Of a stretch of 64,000 bases of DNA, positions 1-64,000 are shown in pieces (position 1 is the first letter of the stretch; the number at the start of each line of letters is the position of its first letter). Source of the stretch: Chelativorans sp. J32 (GTDB lineage Bacteria; Pseudomonadota; Alphaproteobacteria; Rhizobiales; Rhizobiaceae); contig NZ_JAEQ01000006.1 of the NCBI RefSeq assembly GCF_000518985.1, forward strand, positions 124,001 through 188,000, written 5' to 3'. Under the pieces are notes generated by a model. It searched no databases. It saw only the letters and a list, made by a program, of their open reading frames with translations, and was not told the origin of the DNA. Made by a program: the position numbers and the translations under genes.

Positions 1-48
1 GGCATTGATCGTGTCGATGATCCTCGCCGCATACAACAATCGGCTCAT
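1..48 (-). CDS. Partial CDS, possible TRAP transporter small permease (N-terminus only)
   Basis: Sixteen codons of a leftward gene are inside the window (MSRLLYAARIIDTINA). The ATG is at 48-46 and is preceded on the minus strand by a strong GGGGGAG Shine-Dalgarno about six bases away, which is the main reason to believe the start. The opening, a short basic/hydrophobic stretch followed by an IDTIN-type segment, resembles the N-terminus of DctQ/TRAP small permeases, which often begin with an AIDxxNE-like segment before the first membrane helix. Sixteen residues cannot settle this, so the function is a guess; the coding call is better supported than the name. Confidence 0.45.
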   Translation of the reverse strand, partial: MSRLLYAARIIDTINA

Positions 49-654
49 CTCATTCTCCCCCCTCGAATTCCGCCAATTGGCACGCCGGACACGGGTGGCC
101 GCCGACGCGCCTGCAAACAGCCATCCTTGAAAGCGGATCTCAAATTCCACATCCCCGATGGAATCGTATCGCTATAGAAGGCGATATAAGTATGATGCTT
201 GTGATACGATTAATACGATTTGCAGAAGGTTACGCGCCTGTCAATGGCCGACATGTGAACGAGCCTGCATTGAGGCAATAAGAGGTTCGACTTGTTGCGC
301 TGCAGTGGGATGGCCGAAATTCCGCGCGATTGCATGGTCGTTAAGGGCAGGCAAGCCCACTCGCATCTAGCTGCTTATCCGCCAAAGTTTCTCTTATGCT
401 CCGGATAAGTGAAACGGACTGTTCATTATCCGATACATTGGGAGACTTAATTGTATCATTCGGAGGGTCGGGTGCTAAGCCAGGGCAATGCGTTTTGGAA
501 TGGTCTGCTTCTGAGCCATGCGCTCTTCGAGCGGGATGCGTCCGAGGGGACCGAGCAAAGATATCTGCACGGGGTTCGACCAGCTTTCTCTAGAGTTTCT
601 CGAAGCGGACGAGCTGTGCCTCCGCCGCGCGACGACAGTGGCGCAACCGCCGCG
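49..654. other. Gene-poor leader region with repeated TTATCCG heptamer
   Basis: About 600 bases separate the leftward gene at the edge from the hydrolase. Short frames here (for example one from 158) have no Shine-Dalgarno and cysteine/arginine-rich composition typical of non-coding translation. The stretch is less GC-rich than its surroundings. It holds a perfect inverted repeat CTTATCCG (374-381) / CGGATAAG (402-409) and a third TTATCCG at 426-432, which may be a regulator binding array for the hydrolase. Confidence 0.4.
374..432. promoter_or_regulatory. Candidate operator: inverted CTTATCCG repeat plus third half-site
   Basis: CTTATCCG at 374-381 is mirrored by CGGATAAG at 402-409 (20-base spacer), and TTATCCG recurs at 426-432. 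Three copies of a heptamer in 60 bases of otherwise unassigned DNA upstream of the hydrolase suggest a protein binding site. No regulator is identified; the small XRE regulator at 1871-2140 is only a neighbour. Confidence 0.3.
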
Positions 655-1650
655 ATGCTCCTGCTTGCGCTGGCTTTCCTCCTGATCGCGGTTATGGAAG
701 CGGGGGCCGGGGTAGGGGTCATAAGGATCGATGTGCGTCTGAGCGGCGGAGAGCCGTTCGAGGTCGCAGTGTTCTATCCCACTGATGAAGGAACAGAGAT
801 CACCGCAATCGGCCCCTATGATGTCCGGGCAGAAATCGACGCCCCCGCATCTACAGGTTCATTTCCTCTGGTCGTGATTTCGCATGGATCGCTTGCGAGC
901 ATGCTCAGTCATCATGACTTGGCCAGTTACCTCGCCCATAGCGGTTTCGTCGTCGCCGCCGTCGAGCACACCGGCGACAATTACAAGGATCGAAGTGGGC
1001 TAGGAAGACTGGAGAATGCATCGAACCGCGTGAAGGAAGTGTCGGCTGCGATCGACGCTTTGCTTGAAGGTCCGCTCCGCCGGATGATTGACGCTGGTCG
1101 AATAGGGGTCGTCGGCTATTCTGCCGGTGCGACGACCGCGCTTATGCTGGCTGGCGCCACACCTGTCTTCGAAGCCCTCATTGATTACTGTGCAGGGATG
1201 AGTCGCCGGACCGCGCTTTGTGAGGCGGGTGGGCGGCGCATTCCCGGTTCAGCGCCCTTGCAAGTCTTGCCGGACAGGCGGATTGGTGCGGTCTTCTTGC
1301 TGGCGCCGATCGGGGCCGTCTTCCCGTCGAAGAACCTTCCTGTCACGATTCCCGTCGGCATTGTAGCGGCGGGTTCGGATCAGGAAGTCCCGTTGGAGCA
1401 ACACGTCGAACCGCTGGTCGAGGGCCTTTCCAATCTCGTGGTCCTCGATGTCATCCCCCTTGCAGGGCACTCGGTTTTTTTGGCGCCGTGCAGCGACCGG
1501 CTGAAGGCAGTGGAAAGAGAACTCTGTACTGATCCGCCGCTCGTTGACCGCGTCCGCGAGCATGCCCTCCTGAACGCCCTGGCGCTTTCGTTCTTCCAAC
1601 ATGCCTTCCGAGACGGCGGATCAAGCCAGATGGACGAGCAGAAACCATGA
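655..1650 (+). CDS. Exported alpha/beta hydrolase (dienelactone-hydrolase-like)
   Basis: Predicted 331-residue secreted or periplasmic serine hydrolase. The open frame runs from 451, but the first 68 codons read like non-coding sequence and the ATG at 655 opens a clean hydrophobic signal peptide (MLLLALAFLLIAVMEAGAG), so I start there. The nucleophile elbow GYSAG places the catalytic serine near residue 156, and the C-terminal GHS near residue 272 supplies the likely histidine. An early VISHGS segment is the usual oxyanion-side strand of platelet-activating-factor-acetylhydrolase/dienelactone-hydrolase relatives that act on esters. Cysteines near residues 182 and 196 could form a disulfide, which suits an exported enzyme. 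It stands alone; the substrate is unknown. Confidence 0.75.
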   Translation: MLLLALAFLLIAVMEAGAGVGVIRIDVRLSGGEPFEVAVFYPTDEGTEITAIGPYDVRAEIDAPASTGSFPLVVISHGSLASMLSHHDLASYLAHSGFVVAAVEHTGDNYKDRSGLGRLENASNRVKEVSAAIDALLEGPLRRMIDAGRIGVVGYSAGATTALMLAGATPVFEALIDYCAGMSRRTALCEAGGRRIPGSAPLQVLPDRRIGAVFLLAPIGAVFPSKNLPVTIPVGIVAAGSDQEVPLEQHVEPLVEGLSNLVVLDVIPLAGHSVFLAPCSDRLKAVERELCTDPPLVDRVREHALLNALALSFFQHAFRDGGSSQMDEQKP

Positions 1651-1870
1651 GTTCTTATGGACTCTAGAACAAATCGTCAGAACTGCAGGGTTCTCATTCT
1701 TGCGGGCTGAAAATGACGGAGAGGCGGACTCCCGCTCCTACGACCAGTATCGATGTAGACGCTCCTGAGAGAAGGGTCCGACCATGAGGTCGCCTGTCTT
1801 GGATGAATCCAAGTTGGTTTTGAGCTGATGGTTGCAGCAACCCTTCGGATGAACTCCGCCGTATCGACGC

Positions 1871-2140
1871 TCAAGACGTTGGCTTCGCGATAGTGACACC
1901 CAGCTTTCCCTGCGGTGCTTGCGTAAACTCCGCGCCCATCTCCTCAAGTATGCGCCTGAAGATCAGTACGGTTTCGTCCGGGCAAGACGCGTTGCCGTTT
2001 TCAAACCGTGTGACGGTAAGGCCGGACACGCCGGTCAGCCGCGCCAATTCGCGCACACTGACCCGCAGTCCGGCTCTCGCCATCCGGCATTGTGCGGGAG
2101 TGATGAGCCTGGACGCATCGAGAGAATTATTCCGGCTCAT
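1871..2140 (-). CDS. Small XRE-family HTH regulator
   Basis: An 89-residue single-domain DNA-binding protein. The segment ITPAQCRMARAGLRVSVRELARLTGVSGLTVTRFENG is a textbook XRE/Cro helix-turn-helix of the type with helices around residues 13-50; the rest is a short tail (LRRILEEMGAEFT-like) typical of the many short rhizobial XRE proteins that resemble plasmid or prophage antitoxins. The ATG at 2140 begins directly ahead of the domain. No toxin partner is visible beside it: the next gene leftward is the hydrolase on the other strand, and the RND operon lies to the right on the same strand about 100 bases away. Its target is unknown. Confidence 0.75.
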   Translation of the reverse strand: MSRNNSLDASRLITPAQCRMARAGLRVSVRELARLTGVSGLTVTRFENGNASCPDETVLIFRRILEEMGAEFTQAPQGKLGVTIAKPTS

Positions 2141-2238
2141 CTCTATACGGTCGCGATCCTCGTCATCGAATGTTCCTCGCGCTCAATGTCACGGCAACGG
2201 ATCGTTGCATCCGGACGGTTGATCGCATGAGCCACAGA

Positions 2239-5200
2239 TCAGCTGGCATGTTCTTCAACTTCCTGCCGATGTGCAGTTCCTGGGCGGGTTGGCGCCTGAC
2301 CAGCCTCATCGGACAACCGGCGCTGGCCAAGGAGACGCATGACCGCCAGGAAGAACACAGGCACGAAGAGGACCGACAGGATAGTCGCCGTAATCATCCC
2401 TCCCAGCACGCCCGTACCGATCGCGTTCTGGCTCGCCGCACTGGCACCCGAAGCGATGGCAAGCGGCACCACGCCGAGGGTGAAGGCGAGTGACGTCATC
2501 AGGATCGGCCGAAAACGCAGTTGCGCGGCTTCGACGGTCGCCTCGAAGAGGGATTTGCCCTCCGCCAGCAGATCCTTCGCGAATTCCACGATCAAAATCG
2601 CGTTCTTCGCCGACAGGCCGATGATCGTGATCAGGCCCACCTTGAAGTAGACGTCGTTCGGCATGTCCCGCAGCGTGACGGCGATGACGGCGCCGATCAC
2701 GCCGAGCGGAACGACCAGGATCACGGAAAGCGGAATCGACCAGCTCTCATAGAGGGCGGCGAGCAGCAGGAAGATGAAAACCACCGTCAGCGAAAGGAGC
2801 ATCGGCATCTGATTGCCGGACTGGATCTCCTGCAGCGACTGACCCGACCACTCATAGCCGAAACCTTCCGGCAGCTCGCCGACGAGCCGCTCCATCTCCT
2901 CGATGGCTGCGCCCGAGGAATAGCCAGGCATGGCGTTGCCGCTGATGCGCAGAGCCGGATAGCCGTTATACCCAACCACCTGCGCCGGCCCTTTGCTCCA
3001 TTCGATGGTCGCGAAGGAACGGATCGGCACCATCCCGCCATGGCTGTTACGCACATTGAGGTTCAGGATGTTGTCGGGCTGGAGGCGATGTTCGGAGTCC
3101 GCCTGGATAGTAACCCTCTGCATACGTCCTGCATTGGGGAAATCGTTTACGTAGGCCGATCCGAGATTCGACGAGATCGTGTTGTTGATGGCCGAAAAAC
3201 TTACGCCGAAGGCCTCCGCCTTCTGGCGGTCGATCAGCAGACCGACCTCCGGGATGTCGGGCATTCCCTCGATGCGCAGGCCGGTCACGATCGAACTCTC
3301 ATTGGCCGCAGCAATGAGCTGGGCGCCGGCCGCGCTCAGTGCCTCCTGGCCGAGACCCGCACGATCCTGCAGGCGGAAGGCGAAGCCACCCGTCGTGCCC
3401 AGGCCCGCAATCGGGGGCGGCGACAGGGCAAAAGCAATTGCGTCCTTGATCTGCATCAGCTTCATATTGGCGCGCGCAGCCAATGCCTCGGCGGAATTCT
3501 CCGGACCGCGCTCCGCCCAGTCGGTGAGGGTGATGAACGCAAGGCCGGCATTCTCGCCCGCCCCGCTGAAGCTGAAGCCGCGAACGAAAGCGGTTTGATC
3601 GACCGCTTCTTCTTCCTTGAAGATACCTTCCACCTGATGCTGGACCGCATCGGTGCGGTTTGTGCTGGCACCGGCAGGAGCCTGCATATCGACAAGGATG
3701 AAGCCCTGATCCTCGTTCGGCAGGAAGGATGAAGGCAGGCGCAGGAAGCCCCAGCCGAGCGCGGCGATGAGCACGAGATAGATCACCATAACCCGGCCGA
3801 CGCGGCCGAGCAGCCAGCGAACGCCGCTCGTATAGGAGCTGGTCGTGCGTGCGAACCCCCGGTTGAACCAACCGAAAAAGCCCTTCTTCTCCTGCCCATG
3901 CCCTTTGATCGGCTTCAGGAAGGTTGCGCACAATGCAGGCGTGAAGGAAAGCGCCAGCAGCCCGGAGAAGGCGATGGAGACGACCATCGTCAGCGAGAAC
4001 TGCTGGTATATCACTCCGACCGAACCCGGGAAGAAGGCCATTGGAATGAACACAGCCGCAAGCACCATCGTGATGCCGATAATCGCGCCGCTGATCTGTC
4101 CCATTGCCTTGCGCGTCGCCTGGACTGGCGAAAGCCCCTCCTCGGCCATGATGCGCTCGACATTCTCGACCACGACGATCGCGTCATCGACGAGGATGCC
4201 GATGGCAAGCACCATGGCAAACATGGTCAGTACGTTGATGGAGAAACCGGTAGCCCACATGACCGCGAACGTACCCATGAGAGCTACCGGAACCACGAGC
4301 ATCGGGATGATCGTGTACCGGAAGTTCTGCAGGAAGAGGAACATCACGGCGAAGACGAGCACCATGGCCTCGAGCAGCGTATGGACGACCTTCTCGATCG
4401 AAACAGCGACGAAGGGCGAGGTGTCATAAGGAATGACATACTCGATCCCCTCGGGGAAAAACCGCGCAAGCTCATCCATTTTCGCGCGCACGGCCTCGGC
4501 TGTAGCCATCGCATTGCCGGAGGGCGAAAGCTGCACGCCGATACCAGCCGCCGGCTGGCCATTGATACGGGTGGAGAAATTATAGCTTTCGGCACCCACC
4601 TCCACGCGCGCGACGTCGCGCAGGCGCACGGTTGAACCATCTTCATTGGCTCGCAGGACGATCGAGCCGAACTCCTCCGGCGTGCTGAGCTGTCCATCGA
4701 CGCGGACAATGGCAGTCGAGCGGGAAATCTCGCTCGGTTGTGTGCCGATGCTTCCGGCCGCCACCTGGGCGTTCTGAGCCGTGATTGCCGCCGACACATC
4801 GGCCGGCGTAAGGTTGAGACCCACCATCTTGTCGGGGTCGAGCCAGATACGCATGGACTGCTGGCTGGCAAAGACCTGTGCTCGGCCCACGCCGTCGATG
4901 CGCTGGATCTCGCCAAGGATATTGCGGTTGATGTAGTCGCCAAGCTCGACCGCGTCGCGGGAGCCGTCATTCGAGATCAGGCCGACCATCATCAGGAAGG
5001 ATGATCCGGCCTCCATGACCTGGACGCCCGTGCGCCTCACGATATCGGGAAGACGCGCCTCCACCCGCCGGATGGCATTCTGAACGTCGATGGCGGCCTT
5101 GCTGGAATCCGTGCCCGGTTCGAAGGTGGCATTGATCTGCATCATGCCGGAGGAGTCGGAGGTGGACTCGAAATATATCAGACCTTCGACACTATTCAGC

Positions 5201-5403
5201 TCATTCTCGATCGGGCGAGTGACGCTCTGATATATGTCTTCCGGGGCGGCGCCAGGATAGATGGTGTAGACCGTGATCTGTGGTGGCGCGACGCTGGGAT
5301 ACTGCGCTACGGGCAGTTGTGGAATGGCAAGCAAGCCCGCAAGCAGGATGAAGATTGCGACGACCCAAGCAAAAACCGGGCGGCCAATGAAGAACTGAGC
5401 CAT
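2239..5403 (-). CDS. acrB: RND multidrug efflux inner-membrane transporter (AcrB type, HAE1)
   Basis: A 1054-residue proton-driven drug exporter of the inner membrane, second gene of an efflux operon. The frame is open to 5541, but the ATG at 5403 gives the canonical start MAQFFIGRPVFAWVVAI and has GAGGAGAAACAGCAA before it. Features of HAE1 transporters are all present: the N-terminal transmembrane helix, the porter segment with FEPGTDSSKAAIDVQNAI, the GILVDDAIVVVENVER helix near residue 400 with the paired proton-relay aspartates, and the C-terminal LSAKNAILIVEFAKD helix. Length matches AcrB/MexB (about 1040-1055). It follows the periplasmic adaptor gene by 13 bases. No outer-membrane TolC-type gene is in the operon, so it presumably uses one encoded elsewhere. 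Confidence 0.95.
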   Translation of the reverse strand: MAQFFIGRPVFAWVVAIFILLAGLLAIPQLPVAQYPSVAPPQITVYTIYPGAAPEDIYQSVTRPIENELNSVEGLIYFESTSDSSGMMQINATFEPGTDSSKAAIDVQNAIRRVEARLPDIVRRTGVQVMEAGSSFLMMVGLISNDGSRDAVELGDYINRNILGEIQRIDGVGRAQVFASQQSMRIWLDPDKMVGLNLTPADVSAAITAQNAQVAAGSIGTQPSEISRSTAIVRVDGQLSTPEEFGSIVLRANEDGSTVRLRDVARVEVGAESYNFSTRINGQPAAGIGVQLSPSGNAMATAEAVRAKMDELARFFPEGIEYVIPYDTSPFVAVSIEKVVHTLLEAMVLVFAVMFLFLQNFRYTIIPMLVVPVALMGTFAVMWATGFSINVLTMFAMVLAIGILVDDAIVVVENVERIMAEEGLSPVQATRKAMGQISGAIIGITMVLAAVFIPMAFFPGSVGVIYQQFSLTMVVSIAFSGLLALSFTPALCATFLKPIKGHGQEKKGFFGWFNRGFARTTSSYTSGVRWLLGRVGRVMVIYLVLIAALGWGFLRLPSSFLPNEDQGFILVDMQAPAGASTNRTDAVQHQVEGIFKEEEAVDQTAFVRGFSFSGAGENAGLAFITLTDWAERGPENSAEALAARANMKLMQIKDAIAFALSPPPIAGLGTTGGFAFRLQDRAGLGQEALSAAGAQLIAAANESSIVTGLRIEGMPDIPEVGLLIDRQKAEAFGVSFSAINNTISSNLGSAYVNDFPNAGRMQRVTIQADSEHRLQPDNILNLNVRNSHGGMVPIRSFATIEWSKGPAQVVGYNGYPALRISGNAMPGYSSGAAIEEMERLVGELPEGFGYEWSGQSLQEIQSGNQMPMLLSLTVVFIFLLLAALYESWSIPLSVILVVPLGVIGAVIAVTLRDMPNDVYFKVGLITIIGLSAKNAILIVEFAKDLLAEGKSLFEATVEAAQLRFRPILMTSLAFTLGVVPLAIASGASAASQNAIGTGVLGGMITATILSVLFVPVFFLAVMRLLGQRRLSDEAGQAPTRPGTAHRQEVEEHAS

Positions 5404-5416
5404 TTGCTGTTTCTCC

Positions 5417-6643
5417 TCAGTCGGCCGCTCTGTCGGAAGACTTAGCGAGTGCCGTATCGCCCTTCCCGTGAGAATCCGTAGCGTCGTCCTTAGCCGAGGC
5501 CAGAGACCAGGGCTCGGGCACGACCGTCGCGCCGGGCGCAATCTTCTGGAAGCCTTCGACGATCACACGGTCGCCCTCTTCAAGCCCTTCGCCGATGACC
5601 CAACGGTCCTCGAATGCGCGGGCGACCTGCACCGGCCTAAGCTCGACGACATTCTCGCCATTCACGACATAGACCTGCGCCGTGCCGGAAGCATTGCGCT
5701 GCACCGCCTGCTGCGGAACCGCGATCGCCTTCTCCTGGACGCCCTGCTCGATCTGAACGCGGACATACATGCCCGGCAGCAGGTTTCCGTCGGGATTGGG
5801 GAACTCTCCCCGGAGCGTGATCTGCCCGGTGCTCTCGTCCACGGTTGCTTCTTCGAAGAGCAGGCGGCCGTGCTGGGGATAGGGCGTGCCGTCGTCATAG
5901 AGGAGACGCAGGCGCGCCTCGCCGGAGGCGACCGTGGACAGCTCGCCGGCCTCCAAGGCGCGTCGCAGCGCCAAAAGTTCGTTGGCCGACTGCGTGAAAT
6001 CGGCGTAGACGGGATCGAGCTGCCGGATTGTCGTGAGCGCCTGCTGCATGGTAGAGCTGACCAGCGCGCCTTCCGTGACATTGGCGCGGCCGATCTTTCC
6101 TGAAATCGGCGCGGTCACTTCCGAATATTGTAGGTTGAGCTGGGCTGAAGCGAGGCCGGCTTCAGCGATCGCCACCTCCGCGTTAGCTTGAGCGAGCGCG
6201 GCGAGCGAGCTATCCAGCTGCTGGCGGGAATTTACGCCGCGCTCGGCGAGCGAGCGCTGCCGGTCCGCATCCTGTTGCGCTTGCTTCTGAACCGCCTTGG
6301 CGCGCTGCAGGGTCGCCTCGGCGCTCTGCACTTGCACCTCGAAAGGGCGCGGATCTATGCGGTAAAGGACGTCTCCCTTCTCCACCAGGCTTCCCTGGGT
6401 GAAGACGCGCTCGAGAATGACGCCGGATACCTGCGGCCTAACCTCTGCGATCCGGGTTGGAGCGATGCGCCCCGGTAATTCGTTCAGAACAGGGATCCGC
6501 TCGCGATCCACCTGGACAACCGAAACTTTGGGTGGGGGAGGTGTGCTCCTCTCCTGCGCACTATCGGCATCGCTGCAGGCCGCAAGGGCGAGTGAAACGA
6601 AAATGGCTGAAACGGCACGGAATGCGTTTTTTGAGGTAAGCAT
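5417..6643 (-). CDS. acrA: RND efflux periplasmic adaptor lipoprotein (AcrA type)
   Basis: A 408-residue membrane fusion protein linking the RND pump to an outer-membrane channel. I start at the internal ATG at 6643 because it opens a lipoprotein signal ending in LAAC (cysteine near residue 22); the longer frame to 6721 adds residues with no signal character. In order: lipid anchor, lipoyl half-motif RPQVSGVILERVFTQGS, a coiled-coil hairpin of about 75 residues rich in A, Q and E, the second lipoyl half with APISGKIGRANVTEGALV, the beta-barrel with LPGMYVRVQIEQG, and the membrane-proximal domain. It is the promoter-proximal gene, transcribed away from the TetR regulator and 13 bases before the transporter. 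Confidence 0.93.
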   Translation of the reverse strand: MLTSKNAFRAVSAIFVSLALAACSDADSAQERSTPPPPKVSVVQVDRERIPVLNELPGRIAPTRIAEVRPQVSGVILERVFTQGSLVEKGDVLYRIDPRPFEVQVQSAEATLQRAKAVQKQAQQDADRQRSLAERGVNSRQQLDSSLAALAQANAEVAIAEAGLASAQLNLQYSEVTAPISGKIGRANVTEGALVSSTMQQALTTIRQLDPVYADFTQSANELLALRRALEAGELSTVASGEARLRLLYDDGTPYPQHGRLLFEEATVDESTGQITLRGEFPNPDGNLLPGMYVRVQIEQGVQEKAIAVPQQAVQRNASGTAQVYVVNGENVVELRPVQVARAFEDRWVIGEGLEEGDRVIVEGFQKIAPGATVVPEPWSLASAKDDATDSHGKGDTALAKSSDRAAD

Positions 6644-6823
6644 GATACGACTGCCGAGATGAACGTTGAGAGGAAAAGACGGAGCGTGGGAAGCGCTCCG
6701 CCTGACTTGGGAACCAAACATGCCTGCGCCTGCAGGATCGAGAAGGTTCGCTACATTCTCTTTCCCGATGCGGGCTCGGAGGGCAGATCATGGATAAGAA
6801 AGGATTTCGCTTGTGCCGCCCTA

Positions 6824-6847
6824 TATATACGTTCATGATTGTTTGTA
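6824..6847. promoter_or_regulatory. Candidate TetR/AcrR-type operator between efflux operon and regulator
   Basis: A 24-base imperfect dyad centred on CATG: TATATACGTTCA on the left, TGATTGTTTGTA on the right; 8 of 12 positions are symmetric. Its size, AT-richness and position between two divergent genes match operators of AcrR/TtgR-like repressors (known AcrR sites are also 24-base dyads with TACA-like ends). It lies 39 bases from the regulator ATG and about 180 from the adaptor ATG, so it could control both. Confidence 0.5.
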
Positions 6848-6885
6848 AAGAGAGCGGCAGCGGGAGAGGAAGAGGAATTTTCTGA

Positions 6886-7530
6886 ATGCGAAGAACCAAG
6901 GCAGAGGCCGAACAGACTCGCGAAAGCATCCTCGATGCGGCCGTCGACGTTTTCTTCGAGAATGGGGTAAGCCGTTCCACTCTCGAGCAAATTGCCGTTC
7001 GCGCCGGCGTGACCAGAGGTGCCATCTATTGGCATTTCAAGGACAAGGTCGAGATCTTCAAGGCGCTTCAGGACAGCATTCGGCTGCCTCAAGAAGATTT
7101 GATCGTTCACGCCGCGGAACACGGGCATGAGGATCCGCTGACCGTCGTGGAGAGTGGGTGTCTTTCGGCTTTGCAGCTTTTCGAGGAGGATGAGCGGCAG
7201 CAGCGCATCATGGCGATTCTATCGCAACGCTGCGAATATGTGGGCGAAATGGCGGGCTTTATCGCCAGGATCGGGGAAGCGAACCAACAGATGCTGAACC
7301 ATATCCGCCGGCTCGTGCAGATGGCTTCGCAAAACGGCTCGCTCCGATCCGAGTGGCAGCCTGAAATCGCCGCCCGCGCGCTTCAATGCACGATGACGGG
7401 CCTGATACACGAATGGCTCCGCAACAATCGCGAATTCAGCCTGACCGAGGTTGGTGGCAAACTCATCGGCGAATTGATGACTTGCTTCCGTGGGCGCAAC
7501 CGCGCCGAGAATGCCTCCTCACCTAATTGA
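6886..7530 (+). CDS. acrR: TetR-family repressor of the RND efflux operon (AcrR/TtgR-like)
   Basis: A 214-residue one-component repressor. Residues 10-57 form the TetR helix-turn-helix, including ILDAAVDVFFENG, the recognition helix TRGAIYWHFKDK and the preceding TLEQIAVRAGV; the TRGAIYWHF signature is shared with AcrR, TtgR and MexR-adjacent regulators of RND pumps. The C-terminal half is the divergent ligand-binding bundle. AAGAGGAATTTTCTGA precedes the ATG. It is divergent from the adaptor/transporter pair with a 242-base control region that holds a plausible operator, so drug-induced derepression of the pump and autoregulation are the expected mode. Confidence 0.88.
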   Translation: MRRTKAEAEQTRESILDAAVDVFFENGVSRSTLEQIAVRAGVTRGAIYWHFKDKVEIFKALQDSIRLPQEDLIVHAAEHGHEDPLTVVESGCLSALQLFEEDERQQRIMAILSQRCEYVGEMAGFIARIGEANQQMLNHIRRLVQMASQNGSLRSEWQPEIAARALQCTMTGLIHEWLRNNREFSLTEVGGKLIGELMTCFRGRNRAENASSPN

Positions 7531-7559
7531 AGCTGGCCCACGGCATCGTCCGGACAGAG

Positions 7560-7600
7560 CGGCCGTCAGCGCGACCTTCCGAGTGCTGGCCGTTTATTTA
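7560..7600 (+). terminator. Candidate terminator after the TetR gene
   Basis: CGGCC at 7560-7564 pairs with GGCCG at 7588-7592; an inner AGC/GCT extends the stem after a three-base bulge, and TTTATTTATC follows. It lies 30 bases past the TetR stop. The T-tract is interrupted, so this is moderate evidence. Confidence 0.4.
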
Positions 7601-7986
7601 TCTTCAGTCGTTCAAGCACACATTGATATTTGCCGGCAATCTTGAGATGAATTGACCTGTGCCTGTACGGAGGCCAGGGCAGTTCGAGTTCAAGTCGCGC
7701 CGGATATTGGTGCGGCTTTCGTGATCGTCGGAGGCGAATTAAAACGAGACTGCTGGATAAGAACCGTCACTGGTTTCTAATCTATTGCGATTGGATCGGG
7801 TGATTGACAGCCAGCAGATATCAACCGCATTATTCCAGCCAGCGGATAGCTTCGCATTGGGGGACTCAGTTGCGGTGCGTTTCCAATGACGCCATAGAAA
7901 ATCCGATTGGCGATTGCGAGGCTGCCTCGCTTGTCGCTCGGGCACTCTGTCATCCGCACACCGACGTCCTTTACCGAACTCGACGA
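7601..7986. other. Non-coding stretch before the autotransporter remnant
   Basis: No credible gene is visible. An imperfect direct repeat is present: CAGCCAGCAGATATC at 7808-7822 and CAGCCAGCGGATAGC at 7836-7850 (13 of 15 bases equal, 28-base period). It may be part of the promoter region of the decayed autotransporter gene. Confidence 0.3.
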
Positions 7987-10900
7987 AATCGCTCGATCCT
8001 GCGCCATCTGCTCCTCCAGTCGGTTGCGTCGATAGCGCTTCTTTGCCTGGGTGAGGCGCCGGCGTAGGCCGATTGCGTCTTAAACGGCGACACCGTGACC
8101 TGCTCCGGCTTTGATGCGGACGGATTTACAATCGTCCCGCCTCCACCTCCCGGCCCGACCGTCGTGGTGGAGGTGGAGCCAAGCGCAACTGTGAATGGGC
8201 CGTCTTTTATCGACGGTCTTTCATCTCTTATCTTCAATAACAATGGACAGATAAACGGGAACGTCACAGTCACCAACAATGGCGACTTCGTTCGACCAGA
8301 ACGGCACTTTCGGTGGTAGCGTACTCTCGGTAACCGGCTCCGGACTGAACAGCTTGCTTGTCAGGGCCTATCGTTCCGTCGACACCGCCACCATGTCGGG
8401 TGCGCGAAACGAGATCGAAAATTTCGGCGTTCTCAATAACGTGGTGACTTTGAACGCCACGATCTCCAACACCATTATCAACCGGACCGGCGCTGCGATC
8501 AATCAGCTCAATCTTTTTGGGCCTTCGAACACCATCGACAATGATGGGCTGTTCAACCAGGGCCTGATTTTCAGCAACAACCATACCGCTTCGAGCCAAG
8601 TCGACAACAACATAACGAACAGGGCGAACGGTGTTATCAATGGTCTCAACAGCACCGGCACCGCCCATGACGATGTCGACAATTCCGGCACGATCAACGG
8701 ACCTGTCAATCTTGGCGGTGGCAGCGACGCCTTCGTCAACCGCGCTCAAACCAACGGTTCGGTCAATCTGGGAGAGGGCGCGGATCTCTTCGCTCAGGTG
8801 AGCGGCACCATCTGCTGCACGGTGAATCTCGGCGAGGGCAATGACAATGCATTTGTTTTCGGCGGGGTGATCAGCTCGGATTTGCAGGGAGGCGGAGGAA
8901 GCGATTTCCTTGGTTGGACAGGCGGCCGGATCGTCGCCGGCATCAGGATGGGCGAGGGGGATGATCGGGCGGTATTTTCGGGCCTGGATGCAACCAACCT
9001 GACCTCCGGGCTGGCGATCGACGGTGGCACGGGCTACGACCGACTGCTCTGGTACGACACCGAAAACGGCCCAGGCGTCGATGTCGCCCAAATGACCTAC
9101 TGGGAGAGCGTCGAGCTCTATCTCGATTCCCAGCTTACGTTTAGGAACTACAGCACGCTGACATTGGGTGATCCTGCAACCGGGACGGGTTCGCTCTCGA
9201 TCGACAGCCGCAGCTCCGTACTCGCCGGCAATGGAACTCACGTCGTAAGACCTTGGAGTCCGAGCGCTCTCGCCAGAGTCACAAATGCCGGCCTCATCGA
9301 CCTCACAAACGGCCAGGCGACGGCCACCGATAGGTTCACGATCTTTGGCGACTATGTCGGCCAGAACGGCCGCCTCAACCTGCAGACCGTTCTAGCCGGC
9401 GACGATTCTCCGTCCGACCAACTCGTCATTCAGCGCAATTCGTCCGCGGCTTCCGGCCCGACGGCATCTGGCCTGACTGCCATCGGCGTGTCGAACCTGA
9501 ATGGTCCCGGCGCCATGACAACGAGCGACGGCATCAGGGTTGTGGACGCCGTTGACGGCGCAACGACGACGGCAGGGGCTTTCACGCTCGGCCAACGCGT
9601 TGCCGCAGGTGTGTTCGAGTATCAGTTGTTTCGCGGCGGCCTGACGCCGAACCCCGCGAATGACGACGATTGGTTCCTGCGCTCCAGCGTGATTTCGCTT
9701 CCGCCTTCGCCTCCTCCTCCGGCACCACCGCCACCACCACCGCCGGTTACGCCGCCAATATTGCTCCCGGCACCGGCGCCACCACTGCCTCCGCCTCCTC
9801 CGCCCCCACCGCCGCCGCCATCGGTAGAGCCGGCGCCTATACCAACGCTGCCGCCAGCGCCACCACCCCCGGCGCCTCTACCACCCCCGGCGCCGCCTCC
9901 TCCGTCGCCACCGCCTATCGATCCGCCCGCGCCACCGCCTCCGCCGGCGCCTCCACCACCTGCGCCCCCGCCGCCGGTGCCGCAGCCGCCATCGCCCCCG
10001 CCGCCAGCAGAGTCGCCCGAAATCCCGCTGATCCGCCCCGAAATCCCTGGCTATACCATTGCGCCGGCAGTCGCCCAGAGAATGGGCATCGCTGCGCTCG
10101 GCACCTTTCACGAGCGGCGGGGCGATCAGTCTTTGCTGGACAATTACGGGACCGTGCCCGGCGCTTGGGCACGGGTCTTCGGCGAAACATCTGAGCAAGG
10201 GTTGTCCGCGAGCGTCGGAGGTCTGGGATACCAGCTCGATCCGCAGTTCGATGGCAGCATCTGGGGCCTGCAAGCGGGCCTGGATCTGTTAGGCTGGGAA
10301 CATGACGATGGCAGCCAGGATCGACTCGGTCTGTTCTACCTACATACCGAGGCGAGTGGCGATGTGAACGGCAACACGCTGGCCCTGTCCGCTACCCGAT
10401 CCGGCACCCTCGAGTTCGAGGAAAATGCCCTGGGAGCCTACTGGACCCATATTGGCGCTCGGGCTGGTATTTGGATGCCGTGGCAATGGCTGCATGGCTC
10501 GATGGCGATACAGTATCGGATCTAGGCCTCAGAACGGATCTTTCCGGCAACGCCTTCTTGGCCTCGCTTGAAGGCGGCTATCCCTTCGCGCTCGGGAGCG
10601 GCTGGACGCTCGAGCCGCAAGCTCAGCTCATATGGCAGCGAATCGACCTGGACGACACGCGGGACAGGTTTTCCAGCATCGATTACGAAGCATTCGAAAC
10701 ATGGACCGGACGGCTCGGCTTGCGACTGGAAGGGGACACGAGACTGAACGGCATGCCGGTGCAGCCATTCGTCGGTGTCAATCTCTGGCATAACTTCTCA
10801 TCCAGCTACGCCGTGGAATTCAATGACCGCTCGGTCACGACACATCTGGAAGGCACATCTGTGGAACTTCGTGCCGGGCTTTCAGCTCAGATATCGCAAA

Positions 10901-10998
10901 ACGTCGGTGCCTACGGCGCCCTGCATTTCAGCACCGACCTCGACGGCAACGACCATCAAGCATATGGCGGCAATATAGGCCTGCACATCAAATGGTAG
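7987..10998 (+). pseudogene. Decayed autotransporter (type Va) adhesin-like gene
   Basis: Remnant of an outer-membrane autotransporter of roughly 1000 residues. The pieces, in order: a hydrophobic signal segment (HLLLQSVASIALLCLGEAPA), then a TAG at 8065-8067 exactly where the mature protein should begin, then ADCVLNGDTVTCSGFD, a common passenger opening; a beta-helical passenger rich in N, G, T, S with NLGxGxD-type repeats; a proline-rich linker (about 9701-10015); and a C-terminal 12-strand barrel starting near GAWARVFGE and ending in LHIKW. The frame shifts near 8285-8305 and again near 10455-10475, where GWYLDAV, the standard barrel motif, is found in another frame. The true start codon is not clear, so the left boundary is approximate. 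Sequencing error could explain the frameshifts, but an amber codon plus two shifts argues for decay. Confidence 0.8.
9701..10015 (+). repeat. Proline-rich low-complexity linker
   Basis: About 105 codons made almost entirely of proline with A, V, S, I interspersed (CCN-CCN-GCN units). It separates the passenger from the barrel in the autotransporter remnant. Similar PPPP linkers are known between passenger and translocator in rhizobial and methylobacterial autotransporters. Slippage in such DNA is easy, yet the frame stays open through it. Confidence 0.85.
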
Positions 10999-11005
10999 TT
11001 TCACC

Positions 11006-11740
11006 GTGAAAGAGCTTACCGCGTATGTCGTCGATGGGCACGATGTGCGGATCAGGCCGGCGCCGCTCGAGCGGGAATGGATGGACAACACCGACCAGCG
11101 GTTTGCCTACCGCTGCCTGCCGCTTAACATCGCCAATGCGCATGGCTGGGAACTTTTATGCACGACCGCCTTCTCAGCCATCTGGGACGGCCGCCCGAGC
11201 ATTGATGCCATACGTCTCAAGTCAAGCCACTCGGCGAAACGTCCCCAGCCATGAGCCATTTCGGGAACAGGATCCTGACCTTCCACGTCCCGTGTCTTTT
11301 CCGGACCGAGCCTGGGATCGATCTCTTCGTGACCGGGCCGCTCAACAGGCCGAAACGGGATAGCAGCACTCTCAGGCATCGTAGAGACAGATTGGTCTCC
11401 GTATACCCTCACCATGAACTGGAAGTTCACGCGTCCAAACCAGCGCGTGCATTTCGAGGTGGATGAGCCCTTTTGCCACCTCTTTCCCCTTCAAAGAGGC
11501 AGTCTTGCAAGCGTGACGCCGATGGTCCGCAAGCTCTCCGATGATAGCGATCTCGAACAGGAGTTCAGAAATTGGTCGGAAAGCCGCAACGTCTTCAATG
11601 TCGATTTAGGAAATCCCACCTCCAAGGCGGCTCAGGACAAGTGGCAGAAGGGATATTTCAAGGGAATGAATCCCTCAGGCACGCCAGCCCCTGAAGGTCA
11701 TCGCAGTCGGCTGCGCCTGCAGCCGTTTAAACCAGTATAA
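11006..11740 (+). pseudogene. DUF6065-family gene broken by two frameshifts
   Basis: Three overlapping frames rebuild one protein of about 240 residues: KELTAYVVDGHDVRIRPAP...RFAYRCLPLNIANAHGWELL (from a GTG at 11006), then SHFGNRILTFHVPCLF...GPLNRPK (frame change near 11245), then GIAALSGIVETDWSPYTLTMNWKFTRPN...EPFCHLFPL to 11740 (frame change near 11350). The succession RPAP, RFAYRCLPLxIAN, HGW, GPxNRPKDGI, VETDW and EPFCxxFP is the signature of DUF6065, a family of unknown function. The gene starts 7 bases after the autotransporter remnant, has no Shine-Dalgarno and shares its decayed state. Assembly error is the alternative. Confidence 0.7.
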
Positions 11741-11741
11741 C

Positions 11742-11759
11742 CGAGGCCGTGGTGCCTCG
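11742..11759. terminator. Weak hairpin between convergent units
   Basis: CGAGGC (11742-11747) and GCCTCG (11754-11759) form a perfect 6-bp stem with a 6-base loop between the DUF6065 remnant and the convergent siderophore operon end. No T-tract follows on either strand, so it is at best a weak or Rho-assisted terminator. Confidence 0.3.
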
Positions 11760-11803
11760 CTCTTCCGTCTCGGCGATCCGATCAAGGTCACTCCGCGTCC
11801 TGC

Positions 11804-12556
11804 TCAGTAAACGGCGATCCGCCGGTCGCCCAGCGACTCCACCCTGATCTCCGTTTCGTACATATCGCTCAGCAACTGCTGCTCGATGATCTCCTCTGCG
11901 GTGCCGTTGGCGACGATGCGGCCGTTCTTCATGGCGACGATGTAATCGGAATAAGCGGACGCCATGTTGATATCATGCAAGACAACGATGATGGCCTTGC
12001 CGAATTCCCTGGCTGTGCGGCGGATCAGCCGCATGATCTCCACCGCGTGCTTGATATCCAGATTGTTGAGCGGCTCGTCCAGCAGCACGTAGTCGGTATC
12101 CTGGCACAGGACCATCGCCACGAAGGCGCGCTGCCGCTGGCCGCCGGAGAGCTCGTCAAGGAAGCGGTCGGCAAAGGCCTCGAGGCCCAGAAAGCCGATC
12201 GCCTCGCGCACGTGCCGCTCGTCTTCGACCGTGTAACGCCCCTTGGAGTAGGGATAGCGGCCGAAGGTGACGAGATCACGTACGGTGAGCCGCGCCACCA
12301 GGTGGTTGTCCTGTTTGAGCAGGGAAAGGCGCCGGGCCAGCTTGTCACTGGGCGTGCTGGCGACATCGAGCCCGTCGACGCGGATCGCGCCCTTGTCTGC
12401 CGGCAGCAGGCGGCCGATCATCGACAAGAGCGTCGACTTGCCGGCGCCATTCGGGCCGATGATGGACGTTACCCCTCCCGCCGCGAGCGTGAGAGAAACG
12501 CCGTCCACAACAAGTGTGTGGCCATAGGCCTTGCTGACAGTCTCGATCTCGATCAT
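11804..12556 (-). CDS. Iron-siderophore ABC transporter ATPase (FecE/FatE type)
   Basis: A 250-residue cytoplasmic ATPase powering ferric siderophore import. Walker A GPNGAGKST near residue 36, Q-loop in LLKQDN, signature LSGGQRQR near residue 138, Walker B YVLLDEPLNNLD and the switch histidine in VLHDINMA are all intact. The DEPLNNLDIKHAVEIM segment is typical of the YclP/VctC/FatE group rather than of BtuD/FhuC. The long open frame to 13414 runs out of frame through the permease; the ATG at 12556 overlaps the permease stop in an ATGA, which fixes the start. Last gene of the operon. Confidence 0.93.
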   Translation of the reverse strand: MIEIETVSKAYGHTLVVDGVSLTLAAGGVTSIIGPNGAGKSTLLSMIGRLLPADKGAIRVDGLDVASTPSDKLARRLSLLKQDNHLVARLTVRDLVTFGRYPYSKGRYTVEDERHVREAIGFLGLEAFADRFLDELSGGQRQRAFVAMVLCQDTDYVLLDEPLNNLDIKHAVEIMRLIRRTAREFGKAIIVVLHDINMASAYSDYIVAMKNGRIVANGTAEEIIEQQLLSDMYETEIRVESLGDRRIAVY

Positions 12557-13521
12557 CGAGCCACTCCTCTGACGACCAGCAGGATGAAGAAGATCCCGCC
12601 GGCGAATTCGATGATGATTGAAAGCGCGGTGTCGAAGGCGAAAACCCGCTCCAGGATTACCTGACCGCCGACGAGGGATACGACCGCGATGAGCGCGGCG
12701 GCAGGAAGAAGGACGGCATGCCGGGCCGTGGGCAGCAGCAGATAGGCGAGATTGGCCACGAGCAGGCCGAAGAAGGTGACCGGGCCGACCAGCGCCGTCG
12801 AGACGGCTACGAGCACCGTCACCATGGCAAGGACGAAGGTGACGGTCCGACGGTGGTCCACGCCCAGCACGATGGCATTTTCCCGGCCGAGCGCCAGGAT
12901 GTCGAACACCGGCAGCATGCGCCAGGCCATGATGCTGACCATGGCGACCGCTGCGCCCGAAATAGCGAGCAGAGTGGTGTCGATCGTGTTGAAGCTGGCG
13001 AACAGGCGGTCCTGCAGGATCAGGAACTCGCTCGGATCGATCACCCGCTGGAGAAAGCTCGCGATGCTGCGGAACAGGATGCCGAAGATGATGCCGACCA
13101 GCATCAGGAAATGAAGGCTGCGGGCGCTGCCGGAGAAGAGCCAGCGAAAGAGCAGCCCGGCGAACAGAACCAGCGCGGCAACCTCGAAGACAAAAAGCAG
13201 TTGCGGATTCGTGGCCGAGACACGGCCCGCGCCGAGGAAGAAGACAAGCGCCGTCTGGATCAGGACATAGAGGGAGTCGAATCCCATGATGGAAGGTGTG
13301 AGGATCCGGTTGCCCGTAACCGTCTGGAACAGGACTGTCGAGACGGCGATCGAATAGGCGACGAGCACCAGCCCGGCCAGCTTGGCGCCGCGGAACGGGA
13401 GGATGAAGTCCCATCGGCCTCGCGCGCCGAGCGTCATGAAGGCGAGCGCAGCGGCGAGTGCCAGAAGGACAAGCACAAGCATGACCGCCCTCGTGCGGAG
13501 CCGCCTAGCATCAGGCGACAC
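12553..13521 (-). CDS. Iron-siderophore ABC permease 2 (FecCD family)
   Basis: A 322-residue inner-membrane permease of the FecCD/BtuC family with about nine hydrophobic helices. It begins MSPDARRLRTRAVMLVLVLLALAAAL and contains the family segments GNRILTPSIMGFDSLYVLIQT (helix 2-3 region) and VGPVTFFGLLVANLAYLL (the helix that touches the ATPase). It overlaps the upstream permease by 11 bases and the ATPase by 4, so translation is coupled. It forms a heterodimer with the other permease, as in FatC/FatD, VctD/VctG and YclN/YclO. Confidence 0.92.
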   Translation of the reverse strand: MSPDARRLRTRAVMLVLVLLALAAALAFMTLGARGRWDFILPFRGAKLAGLVLVAYSIAVSTVLFQTVTGNRILTPSIMGFDSLYVLIQTALVFFLGAGRVSATNPQLLFVFEVAALVLFAGLLFRWLFSGSARSLHFLMLVGIIFGILFRSIASFLQRVIDPSEFLILQDRLFASFNTIDTTLLAISGAAVAMVSIMAWRMLPVFDILALGRENAIVLGVDHRRTVTFVLAMVTVLVAVSTALVGPVTFFGLLVANLAYLLLPTARHAVLLPAAALIAVVSLVGGQVILERVFAFDTALSIIIEFAGGIFFILLVVRGVAR

Positions 13522-14488
13522 GGGCGTTCCTCCGCAAGAGCAGGTACAGGAAGAAGATGGCGCCGATCACGCCCATCACGGTACCGATGGGAATTTCATA
13601 AGGGTGGATGATCAGCCGCCCCAGGATATCGCAGGCAAGCACAAAACCGGCACCCAGAAGAGCCACCCAGGGCAGGGAGCGGCGCATATTGTCCCCCATC
13701 AGCATGCTGACCACATTGGGCACGATCAGGCCGAGAAAGGGCACGACGCCCACTGTGACCACCACCGCTGCCGTCACGGTGGCGACGATCACCAATCCGA
13801 GCGTGACGACCCGGCGGTGATTGAGGCCGAGATTGGTCGTGAACTCCTGCCCCATTCCGGCGACCGTGAACCGGTCTGCTGCGATATAGGCGAGGAGGGT
13901 GAGGGCTGCGGCGCCCCAAAGCAGTTCGTAGCGCCCGCGTAGGACGATGGAGAAGTCCCCCGTCGTCCAGGCGCCGATGGATTGAAGAAGATCGAACCGA
14001 TAGGCGAAGAAAGCCGTGGTGGCGCCGATCACGCCTCCGAGCATGATGCCCACCAGTGGCACCATGAGGACGGACCGCAGGGGGATCGCCCTCAGGATGC
14101 GCAGGAAGAGCGCGGTTCCGGCGAGCGCACAGCCTGCCGCGACGAGCATCTTGACTGCCACCGGCGCGTTTGGCGCAAAGAAGGTGACTAGCAGCGTGCC
14201 GAAGGTGGCCGACTCCACCGTGCCAACGGTTGACGGTTCAACGAAGCGATTGCGTGCCAGCATCTGCATGATCATGCCAGCCACCGCCATTCCCATCCCT
14301 GCCAGGATGAGCGCGAGCGTGCGCGGAAGGCGGCTGATGAGAAGCACCTGCGCTGCCTTTCCCGCGCTACCTCCATCGATCAGCCCCTGGAGCGACACGC
14401 TTGAAACGCCGACGAAGAGGCTGGCGCCCGCCAGTGCGAGGACAAGGAGGCTGGCTGGCACGAGGCTGGCTGGCGAAGTGGGGTTCAC
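13511..14488 (-). CDS. Iron-siderophore ABC permease 1 (FecCD family)
   Basis: A 325-residue FecCD-type permease. SRLPRTLALILAGMGMAVAGMIMQMLARNRFVEPSTVGTVESA is the diagnostic FecCD stretch (R-L-P-R...G..LA..G...Q...RN.......G...GA), and VGVVPFLGLIVPNVVSMLMGDNMRRSLP is the C-terminal coupling region. It is the first transporter gene after the binding protein, but a strong stem-loop with a T-tract sits in the 79-base gap before its ATG, so its expression is probably lower than that of the binding protein. Confidence 0.92.
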   Translation of the reverse strand: MNPTSPASLVPASLLVLALAGASLFVGVSSVSLQGLIDGGSAGKAAQVLLISRLPRTLALILAGMGMAVAGMIMQMLARNRFVEPSTVGTVESATFGTLLVTFFAPNAPVAVKMLVAAGCALAGTALFLRILRAIPLRSVLMVPLVGIMLGGVIGATTAFFAYRFDLLQSIGAWTTGDFSIVLRGRYELLWGAAALTLLAYIAADRFTVAGMGQEFTTNLGLNHRRVVTLGLVIVATVTAAVVVTVGVVPFLGLIVPNVVSMLMGDNMRRSLPWVALLGAGFVLACDILGRLIIHPYEIPIGTVMGVIGAIFFLYLLLRRNARVA

Positions 14489-14509
14489 GGCACTCTCATC
14501 AGAGAAGTT

Positions 14510-14548
14510 CGAAAAGAAAAGAGAAACGGCCGGCGCTCAGGCCGGCCG
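14510..14548 (-). terminator. Intrinsic (attenuating) terminator between binding protein and permease
   Basis: On the minus strand, CGGCCGGC and GCCGGCCG (plus-strand 14527-14534 and 14541-14548) form a perfect 8-bp GC stem with a 6-base loop, followed by TTTCTCTTTTCTTTTC. This is a classic intrinsic terminator lying 19 bases past the binding-protein stop and inside the operon, so it likely gives partial read-through into the permeases. Confidence 0.75.
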
Positions 14549-14567
14549 CAGGCGTTCTGCCGGACGG

Positions 14568-15482
14568 TTATTTGCCCGATATGGCTTTGGAGATCTGCTC
14601 TACATTCATCTGCATTGCGGTGAGACCGCCGCCCACGAGATACCAGTTGGGCGCATTCAGATATAGAACCTGTTCCTTCTGCCACGCCGTTGTCTGTCCG
14701 ACAAGTTCGTTGTCGAGCAGCTGCGCCGCCGATTGGCCCTCCTGGCCGATTGCCGCGTCCCTGTCGAGCACGAAGAGCCAGTTCGGATTGGTCTCCATGA
14801 TGAATTCATTGGAGATTGCCTGTCCGTGCGTGCTGGTCTCCAAGCCCTCTCGGGCGGGCGTGAAGCCGAATTCGCCGTAAATGATGCCGAAGCGGCCTCC
14901 CGGCCCGTGAGCGCTCATACGGCCGCCGGTGGTCAGCACGACAAGAACCCGCCCCGCATCCTTGCTCGCCTGCTTCAGGTCGCCGATCGCATCGTCCAGC
15001 TCCTTAAGCTGCTTCTCGGCTTCCGCTTCCTTGCCGAAGATGCGGGCGAGCGTTTCGACGTTCTTGCGCATGCTTCCGAGATAATTCTTCTGGTCGATGG
15101 TGAGGTCGATCGTCGGTGCAAGCTTGGCAAGCTCGGAATATTTGGCTGCGGAACGCCCGCCAACGATGATGAGGTCTGGCTCGGCGGCGTTGACGGCTTC
15201 GTAATCCGGCTCGAAGAGCGTGCCAATCTTGGCAAACTCATCGGAATTGTACTTAGCCAAATGTTCCGGCTTGGTCCCGGTGGGCACGCCGTCCACCTCT
15301 ACGCCGAGCGCGTCCAGCGTATCGAGCGACGCCAGATCGAAGACGAGGACCTTCTCCGGGTTAGCGGTGACCGTCGTTTCGCCCTGTGCATGCTGGACGA
15401 CGATATCTTCGGCCTTGGCCGAGCTTAACGCCGATGCCAGCGCAAACGCCAGCCCGGCAAGAACCATGGTGTGCTTCATCAT
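14568..15482 (-). CDS. Siderophore-binding periplasmic protein (FatB/CeuE/YclQ type)
   Basis: About 304 residues; binds ferric siderophore in the periplasm and hands it to the FecCD permeases. The frame opens at 15518, but paired ATGs at 15482/15479 start a normal signal peptide (MKHTMVLAGLAFALASALSSAKA, cleaved before EDIVV). The mature part shows the class III binding-protein pattern: VVQHAQGETTVTANPEKVLVFDLASLDTLDALG at the start, DLIIVGGRSAAKYSELAKLAP for the first lobe, the long backbone helix and the closing NWYLVGGGLTAMQM. GEFGFTPAREGL is typical of catecholate/anguibactin-type binders. It sits between the siderophore-interacting protein and the permeases. Confidence 0.9.
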   Translation of the reverse strand: MMKHTMVLAGLAFALASALSSAKAEDIVVQHAQGETTVTANPEKVLVFDLASLDTLDALGVEVDGVPTGTKPEHLAKYNSDEFAKIGTLFEPDYEAVNAAEPDLIIVGGRSAAKYSELAKLAPTIDLTIDQKNYLGSMRKNVETLARIFGKEAEAEKQLKELDDAIGDLKQASKDAGRVLVVLTTGGRMSAHGPGGRFGIIYGEFGFTPAREGLETSTHGQAISNEFIMETNPNWLFVLDRDAAIGQEGQSAAQLLDNELVGQTTAWQKEQVLYLNAPNWYLVGGGLTAMQMNVEQISKAISGK

Positions 15483-15518
15483 TGTCTTTTTCTCTGCCTG
15501 CTCCTGGGGAATGGTCAA

Positions 15519-16268
15519 TCAGTCGTCCACATGATCGTGCCCGCCGATGCGGCCGGGACGCCAATAGCCTTCGGAAAGGATCTGTTCGCGGGTAAGTCCT
15601 CGCGCGATCAGGTCCCGCCGCTGGCGGCGTACATTGCAGGTCTCGCCGATAATGTAGGCCTGCCCGCGGCCGGCCGGCAGCGTGAAGCCGGCGACCGCAT
15701 CCGCCATGAGTTCGCTCGGCCCGGGCTCTTGTACGCCGCGGTGGACCCATCGAATCTGAACGTCAGCCGCACTTGGAAGCGCTATTTCGCCGGAAGGTCC
15801 CGCAACTTCGATGAAGACGAAGGCCCTGGCGCCGGCGGGCGCGGTTTCCAGGATATGAGCGATCGCCGGGATGCAGGTTTCATCGCCGGTAAAAAGGTGC
15901 CAGTCTGCATCGGGTTGAAAGACGGTACGGCCTCGCGGACCGCGGATCTCGATCGTGTCCCCGGGCCGGGCTGAGAGCGCCCAGCGCGGTCCCGGCGTCT
16001 CCCCGTGCTTCAGGAAATCGACTGCGATGGTTCCTGCTTGCCGGTCCATGGACCGTATCGTGTAGTCCCGCCGCCCGAATTCGCCGTTCCCGGTGGGGAT
16101 CATCATCACGATAGCCTGGCCAGGCAGATACTCGAACGCGCTGTGCGTTGGCAGCCTCAATCTTACGCGGCGCATATTGGGCTCGGTGTCGAAACTCTCG
16201 ACCACGGTGAGCGTATAGGCGGGGAGTTGTGGTCTGGCGGGCGTGTTTGTTGCTTGCGTCATGGTCAT
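15519..16268 (-). CDS. Siderophore-interacting protein (SIP, FAD-dependent ferric reductase)
   Basis: A 249-residue cytoplasmic flavoreductase that releases iron from imported ferric siderophore by reduction (ViuB/YqjH family). The FAD-binding motif GRRDYTIRSMD (family R-x-Y-T-x-R) lies near residue 70, DFLKHG.TPGPRWA (family H-G-x-x-G-P-A-x-x-W-A) near 90, and ETCIPAIAHILE (D-E-T-x-x-P-A) near 130; the C-terminal GYWRPGR segment (family Y-W-R-x-G) closes the protein. The frame is open to 16316; the ATG at 16268 or 16262 precedes the family N-terminus and leaves a 20-base gap to the receptor gene. Same operon as receptor and transporter. Confidence 0.9.
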   Translation of the reverse strand: MTMTQATNTPARPQLPAYTLTVVESFDTEPNMRRVRLRLPTHSAFEYLPGQAIVMMIPTGNGEFGRRDYTIRSMDRQAGTIAVDFLKHGETPGPRWALSARPGDTIEIRGPRGRTVFQPDADWHLFTGDETCIPAIAHILETAPAGARAFVFIEVAGPSGEIALPSAADVQIRWVHRGVQEPGPSELMADAVAGFTLPAGRGQAYIIGETCNVRRQRRDLIARGLTREQILSEGYWRPGRIGGHDHVDD

Positions 16269-16288
16269 ATCCCAGGCGGCGGCAGCCG

Positions 16289-18391
16289 CTAGAAAGTTGT
16301 GGTGAGGCCCACCCACAGGCGTCGCCCCTCGACCTCCGTATTGAAGTCCGTCGCTTCGATCTTCTTGTCGAAGAGATTGTAAACGGCGCCCTTCAGGGTC
16401 ACGCTGTCGTTGAAATCGAAGGAAGCACCGATGTCGACCAGCATGTAAGGCTTGTATTTGCGGCCGGGCGCGCCATTGATGGTCACGGGCGTGCCGTTGG
16501 TGCCGATGCGTGCACCGGCGGCGATTTCAGACCCGTGATAGGTCGCATTCGCCCAGAGATTGAGCCTCTGGGTGGCCATCCAGTCGCCTCTGAGGCTCGC
16601 CTGGTGCTTCGGCGTGCGGGCAAGCGGGAATCCGGCATAGTCGCCCGTCTTCTGCTCGGAATCCGTGTAGGTGTAGCTGCCGCGGAAGGTGAGCGTTGGC
16701 GTTGCCTCCCAGGTAGCAGCCAACTCCACGCCCCGGATCGTGGCATCGTCCACATTGTAGTGATACCAGAGCCGATAGTTCGGATCCTCGCTCCAGCGGA
16801 CGGGCACCCCGTTTGCGTCGACTACCAGTGCATTGGCGATCTTGTCGCGGAAATCCGTGTAGAAGAAGGTCGCACCGGCCGAGAGCCCCGCATAGGAATC
16901 CCAGAGCACGCCGATTTCATAGCTGGTGCTCTTTTCCGCCTCGAGGTCCGGATCGCCGATGATCACGCCGCAGGTGCCGTTAGGCCCGTAGCTGCAGCCC
17001 GCCCCGCCGGTCGTGTAGGCATAACCCGGCGCGATTTGCCGGATCTCCGGCGCGCGGAAGCCGGTCGATACGCCGCCTTTGATGGTAAGGTTGTCCGTGG
17101 CGTGCCAGACACCATAGAGCCGCGGACTGAAGTGGGACCCGTAGGCTTCGTGGTGATCCATTCTGAGGCCGCCGGTGAGGCTGAAGCGATCATGGATGCG
17201 CCACTCGTCCTCCACGAACAGCGCCCATTGCGTCGCCTCGAAAACCTCGTCCACACCCGTGCGGCGGCCGGGATTCTGGTCTGTCAGGTGGGTATGAAAC
17301 ACCTGCCCGCCGGTAACAAGCGTGTGGTCCCCAAGGGCCGCGAAGGGGGTCGTGAATTTGCCGTCGAGCACGGTGTTTAGGATTTCCGGCGAACGCGGGT
17401 TCTCGACGAACCTTCCTTGGGCAGGCGTGTGGGTGTAGGTGGTGCGTTCGCCCCATTCCTGCTGCAGCGAGAATTCGGAGGTGGTTTGTCCCCAGCGCCC
17501 CACATGCGTCGCCGACCAGTGAGCCCGGTCGTGGTCGCGATAGCTGTCACTCTGGTTTGCGGCTATGGACTCGCCGGCATGGGACAGGCGGCGCGCACGG
17601 GTGAAGCCGCCTTCGAGATAGATGTCGTGGTTTTCGTTAGGTGTGAAGGTGAGACGTCCGTTGATGTCGCCCTCTCGTGCTTCCGAAACACCACCGTCAA
17701 AGGAATCCTCGTCGCGAAGCAGGCCTCTGCCCCAGACCTGCAGACCGAGATAATCGTTGATGACCGGACCGCTCGCATAAAAGGAGGTCTGGCCGGAATT
17801 GCCGTAGCGCGCGTGCTGCTGCAGTGTGCCCTCGACCGTCACGCTGCCGGACCACACGTCGGAGACCTTGCGCGTGATGATGTTGATGACGCCACCCATC
17901 GCATCGGAACCGTAGAGCGAGGACATCGGACCGCGCACGATCTCGATCCGTTCGATTGCGCTGATTGGCGGGACGAAGCTCTGCTCGTATCCGGCGCTCC
18001 CATTAGGGCGGGAGTCACGTGTGCTCTGGCGCTTGCCGTCCACCAGGATGAGCGTATACGCGCCAGGCAGCCCACGGATATAGATGTCCTTCTCGTTCGC
18101 GACGCCTGTAACGGCCACGCCCTGTACTTCCTTCAAAGCGTCGGTCAGATCGCGGAAGGCGCCGTTTTCGAGATCCTCGCGCGTGATGACGGAGATGCTT
18201 GCGGGTGCGTCGGCGACGTTTTGCTCGAAACCGGCCGCCGTGACGACGAGGCGTTCAAGCCGCGTCGTCTCTTCCGCCTGCGCAACGGCAGGCGTCAGGG
18301 CGATCACGAAAATTGCTGCATTCAGGCCACAGCTGCGGATATGCCTGTAAACCAAGGCGTCTCTGGTGCGTGCAATGTTGCGGCCAGTCAT
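16289..18391 (-). CDS. TonB-dependent ferric siderophore receptor (CirA/IrgA/FepA type)
   Basis: A 700-residue outer-membrane gated channel. I start at the ATG at 18391 because it opens a long signal peptide ending in AVAQA; the frame extends to 18457 without signal character. After cleavage come a TonB-box-like LERLVVTAAGF, the plug domain (DAPASISVITREDLENG, YIRGLPGAYTLILVDGKRQ, IERIEIVRGPMSSLYGSDAMGGVINIIT) and a 22-strand barrel ending in the expected aromatic F (LWVGLTTTF). The barrel signature matches catecholate receptors such as CirA, IrgA and ViuA. It is the first gene of the iron operon and faces a Fur-type dyad about 75 bases upstream. Confidence 0.94.
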   Translation of the reverse strand: MTGRNIARTRDALVYRHIRSCGLNAAIFVIALTPAVAQAEETTRLERLVVTAAGFEQNVADAPASISVITREDLENGAFRDLTDALKEVQGVAVTGVANEKDIYIRGLPGAYTLILVDGKRQSTRDSRPNGSAGYEQSFVPPISAIERIEIVRGPMSSLYGSDAMGGVINIITRKVSDVWSGSVTVEGTLQQHARYGNSGQTSFYASGPVINDYLGLQVWGRGLLRDEDSFDGGVSEAREGDINGRLTFTPNENHDIYLEGGFTRARRLSHAGESIAANQSDSYRDHDRAHWSATHVGRWGQTTSEFSLQQEWGERTTYTHTPAQGRFVENPRSPEILNTVLDGKFTTPFAALGDHTLVTGGQVFHTHLTDQNPGRRTGVDEVFEATQWALFVEDEWRIHDRFSLTGGLRMDHHEAYGSHFSPRLYGVWHATDNLTIKGGVSTGFRAPEIRQIAPGYAYTTGGAGCSYGPNGTCGVIIGDPDLEAEKSTSYEIGVLWDSYAGLSAGATFFYTDFRDKIANALVVDANGVPVRWSEDPNYRLWYHYNVDDATIRGVELAATWEATPTLTFRGSYTYTDSEQKTGDYAGFPLARTPKHQASLRGDWMATQRLNLWANATYHGSEIAAGARIGTNGTPVTINGAPGRKYKPYMLVDIGASFDFNDSVTLKGAVYNLFDKKIEATDFNTEVEGRRLWVGLTTTF

Positions 18392-18467
18392 GATGTTGCC
18401 TGCGCTGTTAAAACATGAGAGTTTCACTCCTATTAAGTTCGTCTGAAATCGGGTCAACGATGATCTT

Positions 18468-18482
18468 TGAGAACGATTCTAA
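18468..18482. promoter_or_regulatory. Candidate Fur-type iron box between divergent genes
   Basis: TGAGAACGATTCTAA is a 7-1-7 imperfect dyad (5 of 7 pairs symmetric) close to the Fur consensus form TGATAATnATTATCA. It lies about 75 bases upstream of the receptor ATG and 18 bases upstream of the first ATG of the LysR-TrpD2 fusion, so one site could govern both directions. In Rhizobiales iron control is often by RirA, Irr or Mur/Fur; which protein binds here cannot be told from sequence alone. Confidence 0.45.
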
Positions 18483-18500
18483 ATTCGCTGCAGCGCAACA

Positions 18501-20006
18501 ATGCGAGCGGCAGGCTGCCTGCGGGTGTCGGCCATGAATTCCGTGGTGAGAAGCGGTGCCGCGCGTACGGCAGTGGCCGACGAACGAGAGGCGGACATTG
18601 AGGCGGCTGCCGGCAAGATGAGCCGGTTGCGGTTTCTCATCGCGCTCGATGCCCTTCTGGTGGAGGGCAGCGTGAGCAGGGCGGCAGAAAGGCTGGGTAT
18701 TGGCACGCCTGCCATGAGCCGTTTGCTGGGGCAGATCCGGGAGATCTATGGTGACCCCATCTTTCTGCGCCGGGGCCGAACCATGGTCCCGACGCCCTTT
18801 GCAGAACAGCTGCGGCAGAGGCTGCGGGCCCTTGCGACCGAAGCCGAGGCGCTGCTCAATGCGAGCGGCCGCATGGAACCCGTTGCAACTGCTCCGGCGC
18901 GCACGAGTTTGCCGAGGCCTCTCCTAAAGGCGCCGCCTCTCGCGATGCGCCAGACTGTTACCCTGGAGGGCGAGCCCACTCCGGAACAGCTTGCCCTAAG
19001 GCTGAACGAGATTGCACAGGACGCCGAACCGCAGCGGCGACTGGCAAAGCACATCGCCACGATCGGCACCGGTCCCGGCCACTCCCGCCCGCTGACGATG
19101 GAGGAAGCCGAGGAGGCCATGTCGATCGTCCTTGCGGGCGAGGCGGATCCGATCCAGATCGGCGCGCTCTTCGTCGCCCTGCAATATCGCGGGATCGTCG
19201 CTCCGGAGCTCGCGGGGCTGGTGCGCGCCGCACGGCAAATGGCAGGGCTCCAGCCGCCCGGATCGGCGGCTGCTGACCTAGACTGGCCGGCCTATCTGTC
19301 GCCGCGGCGCGGCAGCGCCCCTTGGTTCCTGTTCTCCGCCAAGCTCCTGGCGAATGCAGGCAAGAGGGTCCTGCTGCACGGCCTGGATGGCCGGGAAGCC
19401 TATCTCGATACGGCCTTGGCATATCTCGGGATCAGGGTCTGCGGCTCGGTTGGCGAGGCCCGGTCCCGCCTTGAGACCGACCGGATCGCGTTCCTGCCAC
19501 TTGGCTCCATTTCCGTGCAGTTGCGGGCGCTTATGCAACTCTATGCGCTGTTCGAGATGCGTTCCCCGCTGAACCTTCTCGTCCATCTCCTCAATCCTCT
19601 GGGAGCGTCGGCGAGCCTGTTGGGCGTCCCGGGCCACTCCTATCGGGAGATCATGCGGGACGCCGCCGCGCTTCTCGGCTGGCAGGATCTGACAATCATC
19701 TCCAACAGCCGTGACGTCGCGCAGGCCATGCCGCCCCGTGCGATGCCCTTGGTCCACCTTTTTGATGGGGAACCGGAGGAGAGCATCGTCAAGTCTGCGG
19801 CACGGCAGGAGCCGCACCGCGCCAGAACAGGCATGAACACCATGGAGTTCTGGAGCGCCGTTTGGGAGGGGGCTGCGCGGGACGAACATGCCGTTGATGT
19901 TGTGGTGACGACGACGGCCATCGCGCTCTGCTTGCTGGAAGGGAAAGGGATGGCGTGGGACGATGCTTACGCGCTGGCGAAAAGGCTCTGGAGCGAGAGG
20001 ACATGA
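18501..20006 (+). CDS. LysR-type HTH fused to TrpD2 (YbiB-like) domain protein
   Basis: A 501-residue two-domain protein. Residues 40-100 form a LysR helix-turn-helix (LRFLIALDALLVEGSVSRAAERLGI, TPAMSRLLGQIREIYGDPIFLRRGRTMVPTPFA). The usual LysR effector domain is absent. Instead residues 155-500 resemble the TrpD2/YbiB family, relatives of anthranilate phosphoribosyltransferase and nucleoside phosphorylases: RPLTMEEAEEAM, ADPIQIGALFVALQYRG, APWFLFSAKLLANAGKRVLLHGLDG, LGVPGHSYREIMRDAAALLG. YbiB itself binds nucleic acid without known transferase activity. Start choice is open: 18501, 18534 or 18618 (the last with an AGG-rich leader). It is divergent from the siderophore operon across a Fur-type dyad and may be its regulator, which is inference. 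Confidence 0.75.
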   Translation: MRAAGCLRVSAMNSVVRSGAARTAVADEREADIEAAAGKMSRLRFLIALDALLVEGSVSRAAERLGIGTPAMSRLLGQIREIYGDPIFLRRGRTMVPTPFAEQLRQRLRALATEAEALLNASGRMEPVATAPARTSLPRPLLKAPPLAMRQTVTLEGEPTPEQLALRLNEIAQDAEPQRRLAKHIATIGTGPGHSRPLTMEEAEEAMSIVLAGEADPIQIGALFVALQYRGIVAPELAGLVRAARQMAGLQPPGSAAADLDWPAYLSPRRGSAPWFLFSAKLLANAGKRVLLHGLDGREAYLDTALAYLGIRVCGSVGEARSRLETDRIAFLPLGSISVQLRALMQLYALFEMRSPLNLLVHLLNPLGASASLLGVPGHSYREIMRDAAALLGWQDLTIISNSRDVAQAMPPRAMPLVHLFDGEPEESIVKSAARQEPHRARTGMNTMEFWSAVWEGAARDEHAVDVVVTTTAIALCLLEGKGMAWDDAYALAKRLWSERT

Positions 20007-20028
20007 AATCGCGACCCGCGACTTTCAT
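20004..20028 (+). terminator. Hairpin at the end of the LysR-TrpD2 gene
   Basis: TGAAATCGCG and CGCGACTTTCA pair with one bulged base around a 3-base loop; the hairpin begins in the stop codon of the LysR-TrpD2 gene. No T-tract follows, so termination strength is doubtful. Confidence 0.35.
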
Positions 20029-20092
20029 CAGGTCCAACGCTAAGACGCATCTCTGCGCTTGATTGGCTTAGGAGGCTGGAAACGTCGTCAGG

Positions 20093-20700
20093 TTGAGATG
20101 CCGGGAGACGGCAATTGCCATGTTCGCGGCGACATCCGCCTTCTACGATGTCGTCGAGTTGCTCGAGTTGGAGCGCCTGCGCGGCAAGACCGTGCTCCAT
20201 GAGGCGCTGGCTTGCGGCCGCTGTTGCCGCCGAGGGGAGTTCCCGATGAAGCGGGTAGCCGAAGCACTCCAGGTCTCCCGCTCCAACCTGATCGACAGGA
20301 ACAAGCGGACGGAGGAAAGCCCGCGGTTCCTACACCAAGACCGAGGACGAGAAGCTACTGCCGCTCATTCGCCGCTTCGTGGACGAGCGGCCGACCTATG
20401 GCTATCGCCGCATTACCGCGCTGGTGAACCGCGAACTGGCGGTAGAGGAACTGCCTGCCGTCAACCGCAAGCGGGTGCACAGGATCATGCAGCAGGCGAC
20501 GCTCGTGCTGGAACACCATACCGGCCGGTGCGAGGGCCGCGTCCATGACGGCAACCCTTTGCCGGACGCCACCACGGTGCTACGGCAGATCGCCGGATGG
20601 ATCGATGACTACAACGAGATTCATTCTCACTCAGTCCTCAGGATGCGCTCCCCAAGGGAGTTCATCCGGGCTCAAACCCAAACAGAGCCGGACTTTTTTC
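20093..20700 (+). pseudogene. IS3-family transposase remnant
   Basis: Fragments of an OrfB-type IS3 transposase are recognisable. MKRVAEALQVSRSNL (from about 20246) is the helix-turn-helix start, followed in another frame by KTEDEKLLPLIRRFVDERPTYGYRRITALVNREL and RKRVHRIMQQATL, the standard IS3 pre-catalytic region. The DDE integrase core is then missing: the reading jumps straight to WIDDYNEIHSHSVLRMRSPREFI, the usual C-terminus. There is at least one frameshift near 20320 and a large internal deletion near 20540. No terminal inverted repeats were found, so it is a scar, not a mobile element. Confidence 0.8.
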
Positions 20701-20716
20701 CGTTCATACGTCACAG

Positions 20717-21302
20717 ATCGAGATGTTCGAGATACCGAGTTTGCGGCTCGTGAACCGTCGTGTGGAGGGCTACGGCTACATCCGCACCGGTCCGCTGCGC
20801 GCGCCGATGAATCCGTCGACCTACTTCGCGTTCGAAGACCATGGACGAGCTGGCCTACGCGGCCTAGGTGGATCCGTACGAGTTCCGCAAACGCAACATT
20901 TCGCATTCGCGCTGGCTCGACGTGCTCAAGGCGGCAATACGCGGCGAAGTGGACGCCGCGTGTTGCCGCGTCCCAACTCTCGAATGCGGACGTCGTGACC
21001 GGCCGCGGCATCGCGCTCGGCACGTGTCACGGAGCAAGCCTTGCGCTCTGCGAGGAAGTGAAGTTCAACCAGACGAACGTCACGAGTTTCGATTGGGCTT
21101 TATATCAAACGCTGCGCCACGCCGAATATCCGGCTGTCACGCCGATCGTCGTGCAGCAGCTGAACGAACAGAGCACCAGGGCAGGCGAAGATGTCACGCC
21201 GGCAGTCGTTGCGGCGATCGGCAACGCGTTCTTCGATGCGGCGGAAGGATTCGGCGATACCTGTTGACGCCGGCGCGTGTACTGGCCGCGCTCAGCGCGT
21301 AG
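20717..21302 (+). pseudogene. Remnant of a molybdopterin-binding dehydrogenase large subunit C-terminus
   Basis: Pieces in three frames rebuild the C-terminal part of an aldehyde/isoquinoline oxidoreductase-type large subunit. EIPSLRLVNRRVEGYGYIRTGPLRAPMNPSTYFAFE is followed by MDELAYAA, an in-frame TAG, VDPYEFRKRNISHSRWLDVL, then WTPRVAASQLSNADVVTGRGIALGT, EEVKFNQTNVTSFDW, and VVAAIGNAFFDA, closing with LTPARVLAALS. The order matches the XdhB/IorB family (RAPG..., MDELA, DPxExRxxN, AAIxNAIxDAxG, R..P.TPxRV). About 600 bases of the expected 2.2 kb remain, with several frameshifts and an internal deletion. It adjoins the IS3 scar, which may mark the deletion event. Confidence 0.7.
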
Positions 21303-21428
21303 GCTCACAGTAAAGGGAGTTTTTCTGACGGGTGGCAGCGGCAGATCACGATGTTTGCCGGGCATAAACGTGGCAGGGTCCACGTCGCCGCCACCTCCGT
21401 ATAGGCGTCCGGGCCGTCTCGAACCAGC

Positions 21429-23759
21429 TTAAATCACCATTCGCTCGGCAGTTATCGTGCCAGCTCGTGTCACCCAGGCGAAGCCTTGTCCCGACGCGGG
21501 CGCGCTTTTCAGCACGGAGGCAAATGCCATTGGGCGGCCGTCCGAAAGGTTTGGGCCGGTGCTGCGGACAATAGCCACCGGTCGGCCGCCGCTGTAGAGG
21601 AAATCCCCCGCCCGGGCCGATACCGAGCCCGGCGCGCCGCAGAAGAATCCGAGTTCCTCCGGCGCTGCGATGAGCTCGTTCGCCGCTTGCCCCGAGGCAC
21701 GGGGCGCGAGGCCCGCCTCTTCCGGCAGGGATGCCGGTCCAAAATCCGTGCCCCATTCGGGCAGACCCGCTTGCAGGCGGTGAACATCGAGTGCGGCAAG
21801 GCCGAAATCGAACACGTCGAGTTCACGACCGAATGCATGAAAGCGCTCGTGGATGCCGACCAAATATTCGGCCGGCATGTGGACTTCGAGCATCGGGAAG
21901 CCGTAGGTTTCACGCACAAGCACGCGCGCTGCCGTGAAGGCAACCTCCGTCTCGACGATGCGGTCGGGTGTGGAGAAGTCGCTTCCGGAAAGGGTGGCGG
22001 CAAGTTCAAGAGCCTTTGCACCCGCCACGAGCAGGGCGGCGCTGGAGGCGGACACGTTTCGCAGCTCAACCGAGCCGCCGGGGGGAAGCGCCTGGCTCAG
22101 CCAGGCATGGCAGCGCCGCTCCATTCGGCCCGGCGCGGTCAGGAAGAACGAGTCCCTGGCGATCCGGCCGATCGTGACCACCGCCGCGATGGCGCCGCGA
22201 TGGTTGAGGAAAGCTGCTGTCGCAGCGGCGCCGGTTTCCGGCAACCCGCCGCTGGAGAGCCGCTCAAGCCACGCGGCTGCGCCCGGACCCGCGACCTCAA
22301 ATTTTGCTGACCCCGTGAGGTCGCAAAGCCCCACGCCGCCAAGCAGCCGGCGCGCCTCATTGGCGATCGCGCTCCATTCCTGCGCGTCGCCCTCCGCACC
22401 GGCGTCGGCGTTGTCCGGAAACCATAGCGGTACCTCCCAGCCAAGGCGCACGCCGAAGTGGGCGCCTTTCGCCTTGTGGGCATGGTAGAGCGGCCCGACG
22501 CGGCCCGGGCGGCCCGCCTGGCGCTCGGCCGCCGTGTTGGTGTCGGTCGTGCCGAAATTGTGGCCTTTCTCCAGAACCGCGCGCACATAGCGCTTGTTGG
22601 CATAGGGCCCGAAGCGGCTCACGTCGATGGGGGACGTGTCGAGGCTGGGCTCCCCCTCGACGATCCATTCCGCGGCGAGGAAGCCGATGGCCGCGCCCTG
22701 GGTGATGCCGCTCGCCCAGGCAACGGCCACGTGGAGATTGCGGAAGCCGGCGAGGGGGCCCAGCATGCCATTCAAGTCCGGCGTACGGCTCGTCGGGCCG
22801 CAAACCTCGCTGCGCACGCCCATCCGCTCCAGCACCGGCACGCTCGACAGCGCCTCGTTGAGGCTGATCGACACGCGGTCGAGGTCGATCGGAAATAGCT
22901 CCTGGCCGAAGGTGGGCGGAATGCCGTTCTCGAAGCAATAGACCGTATGCTGGTCATGGACGCCGACGACCAGCCCCCGCCCGAACTGCCGGACGTAGAA
23001 GGGTGCCGCGAAATCGTGGGTGAGCGGAATCTCGAAGCCAAGGTTCTGGTACTCCTCCGGCAGGTCCTCCATCACGAGATATTGCCGCTCGATGGTTACC
23101 ATCGGCAACTCGTAGCCGAAAGAGCGGGTAAGCTCCGGCGCCCACATTCCCGTGCAGATGATCACGTGCTCGGCGGCGATCTCGCCCTTGTCGGTGATGA
23201 GCAGCCATTCCCCGCTCGGCCGCTGTGCTAGGCTCTCGACCTTAGTATGGCGAAAGATCTGCGCCCCCCTTGCGCGGGCGGCCCGCGCGAACGCGTGCGT
23301 GGCGAGGCTCGGGTCCATGTAGCCTTCATCAGGTGCCCAGGAGGCGCCGATATATTTGTCGAGGTTGAGAAGCGGATTCCTCTCGCCGAGCCCCTCGCGG
23401 CCGAGGATCTCGTAATCGATGCCGGTATAATGGGCGATCCGCTGCTTGGCCTTCAGCCTCTCCAGCATCTGCGGTGTGCGGGCGACCCTGAGGCAGCCCG
23501 CCTTATGAAAGCCCACGGACTCGTCTTCTTCCTGCTCGAACGCGCGATAGAGCTTCTGGCTCAGCATGTTGATGCGGTTGAGCGCTGGCGAATCGTCCGA
23601 AAGCAGTGTGTTCGCGGCCGCATGCCAAGTGGCCCCGGCCGTGAGCTCGTTTTTCTCCAGGAGAACCACATCGGTCCAGCCCATGCGGGTGAGGTAGTAA
23701 AGTACGCTGCACCCGATCACGCCGCCGCCGATAACCACAACCCGCGCCGTGTCCTTCAT
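21429..23759 (-). CDS. FAD oxidoreductase-GcvT fusion (dimethylglycine/sarcosine dehydrogenase-like)
   Basis: A 776-residue flavoenzyme expected to oxidise a secondary or tertiary amine. The ATG at 23759 is chosen because GGAGCAGAGAG precedes it; five codons further upstream there is no Shine-Dalgarno. Residues 6-36 form the Rossmann fold (VVVIGGGVIGCSVLYYL...VVLLEK). ELTAGATWHAAAN follows, whose His46 corresponds to the histidine that carries covalent FAD in dimethylglycine dehydrogenase. The DAO domain runs to about residue 390 (GPTSRTPDLNGMLGP, VAWASGITQGAAIGFLAAEWI). A GcvT/aminomethyltransferase-like half follows (GLCDLTGSAKFEVAGPGAAAWLERL), which in relatives passes the one-carbon unit to tetrahydrofolate. 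It is the last gene of the PotABCD-type unit and has its own upstream copy of the putative ROK operator. Confidence 0.85.
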   Translation of the reverse strand: MKDTARVVVIGGGVIGCSVLYYLTRMGWTDVVLLEKNELTAGATWHAAANTLLSDDSPALNRINMLSQKLYRAFEQEEDESVGFHKAGCLRVARTPQMLERLKAKQRIAHYTGIDYEILGREGLGERNPLLNLDKYIGASWAPDEGYMDPSLATHAFARAARARGAQIFRHTKVESLAQRPSGEWLLITDKGEIAAEHVIICTGMWAPELTRSFGYELPMVTIERQYLVMEDLPEEYQNLGFEIPLTHDFAAPFYVRQFGRGLVVGVHDQHTVYCFENGIPPTFGQELFPIDLDRVSISLNEALSSVPVLERMGVRSEVCGPTSRTPDLNGMLGPLAGFRNLHVAVAWASGITQGAAIGFLAAEWIVEGEPSLDTSPIDVSRFGPYANKRYVRAVLEKGHNFGTTDTNTAAERQAGRPGRVGPLYHAHKAKGAHFGVRLGWEVPLWFPDNADAGAEGDAQEWSAIANEARRLLGGVGLCDLTGSAKFEVAGPGAAAWLERLSSGGLPETGAAATAAFLNHRGAIAAVVTIGRIARDSFFLTAPGRMERRCHAWLSQALPPGGSVELRNVSASSAALLVAGAKALELAATLSGSDFSTPDRIVETEVAFTAARVLVRETYGFPMLEVHMPAEYLVGIHERFHAFGRELDVFDFGLAALDVHRLQAGLPEWGTDFGPASLPEEAGLAPRASGQAANELIAAPEELGFFCGAPGSVSARAGDFLYSGGRPVAIVRSTGPNLSDGRPMAFASVLKSAPASGQGFAWVTRAGTITAERMVI

Positions 23760-23773
23760 GGCTCTCTGCTCCA

Positions 23774-23801
23774 AAATTAATCCACTGAATAGATTTAAAT
23801 A
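23774..23801. promoter_or_regulatory. Candidate ROK-repressor operator, copy A
   Basis: Read on the minus strand, ATTTAAATC, TATTCAGT and GGATTAAT follow one another directly upstream of the FAD-GcvT gene. The 28-base stretch matches the stretch at 27811-27838 at 21 of 28 positions, including an uninterrupted TGGATTAA. Two near-identical AT-rich dyads in one GC-rich gene cluster that also encodes a ROK repressor suggest a shared binding site. Confidence 0.5.
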
Positions 23802-23828
23802 TCGGCCCTTGCAACCGAGGGCAAGGGG

Positions 23829-24614
23829 CTAAGGCACGCGCCTGTTCCAAAACAGCACCATGATGCCGATCAGCACGATAAACGCGATCTGCAGGACGGA
23901 GACCGCGGAGATTGTGGGATCCACGTCGATCTTGATGTTCTCGAACATTTTCTGCGGCAGGGTCGGCTGGAAGCCTGAAAGGAAGAGCGCCACGACGAGA
24001 TCGTCGAATGATGTGATGAAGGCGAAGAGCGCGGCTGAGAGCATGCTGGGCGCTATCTGCGGCAGTACGATGCGGGTGATCGTCGCCCATCGCCCCGCGC
24101 CGAGGCCGTAGGCGGCGAGTTCCTGCGTGCTGTCGAATTCGCGCAGACCCGCCGTGACGATGATCACCACATAGGGGAGCGCGAGGATGGTGTGGGCGGC
24201 CGCGATCGCAGTCGCGTTGCCGGTGAAGCGCCAGCCGGCGAACAGATAGTATATCCCTACGGAATAGACGATGACGGGCACGATCATCGGGGCGGTGAAG
24301 GCTTTTTGCATGAGCGCCGCGCCCGGCACCTTCTCGCGCACGATCGCCAGGGCGAGAGCCGTTCCGAGGAAGAGGGAGGCGGCGGTCGCCATCAGCCCGA
24401 TGCGGAGGCTGAGCAACGTCGCATCGATCCAGGCGCCGTCGGTGAAGAATTTCTCGTACCACCTGAACGAATAGCCGGGCGACGGAAAGGTAAGATAATT
24501 GGCGTCGGTGAAGGAGAGCGGCACGATGACGAGCATCGGCGCCACCAGGAAGAAGAAGCTGGCATAGGCCCAGAGCGTCAGGGCGATCCGGCCGGGGGAG
24601 AAGCGGCGGCGCAT
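23829..24614 (-). CDS. ABC transporter permease (PotC type)
   Basis: A 261-residue inner-membrane permease with six predicted helices, second of the permease pair of a spermidine/putrescine-type importer. The coupling EAA motif is ELAAYGLGAGRWATITRIVLPQIAPSML near residue 180, and the protein begins with a basic segment and a long helix as in PotC. It starts 11 bases after the other permease gene. The downstream neighbour is the FAD-GcvT gene. In this transporter class the substrate is usually a small cationic or zwitterionic amine or an opine; the neighbouring amine oxidoreductase fits that reading. Confidence 0.9.
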   Translation of the reverse strand: MRRRFSPGRIALTLWAYASFFFLVAPMLVIVPLSFTDANYLTFPSPGYSFRWYEKFFTDGAWIDATLLSLRIGLMATAASLFLGTALALAIVREKVPGAALMQKAFTAPMIVPVIVYSVGIYYLFAGWRFTGNATAIAAAHTILALPYVVIIVTAGLREFDSTQELAAYGLGAGRWATITRIVLPQIAPSMLSAALFAFITSFDDLVVALFLSGFQPTLPQKMFENIKIDVDPTISAVSVLQIAFIVLIGIMVLFWNRRVP

Positions 24615-24625
24615 ATAGGCCTCCT

Positions 24626-25504
24626 TCAGCTTTCGTCCACGGCGCGTCCGCGCAGCACGCGGTCGCAGGCCCAGTAGAGCATGATCGTAACGGCGAGTAG
24701 CACGGTTGCGAGTGCGCTCGCCATCGTCCAGTTCACCACGGTGCGCACCTGCTGCTCGATCAGGAGCGCGATCATCATCACGCGTCCGCCGCCCAGCACG
24801 GCGGCCGTGGTAAAGGAACCAAGCGTGAGGATGAAGACGAGCGTGGCGCCCGCCGCGATGCCGCTGCGGCAGAGCGGCAAGTGCACCCGCCGGAAGATGT
24901 TCCAGCCATTGGCGCCGAAGAGGGAGGCGGCCTTGAGAAGGTCACCGTCTATCTTGGCCATGCTCGCATAGAGCGGCAGCACCATGAAAGGCAGCATCAC
25001 ATGCGCTGAGCCGAGGAGTACGGCAAAGCGCGTGTTGAGCAGGGTAAGCGGCTCCTCGACGAGGCCCAGCGCGAGCACGAGCTGATTGATGAGGCCGTTG
25101 CGGCCGAGAATGATCGTCCAGGCATAGGTCCTGACGAGTTGGCTCGACCAGAAGGGGAGGAGTATGAAGAAGAACGCCACGAGCCGCGCCCGCCGCGATA
25201 GTGTCGTGACGTAGAAGGCGAGCGGGTAGGCGATGATAAGGTCGATTACCGTGACCTGCAGGGCGATCGAGGCCGACTGGATGAAGACGCCGCGGTAGAG
25301 TCCGTTCGTCAGCACCTTCTCGTAGGAGGTGAGGGGAGAGCCGGCGAGGCTGCGGCCGATCACCTCTGCCATCGGCAGGACGAAGAAGAGCGCGAGATAG
25401 GCGATCGCGGGAGCGGCGAGCAGCAGGCCGGCGAAGCGGCGCGGGCGGAAGCGGCGGGCATTCCCCACGAAGGTCCCTGCGGCACCGGAAATCTCGCTTG
25501 CCAC
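24626..25504 (-). CDS. ABC transporter permease (PotB type)
   Basis: A 292-residue permease, partner of the PotC-type protein. An N-terminal cytoplasmic tail of about 25 residues precedes the first helix (AGLLLAAPAIAYLALFFVLPM, with the family FxLP). The EAA coupling region is KAASLFGANGWNIFRRVHLPLCRSGIAAG near residue 185. VRTYAWTIILGRNGLINQ is a PotB-class signature. It starts about 20 bases after the ATPase stop and lies in the same minus-strand operon as the binding protein and ATPase. Confidence 0.9.
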   Translation of the reverse strand: MASEISGAAGTFVGNARRFRPRRFAGLLLAAPAIAYLALFFVLPMAEVIGRSLAGSPLTSYEKVLTNGLYRGVFIQSASIALQVTVIDLIIAYPLAFYVTTLSRRARLVAFFFILLPFWSSQLVRTYAWTIILGRNGLINQLVLALGLVEEPLTLLNTRFAVLLGSAHVMLPFMVLPLYASMAKIDGDLLKAASLFGANGWNIFRRVHLPLCRSGIAAGATLVFILTLGSFTTAAVLGGGRVMMIALLIEQQVRTVVNWTMASALATVLLAVTIMLYWACDRVLRGRAVDES

Positions 25505-25525
25505 CTCGCCCGCCTTTCCCTGAGT

Positions 25526-26638
25526 TCAGCCGCGAACCGGCACGAGGCGGCAATCGTCGATGGAAATCTCGATGCCCACCGTCTCGCCGCGGTCCCAGGC
25601 GCGGGACCGGTCGCTCGCGCGTGCAAGGAGCGATGTGCCATCGGGCAGCACGATTCGGTATTTGGTGGACATGCCGAGATAGACGATCTCGTCCACCCGC
25701 CCGGCGGGCGTCCCAGCCTCTCCGGGCGCAACGAGGCGCAGGTTTTCCGGGCGGATCAAGACCTTCACGGCGCCCGGCCCGAATTCCCCACCAGCCTTTC
25801 CTCCGTCGACCGGAATGGCGTGGTCAAAGGGTAGCTTCAGCCAATGCCGGCTGCCGCTCGTCTCGATACGGCAGTCTAGAAGGTTGGATTCTCCGATGAA
25901 ATCGGCGACGGCGGCGTTCGTTGGCCGATCGTAGATCTCCCGCGGCGTGCCCACCTGCTCCACCGTGCCCTTGCCGAACACGGCGATGCGGTCGGACATG
26001 ATCAGCGCCTCCTCCTGATCATGGGTGATGAAGATCGTGGTGAGCTTCAGCTTCTGCTGCAGGCGGCGCACTTCGAGCTGCATGGTCTCGCGCAGCTTTC
26101 GGTCGAGAGCGCCGAACGGCTCGTCTAGGAGCAGGATATCGGGATTGAAGACGATGGCGCGGGCGAGAGCCACGCGTTGCTGCTGACCGCCCGAAAGCTG
26201 CCTTGGGCGCCTCGTGGAAAATTCCTCGAGCTCCACCAGCCGCAGCACCTCGGCGACACGCTGGCTGATCTCGTCCCGCCCGCGCTTTCGCATTTCCAGG
26301 GGAAACGCGATGTTCTCGGCCACCGTCATATGCGGAAACAGTGCATAGTTCTGGAAAACCATGCCGATGTTGCGCCGGGCGGGCGCCAGATCGGTTATAT
26401 CCACCCCGCTCACGAGCACGCGGCCCCGGTCGACATCCTCGAAGCCGGCGATGATCTTGAGAAGCGTCGTCTTGCCTGAGCCGCTCGCGCCGAGGATGGT
26501 GAGGAACTCGCCAGACGCGACGTCGAGCGAGATATCCTCGAGAACCAAGGCGGAGCCAAAGCTCTTGGAGACGTCCAGAATGCGCAAGGATGTGTCACGC
26601 GCACTGCTGGCAGCGAGGCCTTCGATAGCTACGGTCAT
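25526..26638 (-). CDS. ABC transporter ATPase with TOBE domain (PotA type)
   Basis: A 370-residue ATPase. The frame extends to 26905, but the ATG at 26638 begins the family N-terminus and is preceded by GGAGCCGGC. The usual motifs are intact: Walker A GASGSGKTT near residue 45, Q-loop QNYALFPHMTVAENIAF, signature LSGGQQQRVALARA near 145, Walker B ILLLDEPFGALD and the switch histidine in FITHDQEEAL. The C-terminal 110 residues hold a TOBE domain (VLIRPENLRLV...GRVDEIVYLG) that in PotA/FbpC relatives senses or stabilises. It follows the binding-protein gene by 23 bases. Confidence 0.92.
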   Translation of the reverse strand: MTVAIEGLAASSARDTSLRILDVSKSFGSALVLEDISLDVASGEFLTILGASGSGKTTLLKIIAGFEDVDRGRVLVSGVDITDLAPARRNIGMVFQNYALFPHMTVAENIAFPLEMRKRGRDEISQRVAEVLRLVELEEFSTRRPRQLSGGQQQRVALARAIVFNPDILLLDEPFGALDRKLRETMQLEVRRLQQKLKLTTIFITHDQEEALIMSDRIAVFGKGTVEQVGTPREIYDRPTNAAVADFIGESNLLDCRIETSGSRHWLKLPFDHAIPVDGGKAGGEFGPGAVKVLIRPENLRLVAPGEAGTPAGRVDEIVYLGMSTKYRIVLPDGTSLLARASDRSRAWDRGETVGIEISIDDCRLVPVRG

Positions 26639-26661
26639 GCCGGCTCCGCCCCTCTCCGTTA

Positions 26662-27711
26662 TTATTGCTTGCTCAGCATCCAGGCATTCCAGCGCTCGAC
26701 GACTTCCTCGCTGTGGTCGCGCCACCATTCGAGATTGGTCTGCACGAGGGTGGCGGAATTGTTCGGATGGCCCGGCAGGAGCGGCTTGATGTCGTCGCGC
26801 ACATGGTCGATCGACTTCTTGTTCGTTCCCGAGTAACCGAAGGCCTCGGACATGATCGCTTGGTTCTGCGGCCTCGCCATCACGGCAAGCAGATGCTGGG
26901 CCCAATACGCGTTATTGGCTCCTTTGGGAATGCCCCACGCGCCGCCGTTGATCATGGCCTGCGTGAACTCGATCTTGAGCGGTGCCCCCTTCTGGATCGC
27001 TGCATAGAAGCGGCCGTTCCAACCGGTCGAGACCGCAACCTCCTTGTCGATCAGGATCTGCGCCGATTGCGCGCCAGAGCTCCACCATACGCCGACATTC
27101 GGATAGATCTCGTCGAGCTTGCGGAAGGCGCGGTCGAGGTCGAGGGGGTATAGCTGGTCGGGAGACACTCCGTCCGCCATAAGTGCGAATTCCAGATTGT
27201 CGAAAGGCTCGTTCAGCATGCCGCGCGGCCCAGGGAATTTTTCCACGTCCCAGAAATCTGCCCAGGTCTTGGGCCCGCCATTGGGAAAGGTTTCTTCGAG
27301 ATAGGCCTTGGCGGTGGTCGCCACTGTATAGGAGAAGACGCAGGGCAGCTTGGCGTGGTCGACGAAATCGGTTCGGTCGACGATCTCGGGGGCGATCGGC
27401 TCCAGAAAGCCGAGTTCGCAGGCCCGCAGCGCATCGTAGATGCCGAAGCTCGTCACGTCATATTCGATATTGCCGGTTTCGATCATCGCCTGCAGCTTGC
27501 CGAACCCTTCCTGGTTCACGTCGCGGATCTTGATGCCGGTTTCATCCTCGAAGGTGTTGAAGAAGGCCTTGCGAAGGATTTCGCCCTCCACGCCACCGGA
27601 ATGGTTGACGACAAGATATTCCGGCTTGGGCGGCTCGCCCTGCGCCCAGGAGCCGAAGGAAGCAAGCGCCAGAATGCTGGTCAATGCGGCGGTTGCGAGA
27701 AGGTGCTTCAT
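26662..27711 (-). CDS. Periplasmic substrate-binding protein (PotD/PotF type)
   Basis: A 349-residue binding protein, first gene of the transporter operon. The ATG at 27711 follows GGAGGGGAA and opens a signal peptide cut after SWAQG; the frame to 27771 is not needed. LVVNHSGGVEGEILRKAFFNTFEDETGIKI matches the family opening in which a sugar- or polyamine-type ligand binder shows (N/Y)xGG...; WGIPKGANNAYWAQHLLAVMARPQNQAIM is the typical second-lobe segment. It belongs to the extracellular solute-binding family 1 branch found beside opine and polyamine catabolic genes. A candidate ROK operator lies 100 bases upstream. Confidence 0.88.
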   Translation of the reverse strand: MKHLLATAALTSILALASFGSWAQGEPPKPEYLVVNHSGGVEGEILRKAFFNTFEDETGIKIRDVNQEGFGKLQAMIETGNIEYDVTSFGIYDALRACELGFLEPIAPEIVDRTDFVDHAKLPCVFSYTVATTAKAYLEETFPNGGPKTWADFWDVEKFPGPRGMLNEPFDNLEFALMADGVSPDQLYPLDLDRAFRKLDEIYPNVGVWWSSGAQSAQILIDKEVAVSTGWNGRFYAAIQKGAPLKIEFTQAMINGGAWGIPKGANNAYWAQHLLAVMARPQNQAIMSEAFGYSGTNKKSIDHVRDDIKPLLPGHPNNSATLVQTNLEWWRDHSEEVVERWNAWMLSKQ

Positions 27712-27810
27712 GATTCCCCTCCTATGAAGCTCAAGCGCACGGGGAGAGCTCGTGTCGAACGCCGAGCCCAAGCGCTCGATGATCGCTGCCGTCCGTGCCG
27801 TCCGGCCTGC

Positions 27811-27838
27811 GATTTAATTCTTGTCAATGGATTAAATC
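27811..27838. promoter_or_regulatory. Candidate ROK-repressor operator, copy B
   Basis: A perfect 8-base inverted repeat, GATTTAAT (27811-27818) and ATTAAATC (27831-27838), spaced by 12 bases, in the divergent promoter region between the PotD-type gene and the SIS/kinase pair. It matches copy A (23774-23801) at 21 of 28 positions. The AT-rich symmetry fits NagC/Mlc-class sites. Confidence 0.55.
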
Positions 27839-27955
27839 ATGGGATATGTCGTCTTGCAAGAGAATGGCGGTCTGGAAATGAATAATCTGGCTCTTATGCG
27901 TTGAAATATCATCGTTCCAGCCATAGGCGCCGGATGGCGAGCGCAACGCGCGAAA

Positions 27956-27970
27956 GATTAATTCCATCAG
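27956..27970. promoter_or_regulatory. Candidate ROK-repressor operator, copy C (half-site)
   Basis: GATTAATTCCATCAG on the plus strand reads CTGATGGAATTAATC on the minus, matching the ATGGATTAAATC half of copy B at 10 of 12 bases. It is 20 bases before the SIS-gene start and may be a second operator for repression by looping. Confidence 0.35.
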
Positions 27971-27990
27971 ATAAGTTTATAGGAATGGCG

Positions 27991-29007
27991 ATGCCGACCA
28001 AAATGGAAGCCTTCATTGCCGAGCAGCCGCAGGTGGTCTCGGAGGCATTGCAGGCGGGCCTTGATTGCCGGCCGCCCTGGAAGGAACGTTCGGCGGTGCA
28101 TCTCTTCCTGGTGGGTTCCGGCAGCTCCCGCCACGCGTTGCTGGCCGTGCAAGGCCGTTTCGAGAGCGCATCGACTATGCCCCATGTGATCGGCCCCACC
28201 GAGTTCATCGAGCGACTGTCCCGCGGGCTGCCGGAGGGTAGTGCAGCGATCGTGCTCTCCCAAATCGGGACCAGTGCGACAAGCGTGGTGGCTGCGCGAC
28301 GCGCCGCAGAAAGCGGGCTCGACGTGTTGGTTCTAACGGCAGAAAGGGAGAGTCCCATTGCCCGTCTCAGCCTTCCCACGCTTTTCATCCCCGCGGCGGG
28401 CGAGACCATCGGGCCGAAAACCAAGGGCTATGCGGGCTCAGTCGCTGCCTTGCTGGGGCTTTCACCGCGCCGCGCCGCCATGCAGGCGTTCCGGCCGGAG
28501 GATTACCGGGAATTCCTGGCGCGCTCCCGGAACGCTGCGGCAAGGCTCGCGGAGGAGGCGGATGGCCTCGATTTCCTGCTTTTTGCGGGCAGCGGCGCTC
28601 ATTACGCGACAGCGCTCGAATCATCGCTGAAGGTCGCAGAAGTGGCCGGGCTCCCGACGGCTGCCTTTCCTATAGAGGAAACATTGCACGGCCGGTTGCA
28701 TGGGTTGGGACCCCTGAGCCTCGCGATCTTCATTGTCGCAGGCGAGGCGGAGGGGCGGACAGCGCGCCACGCGGCCGAGGTGATGCGGGAGCGCGGCGTG
28801 CGCGCCCTGCTCGTCAATCTAGGGCGGGAGCCTTCACCGTTCGACTGGCCGGAAGGGATCATCACTTGTCCGGCCGATCTGCAGCCGGTCTACGCGATCG
28901 CCCCGGCGCAATGGCTCGCCTTTGAGCTCGCGACAAGGCGCGGCATGTCGCCGGACACGATGCGCTATCCCGACCTTTCCAGGGCGCTTGCGATCAAGCT
29001 CAACTAG
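27991..29007 (+). CDS. SIS-domain sugar-phosphate isomerase/deglycase (GlmS C-terminal / FrlB-like)
   Basis: A 338-residue tandem-SIS protein. The frame starts at 27901, but AGGA six bases before the ATG at 27991 marks the likely start, with ATGs at 27985 and 28003 as alternatives. The first SIS domain has VGSGSSRHALLA and SQIGTSATSV, the second GSGAHYATALESSLKVAEVAGLPTAAFPIEETLHG; the E-E-x-x-H element is the catalytic glutamate/histidine region seen in GlmS isomerase halves, AgaS and fructoselysine-6-phosphate deglycases. There is no glutaminase domain, so it is not a full GlmS. It is followed 15 bases later by a ROK kinase, so a kinase-then-isomerase/deglycase pathway for an amino or glycated sugar is inferred. 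Confidence 0.8.
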   Translation: MPTKMEAFIAEQPQVVSEALQAGLDCRPPWKERSAVHLFLVGSGSSRHALLAVQGRFESASTMPHVIGPTEFIERLSRGLPEGSAAIVLSQIGTSATSVVAARRAAESGLDVLVLTAERESPIARLSLPTLFIPAAGETIGPKTKGYAGSVAALLGLSPRRAAMQAFRPEDYREFLARSRNAAARLAEEADGLDFLLFAGSGAHYATALESSLKVAEVAGLPTAAFPIEETLHGRLHGLGPLSLAIFIVAGEAEGRTARHAAEVMRERGVRALLVNLGREPSPFDWPEGIITCPADLQPVYAIAPAQWLAFELATRRGMSPDTMRYPDLSRALAIKLN

Positions 29008-29022
29008 GTTCGGGAGCATTCC

Positions 29023-29949
29023 GTGTTCATCGGCATCGATATCGGCGGCAGTTCCATCAAGATCGGCGCAACGGACGGCCGCGACCACGTTCTTGCCGAG
29101 CGCGCGGTCGTCATGAAGAGCCTCCCCGATTACGAAATGCTCTGCCATGCGGTTTGCGCTGCGATCAAGGAGATCGCCGGTGAATCCGGCCGGCCGTTGG
29201 CCGTAGGGCTTGCCATGCCAGGTTTTCCCGATCCGCGGACCGGATCTTTGCGCGATGGCGGCGGGAACATCCCGCTGTTTGCCGGGCGCGGGATCGTCAC
29301 CTCCCTGCGCGAGCGCCTCGATCTTCCGGTCACGGTGATGAACGACGGCGTCGCGGCGGCGATGGCGGAACTGCAATTCGGCGCCGGCAGAGGCCGCAAA
29401 ACCTTCGCTGTGATCACGATCGGTACGGGGATCGGCGGCTGCGTTGTGGTGGATGGACGCCCGAAGCTCGGCCCTAACGGTGAGCCGCCTGAGTTCGGTG
29501 CGATGGTGCTCGACAAGGACGGTCCTAGGAATGGGCGTGGCCTGCCCGGAACGCTGGAATCCTTCGCCGCCGCTCCATCGTTCATCCGTATCTACCGCGC
29601 CCTCGGAGGGGATCGTCATATCCACCACGTGCGAAGCTTGTTCGAGCGGTTGCCGGAGGACGAGATTGCCCGCCGCGCCGTCGACGCGGTCGCGCTGCGG
29701 CTCGCCCAGGCGATCGGTCTTATCGCAAATGCGGTGAATCTTGAGGCGTGTATCATTGGCGGCGGCGTATCAGCCGCGGGCGAAATGCTGCTCGAGCCCG
29801 TGCGGCGGCACCTGCCCGTCTTCACATGGCCGCTGCTTCTCGAGGGGCTGGTGGTCTGCCGCGCTGATTTCGGCAATCGCGCCGGGATGATTGGGGCCGC
29901 GGCGCACGCTGCCGGGTTCAATCGAGCAGCGGCTACCGCCCAGCGCTGA
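29023..29949 (+). CDS. ROK-family sugar kinase
   Basis: A 308-residue kinase starting at a GTG (29023) preceded by GGGAG. ATP-binding phosphate-1 motif FIGIDIGGSSIKIG opens the protein; the catalytic-base region VTVMNDGVAAA places Asp near residue 108; IGTGIGGCVVVDG is the second phosphate motif. The usual ROK zinc motif C-x-C-G-x-x-G-C is missing, as in some ROK kinases of glucose, N-acetylmannosamine or allose. Likely phosphorylates the sugar that the adjacent SIS protein then processes. Same operon as the SIS gene and convergent with the ROK repressor, 6 bases apart. Confidence 0.85.
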   Translation: MFIGIDIGGSSIKIGATDGRDHVLAERAVVMKSLPDYEMLCHAVCAAIKEIAGESGRPLAVGLAMPGFPDPRTGSLRDGGGNIPLFAGRGIVTSLRERLDLPVTVMNDGVAAAMAELQFGAGRGRKTFAVITIGTGIGGCVVVDGRPKLGPNGEPPEFGAMVLDKDGPRNGRGLPGTLESFAAAPSFIRIYRALGGDRHIHHVRSLFERLPEDEIARRAVDAVALRLAQAIGLIANAVNLEACIIGGGVSAAGEMLLEPVRRHLPVFTWPLLLEGLVVCRADFGNRAGMIGAAAHAAGFNRAAATAQR

Positions 29950-29955
29950 ACATCG

Positions 29956-31173
29956 TCACGCGTTCGTGCCCGTCAACTGGTCGCGTTTGAAGAGGATCGA
30001 GAAATCCGGGGCGATGTTCTCGAATGCTGCGAGCGCGGCGGCGCCGAGAGCTGGAGCTTCGAAGCCGGATTGCGCCTTGATCAGGCGCGGCTGCTGCTCG
30101 CCGTGCCTGCTGGTGAGTGTCCGTGGAAGCGGCATGGTGAGCTCGATGAGCGCATTGAGCAGCGGTTCGGGAACGCTGCCCCCGATCACGACAGCCTGTG
30201 GGTCGAGCAGGTTTTCGACAGTTACGATCGCCGTGCGCAGCTGGCTCGCCGCCTCCTGGAGCCAGGCCTTGAGCTTCGGGTCGCCGCGTTCGAGCGCCTG
30301 CAGCAGCAGCGGAACGTCGACCTCCTCGCTTCCCTCCGGTCGTCCGGTAATGGCGCTCTGGGCCGATGTGAGCGCAACATAGCGCTCAAGGCAGCCCTGA
30401 TTGCCGCAGGAGCAGGGGCGGCCGCCGGTGGTCGTTACCACATGGCCGATTTCGCCGGCATTGCCATGGCCGCCACGCATTGGACGGCCCCCAGCGATGA
30501 TGCCGGAGCCGATGCCCGCGCCGATGAAGATGTAGAAGAAGTCGCTGAGGCTGCGGCCGACGCCATAAAGCTTCTCGCCGACGGCCGCCGCCGTTGCGTC
30601 ATTGTCCACATGGACAGCAAGTTCCAGGCGCGACTCCAGCCGCTGCCGCAACGGAAAATTCTCCCATGCCGAAACCACTGTTGGGCCTAGGGGGACGAGG
30701 GTGCCGTTCACGAACACCGAAGGTGTCACCACGCCCACGCCCCAAACCCGGTCGCTGCTGATCCGGCTCGCGAAGATCAGGCTACGCACGGTAGCCTCGA
30801 TCGTCGGCAGCACGACCTCCGGCGGAGCCGAGCTCAATTTGGCCTGCATCTGCCCTTTGATCCGCCCGGAAAGATCGACGATCACTGCTACGAGATCACG
30901 ATGGTCGAAGGAAACGCCGACCGTGAAGCCGCCTTCCGGGTTGATCACGAGATCGACAGGCGGCTGGCCCCGGCCACCCGTCCGCCGCCCCTGGGCCATC
31001 ACAAGACCTGAATCGAGCAGCATGTCGACGATGTTCGAGATCGTCTGTGGTGCAAGACCCGTCCGCCGGGCGATCTCCGCCCGAGACAGGGGACCGTGGA
31101 GCCGAATGATATCGAGCACGAGGCGCCGGTTGAAGCGCTGGCCGTGATCGACATTGGTTCCGAATACATTCAT
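29956..31173 (-). CDS. ROK-family transcriptional repressor (NagC/XylR/Mlc type)
   Basis: A 405-residue regulator. Residues 15-70 are a MarR-like winged helix (LVLDIIRLHGPLSRAEIARRTGLAPQTISNIVDMLLDSGLV), and the rest is a ROK domain with IGAGIGSGIIAGG and the zinc-binding PCSCGNQGCLERYV near residue 258. VDNDATAAAVGEK preserves the sugar-kinase-like D, so ligand binding is likely a sugar or its phosphate. It sits beside the SIS/kinase pair and the PotABCD unit and is the obvious candidate to bind the repeated dyads at 23774, 27811 and 27956. A weak half-site (31181-31197) lies in its own promoter, suggesting autoregulation. Confidence 0.88.
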   Translation of the reverse strand: MNVFGTNVDHGQRFNRRLVLDIIRLHGPLSRAEIARRTGLAPQTISNIVDMLLDSGLVMAQGRRTGGRGQPPVDLVINPEGGFTVGVSFDHRDLVAVIVDLSGRIKGQMQAKLSSAPPEVVLPTIEATVRSLIFASRISSDRVWGVGVVTPSVFVNGTLVPLGPTVVSAWENFPLRQRLESRLELAVHVDNDATAAAVGEKLYGVGRSLSDFFYIFIGAGIGSGIIAGGRPMRGGHGNAGEIGHVVTTTGGRPCSCGNQGCLERYVALTSAQSAITGRPEGSEEVDVPLLLQALERGDPKLKAWLQEAASQLRTAIVTVENLLDPQAVVIGGSVPEPLLNALIELTMPLPRTLTSRHGEQQPRLIKAQSGFEAPALGAAALAAFENIAPDFSILFKRDQLTGTNA

Positions 31174-31326
31174 TACGCTCTGATACTAAATCCATCGCCT
31201 GGAGCATAGTCCGAACGAAGGACGCTCAACACACGCCGCCCGACTCGGATGCACGGCCATCCAGGCAGCGCTACTTTCGCTGCGTCGGGAAATCCTGTTA
31301 GGAGGGAGTGCGGGCGGCTGACGCCC

Positions 31327-32145
31327 TCAGTCGGGCAAAACGCTGGGGGCAGAACGAAGATCGGCAGGATCGCAGCTGCGGAAATATTTTATGAAATCCG
31401 CGGCGAAGGAGATGATGTGCTCTGCAAAGGCCGCTCCGATCTCGGCATTGGACAGCCGCGAGTTGCCGCCAATCAGGCCGTGCGGATTGACATCCAGAGC
31501 ATCGAGCGGAACGGCCACCTCGCACTCCTGGAAGGATATCGCCGACAGGCCGACCGTCTCCTGGCCGAACGCTTTCATGGCTTCGCTCGTCTGTTGAAGA
31601 TCGGGCCGCATCAGCTCGGGAAAATAATGCCAGTAGACCGAGGTGATCGGGTCGGCGCCGTGGCCGCCGGCGCGCTCGGCAAGATCGCCGTGCAGCCGCG
31701 TCCAGAGCTCGTGCGGTATGGCCTTCCAGATGTTGATGGAGGGCACGATCAGGCCGGTGCGGATCTTCAGTTCGCGCACGGTCTGGTCGATCAGGCCGGC
31801 ATTGCCCGTATGGCCGTTGAACAGAACGATGCGCCGCAGGCCATGGTCAAGGAAGGCGCTGATCGTGTCCTCGAGGAGCGCGCAGAAGGTCGATGGCCGG
31901 AGCTGGATGCCGCCGGCCATGCCGCGGAAGACATCGGCATAGCCGAAGGGAATGGTGGGGGCGGCAATCGCTCCGGAGCGTTCGGCGACCGCGGCCGCAA
32001 GGCGCTCCGACAGCATGAAGTCGCCCATGGGCGCGTGCGGCCCCTGTTCCTCCTGGCTGCCGAGGGGAATGAGAATGACCGGATCCTCCGCCATGCGCTC
32101 GCGGAATTCCACGAAACTCATATCTTTTAGCAGATGCTTCTTCAT
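31327..32145 (-). CDS. Creatininase-family protein with divergent metal site
   Basis: A 272-residue protein of the creatininase/MftE/ArfB fold. The ATG at 32145 overlaps the ATPase stop as ATGA; the longer frame is out of the transporter's coding frame. The family core is clear: LIPLGSQEEQGPHAPMGD near residue 26, FNGHTGNAGLIDQTV near 115 and GGHGADPITSVYW near 160. The metal site, however, differs from creatininase: the family E-Q-H-G-P-H reads E32-E-Q34-G-P-H37, so the histidine ligand is glutamine, and G-T-D is G-D42-F. It may bind a single metal or use another chemistry on cyclic amides. It is the last gene of the peptide-type ABC operon, so its substrate probably enters by that transporter. 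Confidence 0.8.
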   Translation of the reverse strand: MKKHLLKDMSFVEFRERMAEDPVILIPLGSQEEQGPHAPMGDFMLSERLAAAVAERSGAIAAPTIPFGYADVFRGMAGGIQLRPSTFCALLEDTISAFLDHGLRRIVLFNGHTGNAGLIDQTVRELKIRTGLIVPSINIWKAIPHELWTRLHGDLAERAGGHGADPITSVYWHYFPELMRPDLQQTSEAMKAFGQETVGLSAISFQECEVAVPLDALDVNPHGLIGGNSRLSNAEIGAAFAEHIISFAADFIKYFRSCDPADLRSAPSVLPD

Positions 32146-33128
32146 TGGCCGGCCATTAGCTCCAGGCTCGATTTGCGTGTTTTGGCGCCGTTTGGGTTTA
32201 GGCAGGCGTGGAGGTGATGCGCGGGACCAGCCAGGACCGGTGTCCCGTCGGCGCAGGCGGGAAGCGCGAACGGGCAGCGCGGGCGGAACGGGCAGCCGGC
32301 CTCCACGATTTCCATGCTGTCCACGTCGGCCTCCCACGGCCAGTCGGGCTTCAGGCGGTCGTCCTCCGCCGAAATGGTGGGGATGGAGGCCAGGAGCTGC
32401 TGGGTATAGCGGTGGCGCGGCTGCGAAAACACCTCCGCCACGGCGCCTTCTTCCACCACGAGGCCGCGATACATCACGATCACCCGGCTGGCGAGCACGC
32501 GCACGACGCTGAGATCGTGGGTGATGAAGAGATAGGTGAGGCCGAGCTCCTCCTGCAGCTCCTTCAGAAGCCGCAGGATATGCGCCTGCACGGAGACGTC
32601 GAGCGAGGAGGTGGGCTCGTCGAGCACCAACAGCTCCGGATCCGTGGCGAGAGCGCGGGCGATGGCCACACGCTGCCGTTGCCCGCCCGAAAGCGCAAGC
32701 GGCCGACGGTCCTGCAGGTCGGGATGTAGGCCCACCTTCTCCAGAAGTTCGCCGATCCGCCGGCGCCGTTCGGAGCGGCGGCAGAGATTGTGGACCGAGA
32801 GCGGCAATCCGATCGCCTGGCCGATGGATTTGCGTGGGTTGAGCGTGGAATAAGGGTTCTGCTGCACGAGGCCGATCTGCCGGCGGTCCGCCTTCGAGCG
32901 CCGGCCTGATAATGGCCTGCCCGCCAGGACGATCTCGCCGGCGGACGGCTTTTCGATGCCGAGGACGAGATTGGCGAGCGTTGTCTTGCCCGATCCGGAT
33001 TCGCCGACGATGGCGACCGTCTCGCCCTTGCCGACTGAGAGATCGACGCCCTTCAGAGCCTTCACTTCGGCGCTGCCGACGTGAAAGGTCTTCGCGGCTC
33101 CGCGTATCTCAAGCAGCGGCTCGGTCAT
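32142..33128 (-). CDS. Peptide-type ABC transporter ATPase (DppF/OppF type)
   Basis: A 328-residue ATPase. ATG at 33128 overlaps the other ATPase stop by four bases. Walker A GESGSGKTT near residue 43, Q-loop QNPYSTLNPRKSIGQAI, signature LSGGQRQRVAIARA, Walker B LLVLDEPTSSLDVSVQAHIL and H-loop FITHDLSVVR are all present, and the C-terminal oligopeptide-family domain with CPFRPRCPFA (iron-sulfur/cysteine cluster of OppD/F class) is at residues 283-300. Works with the next ATPase as a heterodimer. Confidence 0.93.
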   Translation of the reverse strand: MTEPLLEIRGAAKTFHVGSAEVKALKGVDLSVGKGETVAIVGESGSGKTTLANLVLGIEKPSAGEIVLAGRPLSGRRSKADRRQIGLVQQNPYSTLNPRKSIGQAIGLPLSVHNLCRRSERRRRIGELLEKVGLHPDLQDRRPLALSGGQRQRVAIARALATDPELLVLDEPTSSLDVSVQAHILRLLKELQEELGLTYLFITHDLSVVRVLASRVIVMYRGLVVEEGAVAEVFSQPRHRYTQQLLASIPTISAEDDRLKPDWPWEADVDSMEIVEAGCPFRPRCPFALPACADGTPVLAGPAHHLHACLNPNGAKTRKSSLELMAGQ

Positions 33129-34090
33129 GCCGCGCTCGCCTCGTGGATGCAGGCGACGCTGCGGCCGGCATCCCGCCGCATCGGCACCGGAGCGTCGCAT
33201 TCGGGCCGAGAGAGCTGGCATCTCGGACGGAAGGGGCAGCCTTCGGCAAGCTTGCTGAGGTCCGGCACCGAGCCTTCGATCGGCTCCGGCAACCGGTCCG
33301 AGGAAAGCCGCGGCACCGAGGCGAGCAGGGCGCGTGTATAGGGATGGCGCGGATCGGCGAAAAGCGCATCCGTCGGCGCGCTCTCGACGATCCGCCCCGC
33401 ATACATTACGCAGACGCGGTCGGCGAATTTGCGAACGACGCCGAGATTGTGGGAGATGAACAAGATCGCCGTGCCGTAGGCTTGCGACAGGTTGCCCATG
33501 ATGTTCAGGGTCTGCTGCTGCACCGTGACATCGAGCGCGGTGCCCGGCTCGTCGGCGATGAGCAGCTTCGGCCGGCTCGCCAGGGCCATCGCGATCATGA
33601 CGCGCTGATTGAGGCCGCCGCTCAGTTGAAAGCTGTAGCTGTCGAGCACGCGCCCGGGGTCGACGATCGAGACGTCGCGCAGCGCGGCGCGCATGTGCTC
33701 CTCCGCCTCCTGCCCCGTCAGGCGCCGGTCGACACGATCCAGCACCGCCGTAAATTGCTGTCTTATCTTGAAAACCGGGTTGAGGGCGGCCATCGGGTCC
33801 TGGAAAATCATGGTGATGTCGCGGCCGCGCCGCGCCTTGGTGCGGGCAGGGGGCTCGCGCAGGATATCGGCGCCCTCGAAGCCGATGCGGCCCGCGATTC
33901 GCACGCGCCGGTCGGGCAGGAGCCCCATGATCGCACGTGCCGTCACGGACTTGCCGCTACCCGATTCCCCCACCAACGCCACGCGCTCGCCCGCGCCCAC
34001 CGAAAGATCGACGCCATGCAACACATGGACTGGCCCGTCATGGGTCTCGAAGGTCAGGTTTAGGTTGCTGATGTGAAGAAGTTCGTGCAT
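33125..34090 (-). CDS. Peptide-type ABC transporter ATPase (DppD/OppD type)
   Basis: A 321-residue ATPase, partner of the DppF-type protein. The frame is open to 34924, but the ATG at 34090 gives the family start and is two bases from the permease stop. Motifs: GESGSGKSV near residue 40, QDPMAALNPVFKIRQQ, a signature of FQLSGGLNQRVMIAMA (with the L-N substitution for the usual M-R-Q), IADEPGTALDVTVQQQ and FISHNLGVVRKF, and the C-terminal CPFRPRC cluster near 290. GGLNQR instead of GGMRQR is seen in some members of the family. Confidence 0.93.
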   Translation of the reverse strand: MHELLHISNLNLTFETHDGPVHVLHGVDLSVGAGERVALVGESGSGKSVTARAIMGLLPDRRVRIAGRIGFEGADILREPPARTKARRGRDITMIFQDPMAALNPVFKIRQQFTAVLDRVDRRLTGQEAEEHMRAALRDVSIVDPGRVLDSYSFQLSGGLNQRVMIAMALASRPKLLIADEPGTALDVTVQQQTLNIMGNLSQAYGTAILFISHNLGVVRKFADRVCVMYAGRIVESAPTDALFADPRHPYTRALLASVPRLSSDRLPEPIEGSVPDLSKLAEGCPFRPRCQLSRPECDAPVPMRRDAGRSVACIHEASAA

Positions 34091-34092
34091 GC

Positions 34093-34941
34093 CTACCCAA
34101 CAATATCGAAGAGGTCGCGCAAGCCGTCGGCGACGAGATTGAAGCCGAGGACGACGATGAAGATCGCAAGCCCCGCCGTCACCGAGAGCCACCAAATGTC
34201 CGGGAGATACTGGGACCCTTCCGAGACCATCGTGCCGAGGTCCGGCGTGGGCGGCGGAGCCCCCATGCCGAGGAAGCTCAGGCTCGCGCCGAGCAGAATG
34301 ACGAAGCCCATGTCGAGGCTCGCCTTGGTGAGCAGGTTGGGCGCGCAATTGGGCAGAAGCTCGCCGAACATGACCCTTATGCGCGAGGCGCCGACGACTT
34401 CCGCGGCGGTGACGAACCCCTCGTGCTTGAGCGAGCGGACGATGCCGTAGACGAGCCGCGCATGCCACGGCCACCAGGCGACGGCCATGGCGATCATGGC
34501 GAGCATCTGCGAGGGCCTTGCAATGCCGAGGATGGCCATAGCGAGAACGAGCGAGGGAATGGCGAGGAAAACGTCGGTGATGCGCATCAGCACGATTTCC
34601 ACCTTGCCGCCGAGATAGACGGCGGTGATTCCGACGATGGTCCCGACGGAGATCGCCAATGAGACGACAGCCAGGCCCAGAATCAGCGAATTGCGGAAGC
34701 CGAAGATGATGCGGCTCAGCACGTCCCTGCCCACACTGTCGGTGCCGAGCCAGTATTGGGCGCTCGGCGGCTTGTTGGCGTCGGCGAAATTCACCACTAC
34801 GCCCGCATGCTCCGGGTAAGGCGCGATGAAAGGCGCGAAGACGGCGCTGAAGATGACGAGGAGGATCAGCACCATGCCGAGGACCGACAGGCGGTTGCGG
34901 GCAAAGCGGCGCCACGCGCGCCATTTCGGATTTGGCTGCAT
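34093..34941 (-). CDS. Peptide-type ABC permease (DppC/OppC type)
   Basis: A 282-residue permease. ATG at 34941 is within the TGATG junction with the upstream permease. It opens with the cytoplasmic N-terminus and first helix of OppC relatives (RFARNRLSVLGMVLILLVIFSAVFAPFIAP), followed by HWLGTDSVGRDVLSRII-like YWLGTDSVGRDVLSRIIFGFR, and the coupling motif EVVGASRIRVMFGELLPNCAPNLL near residue 185. FLGMGAPPPTPDLGTMVSEG is the OppC C-terminal signature. Confidence 0.93.
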   Translation of the reverse strand: MQPNPKWRAWRRFARNRLSVLGMVLILLVIFSAVFAPFIAPYPEHAGVVVNFADANKPPSAQYWLGTDSVGRDVLSRIIFGFRNSLILGLAVVSLAISVGTIVGITAVYLGGKVEIVLMRITDVFLAIPSLVLAMAILGIARPSQMLAMIAMAVAWWPWHARLVYGIVRSLKHEGFVTAAEVVGASRIRVMFGELLPNCAPNLLTKASLDMGFVILLGASLSFLGMGAPPPTPDLGTMVSEGSQYLPDIWWLSVTAGLAIFIVVLGFNLVADGLRDLFDIVG

Positions 34942-35960
34942 CACGCCTTCAACCTGATCTTCGGGTCGATGAAGGAGACAAGGGTGTCGATGAGCATGTT
35001 GATCAGGACGAAGAAGACCGAAATGAACATGACGACCGCCACCATGGCGTTGAGGTCCTTGCGAACGATGGCGTTGACGCCGTATTTCGCCATGCCCGGC
35101 CAGTGGAAGATCGTCTCGACGATGAAGGCGTTGCCGAGCAGGGCGACGATCTGCATGCCGAGAATCATCAGCGTCGGGATGATGGCCGGGCGCAGCGCCC
35201 ATTTGAGCGCGATGGAGCGCTCGGGAAAGCCGTAGGCGCGGGCGAACTCCACGAAGGGCCGGTCGTAGCTGTCCACCATGTTGGTCCGGGTCAGGCGCGA
35301 TATCTGGGCGAGCCCGGGAAGGGACAGCGCCACGGCGGGCAGAACGATATGCGCGAGCGCATCGAGGAATACCTGCCACTCGCCGGCGATGAGGGCGTCG
35401 ACCGTATAGAGGCCGGTGAAGGCGGGGGGAGCGGCCAGGCTTTCGGACAGCCGCCCGGTAAGCGGCAGGACGCCGAGCCAGAAGGACAGGATCAGCATCA
35501 GGAACAGCGCCCACACAAAATTGGGCATGGCGACCGCGAGCAGCGAGAGGATGCGCGCCGAATTGTCGGGCCAGCGGTCCTTGAAGTGGGCGCTGGCGAT
35601 GCCCATGGCGCCGCCTATGAGCGTCATGGCGAGGCCGGCGAAGATCACCAGCTCCAGCGTGGCCGGAAAGGTGGCGGCAATGTCCTGCGAGACCGGATTG
35701 TCCGTATAGAGCGAACGCCCGAAATCGAAATTCACCGCGCCGCCGACAAAGCGCAGATATTGCTCGACGTAAGGTTCATGGAAGCCCATCTGCTGGCGCA
35801 TGGCCTCGACCTGCGCGGCGCTCGCCTCGGGACCGAGCGCCAGCCGGGCAGGATCGCCGGGGATGACGCGGGCTAGAAAGAACATGAAGATCGAAACGCC
35901 GACTATGACGATCACGCCGCTCACGAGCCGGCCGAGCAGGAATTTCGTCATGCCATGCAT
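34941..35960 (-). CDS. Peptide-type ABC permease (DppB/OppB type)
   Basis: A 339-residue permease with the DppB opening FLLGRLVSGVIVIVGVSIFMFFLARVIPGDP and, at about residue 55, an LGPEASAAQVEAMRQQMGF segment. The coupling region is EFARAYGFPERSIALKWALRPAIIPTL near residue 235. ATGs at 35960 and 35951 are both possible. It follows the binding-protein gene after 101 bases that hold a strong stem-loop. Confidence 0.93.
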   Translation of the reverse strand: MHGMTKFLLGRLVSGVIVIVGVSIFMFFLARVIPGDPARLALGPEASAAQVEAMRQQMGFHEPYVEQYLRFVGGAVNFDFGRSLYTDNPVSQDIAATFPATLELVIFAGLAMTLIGGAMGIASAHFKDRWPDNSARILSLLAVAMPNFVWALFLMLILSFWLGVLPLTGRLSESLAAPPAFTGLYTVDALIAGEWQVFLDALAHIVLPAVALSLPGLAQISRLTRTNMVDSYDRPFVEFARAYGFPERSIALKWALRPAIIPTLMILGMQIVALLGNAFIVETIFHWPGMAKYGVNAIVRKDLNAMVAVVMFISVFFVLINMLIDTLVSFIDPKIRLKA

Positions 35961-36023
35961 ATGCTCAACTGTCTGGCCAATCTTCCATTCCAGGTGGCGG
36001 CCCGCCCATCGGTGGACTCGCGG

Positions 36024-36055
36024 CGGCGTGGGCAGGAGAAGCCGCGCCCACGCCG
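36024..36055 (-). terminator. Stem-loop between binding protein and permease genes
   Basis: CGGCGTGGGC (36024-36033) and GCCCACGCCG (36046-36055) form a perfect 10-bp stem with a 12-base loop, 6 bases after the binding-protein stop and before the permease. No T-tract follows, so it may protect the upstream mRNA from 3' decay rather than terminate. Confidence 0.6.
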
Positions 36056-36061
36056 TACCCG

Positions 36062-37684
36062 TTAAACGTCCATTGTCATCTTGTCGTACCGGTAATTGCC
36101 GGCCATGATCGGGATCGACGCGGCCGGATCGACGAAGCCGGGCGCCTTCAGGTAGTTCTGGAACGCGACGAGATCCGTTCCCTGATACATGAAGACCGAG
36201 GGGTATTGGTCCGCGATGGTCTTGGCAAGCTCCTTGTAGAGCTCATGCCGTTCCGCCGCGTCCGTGATCTGGCGGCCCTTCTCGAGCGCGGCGTCGATCT
36301 CCGGCATGTGCAGCCAGTGCATCGAAAGATAGGTGCCGGCTGACGAGCTGTGATACTCGCCCCAGAGCATGGAATCGACATCCGTGGTAGAGAGCGACGT
36401 TGCCACGCAGGCGAGGTGGGGCGATGCCTCCGGGCTGGTGGCCATCTCGACGATCTGAGGCCAGGGAGCGGAGGTGATGTTCACCTTGATACCAAGCTCC
36501 GCCAAATTGGCCTGCAGAAGCAGCGCGAACTTTTCCTGCAGCGCCATGCCCTTGAACCAAACGAGATCGAACTCGTGCTGCTGTCCCGCATATTTGGACT
36601 GCGCAAGGGCGGCCTTGGCGGCCTCGATGTCGCGCTTCAAGAGAGGTACGTCCGGGTCGTAGCCCGGCACGTCGGCCGGGATGGGGCCGCGGATCGGAAT
36701 GCCCTGCTGCTGACCGGCTACCTGAAGAAGACCGTAGAGCTGCTCGTAGTCGAAGGCGAGCGCGATCGCCTTGCGGACATTGACGTCGTCCAGCGGCGCC
36801 TTGCGGGTGTTCATCTTGAAATGGAAGATGCTGGGCTTGCGGTCCTGGCCGATGGATATTCCCTCGGACTTCGACAGCGCCAGCACGATCTCGGGCGGCA
36901 GCGGAAGGCGTGTGAGGTCGATCTCGCGGCGCGGCATGAGCTGCCGCACGGCAACCGCCTCGACGCTGAATTTCGAGCGGATAACCTCCGGCGGATTGGA
37001 AGCGAAGCCCGCGAAATAGTCAGGATAAATCTCCATCACGGTCTCGCTCTGCGAGTCGTGCGTGACGATCCTGTAGGGGCCGCTGCCGGCGTCGGCGCTG
37101 CTCAGGAACGCCCCGCCATAGTCCTTGAATTCGCCGAACTCGCCATCCTTCAGATTGGCCATGACGAGTTTCTTATTGACGATGGCAAGGCGCACCAGGG
37201 CGGCGAGGAAAGGCGAGAACGGCTCCTTGAGCTTGAAGACAGCCTTGTTGCCCTCCTGCTCGACCGATTCCACTGCCGAGAACAGGAATGCATAGCCGCG
37301 TTTCATCGTGATCATGCGGTTGGCGGAGAAGACGACATCCTCCGCCGTCAGCGTCGAGCCGTCGTGGAATTTGATGCCGTCGCGAATGGTGAAGGTATAG
37401 GTCTTGCCGTCCTCTGAGATCTCCCACGATTGCGCGACCGAGGGTTCCAGCTCACCGCGCGGCAGCGGCCGCACGAGGAAGTCGTAGAGATTGAACATGA
37501 GGATGGAGCCGGGAAAATCGACGGGCTTATGCGGGTCCGCTTGGCCGATATTGCCGTCGGCAAGCCGCAGCGTGCGCTTTTCCGCCGCCGCGGCGGCTGG
37601 CATGATCGGTCCCAGGCCAAGCGCCAAGCCGGCCGAGGCGGTGGTCGCCAGAAGATGTCTGCGCGTAAGCGTGAAATTTGACAT
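36062..37684 (-). CDS. Peptide-type ABC substrate-binding protein (family 5, Tat signal)
   Basis: A 540-residue periplasmic binding protein of the DppA/OppA family. The start at 37684 (MSNFTLTRRHLLATTASAG) yields a twin-arginine signal with T-R-R-H-L, so folded export by Tat is likely; the longer frame to 37753 lacks this. The fold markers of family 5 are clear: LEPSVAQSWEISEDGKTYTFTIRDGIKFHDGSTLTAEDVVFSANR near residue 80 and DDVNVRKAIALAFDYEQL near 300. It is the first gene of the minus-strand operon that also encodes two permeases, two ATPases and the creatininase-like protein. It is divergent from the AroM-LuxR regulator with a 304-base control region. Confidence 0.92.
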   Translation of the reverse strand: MSNFTLTRRHLLATTASAGLALGLGPIMPAAAAAEKRTLRLADGNIGQADPHKPVDFPGSILMFNLYDFLVRPLPRGELEPSVAQSWEISEDGKTYTFTIRDGIKFHDGSTLTAEDVVFSANRMITMKRGYAFLFSAVESVEQEGNKAVFKLKEPFSPFLAALVRLAIVNKKLVMANLKDGEFGEFKDYGGAFLSSADAGSGPYRIVTHDSQSETVMEIYPDYFAGFASNPPEVIRSKFSVEAVAVRQLMPRREIDLTRLPLPPEIVLALSKSEGISIGQDRKPSIFHFKMNTRKAPLDDVNVRKAIALAFDYEQLYGLLQVAGQQQGIPIRGPIPADVPGYDPDVPLLKRDIEAAKAALAQSKYAGQQHEFDLVWFKGMALQEKFALLLQANLAELGIKVNITSAPWPQIVEMATSPEASPHLACVATSLSTTDVDSMLWGEYHSSSAGTYLSMHWLHMPEIDAALEKGRQITDAAERHELYKELAKTIADQYPSVFMYQGTDLVAFQNYLKAPGFVDPAASIPIMAGNYRYDKMTMDV

Positions 37685-37988
37685 TCCTGTTCCCCTTCTC
37701 AAGCTCAAATCGCCAGCATGAACGGAAGCAAGTCTCGCCTCAACGAGAGGCACCGCATCCGGCTGCCCTTTATGGCTTTGTCGGGCGCGACCGTTCTCCA
37801 GGGCACGTGCCTCGATCCTGCAAACTTATCAAGCCGGTGCGGGTCGAAGAATACGTGGCAGCACTTACAACCGGCATTCGTTGGCACGATGGACGGGGCC
37901 CAGGCAATGTCTATACTCGGCCGAAAACAATGATGCCAAAAGAGGCTAAATGGAGCGTCCGGTCCAAGATGTCGTGTGATTGCCTGGT
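37685..37988. promoter_or_regulatory. Divergent promoter region of the peptide-type ABC operon and AroM-LuxR gene
   Basis: 304 bases without a credible gene between two divergent starts. I see no convincing promoter hexamers or strong dyads; a short frame across it (37678-37992) has no Shine-Dalgarno. It is the natural place for control by the AroM-LuxR protein. Confidence 0.4.
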
Positions 37989-38921
37989 ATGAAAAAGCGG
38001 GTTTGCTTCATAACGCTCGGCCAGTCACCGCGTCCGGAGCTCATTTCGGAAGTGCTGGAGCATATCCGCGAACCAATCGACTACACGGAAATCGGGGCGC
38101 TGGACGGCCTTGCCGAGGATGAAATCGAGCCGCCGCGTTCGCCGCGCGACACGCCACTGGTGACGCGGCTTACCGGCGGCGAACAGGTCGTCGTCTCATC
38201 GGATTTCATCCACAGGCGGCTGGATATCGTGATCGCGCAGGTCGACCGGCTGGGGCACGATCTGCTCGTGCTGCTCGCCAGCGGCATCTTCCGCAAGTTC
38301 GAGACAGTCACGCCGCTCATTCACGGCCAGTTGGCGGTGGATGAGTGGATTGCCTCCTTCATCCTCGGCACGGCGCAGCTCGGCATCGTTTTTCCCCTGC
38401 GGAAACAGGCCTCCGATCCGGTGACGCTCCATGACTACGGCATCCTCATCCAGAACTACCAGACCGTGGCCTATTCCGGCGAGGCAAACCGCATCGACGA
38501 GACCGCGCTCCTGCTCAAGGACGTCGATTTCATCCTTATGCATTCGGTCGGCTACACGAAGGAGATGGCCCAGCAACTGGCGCGCGAATCGCACAAGCCG
38601 GTGGTCACGGCCCGGCGCGTCATCGCCGGGGCGTTCCACCTTCGGCTCATGGAGATGGGAAGCACCGCCCATCACGGCTTTGCACAGGCGAGCGAGCTCG
38701 ACCTGGTGAAGCGCCTGCCGCGGCCGGAAGAGCCGCTCACCGGCCGCGAACAGGAAGTGCTTTCGCTCGTGCTGGAAGGCCGTTCCAACAAGGAAATCGC
38801 CAAGCAGCTCGGCATCAGCCACCGCACTGTCGAGATCCACCGTTCCCGCGCCATGGCCAAGTACAACGCGACGACGGCGATGCAGCTCATCCGCCGCGCC
38901 ATGATCGAGAACCCGGGCTAG
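37989..38921 (+). CDS. AroM-domain/LuxR-HTH fusion transcriptional regulator
   Basis: A 310-residue regulator with an unusual domain pair. Residues 1-225 are an AroM-family domain: VCFITLGQSPRPELISEVLEHI, DYTEIGALDGLAEDEIE, DTPLVTRLTGGEQVVVSSDFI, HDLLVLLASG. AroM is a small protein of unknown function beside aroL in enterics and, in other bacteria, beside DUF917 genes. Residues 245-305 are a LuxR/FixJ helix-turn-helix (LTGREQEVLSLVLEGRSNKEIAKQLGISHRTVEIHRSRAMAKYNATT). No receiver domain or PAS domain is present, so the AroM half is the presumed sensor. An in-frame TTG at 37980 is the alternative start. It faces the peptide-type ABC operon and precedes the monooxygenase/HyuA/DUF917 operon, both likely targets. 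Confidence 0.82.
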   Translation: MKKRVCFITLGQSPRPELISEVLEHIREPIDYTEIGALDGLAEDEIEPPRSPRDTPLVTRLTGGEQVVVSSDFIHRRLDIVIAQVDRLGHDLLVLLASGIFRKFETVTPLIHGQLAVDEWIASFILGTAQLGIVFPLRKQASDPVTLHDYGILIQNYQTVAYSGEANRIDETALLLKDVDFILMHSVGYTKEMAQQLARESHKPVVTARRVIAGAFHLRLMEMGSTAHHGFAQASELDLVKRLPRPEEPLTGREQEVLSLVLEGRSNKEIAKQLGISHRTVEIHRSRAMAKYNATTAMQLIRRAMIENPG

Positions 38922-38937
38922 CTTGTTCTTCGCCTCC

Positions 38938-38953
38938 TACGTGCCGGCACGTA
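38938..38953 (+). promoter_or_regulatory. 16-base perfect palindrome after the AroM-LuxR gene
   Basis: TACGTGCCGGCACGTA is perfectly self-complementary and is followed directly by TTTT. It can act as a short terminator hairpin (6-bp stem, CCGG loop) for the regulator gene or as an operator of a LuxR-type dimer in the 96-base gap before the monooxygenase gene at 39018. Confidence 0.45.
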
Positions 38954-39017
38954 TTTTGCGGCAGGTGGCTTTCATCTACGCTTCGGCAGCTTCGAAAGGT
39001 CCACCCAGGGAGGTGTC

Positions 39018-40388
39018 ATGAGGAAAGCGGGCGCACAGATCAAGCTTGGGGCGTTCCTGACCGCGACCGGCCAGCATATCGCCGCCTGGCGTCATCCCGA
39101 CGTGAAGGCGGACGCCGGCATCGACCTCCAGGAATACATCCGGGTGGTGAAGATCGCCGAGCGCGGCAAGTTCGACATGATGTTCCTCGCCGACAATGCG
39201 GGTATCTGGGACCGGGAGCTTGAGTCCGACGGGCGCTCGTCACGCGCCGCCTATTTCGAGCCGATCACGCTGCTTTCGGCGCTCGCGGCGGTCACGGAGC
39301 GGATCGGGCTGGTGGCGACGGCCACTGCGACCTTCAACGAGCCTTACAACGTGGCGCGGAAATATGCTTCCCTCGACCATCTGAGCGGGGGCAGGGCGGG
39401 CTGGAATCTCGTCACCTCGGCCAACGAGGCCGAGGCCTACAATTTCGGCTTCGACGTCCACCTGGCGCATGCCGACCGCTATGCGCGGGCGCGCGAATTT
39501 GCCGAGATCGTCATCGGCCTGTGGGACAGCTGGGAAGATGACGCGCTGATCCTCGACAAGGAGGGAGGGCGCTTCTTCGACCCGCAAAAGCTCCATATGC
39601 TCAACCATAAGGGCGAACGGTTCACCGTCCGCGGGCCGCTCAACGTGCCGCGCACGCCGCAGGGCCGCCCCATCATCGTGCAGGCGGGCTCCTCCGAAGC
39701 GGGCATGGATCTCGCCGCCTGGTGCGCCGACGTGGTCTTCACCGCGCAGCCGGCTCTCTCCGACGGAATCGCCTTTTACAAAGAGCTGAAGGAGCGCGTG
39801 CGGAAGGTGGGCCGCTCGCCCGACGATCTGAAGATCATGCCCGGCCTTTCCCCGGTCGTCGGCCGCACGCGGGAAGAAGCGCAGGCGAAGTTCCAGGAAC
39901 TGCAGGATCTCATCGATCCTGTTGTCGGCCTCGGCCTCCTGTCGTCCATGGCCGGCCACGACCTTTCCGGGTATCCGGTCGACGGCCCCTTCCCGGACCT
40001 GCCGGACAACAACACCGGCAAGGGCCGGCTGAAGGTGCTGAAGGACACGGCCGCGCGAGAGAACATGACGATCCGCCAGCTCTATACGCGGATCGCCGGG
40101 ACGCGCGGGCACAATCTCGTCATCGGCACGGCGAAGGAGATCGCCGACCAGATGGAGGAATGGTTCACCTCCGAAGCTGCCGACGGCTTCAATATCATGC
40201 CGCAGGCGCTGCCGGGCAGCCTCTCCGATTTCGTCGATCTCGTCATTCCCGAACTTCAGCGGCGGGGTCTTTTCCGCAGGGAGTACGAAGGCAGCACGCT
40301 GCGTGAGCATCTGGGCTTGTCGTGGCCGCATACGCGCCACGCGCTCGCCCGCGATGGCCGAAACGCAAAGCCCGATGCGGCAGAATAG
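39018..40388 (+). CDS. FMNH2-dependent LLM-class monooxygenase (NtaA/SnaA/DmoA family)
   Basis: A 456-residue oxygenase component of a two-component flavin monooxygenase. CAGGGAGGTGTC precedes the ATG. The family opening KLGAFLTATGQHIAAWRHPDV and FDMMFLADNAGIWD, ERIGLVATATATFNEPYNVARKYASLDHLSGGRAGWNLVTSAN and GRPIIVQAGSSEAGMDLAA are characteristic of NtaA (nitrilotriacetate monooxygenase), EmoA, SnaA and DmoA. Such enzymes cleave C-N or C-S bonds or oxidise heterocycles with FMNH2 from a partner reductase, which is the next gene. Loss of a terminal amine or N-dealkylation would fit the cluster. The substrate is unknown. Confidence 0.9.
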   Translation: MRKAGAQIKLGAFLTATGQHIAAWRHPDVKADAGIDLQEYIRVVKIAERGKFDMMFLADNAGIWDRELESDGRSSRAAYFEPITLLSALAAVTERIGLVATATATFNEPYNVARKYASLDHLSGGRAGWNLVTSANEAEAYNFGFDVHLAHADRYARAREFAEIVIGLWDSWEDDALILDKEGGRFFDPQKLHMLNHKGERFTVRGPLNVPRTPQGRPIIVQAGSSEAGMDLAAWCADVVFTAQPALSDGIAFYKELKERVRKVGRSPDDLKIMPGLSPVVGRTREEAQAKFQELQDLIDPVVGLGLLSSMAGHDLSGYPVDGPFPDLPDNNTGKGRLKVLKDTAARENMTIRQLYTRIAGTRGHNLVIGTAKEIADQMEEWFTSEAADGFNIMPQALPGSLSDFVDLVIPELQRRGLFRREYEGSTLREHLGLSWPHTRHALARDGRNAKPDAAE

Positions 40389-40472
40389 GGCGGGGACCCG
40401 ACGCATTCTCCTCGGGTGATGGATTCTCCATCACGCCAAACGCGTCTCCCAAGAGTTTGAAGGAAAAGCGGT

Positions 40473-41045
40473 TTGACAAGAAAGATCATCGGTCTGGCGG
40501 GAAACATACGCCGGCCTTCCAAGACACGGGCGCTCGTAACCAGCCTTGTCGCCGAAACGGCGCGTCAATGCGGCGGCGCAAACGCCGTCTACGACGTGCT
40601 CGATCTCATGCCGGATCTCGGCACCTGCCTCTTCCGCTCGGATGCATCGCCGAAACTCCAGCGGATACTGCAGGATATCGAGTCCGCCGACGGGCTGGTC
40701 GTCGCCAGCCCGGTCTATAAAGGCTCCTATGGTGGCCTCTTCAAGCACCTGATCGACCTTCTCGACCCCAACAGCCTTATGGAAAGGCCGGTCCTGATCG
40801 CCGCCACAGGCGGCGGCCAGCGCCATGCGCTGATGGTGGAGCATCAGATGCGGCCGCTCTTCGGGTTTTTCGGCGCCTCCAGCGTGCCGCTCGCCGTCTA
40901 TGCGTCGGATACGGACTTCAAGGACGGCGAACTGATGGACGAGCAGACGAAGCAGAGATGCGTGATGGCGTGCCGGCAGCTCTCGAACCTTATCAAGCAT
41001 CGCATCCCCTTTGAGACAGACCCGGCTGAGAAGCGCTGGGCGTAG
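40473..41045 (+). CDS. NAD(P)H-dependent FMN reductase (SsuE/MsuE type)
   Basis: A 190-residue flavodoxin-fold reductase beginning at a TTG (40473) with AAGGA upstream. GLAGNIRRPSKTRALV is the FMN phosphate loop (family GSxxxxSxxxxL), and ASPVYKGSYGGLFKHLIDLL is the signature of the SsuE/MsuE/NADPH-FMN reductase family (SPxYxGSYTGLFKHLxDLL). It supplies FMNH2 to the upstream oxygenase, with which it forms an operon. LMVEHQMRPLFGFFGA is the typical C-terminal contact region. Confidence 0.92.
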   Translation: MTRKIIGLAGNIRRPSKTRALVTSLVAETARQCGGANAVYDVLDLMPDLGTCLFRSDASPKLQRILQDIESADGLVVASPVYKGSYGGLFKHLIDLLDPNSLMERPVLIAATGGGQRHALMVEHQMRPLFGFFGASSVPLAVYASDTDFKDGELMDEQTKQRCVMACRQLSNLIKHRIPFETDPAEKRWA

Positions 41046-41068
41046 GGCGGCAACTGGGACCAGGACAG

Positions 41069-42625
41069 ATGTACCGATTGGGAATCGATGTCGGAGGGAC
41101 GAACACGGATGCGGTCATCATGGCCGGCCGGTCCGTCCTTGCCGGTGTGAAAGCCGCGACCACCGAGGATGTCACGAGCGGCGTGATCGAGGCGATGGAG
41201 GCGGCCATCTCCAAGGCCGCCGTGGAGCGCTCGAAGATCACGCATGTGATGATCGGCACCACGCATTTCACCAATGCCGTGATCGAGCGCAAGCACGTCA
41301 ATCCGGTGGCGGCGATCCGTCTCTGCCTGCCGGCCACCGCCTGCCTGCCGCCGATGGTGGACTGGCCGGAGGATCTGCGCCAGACCGTCGGCGGGCATCG
41401 CTACCTGGTGCGCGGCGGCTATGAATTCGACGGCCGCGAGATCGCTCCGCTCGACATCGATGAGCTTGACCGGATCGCCGCGGACATAAGCGCCAAGGAA
41501 CTGAAGGCCGCAGCGATTACCTCCGTCTTCAGCCCGATCAACGCGGCCATGGAGACGGCGGCTCGCGACCACCTCATGAAGCGCTGCCCCGGCCTGCGAG
41601 TGGTCGTCTCCAGCGATATCGGCCGCATCGGCTTGCTCGAACGCGAGAGCGCGGCGATCATGAATGCCAGCCTGCTCGAGCTCAGCGGCCGCACGGTCGA
41701 TGCCTTCGGAAGGGCGCTCCAGGCGGCAGGGCTCAGCTGCCCCTTCTTCATCACCCAGAACGACGGCACGCTGATGGGCGCCGAAATGGTGCGGGAATTC
41801 CCGGTCCTCACCTTCGCATCCGGACCCACCAATTCGATGCGCGGGGCAGCCTTCCTCACAGGGGAAAGCGATGCCATCGTGGTCGATATCGGCGGTACGA
41901 CCACGGACATAGGGGCTATCCAGCGCGGCTTCCCGCGCCAGGCATCGACGGTGGTCGATATAGGCGGTGTACGCACTAATTTCCGCATGCCTGACGTCTT
42001 CTCCATCGGGTTGGGCGGTGGCTCGCTCGTCCGCGGGACAGGCGGAGCGACAAGCGTCGGGCCGCAATCCGTGGGCTATCGCATCACGAAGGAGGCGCTG
42101 GTGTTCGGCGGCGGAACGCTGACGGCGACCGATATCGCCGTCGCAGCCGGCCGCGCATCGATCGGCAATCCCGCAGCGGTCGCCTCGCTTTCCGGCGAAC
42201 TCGTCGGCGAGGCTCTGGCCGAGATCGTTCAGATGCTGGAACGGGGCGTGGAGCGCAGCCGCATCTCGCCTGAGCCGATACCGGTGATCGCGGTGGGCGG
42301 CGGCTCCATCCTCATGCCGGAGAGGCTCGGCGACCTGCGCGTAATCCGTCCGGAGAACTTCGCCGTCGCCAACGCGGTGGGGGCTGCGATCGCGCAGGTG
42401 AGCGGCGAGGTGGACCGCATCTTCTCGCTCGCCAACGGGCTCACCCGCGAGACCTGCCTGAAACAGGCGGAGGAGGAAGCGCGCGAGAAGGCGATGCGCT
42501 CCGGCGCCGCGCCGGCGACCATCACCGTCATCGAACGCGAGGACGTGCCGCTCGCGTATCTTCCCGGCAATGCCACCCGCATCCATGTGAAGGTGGTCGG
42601 CGAGATGGATGGCGTACATGCTTGA
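41069..42625 (+). CDS. Hydantoinase/oxoprolinase subunit A family protein (HyuA type)
   Basis: A 518-residue actin-like ATPase-fold protein of the HyuA/OplA/AcxA family, which hydrolyse cyclic amides or carboxylate ketones with ATP. Motifs: LGIDVGGTNTDAVIM (phosphate 1), THVMIGTTHFTNAVIER, VLTFASGPTNSMRGA, VVDIGGTTTDIGAIQRG (phosphate 2) and IAVGGGSILMPERL. It is at the short end of the family (full 5-oxoprolinase alpha halves are about 690). There is no HyuB (the beta subunit) beside it; two DUF917 proteins follow instead, the first overlapping its stop by 17 bases. This HyuA-DUF917 pairing recurs in bacteria and probably replaces HyuB. Confidence 0.85.
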   Translation: MYRLGIDVGGTNTDAVIMAGRSVLAGVKAATTEDVTSGVIEAMEAAISKAAVERSKITHVMIGTTHFTNAVIERKHVNPVAAIRLCLPATACLPPMVDWPEDLRQTVGGHRYLVRGGYEFDGREIAPLDIDELDRIAADISAKELKAAAITSVFSPINAAMETAARDHLMKRCPGLRVVVSSDIGRIGLLERESAAIMNASLLELSGRTVDAFGRALQAAGLSCPFFITQNDGTLMGAEMVREFPVLTFASGPTNSMRGAAFLTGESDAIVVDIGGTTTDIGAIQRGFPRQASTVVDIGGVRTNFRMPDVFSIGLGGGSLVRGTGGATSVGPQSVGYRITKEALVFGGGTLTATDIAVAAGRASIGNPAAVASLSGELVGEALAEIVQMLERGVERSRISPEPIPVIAVGGGSILMPERLGDLRVIRPENFAVANAVGAAIAQVSGEVDRIFSLANGLTRETCLKQAEEEAREKAMRSGAAPATITVIEREDVPLAYLPGNATRIHVKVVGEMDGVHA

Positions 42626-43736
42626 ACGGACGAGCGGCTTTCTTCTCGACGAGCGGAAGATCGATGCGCTTGAGATCGGCGCCGCGATCCTCGGGACCGG
42701 CGGCGGTGGCAATCCCTATATCGGCAAGCTGCGCGCCCGCGAGGCGCTGCGGCAGGGCTTCAAGATGCGGATCGTGCCGCTCGAGACGCTTCCCGACGAT
42801 GCCGTCGTCGTTTCCCTGGGCGGCATCGGCGCGCCGCTCGTCTCGCATGAGCGGATCAAGGAGGGGAAGGAAGGACTGAGATGCATCCGGGCGCTGGAAG
42901 AGCGGCTCGGCATTTCCGTCGATGCGGTCGCCTGCGAGGAGATCGGCGGGCAGAACGCGATGGAGCCGCTGATCACCGCTTCCGCGGCCGGGCTCCCCGT
43001 CGTCGACTGCGACGGGATGGGCCGCGCCTTCCCCGAGATGCAGATGACGACCTACTCCATATACGGCCATCGGTCGACGCCCAGCGTGATGTGCGACCTG
43101 CATGGGAATGTGGTGATCTTCGAGCACGCGGCCTCGGAAAAATGGCACGAGACCATGGCGCGGGCCTGCGTCGTGGCGCAGGGCGGCGCGTCGACGCTTG
43201 CAAGCGCGCCAATGTCGGGAAAATTCCTGAAGCAGTTCGCCATCCCCGGCTCTTACAGCCGGGCCATGGCACTCGGCGAAGCCGTCCTGACGGCGCGGCG
43301 CGCGCATGCTGATCCGATCTGCGCCATATGCGAGAGCGAAAATGGGAGAATGGTCTTCCGGGGGAAGATCGCCGATGTCAGCCGTACGATCGCCGGCGGC
43401 TTCGTGAGAGGCAAGGTGCACCTTACCGGCTTCGATCAGTACGAGGGAGACGAGGGCTCGGTTCTCATCCAGAACGAAAACCTCGTGTTCCTGCGCAATG
43501 GCGCGGTCGAAGTGGTCGTTCCCGACCTCATCGTGATTCTCGACGTGGACAGCGGCGAGGCCATCACCACCGAGATGCTTCGCTATGGCCAGCGGGTGGC
43601 CGTTCTCGCCCTTCCATGCCACCCGTTGCTCCGCTCCGAAGCGGCGCTGGAGGTGGTCGGCCCCAAGGGATTCGGCCTTGAAGGGATCGATTACAGGCCA
43701 ATGTGCGAGCAGGAACGGGAGAGGGTGGCTCGATGA
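42609..43736 (+). CDS. DUF917 family protein, copy 1
   Basis: A 375-residue protein of the DUF917 family. Both ATGs at 42609 and 42618 are possible. ALEIGAAILGTGGGGNPYIGKL near residue 20 (glycine-rich, GTGGGG), VACEEIGGQNAMEPLITA near 108, and DCDGMGRAFPEMQMTTYSI near 132 are the family hallmarks. The C-terminal half contains VPDLIVILDVDSGEAITTEMLRYGQRV. The biochemical role is unknown, but family members are linked to HyuA and are likely catalytic partners in ring hydrolysis. It overlaps the upstream HyuA gene by 17 bases and the second copy by four. Confidence 0.82.
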   Translation: MAYMLERTSGFLLDERKIDALEIGAAILGTGGGGNPYIGKLRAREALRQGFKMRIVPLETLPDDAVVVSLGGIGAPLVSHERIKEGKEGLRCIRALEERLGISVDAVACEEIGGQNAMEPLITASAAGLPVVDCDGMGRAFPEMQMTTYSIYGHRSTPSVMCDLHGNVVIFEHAASEKWHETMARACVVAQGGASTLASAPMSGKFLKQFAIPGSYSRAMALGEAVLTARRAHADPICAICESENGRMVFRGKIADVSRTIAGGFVRGKVHLTGFDQYEGDEGSVLIQNENLVFLRNGAVEVVVPDLIVILDVDSGEAITTEMLRYGQRVAVLALPCHPLLRSEAALEVVGPKGFGLEGIDYRPMCEQERERVAR

Positions 43737-44818
43737 CATCATTCCAGGTGATGCCGCAGGACATGGAAGCGATCGCGACGGGCGGTGCGTTTCTAGGCAC
43801 GGGCGGCGGTGGAGACCCGTATATCGGCAAGCTGATGGCGCAGTCCGTGATGGCGGAGAAGGGGCCGGTGACGGTGATTTCGCCCGACGACGTCGAGGAC
43901 GACTGGCTTTGCCTGCCAGTGTGCATGATGGGCGCGCCGACCGTAATGGTGGAGAAGCTACCCAACGGATCGGAGGCCGGTTCCGCCCTGGCGCAGCTCG
44001 AGGCCTTTCTCGGGCGCAGGGCCGACGCGCTGATCTGCATCGAGGCCGGCGGGCTCAACTCGACAATTCCCTTCGCCGTCGCCTCCGCCACCGGCCTGCC
44101 GCTGATCGACGGCGACGGGATGGGCCGGGCCTTCCCGGAACTGCAAATGGTGTCCTTCACCATGCACAGCGTTTCGGCAACGCCCATGGTGCTGGCCGAC
44201 GACAAGGGCAACAGCTCCATCATCAACGCGATCTCCAACCGCTGGACGGAGCGTCTCGCCCGATGCCAGACCGTGGAAATGGGGGGAGCGGCCCTGGTGG
44301 CGCTCTACCCGATGAGCGGGGCAGAGGTGAAGCGCGGCATCCTTCGCCACACCCTGTCGCTTATCAAGGAGATCGGCGAGACGATATCGGCGGAGCGGAA
44401 TGCACACCGCAATCCCGCAGAGGCGCTGATCAGGCGTCTTGGCGGCAAGCGCCTGTTTTCCGGCCGGGTCGCCGATATAGACCGGCGGACCGTAGGCGGA
44501 TTTGCGCGCGGGCAGGCGCTATTCAAGGGGATGGAAGCGGACGAGGGGAAGAGCTTCCGCGTCGATTTCCAGAACGAATTCCTGATTTGCCGAGGCGACG
44601 ATGGCGCCCCGATGGCGATAACGCCCGACCTGATCTGTGCGCTCGACGCCGACGGAGGCCTTCCGGTGACCACGGAGCAGCTCCGCTATGGCCTGGCCGT
44701 GACGATGATTGGCCTGCCCTGCGACGAGCAGTGGCGGACGCCGGCCGGGCTCGATCTCGTCGGTCCCGCCTATTTCGGCTACAATCACGAATACGCGCCG
44801 TTACACAGCCTGTCCTGA
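43733..44818 (+). CDS. DUF917 family protein, copy 2
   Basis: A 361-residue paralogue of the preceding gene. Its ATG at 43733 overlaps the stop of copy 1 as ATGA, which sets the start; the frame to 43703 is an extension. It keeps GTGGGGDPYIGKLMAQ, CIEAGGLNSTIPFAVASATGLPLIDGDGMGRAFPELQMVSFTMH and PDLICALDADGGLPVTTEQLRYG. In copy 1 the E-I-G-G-Q-N motif becomes E-A-G-G-L-N here. Tandem DUF917 genes suggest a heteromeric complex, as for two halves of a duplicated enzyme. End of the operon that began with the monooxygenase. Confidence 0.82.
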   Translation: MTSFQVMPQDMEAIATGGAFLGTGGGGDPYIGKLMAQSVMAEKGPVTVISPDDVEDDWLCLPVCMMGAPTVMVEKLPNGSEAGSALAQLEAFLGRRADALICIEAGGLNSTIPFAVASATGLPLIDGDGMGRAFPELQMVSFTMHSVSATPMVLADDKGNSSIINAISNRWTERLARCQTVEMGGAALVALYPMSGAEVKRGILRHTLSLIKEIGETISAERNAHRNPAEALIRRLGGKRLFSGRVADIDRRTVGGFARGQALFKGMEADEGKSFRVDFQNEFLICRGDDGAPMAITPDLICALDADGGLPVTTEQLRYGLAVTMIGLPCDEQWRTPAGLDLVGPAYFGYNHEYAPLHSLS

Positions 44819-45009
44819 TGTCCGAGGCGCCGGATCGGCGCCGACGACGTGCTTGATCCGCCCGATCATAATGGCGGCCTGACGATGATCTTCCTGGCTG
44901 TGAACGCCACCCCGATCAAGGTGCGCCTGGGAGGCCTGCTGATGAAAGGCGCGCTCCGCGCGAAATTGTGGTTTCATTGGTTTCCTTGCCAGCATGAGGA
45001 GGCGAGCCA

Positions 45010-45954
45010 ATGAACCTCAGAAGCATCCCCGTGGCGCAGCTCTTGGAGTTGCTGGCGGTGGTCCGGTGTGGCAGCATCAATCGGGCCGCTCAGGAGCTGA
45101 ACACCACCCAGCCCACGCTGACCAGAAGCATCAAAAGGCTGGAGGACCGGCTGAGGGTGCCTCTGCTTCAACGAACCGCACATGGCGTGACGCCATCCGA
45201 ATACACCAAAGCGATGCTCCCTTTCCTCCAGAGCATCGAGAGCGACTTCAGGAAAGCCTTGGCGGAAATTGAGGCTGCCACCGGAGCCGGCGCGGGCAAG
45301 ATCTGCATCGGCTCGACGGCCATGGTGGCAAACAAGATCGTCCCGCAGGTGCTTGCCCGGTTTGTCCCGCGCTGGCCGCATCTGACCATCGAATTCGTCG
45401 AGGACCGCAAACCCGCCCTGCTCGAGGGATTGCGGAGCGGCAAATACGATTTCGTCATGGCCCTCATGAGCCCCGAGGAGCAGGCGCGGGACATCCTGCA
45501 GCAGGAACTTTTCACCGACACGCTCGTGGTCATTGCCCGCCCGGGCCATCCTCTTACCAAGCTTTCGTCCCTGTCCGTGCGCGATATCGTCCAGTGCAAA
45601 TGGATCCTGCCTACGGAGGGGCTCGACCTGCGCAGCCGCCTGGAGAATTTCTTCCGTAACGAAGGACACGACGTGCCGGCGTTCCCGGTCGAAACGACGC
45701 TCTTTACAGCGATCGTCGCTCTGGTGAAGAGCACCGACCGGATCTCCGCGATTCCATCCGTGGTCGTAAGGGACGAACTGCTCAGCGGCGAGCTTGTAGC
45801 GCTGCGCGGCCCTTGGAACTTCATCCACCGCTCGTTCAGCGCCTATTTCAGGCGCGGGCATACGCTCTCTCCTTCCGCCCGCGAGCTGTTCCGGGAAACC
45901 CGCCGATATATTACCGAACTCGGCGTCAACGTTCAGAAGGCGGCTGCCGAATAG
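45010..45954 (+). CDS. LysR-family transcriptional regulator
   Basis: A 314-residue regulator. GAGGAGGCGAGCCA precedes the ATG. Residues 5-65 form the winged helix (PVAQLLELLAVVRCGSINRAAQELNTTQPTLTRSIKRLEDRLRVPLLQRTAHGVTPSEY), followed by a two-lobe effector domain (KICIGSTAMVANKIVPQVLARFVPRWPHLTIEFVED). It lies upstream and in line with the dipeptidase/TctCBA unit. LysR members usually activate a neighbouring operon in response to its substrate. The 190-base gap on its left after the DUF917 operon suggests a separate promoter. Confidence 0.9.
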   Translation: MNLRSIPVAQLLELLAVVRCGSINRAAQELNTTQPTLTRSIKRLEDRLRVPLLQRTAHGVTPSEYTKAMLPFLQSIESDFRKALAEIEAATGAGAGKICIGSTAMVANKIVPQVLARFVPRWPHLTIEFVEDRKPALLEGLRSGKYDFVMALMSPEEQARDILQQELFTDTLVVIARPGHPLTKLSSLSVRDIVQCKWILPTEGLDLRSRLENFFRNEGHDVPAFPVETTLFTAIVALVKSTDRISAIPSVVVRDELLSGELVALRGPWNFIHRSFSAYFRRGHTLSPSARELFRETRRYITELGVNVQKAAAE

Positions 45955-46108
45955 GTCAGAGGGCACTTTTGCTGCGCTAATGGAGGATGGCTATACACTT
46001 CAGGCATAACCCCGTGCCTCAATGCATTGGCGAAATGCTCCAGCTTGGAGTGAACTCCAATATGGGTTCCGGTCGGAATTCGAGATGCAGCAGCCGCAAG
46101 AGGGAGTG

Positions 46109-47182
46109 ATGTCGTACTACGAATTGTCCGCCGATGAGGATTTGAACATCCTTAGACTGCATGAAAAGGCGATCGTGTTCGACGGTGCCTTCCCGATGCT
46201 CGGCTTCTACAAGGCGCCCGAGGAGGAAATCGACGCTTTCCTTAAGGGCGGCGTGACAGGCGGGAACGCGACGCTCTCTTCCGACGAAACCGATTTCTCC
46301 GGCGCGATCGCGAATTTCCGCAACCTGAAGGCTCTCATTTCGCGCAATAGCGATCGGATGGCCCTTTGCACGCGTGCGGCCGATATCGAGCGTTGCAAGC
46401 GGGACGGCAAGATTGGCATGGTTCCCTTCTTCCAAAATCCCAAGCCGATTGCAGACCGGCTGGCCGATCTGGAGATTTTCTACGAGCTGGGCCTGCGCGT
46501 ATTCCAGATGACATACAACAATCTGGGCTTCATCGGCGCCGGCTGTTGCGAGCGCAACGATCCGGGGCTGAGCAATTTTGGCATCGAGGTGGTGAGCAAA
46601 TGCAACGAGCTCGGCATTCTGCTAGACATCTCCCATTGCGGGCCGGCGACATCCTGGGACACGCTGAAGTTTTCCAAGGCGCCCGTGGTCGCCAGCCATT
46701 CGGGTGCATATGCCCTTGCGCGCGCCTTCGGGCGCAATAAACCCGACGACATGTTAAAGGCGGTGGCTGACACGGGTGGACTGGCAGGCATTCCCTTCTT
46801 CCCCTGCCTCGTGAAGAGAGATCCGGAGACGCATGTCGTGCAGCCCTCCACCGTCGAGGACGTCATCGACCATATCGACCACGCCGTCGAGATCATGGGC
46901 ATAGACCATGTGGGAATTGCTTCCGACATGTCCTCCCATCTGGCGCGTACCCTGGAGCTTACGCGCGACTCGGTGCTGCGCACCACGCGACTGCGTCATC
47001 CGGAGGTGTTCGGCGTCGGGCCTACCGATCGCTACGATCCTTATCCGGCGGGTTTGGACAGCCATGCCAAAATGCTGAACCTCAGCCGCGGGCTCCACAA
47101 ACGCGGCTATGCCGAAGGCGATATCATAAAGATACTCGGGGGAAACTGGATGCGCGTCTACAGCGCAGTGTGGAAGGACTAG
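46109..47182 (+). CDS. M19 (renal/membrane dipeptidase) family protein lacking canonical N-terminal metal ligands
   Basis: A 357-residue TIM-barrel protein. The ATG at 46109 follows GAGGGAGTG; the frame to 46022 has no start signal. M19 dipeptidases normally have D-G-H-N-D near the N-terminus, but here the segment reads FDGAFPML, so both ligands of the HxD pair are missing (A27 and P29). The later E of the E-G motif is replaced by Q in FFQNPKPI. The other two histidines (LLDISHCG near 200 and VASHSGAYAL near 220) and the Asp of HVGIASDMS remain. This pattern is seen in a non-canonical dipeptidase subgroup, whose activity is not established. It heads the TctCBA unit. Confidence 0.72.
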   Translation: MSYYELSADEDLNILRLHEKAIVFDGAFPMLGFYKAPEEEIDAFLKGGVTGGNATLSSDETDFSGAIANFRNLKALISRNSDRMALCTRAADIERCKRDGKIGMVPFFQNPKPIADRLADLEIFYELGLRVFQMTYNNLGFIGAGCCERNDPGLSNFGIEVVSKCNELGILLDISHCGPATSWDTLKFSKAPVVASHSGAYALARAFGRNKPDDMLKAVADTGGLAGIPFFPCLVKRDPETHVVQPSTVEDVIDHIDHAVEIMGIDHVGIASDMSSHLARTLELTRDSVLRTTRLRHPEVFGVGPTDRYDPYPAGLDSHAKMLNLSRGLHKRGYAEGDIIKILGGNWMRVYSAVWKD

Positions 47183-47250
47183 AGGGGAAGGCAGGGTTAA
47201 CCTGACCGTCACAAAAACCGACAAGGGGAATTCGTGAGGAGAACAATGCG

Positions 47251-48216
47251 ATGAACACATCCATTCTCAACCGGCTGCGGCGCTGCTTTTCGCTGTTGTT
47301 CATATCGGCGCTGGCCGGCCTTTCCGTGTTGCCGGCCCAAGCGGCCTGGCCGGAGCGCGCGATCGAAATCATCGTCGCCTACGCTCCGGGCGGCGGGTCG
47401 GACGCGATCGCGCGCATCGCCGCGCGCATCATGTCGCGCGAACTGGGCGTGCCGGTGAACGTCGTCAACATGCCGGGCGGCAACCAGCTGCCGGGGATCG
47501 AGGCGGTGATGCGGGCAGCGCCCGACGGCTATACTCTTCTTCTGGAAACACCCGCGACGAGCTCGATCAAGGCGACCATACCCGACAACCCGGTCGATCT
47601 GGAGGCGCGCACCTATGGCCCTCTCATGGCCGCCCAGGGCGCGCTCATCATGGTCAAGGGCGATTCCCCCTGGAACAGCGTCAGCGACATGGTCGACTTC
47701 ATCAAGAACAATCCCGGAAGCTTCACTTATGTCCGGCTTGGTGGATCCACCTATTCCGATCTCGTAACCCAAGGACTTTTCTCCGTGGCGGGCATCGATC
47801 CCCAGACGGTGAAGCCGGTCGACTACAGCGGGAATGGTCCCGGCAACATTGCGGTCGCGGGCGGTCACGTGATGATGTCCGGCGGCTCGATCAATCCGCT
47901 GATCTCATCGGGCGATCTCAAGGTGCTGGCGATCGCCGGTCCTGAAAGGGCCACCGCGCTTCCCGATGTTCCGACCCTCGCCGAGTCGGGCTATCCGGTC
48001 GATTTCGTCGCTTATTTCGGATTCTCGGGACCGGTCGGTCTGCCTGAAGAGGTGCTGAACCGGCTCGATGAGGTCGTCCAGAAGATGAGCGGGGACGACA
48101 GTTTCCGCAAGGAGATCGAAGCGATCGGCTTCTATCCGCGTTTCCTGCCGGCGAAAGAGGCGCGCACCTATATCCTCGATGAGGCGGAGGAATATCGCGC
48201 GCTGGCGAAGCGATGA
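47251..48216 (+). CDS. tctC: TctC-type solute-binding protein (tripartite tricarboxylate transporter)
   Basis: A 321-residue periplasmic binding protein. Signal peptide MNTSILNRLRRCFSLLFISALAGLSVLPAQA is cut before AWPERAIEIIVAYAPGGGSDAIARI, the TctC opening (WPxxPIxxIVPxxPGGxxDxxAR). MPGGNQLPGIEAVMRAAPDGYTLLL and LPDVPTLAESGYPVDF are standard. Such proteins bind carboxylates, including citrate, and aromatic or amide carboxylic acids. A 75-base gap separates it from TctB. Confidence 0.92.
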   Translation: MNTSILNRLRRCFSLLFISALAGLSVLPAQAAWPERAIEIIVAYAPGGGSDAIARIAARIMSRELGVPVNVVNMPGGNQLPGIEAVMRAAPDGYTLLLETPATSSIKATIPDNPVDLEARTYGPLMAAQGALIMVKGDSPWNSVSDMVDFIKNNPGSFTYVRLGGSTYSDLVTQGLFSVAGIDPQTVKPVDYSGNGPGNIAVAGGHVMMSGGSINPLISSGDLKVLAIAGPERATALPDVPTLAESGYPVDFVAYFGFSGPVGLPEEVLNRLDEVVQKMSGDDSFRKEIEAIGFYPRFLPAKEARTYILDEAEEYRALAKR

Positions 48217-48291
48217 ACGAGTCAGGAGGGCAGGCGGATCGCTGCGGCCGCCCCCCTGCATCCGTCGATCCCAACTTGCGGAGCAACCGCA

Positions 48292-48765
48292 ATGTCCGAT
48301 GAGCAGACCGTGCGCTCGCGCCTGGTGAAGAATGCCGAAATCGGCATTCTTCTGCTCCTTGGCGCGGTGGTGACCGGCGACGGAATCCGCTTCGTCCTGG
48401 TCACGCGGCATCTGCGCGCGCTCGAAGTGGGCGGCTACGAGATTCTTCTCGGCCTGCTCCTCATCATCCTGACGCTTTTCTATGCCTTGAAGCCGCTGGC
48501 GGAGAACTGGCGGATTTCCGAGGGCAATCGGAACACGGCGATCGGCTATGGCCTGCTCGTTGCATATGCCGCTTCGCTTCATGGCCTCGGTTATATCATC
48601 AGCACGCTTATCGTGGTTGCCGCCTATATGCGACTGCTGGGTGGGTACCGAATGGCAAGCAGCCTGGCGGTAGCGGCCATCTTTGCAACCGCCTCCACCT
48701 GGCTCTGGACCACGCTGATGATCAGCCTCCCACGCGGCTATTTTTCCACCTGGATTCTTTGGTAG
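48292..48765 (+). CDS. tctB: TctB-type small membrane subunit
   Basis: A 157-residue protein with four predicted helices. After a short cytoplasmic N-terminus come VKNAEIGILLLLGAVVTGDGIRF, VGGYEILLGLLLIILTLFYALKPL and, near the end, TLMISLPRGYFSTWILW, typical of the poorly conserved TctB family (about 140-170 residues). Identity is supported by its place between TctC and TctA; alone it would be hard to recognise. Confidence 0.85.
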   Translation: MSDEQTVRSRLVKNAEIGILLLLGAVVTGDGIRFVLVTRHLRALEVGGYEILLGLLLIILTLFYALKPLAENWRISEGNRNTAIGYGLLVAYAASLHGLGYIISTLIVVAAYMRLLGGYRMASSLAVAAIFATASTWLWTTLMISLPRGYFSTWILW

Positions 48766-48779
48766 GAACGGAGCCGCAC

Positions 48780-50237
48780 ATGGACGCCTTTCTAGCCGGT
48801 ATCCTCGCCGCCTGTTCTCCCCAGAACCTGGCGTTTGCCTTCATGGGATGCCTGATCGGCACGATCGTCGGCGTTCTGCCCGGCATCGGGGCCGTTTCCG
48901 CGGTTGCCATTCTCTTCCCGTTCACGGTCTATCTGCCGCCGGAGGGGATGATCATCGCGTTGATCTCCATCTACTACGGCTCGATGTATGGCGGGTCGAC
49001 GACTGCGATCCTGATGAAGGTTCCCGGAGAGGTTTCCTCCATCGTCACCGCCATCGATGGTTATGAGATGACGAAGCAGGGGAGGGCGGGGCCGGCACTT
49101 GCAATAGCCGCGATCGCTTCCTTCCTCGCCGGTATCATCGGCACGATCCTGGTAGCGACGCTCGGCCCTTCCACGGCGCGCCTGGCGCTCGGTTTCGGCC
49201 CGGCGGAGTATCTGGGACTTAGCATATTCAGCCTGACCGCGATCGCCGCCCTTTCAGGACGCTCGCTGCTTCGCGGCGCCATCATCGCCGTGGTCGGCCT
49301 GATCCTCGTTTCGGTGGGCTATGACGAGGCCGCCGGGCTGGCGCGCCTGACCTTCGGCACGACCGCGCTGCAGCAAGGCTTCAATATCGTGCCCGTGATG
49401 ATCGGCCTCTTCGGCCTGGGCGAGATGCTGCGCATCTATGAGGAGGAGACCGGACATTTCAGCAAGGTCAGGATCGACAAGCTCATGCCCAGCCGGGAGG
49501 AATGCGCCCTCGGGCTGGCTGCAGGGGCGCGGGCGACAGCCCTGTCGTTTCCTCTCGGCCTGCTGCCGGGCATGCTGCCTTCGGTTCTGTCCTTCCTCGC
49601 CTATACTCTCGAAAAGCACTTTTCCAAAACGCCGGAAAAGTTCGGCAAGGGCGCGGTGGCCGGCGTTGCGGCGGCCGAGGCCTCGAACAATGCGGCGGCG
49701 ATGGGCAATCTGCTGCCGCTGATGGCGCTGGGCGTCCCCACCGGACCCACCATGGCGCTGATCCTGGGCGCCCTGACCGTCTATGGCCTCGCGCCGGGGC
49801 CGATGCTGTTCATAGCGCAAGCCGATTTTGTGTGGACCGTCATCGGCAGCTTCTTCGTTGCCAATGTGATCCTCCTCGTCCTCAACCTTCCCCTCGTGGG
49901 CGTCTGGGTCCGCATCGCCGCGATTCCAAAGGCGATCCTCACGCCGGCGGTGATGGTCCTTTGCCTGGTGGGCGCTTTCAGCGTGCGCAACAGCATGTTC
50001 GATCTCTGGGTGTGCGTCGTCTTCGGCTTCCTGGGCTGGTTGCTGACGCGGGCCAAATGGCCGCTGGCGCCTTTGGTGCTGGCCTATGTGCTGGGACCGA
50101 TGCTCGAGAGCTCGGCCCGCCAGGTCATCGAGCTCTCCCCCCTTGTGCTTTTGGAGCGGCCGCTCTTCTGGATGTTCATCGTCCTTGCGGCGCTCTCGCT
50201 CTGGTTCAGCCGCCGCCTCTGGCGCGCTATCGAATAG
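48780..50237 (+). CDS. tctA: TctA-type large membrane subunit
   Basis: A 485-residue permease with about twelve helices. The ATG at 48780 follows GGAGCCGCAC and is preferred over an in-frame TTG at 48759. Family signatures: GCLIGTIVGVLPGIGAVSAVAILFPFTVYLPPEGMIIALISIYYGSMYGGSTTAILMKVPGE near residue 25-90 (TctA P-G-I-G and Y-G-G-S-T) and NLLPLMALGVPTGPTMALILGAL (the second conserved repeat) near residue 315. Completes the three-component importer with TctB and TctC. The next gene begins 7 bases later. Confidence 0.93.
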   Translation: MDAFLAGILAACSPQNLAFAFMGCLIGTIVGVLPGIGAVSAVAILFPFTVYLPPEGMIIALISIYYGSMYGGSTTAILMKVPGEVSSIVTAIDGYEMTKQGRAGPALAIAAIASFLAGIIGTILVATLGPSTARLALGFGPAEYLGLSIFSLTAIAALSGRSLLRGAIIAVVGLILVSVGYDEAAGLARLTFGTTALQQGFNIVPVMIGLFGLGEMLRIYEEETGHFSKVRIDKLMPSREECALGLAAGARATALSFPLGLLPGMLPSVLSFLAYTLEKHFSKTPEKFGKGAVAGVAAAEASNNAAAMGNLLPLMALGVPTGPTMALILGALTVYGLAPGPMLFIAQADFVWTVIGSFFVANVILLVLNLPLVGVWVRIAAIPKAILTPAVMVLCLVGAFSVRNSMFDLWVCVVFGFLGWLLTRAKWPLAPLVLAYVLGPMLESSARQVIELSPLVLLERPLFWMFIVLAALSLWFSRRLWRAIE

Positions 50238-50243
50238 GGTCCG

Positions 50244-51512
50244 ATGGAAATGCAAAATGGGAAAAAGCAGAACGTAGCTGTCGTGGGAGCGGGCATTGTG
50301 GGCGTGTGCAGCGCCCTCTGGCTGCAAAGGGAAGGCTACGACGTCACGCTTATCGATCCCAATCCGCCGGGCAGCGGCGCTTCCTACGGGAATGCCGGCG
50401 CCTTCAGCCCTGCCTCCGTGGTGCCCATGGCAATGCCCGGCGTGCTGCGCCATGTGCCGGGCTATCTGCTCAATCCCCATGGTCCCCTCGCGATCCACTG
50501 GGGATATCTGCCGAAGCTGGCGCCCTGGCTCCTGCGCTTCATCCGTTCCGGCCGGCGCGAGCGGGTGGACAAGCAGGCAGCGGCACTGGCGGGCCTCCTC
50601 GGTCCCGTTTTCGACTGTCTGATGCCGTTGGCGAAGCAGGCTGAAGCAACGCATCTCATCCGGCGCGACGGCTTTCTCTATGTCTATCGAACCGAGGCCG
50701 CGCTCCGCGGCGATGCCTATGGCTGGGAGCTACGGCGCCGGCACGGGATCGCCTTCGATATCCTTGAAGGCCCTGAAATCAATGCGTTCGATCCGGCGCT
50801 CTCGCCCGACTACCACGCCGCGCTTTTCGTGCCCGGGAACGGCCATACCGTCGATCCGCAAGGCCTCGTTCAGCATTTGGCGAGGGCGGTGGAAAAAGCC
50901 GGCGGGCGGCATTTCAAGGCGAGCGTGGAGGATTTCAGGCGCGACGGATCGGCCATTAGAGCGGTGGTGACCGATAGGGGCGAGGTGGCCTGCGATTTCG
51001 CCGTGATCGCCGCCGGCGCCCGGTCCGCGCGGCTTGCCGCCCGGTTGGGTGAGAAGATCCCGCTCGACACCGAACGGGGCTATCACCTGATGCTCAAGTC
51101 GCCGGAGGCGATGCCCAGGGTGCCCGTCCTCGAGGCCATGCATAAATTCGTTGCAACGCCGATGCAGGCGGGGCTGCGGATAGCGGGAACTGTCGAGTTC
51201 GCGGGCCTCGATAGACCGCCCAACATGGATCGTGCGCGCCGCCTGCTGCGTCCTGCAAGGGCGCTGTTTCCCGCCTTGCGCGAGGACTACCCGGAATCGG
51301 AAATGTCCAAGTGGATGGGATTTCGCCCCAGCCTGCCGGATTCTCTTCCGGTGATTGGCCGGTCGAAAGCTTCGCCGGGCATCGTCTACGCCTTCGGACA
51401 TGGGCATGTGGGCATGTGCGGCGGACCGATGACGGGCAAACTGGTCGCGGAAATGATCGCCGGCCGCCCGACATCCATCGATATCGCGCCTTTCAGCCAA
51501 TCGCGCTTCTGA
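50244..51512 (+). CDS. D-amino-acid dehydrogenase family FAD oxidoreductase (DadA type)
   Basis: A 422-residue flavoprotein. NVAVVGAGIVGVCSALWLQREGYDVTLID is the Rossmann motif, and SYGNAGAFSPASVVPMAMPG the DadA-type continuation. Near residue 380 is DSLPVIGRSKASPGIVYAFGHGHVGMCGGPMTGKLVAEMI, the usual FAD C-terminus (P-V-I-G..., GH...G..). The enzyme class dehydrogenates D-amino acids, or cyclic and N-substituted amino acids, passing electrons to the respiratory chain. It starts 7 bases after TctA and probably acts on the imported compound. Confidence 0.85.
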   Translation: MEMQNGKKQNVAVVGAGIVGVCSALWLQREGYDVTLIDPNPPGSGASYGNAGAFSPASVVPMAMPGVLRHVPGYLLNPHGPLAIHWGYLPKLAPWLLRFIRSGRRERVDKQAAALAGLLGPVFDCLMPLAKQAEATHLIRRDGFLYVYRTEAALRGDAYGWELRRRHGIAFDILEGPEINAFDPALSPDYHAALFVPGNGHTVDPQGLVQHLARAVEKAGGRHFKASVEDFRRDGSAIRAVVTDRGEVACDFAVIAAGARSARLAARLGEKIPLDTERGYHLMLKSPEAMPRVPVLEAMHKFVATPMQAGLRIAGTVEFAGLDRPPNMDRARRLLRPARALFPALREDYPESEMSKWMGFRPSLPDSLPVIGRSKASPGIVYAFGHGHVGMCGGPMTGKLVAEMIAGRPTSIDIAPFSQSRF

Positions 51513-51571
51513 GCCGCCTCGCTTTTTGCGGCGACTGCCACCACCTCCTGATAAAGATCGGAACGTCTCGA

Positions 51572-52411
51572 ATGCGCATCTTTGATTGCCGCCTTAGACC
51601 TCCCTTCGGAGAGTTTCTTACCACCAGCTACTTCACCGACGTGCCGCGGATCACGCGGATGGCAGCTGAAATGGGCCTGGAGGCGCCCGCGTCGCTTGCG
51701 GAAGCCTCGATGGAACTACTGTTTACGGAGATGGATGCGGCCGGAGTTGGAATGGGGCTGGCGGCGGGCCGTATTTCGCCCGGTTTGGGGAACGTGAGCA
51801 ACGCCAGCGTCCGTGAGCTTTGCCGGCTGTGGCCGGACAGGTTCGTGGGCCTTGCAGTGGTGGATCCTGGCAAGGCGGCCGAGGCATCGGCGGAGATTGA
51901 CCGCGCCATGCGCGACGGCTTCAAAGGCGCACTCATTGAACCGGGATTGCTGGGAAACGCGCTGGCGATCGACGACAGGCGCATCTACCCCTTCTATAGC
52001 CATTGCGAGGACGCAGGCATCCCGCTTTTCATCATGGCCGGAGGAAATGCGGGACCGGACCTGAGCTTCACAAATCCCGAGCACCTCGATCGTGTTGCGG
52101 CCGATTTCCCGCGTCTCAAGCTGGTGTCGTTGCATGGCAGCTGGCCATGGGTGCTGCAAATCCTGCATGTGTGCCTGCGCCGGCAAAACGTGTATCTGTG
52201 TCCAGACATGTATCTGGCCGGCCGCATGCCGGGGTTCGAGGAATATGTCCGCGCTGCAAACGGCTTCCTCAGCGACCGGTTGCTCTTCGGCAGCTCCTAT
52301 CCCGTGCTTGCGCTGGACCGAGCCGTCAAGAGCGTGCAGCAAATCGGTTTCCGTCCGGAGGTGCTCGAGCGCATTTTCTTCCGCAATGCCGCAGCATTGT
52401 TGGGGCTGTGA
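51572..52411 (+). CDS. Amidohydrolase-fold protein without the HxH metal motif
   Basis: A 279-residue protein of the amidohydrolase-2/ACMSD-like fold. The start at 51572 is the first ATG after the DadA gene; the frame to 51311 reads through DadA. The family N-terminus D-x-H-x-H is here D5-C-R7-L-R9, so both histidines are arginine. The strand-5 histidine position (IPLFIMAGG) is methionine, and the final aspartate (LLFGSSYP, family LxxGSDxP) is serine; only the HG in VSLHGSWPW remains. The fold order is otherwise intact: FKGALIEPG, YSHCEDAGIPLF, ERIFFRNAAALLGL. A catalytic mechanism without a metal, or a non-catalytic role, is likely. Confidence 0.72.
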   Translation: MRIFDCRLRPPFGEFLTTSYFTDVPRITRMAAEMGLEAPASLAEASMELLFTEMDAAGVGMGLAAGRISPGLGNVSNASVRELCRLWPDRFVGLAVVDPGKAAEASAEIDRAMRDGFKGALIEPGLLGNALAIDDRRIYPFYSHCEDAGIPLFIMAGGNAGPDLSFTNPEHLDRVAADFPRLKLVSLHGSWPWVLQILHVCLRRQNVYLCPDMYLAGRMPGFEEYVRAANGFLSDRLLFGSSYPVLALDRAVKSVQQIGFRPEVLERIFFRNAAALLGL

Positions 52412-52429
52412 TGGCATCTTTCCGGTGGC

Positions 52430-53215
52430 TCAGCGTCCGCCGAGCGCTCCCGTCAATTCCTGCGCGACAGACGACACGAGCGGGCCAACCGCTTCGATGC
52501 GCTCGTCCGTCAGGCGGCTGACATGACCGGAGACGGAGATGGCGCAGAGAGGTTCGCTGTTGGCACCGTAAACCACGGAGGCGACGCACCGCACGCCCCG
52601 GGCCAAGCCTTCGTCGTCGATGGCGTAGGCGCGTCGCCTGGTGACATGCAGGTCGTCACTGTAGCAGGGGCCCAGGGCATCCGTGCTCGCCGCCATATTT
52701 GCGATGACGGCTCTGACCTCTTTCTCCGGATAGGCGGCGAGGATGGCCTTGCCCATTCCCGAACAGTGGATGGGCATGCGGCCGCCCACCTTGGCCACCG
52801 AAAGTCTTGCCTCGCGGCTCTCGATCTGCGCCAGAACGACCACATCGTGGCCTTCGGCAATGCCGAGATTGGCGGTCTCATGCGTCAGGTCCCTGAGCCT
52901 GCGCATGTATGGGATGGCGGAGGCGACGAAGGCCCGCTTATGAACGAAGGCGCTCGCCACCAAATAGGCCTGGCGGCCGATATACCAGCGTCCATCATGC
53001 CGATTGAACTGCACGAAATGCCGCTTTTCCAATGTGGTGAGCAGCCTGTGAGTGGTCGAACGGGAAAGCTCTGCGACCGCGGTGATCTCCCTCAGGCGCA
53101 TTCCCGATCCGTGTTCCGCCAGCACCTCCAGGAGGGAGATGGCGCGTTCGACGGATTGAACGGTCCCCAGCCGTTCATTGGAGGTGGCCTCCTCAGGGAA
53201 TTCCGGTGCACCCAT
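52430..53215 (-). CDS. IclR-family transcriptional regulator
   Basis: A 261-residue regulator. Residues 15-80 hold the winged helix (QSVERAISLLEVLAEHGSGMRLREITAVAELSRSTTHRLLTTLEKRHFVQF), the remainder the IclR effector domain (ESREARLSVAKVGGRMPIHCSGMGKAILAAYPEKEV). The ATG at 53215 follows GGAGG with a 10-base spacer; a TTG at 53245 is the alternative. It converges on the amidohydrolase gene (18 bases between stops) and is a probable regulator of the TctCBA/DadA/amidohydrolase unit. Confidence 0.9.
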   Translation of the reverse strand: MGAPEFPEEATSNERLGTVQSVERAISLLEVLAEHGSGMRLREITAVAELSRSTTHRLLTTLEKRHFVQFNRHDGRWYIGRQAYLVASAFVHKRAFVASAIPYMRRLRDLTHETANLGIAEGHDVVVLAQIESREARLSVAKVGGRMPIHCSGMGKAILAAYPEKEVRAVIANMAASTDALGPCYSDDLHVTRRRAYAIDDEGLARGVRCVASVVYGANSEPLCAISVSGHVSRLTDERIEAVGPLVSSVAQELTGALGGR

Positions 53216-53349
53216 CGCGTCGATGCCTCCGTAGAATGCTTCCAACTCTCGGGTATCGGTACCACCTCAGTAAAGTACACTTCTACATTCAAATCAATAT
53301 TTTTAATTGCATACAGAAAGAAATTCCGCCGGGGGGCTTCCGCTGACGG

Positions 53350-54726
53350 CTATCGCGAGGGGAGCGGAAAGGTGCGTGACATCAGCCGGTTCATGCGCCA
53401 ACGAAGCGTGAAACCGCGTACGGCGAGGAACGCGAGGAAGGCGATCCATAGTCCATCGTTGCCGAGCCAGGGGATAAGGGTGAAGATGAGCAGCAGGTAG
53501 CAGGCCGAAGCGACGAGCATCATGTTGCGGATGTCGCGCGCCCAGGTCGCACCTATGAAGACCCCATCCATGACGAAGGCAAGACTGCCGAGCGGGGCAG
53601 TCAGTAGCGCCCAGTGAAAATAGGCGTGAGCGAGCGCACGTACATCAGGACTTGCCGTCATGAGCGCGATGATCGGGTCTTGAACGAGGAGATAGACCGC
53701 CGCCACAGCAAAGCCCGTCGCAACGCTCCAGAAGACGGAGAGGTTTACCGATGTTTCGAACATGACGCGGTCACACCCGCCCACCGCCCTTCCGGCAAGG
53801 TGCTGGGCGGCGACGGCAAGCCCTTGGATCATCGCGCCGGAAAAATAGAAGAGGTTCATCAGCACGACGTTGGCTGCGAGCACCGCCGTACCGAAAGCGG
53901 CGCTCTCCCGCGTGAAGAGGGCGATGCTGAAAAAGAGAATCATGGATCGCAGAAGAATGTCTGCATTGATGCTGAGTATCCGCTTCAGTTGGCGCATGTC
54001 CGGCACGGCTGAAAGCACTGCCCGTGCCTTTCCATGAAGAGCGCGCGCTATCAGAATGCCGCCGGCGAGAGCGGTGGCCGTCTCTGCGGCCACCGTCGCC
54101 AGCGCCGCGCCGGCAACACCCCAATCGAAATGGAGGACGAAGGCGATACTGAGAATTGCGTTGACGAGGTTGAGCACAGCCTGGAGGGCAAGGCCCGGCA
54201 GAAAAGAGCCCTGGCCGAAGAGCCAGCCCACCAGCGCATAATTGACGAGCAGCAGCGGTGCTGACCAGACGCGGATGCCGAAATAGACCATTCCGGCTGC
54301 CCTTACATCCTCGCCGACGCCGAGCAGTGAAAAGCCGGCATAGGCAATCGGCCACTGCAGCGCCACTGCGATGAGGCCTGCCGCGAAAGCCAAGCATATG
54401 GCGCGGAGCGCATGCGCGAGCATCTCTATCCCGTGTCCCGCCCCGAACGCTTGCGAAACCATGGCAGTGGTGGAGGAACGCAGGAAGTTGAAGGTGAAGA
54501 AGACGAGGTTGATGATCACGTTGGCGGCAGCGATGCCGCCGATCAGGGCTTCGTTCCCCAACTGCCCGACAACTGCCGTGTCAACGATGCCGACCAGGGG
54601 TGTCGATATCGATGCCAGGGTGATTGGCAACGCAATCTTCAGCACCTGGCCATGGGTAACGGTGGTGGCAGGCATCTGCGAACCAGGGGAAGGTCCCTGG
54701 TCAAGCCGTGGCTGGTCAATTGTCAT
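53350..54726 (-). CDS. MATE-family efflux transporter (DinF type)
   Basis: A 458-residue cation-coupled exporter with twelve predicted helices. The ATG at 54726 follows CGGGAGCGCC; the longer frame to 54771 is not needed. KIALPITLASISTPLVGIVDTAVVGQLG and AAANVIINLVFFTFNFLRSSTTAMVSQAFGAG are the standard helix 1-2 region of the DinF branch, with the repeat in NADILLRSMILFFSIALFT. Substrate is not predictable: it may export a toxic intermediate of the neighbouring catabolic unit. Confidence 0.9.
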   Translation of the reverse strand: MTIDQPRLDQGPSPGSQMPATTVTHGQVLKIALPITLASISTPLVGIVDTAVVGQLGNEALIGGIAAANVIINLVFFTFNFLRSSTTAMVSQAFGAGHGIEMLAHALRAICLAFAAGLIAVALQWPIAYAGFSLLGVGEDVRAAGMVYFGIRVWSAPLLLVNYALVGWLFGQGSFLPGLALQAVLNLVNAILSIAFVLHFDWGVAGAALATVAAETATALAGGILIARALHGKARAVLSAVPDMRQLKRILSINADILLRSMILFFSIALFTRESAAFGTAVLAANVVLMNLFYFSGAMIQGLAVAAQHLAGRAVGGCDRVMFETSVNLSVFWSVATGFAVAAVYLLVQDPIIALMTASPDVRALAHAYFHWALLTAPLGSLAFVMDGVFIGATWARDIRNMMLVASACYLLLIFTLIPWLGNDGLWIAFLAFLAVRGFTLRWRMNRLMSRTFPLPSR

Positions 54727-54993
54727 CGGGCGGCGCTCCCGCTTCTTTTGAACGGGCGCACCCTGCCGCACCCAGCGCAGCAGGATGCGGTCATACGATC
54801 AGTCGCACTCGCTGCCGTTTTGCCCATTCACTCAGGATTGGACCACTTTGCACGGTGTGTCGAAGGCGGCGCGATCTGTTCCCGCATCGCGGGAATCCTT
54901 GCAGCGCGCTATCGACTGCGCTGTTGATTGAGTTTAGCCGGTTTCTGACATGCGCCGTGCCAACCGGCCGGTGCCAGCGGAGATGGCTGCAGC

Positions 54994-56124
54994 ATGGCGG
55001 TTCAGCATGCCGATACGATCGTCGTCGGGGGCGGCTTGGTTGGCGCCGCCATAAGCTACGGGCTGGCGAAAATCGGGCAAGGCGTCATCGTCCTCGACGA
55101 GGGGGATGTGGCTTTTCGGGCGTCCCGCGGCAATTTCGGGCTCGTGTGGGTGCAGTCGAAAGGCGACGGCATGCCCGAGTATGCGCGTTGGACACGCCGC
55201 TCGGCCGACCTCTGGCCGGAATTCGCCGGAGAGCTCGCCGGGGAGACCGGCGTATCGCCGCACTATTACAAGGCTGGAGGAGTGCATACCTGCCTTTCTG
55301 AGGAGGAACTGCAGGCCCGTACCAATCTCATCGAACGGATGCGGCAAGTGCATGGGCCGGAGCGCTATGAAGCAAGGGTCCTCGACCGCCGCGAGCTTGC
55401 CGAGATGCTCCCCGGCTTGGGTGAAGCGGTCATTGGCGGCTCGTGGTCCCCGCACGACGGCCATGCGAGCCCGCTTCACCTCTTGCGAGCGCTGCATGCT
55501 GGGCTCCTGCAAGGGCGCGGACGCTATCATGCCGATGCCCGTGTGACCGCGATAGCAAGGGACGGCTCGGGTTATCGCGTCACGACCGCCGCCGGGGTGT
55601 TCGCGGCGGAGAGAGTGGTGCTCGCCGCTGGCCTTGCTAACCGCGCGCTCGCGCCAATGGTAGGGCTCAGCGCGCCGGTCTCTCCGCTCAAGGGGCAGAT
55701 TCTTGTCACGGAGCGCGCAGCGACGGTCCTGCCTATGCCAACCGCCTTCGTTCGGCAGACGGAGGAAGGTACATTCCTCATGGGAGACAGCTACGAAGAC
55801 TCGGGCTTCGATACCGCGTCGCGGCCAAACGTCATGGCGGAGATTGCCAGACGCGCCGCCCGCACCTTTCCATTTCTCAGAAAGCTGCAGGTCGTGCGGG
55901 CCTGGGCCGCGCTCCGCGTCATGTCCGGCGACGGGTTTCCCATCTACGAGCAATCGCGGACTCATCCGGGCGCCTTCGTGGTGAACTGCCATTCCGGCGT
56001 CACTCTGGCAGGCGCTCATGCGCTGGCGCTCGCGCCGATGATCGCGCGCGGCCGCCTTGATGAGGAATTCGCCGCCTTCAGCGCAGGGAGGTTTGATGTT
56101 CAAGCGCATCGCGACGTCGCGTAA
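54994..56124 (+). CDS. Opine/hydroxyproline-oxidase-like FAD subunit (HcnC/OoxB type)
   Basis: A 376-residue DAO-family flavoprotein, likely the substrate-oxidising subunit of a heterotrimer. DTIVVGGGLVGAAISYGLAKIGQGVIVLDEGDVAFRASRGNFGLVWVQSKG is the opening of OoxB, NoxB and HcnC; the middle GHASPLHLLRALH and the closing FVVNCHSGVTLAGAHALALAPMI match as well. It overlaps the next gene by 29 bases. With the small iron-sulfur and HcnB-like subunits that follow, the order equals octopine/nopaline oxidase and cis-4-hydroxy-D-proline dehydrogenase operons. Product imine would be a target for the RidA protein downstream. Confidence 0.86.
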   Translation: MAVQHADTIVVGGGLVGAAISYGLAKIGQGVIVLDEGDVAFRASRGNFGLVWVQSKGDGMPEYARWTRRSADLWPEFAGELAGETGVSPHYYKAGGVHTCLSEEELQARTNLIERMRQVHGPERYEARVLDRRELAEMLPGLGEAVIGGSWSPHDGHASPLHLLRALHAGLLQGRGRYHADARVTAIARDGSGYRVTTAAGVFAAERVVLAAGLANRALAPMVGLSAPVSPLKGQILVTERAATVLPMPTAFVRQTEEGTFLMGDSYEDSGFDTASRPNVMAEIARRAARTFPFLRKLQVVRAWAALRVMSGDGFPIYEQSRTHPGAFVVNCHSGVTLAGAHALALAPMIARGRLDEEFAAFSAGRFDVQAHRDVA

Positions 56125-56395
56125 GGCAAGGCTTTCTTTCGATTTCGAAGGGCACAGACTCGAGGCGGAGGACGGCGATACCGTGGCGGCCGCGCTGCTG
56201 CTTGCCGGCGAAAGGGTCTTGCGCAGCACGGCGGTTTCAGCGTCCGAACGCGGGCCCTTCTGCCTCATGGGCGTGTGCTTCGAATGCCTGGTGGAGATCG
56301 ACGGGATACCTAACCGGCAGGCCTGCATGGTGAAGGTGCTGCCGGATATGCGGGTGCGCCGTCAGCGCGGCGCGGCGCGGGTGGGAAGCATATGA
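56096..56395 (+). CDS. Small [2Fe-2S] subunit (HcnA type)
   Basis: A 99-residue ferredoxin-like subunit. The ATG at 56096 follows CAGGGAGGTTTG inside the end of the previous gene; the frame to 56057 is a shadow extension. Cysteines C56, C61, C64 and C77 form the 2Fe-2S pattern C-x4-C-x2-C-x12-C. GDTVAAALLLAGERVLR is the family segment shared with HcnA and the N-terminal ferredoxin domain of sarcosine oxidase alpha. It links electron flow between the two flavin subunits and overlaps the next gene by four bases. Confidence 0.87.
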   Translation: MFKRIATSRKARLSFDFEGHRLEAEDGDTVAAALLLAGERVLRSTAVSASERGPFCLMGVCFECLVEIDGIPNRQACMVKVLPDMRVRRQRGAARVGSI

Positions 56396-57777
56396 GCGCA
56401 TATGATGTCGCGATAATCGGCGCCGGTCCCGCGGGTATGGCCGCGGCGGTGGAGGCATCTCGCGCCGGCTTTTCCGTAGTCGTCTTCGATGAGCAGGACG
56501 CGCCTGGCGGGCAGATCTATCGCGCCATCGAGCGGGCGGATGCGGGGCGGCTGGCGCTGATGGGTGAAGATTATGCCACGGGTAGAGCTCTTGCCGAGGC
56601 TTTCAGGACGAGTTCCGCGGTCTACATGCCAGGCACGATTGTCTGGAATGTCGATGCGTCGCTCCGTATCAACTACAGCGGCGCGACTGGCAGTGGCGAA
56701 GTCACTGCGGGATCGGTGATCATAGCCACGGGTGCCATGGAGCGCGCCACGCCTTTGCCGGGCTGGACTCTGCCGGGCGTGATGACGGCCGGCGCGTTGC
56801 AGATCCTGCTTAAGGCGCACGGGCTCGTCAGTGACGATACGGTATTGGTCGGCTGTGGCCCTCTCCTTTTCCTGGTGGCACAGCAAATGACGGAGGCTGG
56901 ATCGCCTCCCAGAGCGGTCGTCGAGACCGCAGCGCCTGGCGCGCTCCGCCGGGCGCTGCCGCATTTCTTCGGGGCGTTGCGCGCTCCGGCCTATCTGAGG
57001 AAAGGCTTGGCCATGATCCGGCAGCTCGCCCGCGCGGGCGTGCCGGTCTATCGTCATGCGCAGGCGGTTGCGATCGAGGGCCGCGAGGCGGCGGAAGCCG
57101 TCAGCTTCACGATCAAAGGCCAGCGCCATCGCATTTCGGCGGGCACCGTGGGCCTGCACCAGGGCGTGATACCCAACCAGCAGATCACGCGCCTCCTCGG
57201 TTGCGAGCAGGATTGGAGCGCAAGTCAGCGCTGTTTCGTGCCTAGGCTGGATCCGTTCGGCGAAACGAGCATCCAGAATGTCTACGTCACCGGGGACGGA
57301 GCAGGAATCGGCGGCGCCGTTTCCGCCGCTCTCGGAGGGAGGCTCGCGGCCCTGCGGATCGCCGCCAGGGCGGGCAAGGCTACTACGGGCGAAGCCCGGT
57401 CCGTAATGGCGAGGCTCGCGCGCGATCGGGCGATCCGCCCCTTCCTGGAGGCGCTCTATGCGCCCTCCGATGAAGTGCTTATGCCCGCGGATGATACGCT
57501 CGTGTGCCGCTGTGAAGAAGTAACCGCCGGACAGATCCGCGAAGCCGTGGCGCTTGGGGCGCCCGGGCCAAATCAGGCAAAGGCCTTCCTGCGGTGCGGC
57601 ATGGGGCCGTGCCAAGGCCGCATCTGCGGCCCCGTGGTCACGGAAGTCATCGCAGCGGCGCGCCGGACCCGGCAGGACGCTGTTGGGTACTACCGCATCC
57701 GCCCCCCGCTTAAGCCACTCTCCGTAGCCGAAATAGCGGGCCTGGCGCCGGCGGCGGAGGGCCAGCCCCTGGACTAG
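56392..57777 (+). CDS. FAD/NAD(P)-binding subunit with C-terminal BFD-like [2Fe-2S] domain (HcnB/OoxA type)
   Basis: A 461-residue flavoprotein. DVAIIGAGPAGMAAAVEASRAGFSVVVFDEQDAPGGQIYR opens a pyridine-nucleotide-disulfide-oxidoreductase fold; ATGAMERATPLPGWTLPGVMTAGALQILLKAHG is the OoxA/HcnB signature. The C-terminus (TLVCRCEEVTAGQIREAVALG, FLRCGMGPCQGRICG) has four cysteines of a BFD-type 2Fe-2S site. As in octopine oxidase, hydrogen cyanide synthase and hydroxyproline dehydrogenase, it partners the FAD subunit two genes upstream. An ATGA overlap couples it to the ferredoxin gene. Confidence 0.88.
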   Translation: MSAYDVAIIGAGPAGMAAAVEASRAGFSVVVFDEQDAPGGQIYRAIERADAGRLALMGEDYATGRALAEAFRTSSAVYMPGTIVWNVDASLRINYSGATGSGEVTAGSVIIATGAMERATPLPGWTLPGVMTAGALQILLKAHGLVSDDTVLVGCGPLLFLVAQQMTEAGSPPRAVVETAAPGALRRALPHFFGALRAPAYLRKGLAMIRQLARAGVPVYRHAQAVAIEGREAAEAVSFTIKGQRHRISAGTVGLHQGVIPNQQITRLLGCEQDWSASQRCFVPRLDPFGETSIQNVYVTGDGAGIGGAVSAALGGRLAALRIAARAGKATTGEARSVMARLARDRAIRPFLEALYAPSDEVLMPADDTLVCRCEEVTAGQIREAVALGAPGPNQAKAFLRCGMGPCQGRICGPVVTEVIAAARRTRQDAVGYYRIRPPLKPLSVAEIAGLAPAAEGQPLD

Positions 57778-57835
57778 GGCCGTGCTGCTGAATCTGCAAT
57801 TTCCATCAACACCAGCGAACAATAAGGAGAAGGTT

Positions 57836-58186
57836 ATGATCAAGCGTCACATGCAGACACGCATCAACCATCGGGTCGTCGAGCACAACGGGGTGCTCTA
57901 TTTTGGCGGCCTTATTGCCGATGACCTGAGCGTCGACATGAAGGGCCAGACACAGCAGATCTGCCGCAAGATCGACGAACTGCTGCAAAAGGTGGGCTCC
58001 TCAAAGGCGCATCTGCTCACGGCGATGATCTACATCTCCGATTTCTCGCAGAAGGAAGGAATGAACGAGGCCTGGCTCGAATGGCTGCCCGGTGAGCTTT
58101 TGCCCACCCGTGCGACCATCGGCGTCGCTGACCTCGGCGAAAACGTCCTGATCGAGGTGGTCGTGTCCGCAGCCAAGACTGCGTAG
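57836..58186 (+). CDS. ridA: RidA-family enamine/imine deaminase
   Basis: A 116-residue trimeric RidA/YjgF-type protein that hydrolyses reactive enamine/imine intermediates to ketone and ammonia. The ATG at 57836 follows AATAAGGAGAAGGTT, a strong Shine-Dalgarno. NGVLYFGGLIADD, TQQICRKIDELLQKVGSSKAHLLTAMIYISDF and LPTRATIGVADLGENVLIEVVVSA match the family, including the arginine of PTRATIGV that holds substrate carboxylate. It lies 58 bases after the oxidase and immediately before an ABC importer, consistent with clearing imines made by the oxidase. Confidence 0.9.
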   Translation: MIKRHMQTRINHRVVEHNGVLYFGGLIADDLSVDMKGQTQQICRKIDELLQKVGSSKAHLLTAMIYISDFSQKEGMNEAWLEWLPGELLPTRATIGVADLGENVLIEVVVSAAKTA

Positions 58187-58202
58187 GAATCCGGGTCCGC
58201 CG

Positions 58203-58255
58203 GTCAATGGCTGCCTGGTCCTACGATGCGGGAATCCAGCCGTGGCTCCATTGAC
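58203..58255 (+). other. Stem-loop between RidA and binding-protein genes
   Basis: GTCAATGG (58203-58210) pairs with CCATTGAC (58248-58255), with inner GGCTG/CAGCC and CTGG/CCAG pairs. The structure is about 15 bases past the ridA stop and may be a terminator-like element or an mRNA stabiliser; no T-tract follows. Confidence 0.4.
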
Positions 58256-58324
58256 AGGGCGGTCATCTCACGAAACTCTGCTTGCCGTGCTGCAAAACAA
58301 GCAACAGTAAAACGCAGCAAAGAA

Positions 58325-58348
58325 CGTATTGTGTTGAAAAACAATACG
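58325..58348. promoter_or_regulatory. Candidate operator upstream of the second peptide-type ABC operon
   Basis: A perfect 8-base dyad, CGTATTGT (58325-58332) and ACAATACG (58341-58348), separated by 8 bases. The core ATTGT-N8-ACAAT resembles sites of GntR/LacI-size dimeric repressors. It is in an unusually AT-rich 278-base gap, about 115 bases before the binding-protein ATG. Confidence 0.5.
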
Positions 58349-58464
58349 GGGAACACTCGCAGTCGTGATCCGGTATTAAGAAGTCGTACAACAAAAAATC
58401 TCAATTCGGGTCCGATTTGCATCGGGTTAATAGAAATATGTACTCGTATGGATGGGAGTAATAC

Positions 58465-60156
58465 ATGAACATCCGACTACATGGTCTAACAACAATTCTA
58501 TCCGCATTGGTAGTGTTTACGGCGCCAGCCGCTGTCCTTGCTCAGGACAATTTGGTCACCGGGGAGTCGATCACGACCGTCAATCCGGGCACGCCCGGAA
58601 AGGGCGGTGAGGTTACCTTCACCGTCACGCGCGACATCACCAACTGGAACGTCACCTCGGCCCTCGGCAACAACGCCGTGGTCCGCACGGTGACGCTGCC
58701 AATCGTTCCGTCGGCCTTCATGGTGCAGCCGGACTTCACCCTGAAGATGAACACCGACCTCCTGGAGAGCGCCGAGCTTACATCGACCGATCCCCAAACC
58801 GTGGTCTACAGGATCAGGGAAGATGCGGTGTGGAGCGACGGCGTCCCGATCACGGGCGACGACTTCATCTATTTCTGGAAGACGCAAAACCGCCGCGACT
58901 GCCCGGAATGCCTGATCAATGCGAGCGATGGCCACGACTTCATCGAAACGCTCGAGCAGGACGAGACCGGAAAGGTCGTGACGGCGACATTCAGCGAGCC
59001 GTTCGTGGGCTGGCAAGGACTTTTCATGTTCCTCTATCCGGCTCATCTAGCCGAGAAGCACGGCGACATCGCGGAGAGCTACAACAACTTCCTCTCCAAT
59101 GAGGTGCCGGCCTGGTCGGGCGGACCCTACATGGTCGAGTCGTTCGATCCGGGGCAACTCGTCACGCTTGTGCCAAATCCGAAATGGTATGGCGAAAAAG
59201 GGCCTTATCTGGACAAGCTGAAATTCCGGATCATCACCGATTCAACTCAGCAGCTGACGGCGCTCGAAAACGGCGAGGTCGATGTGATCTATCCGCAGGG
59301 CGCCACCCAGGACATGGTCGAGCAGGCGGCGCGCCTCGATTATCTCGGCATCGATTTCCAGATGAATCCGTCCGCCAACTGGTATTTCATGGGCCTCAAC
59401 TCCAAAGCCGGCCCGATGTCCGACATCGCGCTGCGCAAGGCGGTTTTGACGGCTATCGACGCCGGTGACCTGAAGGCCAAGACCGCTGATCCGTATTTGC
59501 GCAACTGGCCCCATATGGGCAGCGTGATGTTCCTGCCCAACCAGGCAGGTTATGCCGACCGCAGGGGAGCGCGCGGCTACGGTACGGGGGACGTGGAGAA
59601 GGCGAAGGGGATCCTCTCCGAGGCGGGCTACAAGCTCAGCGGAGGCAGTCTGCTGGATCCCTCCGGCAAGCCTGTATCCACGCTTCGGCTTGGCTTTCCG
59701 CCCGGCTATCCGGCGGCCAACGACATGGCACGACTGATCACAGGCTATATCGCCCCGCTCGGCCTCAAGACGGATTTGTTGACCGGCCCGAACGCCACCG
59801 CCGACTATCTCCTGAGCGGCAATTTCGACCTTTACCTCAGCTATTTCTCGCAGCAGGTCTTTCCCGCGGTGAAGGCGGGGCAGATTTTCCTCAGGGATGC
59901 CGGTCAGAACTATTTTGGCTTCAATGATCCGAAAATCGAGGAGATCATCGGCAAGGCTGCGGCAGCCTCGTCAATAGAGGAATCTGCCGCAATCCTGTCC
60001 GAGGCCGACGAGCTCGCGATGGATTACGCGGCGCTATTCCCGATCTATCAGTTGCCGACGGCGCTGATCTACAAGGAAGCGATCCTCAACCTGCGCGACA
60101 ATCCGAACCAACTCGGTCCGGCCTACAACACGGCCGAATGGGGTTTAGCGGAGTGA
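58465..60156 (+). CDS. Peptide-type ABC substrate-binding protein (family 5)
   Basis: A 563-residue periplasmic binding protein. Signal peptide MNIRLHGLTTILSALVVFTAPAAVLA is cleaved before QDNLV. TDPQTVVYRIREDAVWSDGVPITGDDFIYFWKTQNRRDC is the family core near residue 110-150, and later SDIALRKAVLTAIDAGDLKAK the second. GGATGGGAGTAATAC precedes the ATG. This group is often annotated as a glutathione/peptide or monoacid binder; the substrate here is unknown. It heads an operon with two permeases and a fused double ATPase. Confidence 0.9.
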   Translation: MNIRLHGLTTILSALVVFTAPAAVLAQDNLVTGESITTVNPGTPGKGGEVTFTVTRDITNWNVTSALGNNAVVRTVTLPIVPSAFMVQPDFTLKMNTDLLESAELTSTDPQTVVYRIREDAVWSDGVPITGDDFIYFWKTQNRRDCPECLINASDGHDFIETLEQDETGKVVTATFSEPFVGWQGLFMFLYPAHLAEKHGDIAESYNNFLSNEVPAWSGGPYMVESFDPGQLVTLVPNPKWYGEKGPYLDKLKFRIITDSTQQLTALENGEVDVIYPQGATQDMVEQAARLDYLGIDFQMNPSANWYFMGLNSKAGPMSDIALRKAVLTAIDAGDLKAKTADPYLRNWPHMGSVMFLPNQAGYADRRGARGYGTGDVEKAKGILSEAGYKLSGGSLLDPSGKPVSTLRLGFPPGYPAANDMARLITGYIAPLGLKTDLLTGPNATADYLLSGNFDLYLSYFSQQVFPAVKAGQIFLRDAGQNYFGFNDPKIEEIIGKAAAASSIEESAAILSEADELAMDYAALFPIYQLPTALIYKEAILNLRDNPNQLGPAYNTAEWGLAE

Positions 60157-60163
60157 ATGGGCG

Positions 60164-60200
60164 GAAGGGGCCGGGCAGCTTCCGGCATGGCGGCCCCTTC
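60164..60200 (+). terminator. Stem-loop between binding-protein and permease genes
   Basis: GAAGGGGCCG (60164-60173) and CGGCCCCTTC (60191-60200) form a perfect 10-bp stem with a 17-base loop, eight bases past the binding-protein stop. There is no T-tract, so mRNA stabilisation or partial termination is plausible. It parallels the elements at 14510-14548 and 36024-36055. Confidence 0.6.
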
Positions 60201-60241
60201 ACCCAAATCGTTCCGCCGATGATTTTCCAAGCTGCAGGGAG

Positions 60242-61228
60242 TTGAGCTTGCTAGCCTATCTGGTCAGGCGACTGCTTGTCATGATCCCGATGATGCTGAT
60301 CGCCAGCTTTCTCATGTTCGTCGTCATCAGCTTCTCCGGCGATCCGCTCGCGGGATTGAAGACCATGCAGCCGCCTCCGCCGCCCGAGGTGCTGCACGCC
60401 ATGGCGGTCAAGTTGAGGCTCGATCAGCCACTTCTCGACCGATACTGGATGTGGCTCTCCGGCCTGTTCGTCGGGGATTTCGGGCCGAGCATTCACAATA
60501 TCGATATCGGTGCGGAGCTCGTGAAGCGCCTTGGCGTTTCGCTGCGGCTCCTGGCGCTCGGCATCGTGCTCGCATTCTTGATGGCTGTCGCGGCGTCGGT
60601 TATCGGCGCAGTGCTGCAGTTTTCTTGGGCCGACCATATTATCAGCTTCGTCGCCGTCGCGATGATATCGATGCCGGTGTTCTGGCTTGCGCTGCAGCTC
60701 AAGCGGCTGGCGATCAGCATCAATCAGGAGCTTGGGTTCAGGCTGCTCTATACGTCCGGGGATGGCGCGGGCATGACGGCGAGCACACCGTGGGATCGGG
60801 TGCTGCTTCTCATCGGTGTGCTGGCGCTCCCCACGATCGCGCTTTCCATGCAGGCTTTCGGGACATGGAGCCGCTACGGCCGTGTGGCCCTAATCGACGC
60901 GTTAAACAGCGAATATGTGAAGCTTGCCAGGGCCAAGGGCCTTTCGGAGACGCGCGTGGTGCTGGCGCACGGCCTGCGAACCTCGCTTGCGCCTATGCTT
61001 ACCGTTGTGGCTGCGGGCGGCGCCGTCATTCTCGGCGAGTCCGTCGTCACAGAGACGGTCTTCCAATGGCGCGGGATGGGAGACCTCCTCGTCACCGGAA
61101 TCCAGAACAACGACGTCTATGTCGTTCTCGGCTGGCTGCTGGTGGCCGGTCTCATCATCATGGTCTTCAATCTGATTGCGGATATCCTCTATGCCGTCCT
61201 CGACCCCCGCATCCGCTATGAGCGATAG
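60242..61228 (+). CDS. Peptide-type ABC permease (DppB type)
   Basis: A permease of about 328 residues. The coordinates use a TTG at 60242; GGGAG precedes a second TTG at 60248 with better spacing, so the protein may start two codons later. LAYLVRRLLVMIPMMLIASFLMFVVISFSGDP is the DppB opening, and EYVKLARAKGLSETRVVLAHGLRTSLAPMLTVVA the coupling region. It overlaps the next permease by 11 bases. Confidence 0.9.
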   Translation: MSLLAYLVRRLLVMIPMMLIASFLMFVVISFSGDPLAGLKTMQPPPPPEVLHAMAVKLRLDQPLLDRYWMWLSGLFVGDFGPSIHNIDIGAELVKRLGVSLRLLALGIVLAFLMAVAASVIGAVLQFSWADHIISFVAVAMISMPVFWLALQLKRLAISINQELGFRLLYTSGDGAGMTASTPWDRVLLLIGVLALPTIALSMQAFGTWSRYGRVALIDALNSEYVKLARAKGLSETRVVLAHGLRTSLAPMLTVVAAGGAVILGESVVTETVFQWRGMGDLLVTGIQNNDVYVVLGWLLVAGLIIMVFNLIADILYAVLDPRIRYER

Positions 61229-62117
61229 AGCAGTGGAAATAGGACAGGCGCCTGCGCAGGAGCAGGTCTACCGTCCCTGGCGTGCCATTGCGCGCAAGTT
61301 CTTTAGCTACAAGGCATCAGTGGTCTCGCTCGTCATCCTTATCCTGATCGTGCTCTTCGCCTTCGCCGGCGGGCCCTTGTGGAAATATTCCTATGCCGTA
61401 TCGACGTCCGACCTGTCGGCGCCGCCGAGCTGGGAGCATCCCTTCGGGACCGATCATCTGGGCTACGATCTCATGGCGGGCGTGATGCGGGGCACGCAGC
61501 GCTCGCTCTCCATCGCTGGAACGGTGGCGGTGCTCGCCACGCTGATCGGCTCGATCTGGGGTGCGGTCGCCGGCTATGTCGGCGGCTGGGCGGACTCGCT
61601 CCTGATGCGGATCGTCGATCTCATCATGATTTTCCCACTCCTGGCGGTCGCCGCCTTCCTCGCCCGGCAGTCTCAGGGCGGGGAGCACGGCTGGCTGCTG
61701 GTGGCGCTCGTGCTGGCGACCCTCTCATGGACGGTGCTGGCGCGTGTCGTGCGCTCGGTAGTGCTCTCGCTTAGAACGCGCGAATTCGTCATCGCGGCGA
61801 AGATCGCCGGAGCGGGGCCGGTGCGCATCATCTTCCGCCACCTGCTTCCGAACACGGTGGGGCCGATCATCGTCGCGGCCACGGTGCTGGTGGCGAGCGC
61901 CATATTGTCGGAGACCGCTCTTTCCTACCTCGGCTTCGGCGTGCAGCCTCCGGACACCTCGCTCGGGCTCCTGATCAACCAGGCCCAAGGTGCGATTTCT
62001 ACCCGCCCCTGGCTCTTCTACTTCCCGGGGCTCTTCATCATCCTGATCGCGCTCTGCGTGGCCTTCATCGGAGACGGCTTGCGGGCCGCCCTCGATCCCA
62101 AGCAGCAGAGGAAATGA
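61218..62117 (+). CDS. Peptide-type ABC permease (DppC type)
   Basis: A 299-residue permease. The ATG at 61218 overlaps the upstream stop; the frame to 61176 is in the upstream gene. WRAIARKFFSYKASVVSLVILILIVLFAFAG is the N-terminal helix, EHPFGTDHLGYDLMAGVMRGTQRSL the typical segment after it, and FVIAAKIAGAGPVRIIFRHLLPNTVGPIIV the coupling motif. LSYLGFGVQPPDTSLGLLI is the OppC signature. Confidence 0.92.
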   Translation: MSDRAVEIGQAPAQEQVYRPWRAIARKFFSYKASVVSLVILILIVLFAFAGGPLWKYSYAVSTSDLSAPPSWEHPFGTDHLGYDLMAGVMRGTQRSLSIAGTVAVLATLIGSIWGAVAGYVGGWADSLLMRIVDLIMIFPLLAVAAFLARQSQGGEHGWLLVALVLATLSWTVLARVVRSVVLSLRTREFVIAAKIAGAGPVRIIFRHLLPNTVGPIIVAATVLVASAILSETALSYLGFGVQPPDTSLGLLINQAQGAISTRPWLFYFPGLFIILIALCVAFIGDGLRAALDPKQQRK

Positions 62118-62125
62118 GGCCCCAT

Positions 62126-63946
62126 ATGAGCGAGAGCGTCCATATCGCGGGCGGCACCGGCGCGCCGCTGGTCAGCGTCTCCGGCCTTACCGTCAGCTTC
62201 GACCGGCACAGGGAAGAGCCGATCGAGGCGGTGCGAGACGTAAGCTGGTCTATCGGATCGGGCGAGGTGCTGGCGCTGGTCGGCGAATCCGGCTCGGGCA
62301 AGTCGGTCTCGGCGCTTGCCGTCATGGGCCTCCTGCCCAGGAACGCGCGCGTGGCCGGCTCCATACGCTGGCGCGGGGAGGAACTGCTCAGTGCCTCCGA
62401 GAAGCGGCGCCGGGCCCTGCGCGGCAGCCGCATCGGCCTCGTGCCGCAGGATCCGATGACGTCGCTCAACCCCGTCTACACCATCGGCGCACAGATCAGG
62501 GAAGGCATTAGGGCCCACCAGAAGCTGAGCGAGAGGGAGATGGCCGAGCGCACGCTGGAGCTTCTCGAAACGATGGGCATCCCGCATGCGCGCGAGCGTA
62601 TGAACAGCTATCCGCACGAGCTTTCAGGCGGCATGCGCCAGCGCGTAGTCATCGCCATGGCGATGGCGAACAACCCCGATCTGATCATTGCCGACGAAGC
62701 GACCACCGCGCTCGACGTGACCGTGCAGGCCCAGGTGCTGGATGCGCTCAAGAAAGCACAGGCGCTCACCGGGGCGGCGCTGCTTCTCATCACGCACGAC
62801 CTTGGTGTGGTGGCGGGCCGTGCAGATCGCGTCGCGGTCATGCAGCGCGGCGAAGTGGTCGAGCAAGGCACGGTGGACGAGATTTTCTACCAGCCAGCGT
62901 CATCTTATACACGCAAGCTGCTCCACAGCATCCCCCGATTGAACCACACGCCTGACCTGAGCGCCCCCAGCGATGTCGCGCCCGATGCCGAGGTGATCCA
63001 TTCAGCCTTTGAAAGGAAGGTCGGTGCTGAGGGCGCTCCGATCCTATCGATGCGGAATGTCGGCAAGCATTTTCCTGTCTATTCGCGCGGCGTTATTCGG
63101 GGCAGGGTGGGGGTGATCAAGGCCGTCGCCGGCGTCGATCTCGACGTGGAGGCGGGCACTACGCTCGGCATCGTCGGCGAGTCGGGTTCGGGAAAGACGA
63201 CGCTCATCCGATCGCTTTTCAACCTGGAGCCAATCACCCACGGCACCATTCTGTTCGATGGCCAGGACGTTCACCGAATGCCGCCGCGCGATAGGCGGCG
63301 GATGCGCAAATGCGTGCAGATGGTCTTCCAGGATCCATATGCGTCGCTTGACCCGATGATGACGGTCAGGGACATCCTGATGGAGCCGGCGGTCATCAAC
63401 CGAATGGATCGCAAGCTCGCTGAGCGCCGCGTCATGGAGCTGCTCGAGCGGGTGCACCTCAAGCCGGAGCACGCCGCGCGCTATCCCAACGAGTTCTCCG
63501 GCGGGCAGCGCCAGCGTATCGCCATCGCGCGTGCGCTGATGCTGCATCCGCGGCTCCTGGTGCTCGACGAGCCCGTCTCCTCTCTCGACGTGTCTATTCA
63601 GGCAGAGGTGCTGACGCTTCTCAAAGAACTGCAGAAGGACCTCAATCTTTCCTACCTCTTCGTCTCGCACGATCTTTCGGTGGTCGCTGAGATCGCCCAT
63701 TCCGTGATCGTGATGTATCGCGGTCGCATCGTCGAGCGCGGCCGGGTCGACGAGCTCTTCCGCAATCCGAAGCACCCCTACACACGCGCGCTGCTTTCGG
63801 CGGTTCCGATCCCAGACCCGAGGACGGAGCGTCGGCGCGAGCGGATCGTCTTCAATAGCGACACCCTTGCCAGCCCGATCACGCCGGTCGAACGGACCGG
63901 AATGTGGCGGCGTCTTTTTGGCGGCAGAACCCAGGAGGCCTCTTAA
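62126..63946 (+). CDS. Fused double ATPase of a peptide-type ABC transporter (GsiA/YejF type)
   Basis: A 606-residue protein with two full nucleotide-binding halves. Half 1 (about residues 15-280): GESGSGKSVSALAVMGLLPRN, QDPMTSLNPVYTIGAQI, LSGGMRQRVVIAMAMANNPDLIIADEATTALD, THDLGVVAGRAD. Half 2 (about residues 300-600): GESGSGKTTLIRSLF, QDPYASLDPMMTVRDIL, FSGGQRQRIAIARALMLHPRLLVLDEPVSSLD, SHDLSVVAEIAH. This joins the functions of DppD and DppF in one chain. ATG at 62126 is preferred because GAGG lies five bases away; 62114 is in-frame and overlaps the previous stop. Confidence 0.92.
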   Translation: MSESVHIAGGTGAPLVSVSGLTVSFDRHREEPIEAVRDVSWSIGSGEVLALVGESGSGKSVSALAVMGLLPRNARVAGSIRWRGEELLSASEKRRRALRGSRIGLVPQDPMTSLNPVYTIGAQIREGIRAHQKLSEREMAERTLELLETMGIPHARERMNSYPHELSGGMRQRVVIAMAMANNPDLIIADEATTALDVTVQAQVLDALKKAQALTGAALLLITHDLGVVAGRADRVAVMQRGEVVEQGTVDEIFYQPASSYTRKLLHSIPRLNHTPDLSAPSDVAPDAEVIHSAFERKVGAEGAPILSMRNVGKHFPVYSRGVIRGRVGVIKAVAGVDLDVEAGTTLGIVGESGSGKTTLIRSLFNLEPITHGTILFDGQDVHRMPPRDRRRMRKCVQMVFQDPYASLDPMMTVRDILMEPAVINRMDRKLAERRVMELLERVHLKPEHAARYPNEFSGGQRQRIAIARALMLHPRLLVLDEPVSSLDVSIQAEVLTLLKELQKDLNLSYLFVSHDLSVVAEIAHSVIVMYRGRIVERGRVDELFRNPKHPYTRALLSAVPIPDPRTERRRERIVFNSDTLASPITPVERTGMWRRLFGGRTQEAS

Positions 63947-64000
63947 TGCGCAAACGCAGGATGTATCTTGTCAGCTGGCTGAACTCCTCGGGGTTTCTCC
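63946..64000 (+). CDS. Partial CDS, possible LLM-class flavin monooxygenase (N-terminus only)
   Basis: Eighteen codons (MRKRRMYLVSWLNSSGFL) run off the window end. The ATG is joined to the ATPase stop as TAATG, and CAGGAGGCCTC lies just before it, so the start is well supported. A short basic start followed by a YLVSWLNSSGF strand is reminiscent of NtaA/SnaA-type oxygenases (compare KLGAFLTATGQH in the gene at 39018), but 18 residues cannot settle it. Confidence 0.4.
   Translation, partial: MRKRRMYLVSWLNSSGFL

Follow-up and report, generated by a model that had tools for sequence, protein, structure and literature searches.

Gene content of the locus

The window, which is the whole 64,000-nucleotide stretch of DNA from the soil bacterium Chelativorans sp. 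J32 that was analysed, carries a gene on its forward strand (37989..38921, ATG start) for a 310-aa regulator in which an AroM domain is fused to a LuxR-type helix-turn-helix (HTH). The mechanical open reading frame of this gene begins upstream of the ATG, at a TTG at 37980. The predicted target operon follows on the same strand. Its first gene encodes an NtaA/DmoA-family FMN-dependent (luciferase-like) monooxygenase (39018..40388; TIGR03860, 598 bits, cut-off 279.7), followed by genes for an MsuE-type FMN reductase (40473..41045; TIGR03566, 251.5 bits, cut-off 212.5), a 518-aa HyuA-type hydantoinase/oxoprolinase subunit (41069..42625; Pfam) and two DUF917/S-Me-THD proteins (42609..43736, Pfam PF06032 and PF20906; 43703..44818, Pfam). 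A divergent peptide-type ABC operon occupies the reverse strand. It starts with an SBP5 solute-binding protein gene (36062..37684; Pfam SBP_bac_5, start codon picked by eye) and continues, according to domain matches, with DppB, DppC, two DppD/F-type ATPase genes and a creatininase gene (31327..35960). The monooxygenase, FMN reductase, HyuA, paired DUF917 genes and SBP5/Dpp-type ABC operon named in an earlier sequence-only reading of this DNA are all present.

The combination of an NtaA-type enzyme and an SBP5 transporter, in a Chelativorans genome, suggested an EDTA operon. The monooxygenase scores 384–398 bits to 7e36, YtnJ and MoxC but only 248 bits to the EDTA monooxygenase 5dqp, and the locus is therefore not called an EDTA operon. 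The presence of the monooxygenase together with an MsuE-type reductase suggests an extra oxidative step in the pathway of the window. Further downstream (45010–50237) are a LysR regulator gene, an M19 membrane dipeptidase gene and genes resembling a Tct-type tripartite transporter (named by eye), which apparently form a separate uptake and peptidase unit.

Domain architecture of the fusion protein

The AroM domain covers residues 6–213 (38004..38627, forward strand) and matches PF07302 with an E-value of 8.4e-38 over model positions 2–212 of 219. At 130.5 bits against a curated cut-off of 23.8, with most of the model covered, the protein belongs to the AroM family. It scores 111.5 bits against the equivalog cut-off of 198 for NCBIfam PRK10481, which we take to be the model for the E. 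coli-type AroM, and is therefore not filed as the equivalent of that protein. The GerE/LuxR-type HTH (residues 249–304; 38733..38900, forward strand) has an E-value of 9.6e-19 and 67.2 bits against a cut-off of 23.5, which places it among LuxR-type domains. Seven further Pfam families listed for the protein at E-values up to 0.01 are all HTH or sigma-factor models on the same C-terminal stretch, and at that threshold Pfam gives neither a receiver nor a PAS or autoinducer domain. By this domain test, the protein is neither a quorum-sensing LuxR (no autoinducer-binding domain) nor a two-component response regulator (no receiver). The sequence-only reading had proposed precisely this, namely AroM and a LuxR HTH in one protein lacking receiver, PAS and autoinducer domains; the architecture is confirmed, and the evidence supports the view of the protein as a one-component regulator whose sensor is unusual.

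Chelativorans multitrophicus DSM 9103 is the nearest named relative (94% identical). Comparison with the C. multitrophicus copy (locus L032) gives a dN/dS of 0.079, indicating purifying selection, with zero non-synonymous changes in residues 245–310. Public records for such fusions read ‘AroM family protein’ or ‘hypothetical protein’, names that hide their regulator nature.

The fusion is the single AroM match in its own 4.7-Mb genome. A second HyuA-DUF917-DUF917 set on another contig of this genome (L191:7604–14504; contig C14 of genome G000) consequently has no AroM. It adjoins an ABC-type ATPase gene and a LuxR-type HTH protein encoded by a 996-aa open frame (L191:7604–10591), so that two different LuxR-type proteins accompany one enzyme set.

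Predicted racemase-type fold and loss of the motif cysteines

The AroM domain of the fusion is predicted to adopt the Asp/Glu/hydantoin-racemase fold; the domain is the proposed ligand sensor. The fold of AroM has previously been noted in print (PMC11055893).

Unfused AroM proteins carry two motif cysteines, one in a CTG motif and one in a D/H-C-M-G/S-Y motif, and this pair is in register with that of 2eq5. In the alignment, the corresponding positions of the window's fusion are Ala97 (38277..38279, forward strand) and Ser186 (38544..38546, forward strand). Both cysteines are absent from 31/31 fusions, the residues at the first and second positions being S/S in 21, A/S in three, T/S in three, S/A in two and M/S in two. 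Among all distinct unfused rows with E-values up to 1e-10 in the fetched loci (60 rows), 45 have both cysteines and seven only the second, so the second is present in 52/60; the other eight are remote rows that lack a cysteine at the second position, and in six of these the alignment has no letter there. A smaller unfused set of 40 rows comprises 38 with both cysteines and two with only the second. Since the fusion lacks the catalytic cysteine pair of the superfamily, it is not filed as a racemase. Judging by the titles of structure entries, relatives in which the second cysteine is altered have been solved with ligand, and one of them, a C194S variant, still formed a covalent intermediate; a single missing cysteine alone therefore does not mean that a protein is inert.

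Seven unfused AroMs of one presumably enterobacterial family (f92; L064–L067 and L069–L071) lack the first cysteine and keep the second. A one-cysteine pattern is that of the decarboxylase AMDase, and these proteins may differ in activity from the two-cysteine AroMs.

In a tree of 71 rows with the cysteine columns removed, the fusions form one clade (support 99/98), whose neighbour is a group of tandem unfused AroMs. The 31/31 absence of the cysteines is therefore not a matter of 31 independent events, and the loss may have been a single one. In the simplest history, duplication, fusion and loss of the cysteine pair would each have happened once. The fusions also retain residues that they have in common with unfused AroM: G11, P14, R15, L38, D39, G99 and G132 are fixed in 31/31 fusions, and P136 and Q140 are kept in 30/31. 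G11 and P14 are fixed in both fused and unfused proteins, and R15, L38 and D39 nearly so. Conservation of these five residues would be expected if the pocket had been kept.

Distribution and genomic neighbourhood

After removal of duplicates, 31 distinct AroM-LuxR fusions were found in 30 loci, all of them in the window's class, Alphaproteobacteria. The genome surveys, which overlap and sample larger groups, recovered fusions in 5/101 relatives, 3/397 genomes of the order, 14/394 of the family and 9/385 of the class. The sole fusion in the phylum survey (398 genomes) was the window's own. None was found in 293 genomes of the class of another genome (G744), where the one AroM match was the unfused AroM of G744 itself. 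Plasmid records added fusions from Shinella sp. HZN7, Neorhizobium sp. NCHU2750 and Ketogulonicigenium vulgare (four Ketogulonicigenium plasmids counted once), all Alphaproteobacteria per the records, and a scan of genome contigs added that of Xaviernesmea oryzae. Two loci of a set of five (L035 and L036) were dropped because they match the HTH only.

Within 6 kb of the fusion, HyuA is found in 30/31 cases, DUF917 in 29/31, a peptide-type ABC component in 27/31 and another AroM in 20/31. In 17/31 cases the other AroM lies within 1.3 kb and is an unfused, two-cysteine protein. The sequence-only reading was to stand or fall with profile support for AroM and with a DUF917/HyuA link among homologues, and on both points it held. 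The commonest layout has HyuA-DUF917 divergent from the fusion, followed by an unfused AroM and then SBP5-DppB and ATPase genes. The subclade of the window (the window, L032, L033 and L034) differs in that an NtaA-type monooxygenase and an FMN reductase adjoin the fusion. Unfused AroMs share this general setting: 18 of 21 fusion-free loci show at least one DUF917/HyuA or DUF1177/OPT gene near the unfused AroM, with none in L103–L105. One genome carries two fusions approximately 7 kb apart with an ABC operon between them (L182:8396–16721), one beside DUF1177 and an unfused AroM and the other beside DUF917-HyuA.

A recurrent dyad in the gaps beside the fusion

A candidate operator, CTACGTGCCGGCACGTAT, is located at 38937..38954 in the gap between the fusion and the monooxygenase gene. 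Its inner 16 bases form a perfect palindrome, and its centre precedes the start codon of NtaA by 72.5 nt. The site and its flank are identical in L032, and its outer arms are kept in L033 and L034 though most of the gap has changed. A degenerate second candidate, ATACGTGGCAGCACTTAC, with two mismatches to the pattern described below, lies at 37851..37868 in the gap that separates the fusion from the ABC operon (neither site is assigned a strand). It is likewise identical in L032, while L033 and L034 have ATACGTGCAAGCCCTTAC in the SBP5-DUF917 gap.

The loose 18-bp dyad pattern MTASG-N8-CSTAK was written after viewing the gaps of the first 22 fusions. It is exact in 25 of 41 gaps adjoining fusions and present in 34 when up to one mismatch is allowed, against means of 0.017 and 1.57, respectively, in 60 rounds of dinucleotide shuffling. 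Three gaps longer than 600 bases were skipped in this count (L086 and L139 downstream, L145 upstream). The remaining 7/41 gaps, among them the ABC-side gap of the window, have no dyad within one mismatch. Individual dyads are mostly no better than shuffles, and the case for an operator therefore rests on recurrence. In 420 kb of 21 fusion loci, the pattern occurs exactly 25 times, against 15 when read backwards, and 24 of the 25 are in gaps beside the fusion. It is never exact in 378 kb of 22 fusion-free AroM loci and has a single exact occurrence in 25 unrelated LuxR-type loci that together span 79 kb.

The same pattern was next searched in nine loci retrieved afterwards, eight of which contain fusions. 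Exact dyads occur in L179, L181, L182 and L183, always in a gap adjoining the fusion, with no exact match elsewhere in those loci. L178 and L184 have one mismatch and L185 two; L180 has none within one mismatch. In the gaps tested, L145 likewise lacks a dyad within one mismatch, as do L180 and L185. Over all 30 fusion loci, there are 30 exact dyads in 22 loci, 29 of them in gaps beside the fusion. The exception (L077:11464–11481) precedes further transporter-like genes, which suggests that it marks a third target.

With start codons chosen by script, the dyad centre lies 61.5–62.5 nt before the DUF917 start in 15/23 loci and 72.5–75.5 nt before NtaA in 4/4 loci, whereas its distance to the fusion's own start is variable. 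The spacing departs from 62 nt in 8/23 loci; in L181 and L183 the dyad precedes the start of the fusion by 22.5 nt and that of DUF917 by 184 nt. In L085, L078, L135, L136, L139 and L141, reading by eye showed a second short inverted repeat, GCTAG-N3-CTAGC, which lies between the dyad and the start of DUF917 and may be part of the promoter. The HTH residues preceding TVEIH hint at a correspondence with the fourth operator base, SHR being found with TACG and SPK with TAGG, with SPR and SHK often mixed, a pattern confounded with ancestry.

A strict version of the operator, MTACGTGCNNGCACGTAK, was searched in the 4.7-Mb genome for signs of a wide regulon. It has one place without mismatch, two with two mismatches and otherwise only places with three, and the total is lower than for the pattern read backwards (35 vs 47). 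Because the site is unique at fewer than two mismatches and the total falls below the backward control, a wide regulon was rejected and the regulator is taken as local. The proposal of the sequence-only reading that the entire region is the regulon therefore stands in part. One strong candidate operator precedes the NtaA operon; the ABC side has only the degenerate, conserved site, and the genes beyond 44818 show no link to the fusion.

Proposed function and alternative explanations

The fusion is probably a local, one-component pseudo-enzyme ligand sensor that activates adjacent cyclic-amide catabolic genes via the dyad; we infer its ligand, its DNA binding and the direction of control. An AroM copy of the racemase fold would have been joined to a LuxR-type HTH and have lost both motif cysteines, as a consequence of which it should bind, rather than turn over, an enzyme-type ligand. 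The predicted racemase-type fold and the 31/31 cysteine loss make the ligand binding suggested by the sequence-only reading more plausible than it was from the fusion alone. It counts against this view that cysteines are also missing outside the fusions, at the first position in the seven unfused AroMs and at the second in the eight remote unfused rows. Unfused AroM is presumed to be an enzyme, and the fusion probably senses the small molecule on which its cysteine-intact relatives act. This ligand is probably an amino-acid-derived cyclic amide (hydantoin- or diketopiperazine-like) or its ring-opened product, given the naming of DUF917, the hydantoinase/oxoprolinase identity of HyuA and the peptide-type transporters. 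Pfam and NCBIfam both name DUF917 after S-methyl thiohydantoin desulfurase, but the DUF917 proteins here score far under the NCBIfam cut-offs, and this exact substrate is therefore not implied. A dimer of the fusion would bind the 18-bp dyad, whose position some 62 nt before DUF917 or 72–76 nt before NtaA would suit an activator. In the window, the putative target is the NtaA-FMN reductase-HyuA-DUF917-DUF917 operon (39018–44818); the site on the ABC-transporter side is weaker.

A more specific version holds that an AroM enzyme was duplicated in place and that the cysteine-less copy, with its LuxR HTH, senses the substrate of its twin and controls the shared operon via its own operator. We regard this version as slightly short of an even chance. 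For the window copy, the idea of the same ligand as the enzyme is weaker, since no AroM enzyme adjoins the fusion in its subclade and the window's genome contains none elsewhere.

The direction of control is the point on which the closest competitor differs. If the fusion were a repressor released by its ligand, the dyad would overlap the promoter, as the TATA-like letters inside or beside several dyads might indicate. The near-constant spacing to DUF917, however, would put the dyad centre near −40 if a leader of about 20 nt is assumed. A centre near −40 is typical of LuxR-type activators, and repression is accordingly considered unlikely. It is less likely still that the AroM half serves as a scaffold or for dimerisation and binds no ligand, with the HTH constitutive or set by protein amount. 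The loss of both cysteines and the lack of a known ligand would fit such a role, but the seven invariant residues and the near-invariant P136 and Q140 argue against it, and linkage to one kind of catabolic locus suggests a substrate-responsive switch. Highly improbable is a bifunctional trigger enzyme that regulates and also catalyses a cysteine-independent reaction: although the predicted fold is kept and 29/31 fusions have serine at the second position, that residue is alanine in 2/31, the first position is variously S, A, T or M, and an unfused two-cysteine AroM is close by in more than half of the cases.

A local activating sensor, as preferred here, would be of practical use, as a soluble regulator that binds a pathway inducer and has a predicted operator could reveal, in simple binding or reporter screens, what these loci degrade. 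Were the fusion indeed the sensor of its twin's substrate, its ligand would be the pathway's substrate or product, and identifying it would lead directly to the compound on which AroM and DUF917 act. Both proteins have been described as not experimentally characterised (PMC11055893).

Comparison with known systems

The AroM-LuxR pairing was not found in the literature searched, which leaves out most subscription journals. Unfused AroM (PF07302), found beside DUF917/HyuA or DUF1177/OPT genes, has the domain, predicted fold and genomic setting in common with the fusion, but it has no HTH and mostly retains the second motif cysteine. The fold is also that predicted for the fusion in the wider Asp/Glu/hydantoin racemase superfamily (2eq5, MurI, AllR, maleate isomerase and AMDase), from which the fusion differs in lacking both cysteines and in having a DNA-binding domain. 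LuxR/NarL/GerE-type regulators such as VqmA, GerE and FixJ share the C-terminal HTH, whereas the fusion has no receiver, PAS-type or autoinducer domain as its sensor half. The 996-aa frame of the same genome, which presumably resembles LAL/MalT regulators, likewise has a LuxR HTH beside DUF917/HyuA, but it is large and without AroM. MocR/GabR proteins are enzyme-derived sensors that combine an aminotransferase fold with an HTH. They reuse an enzyme fold as a sensor, as is proposed for the fusion, but with another fold, another HTH family and a dependence on a cofactor. The AroM-LuxR fusion, which in 17 of the 31 cases has an unfused two-cysteine relative as its neighbour, would be a clear-cut case of an enzyme fold converted into a ligand sensor.
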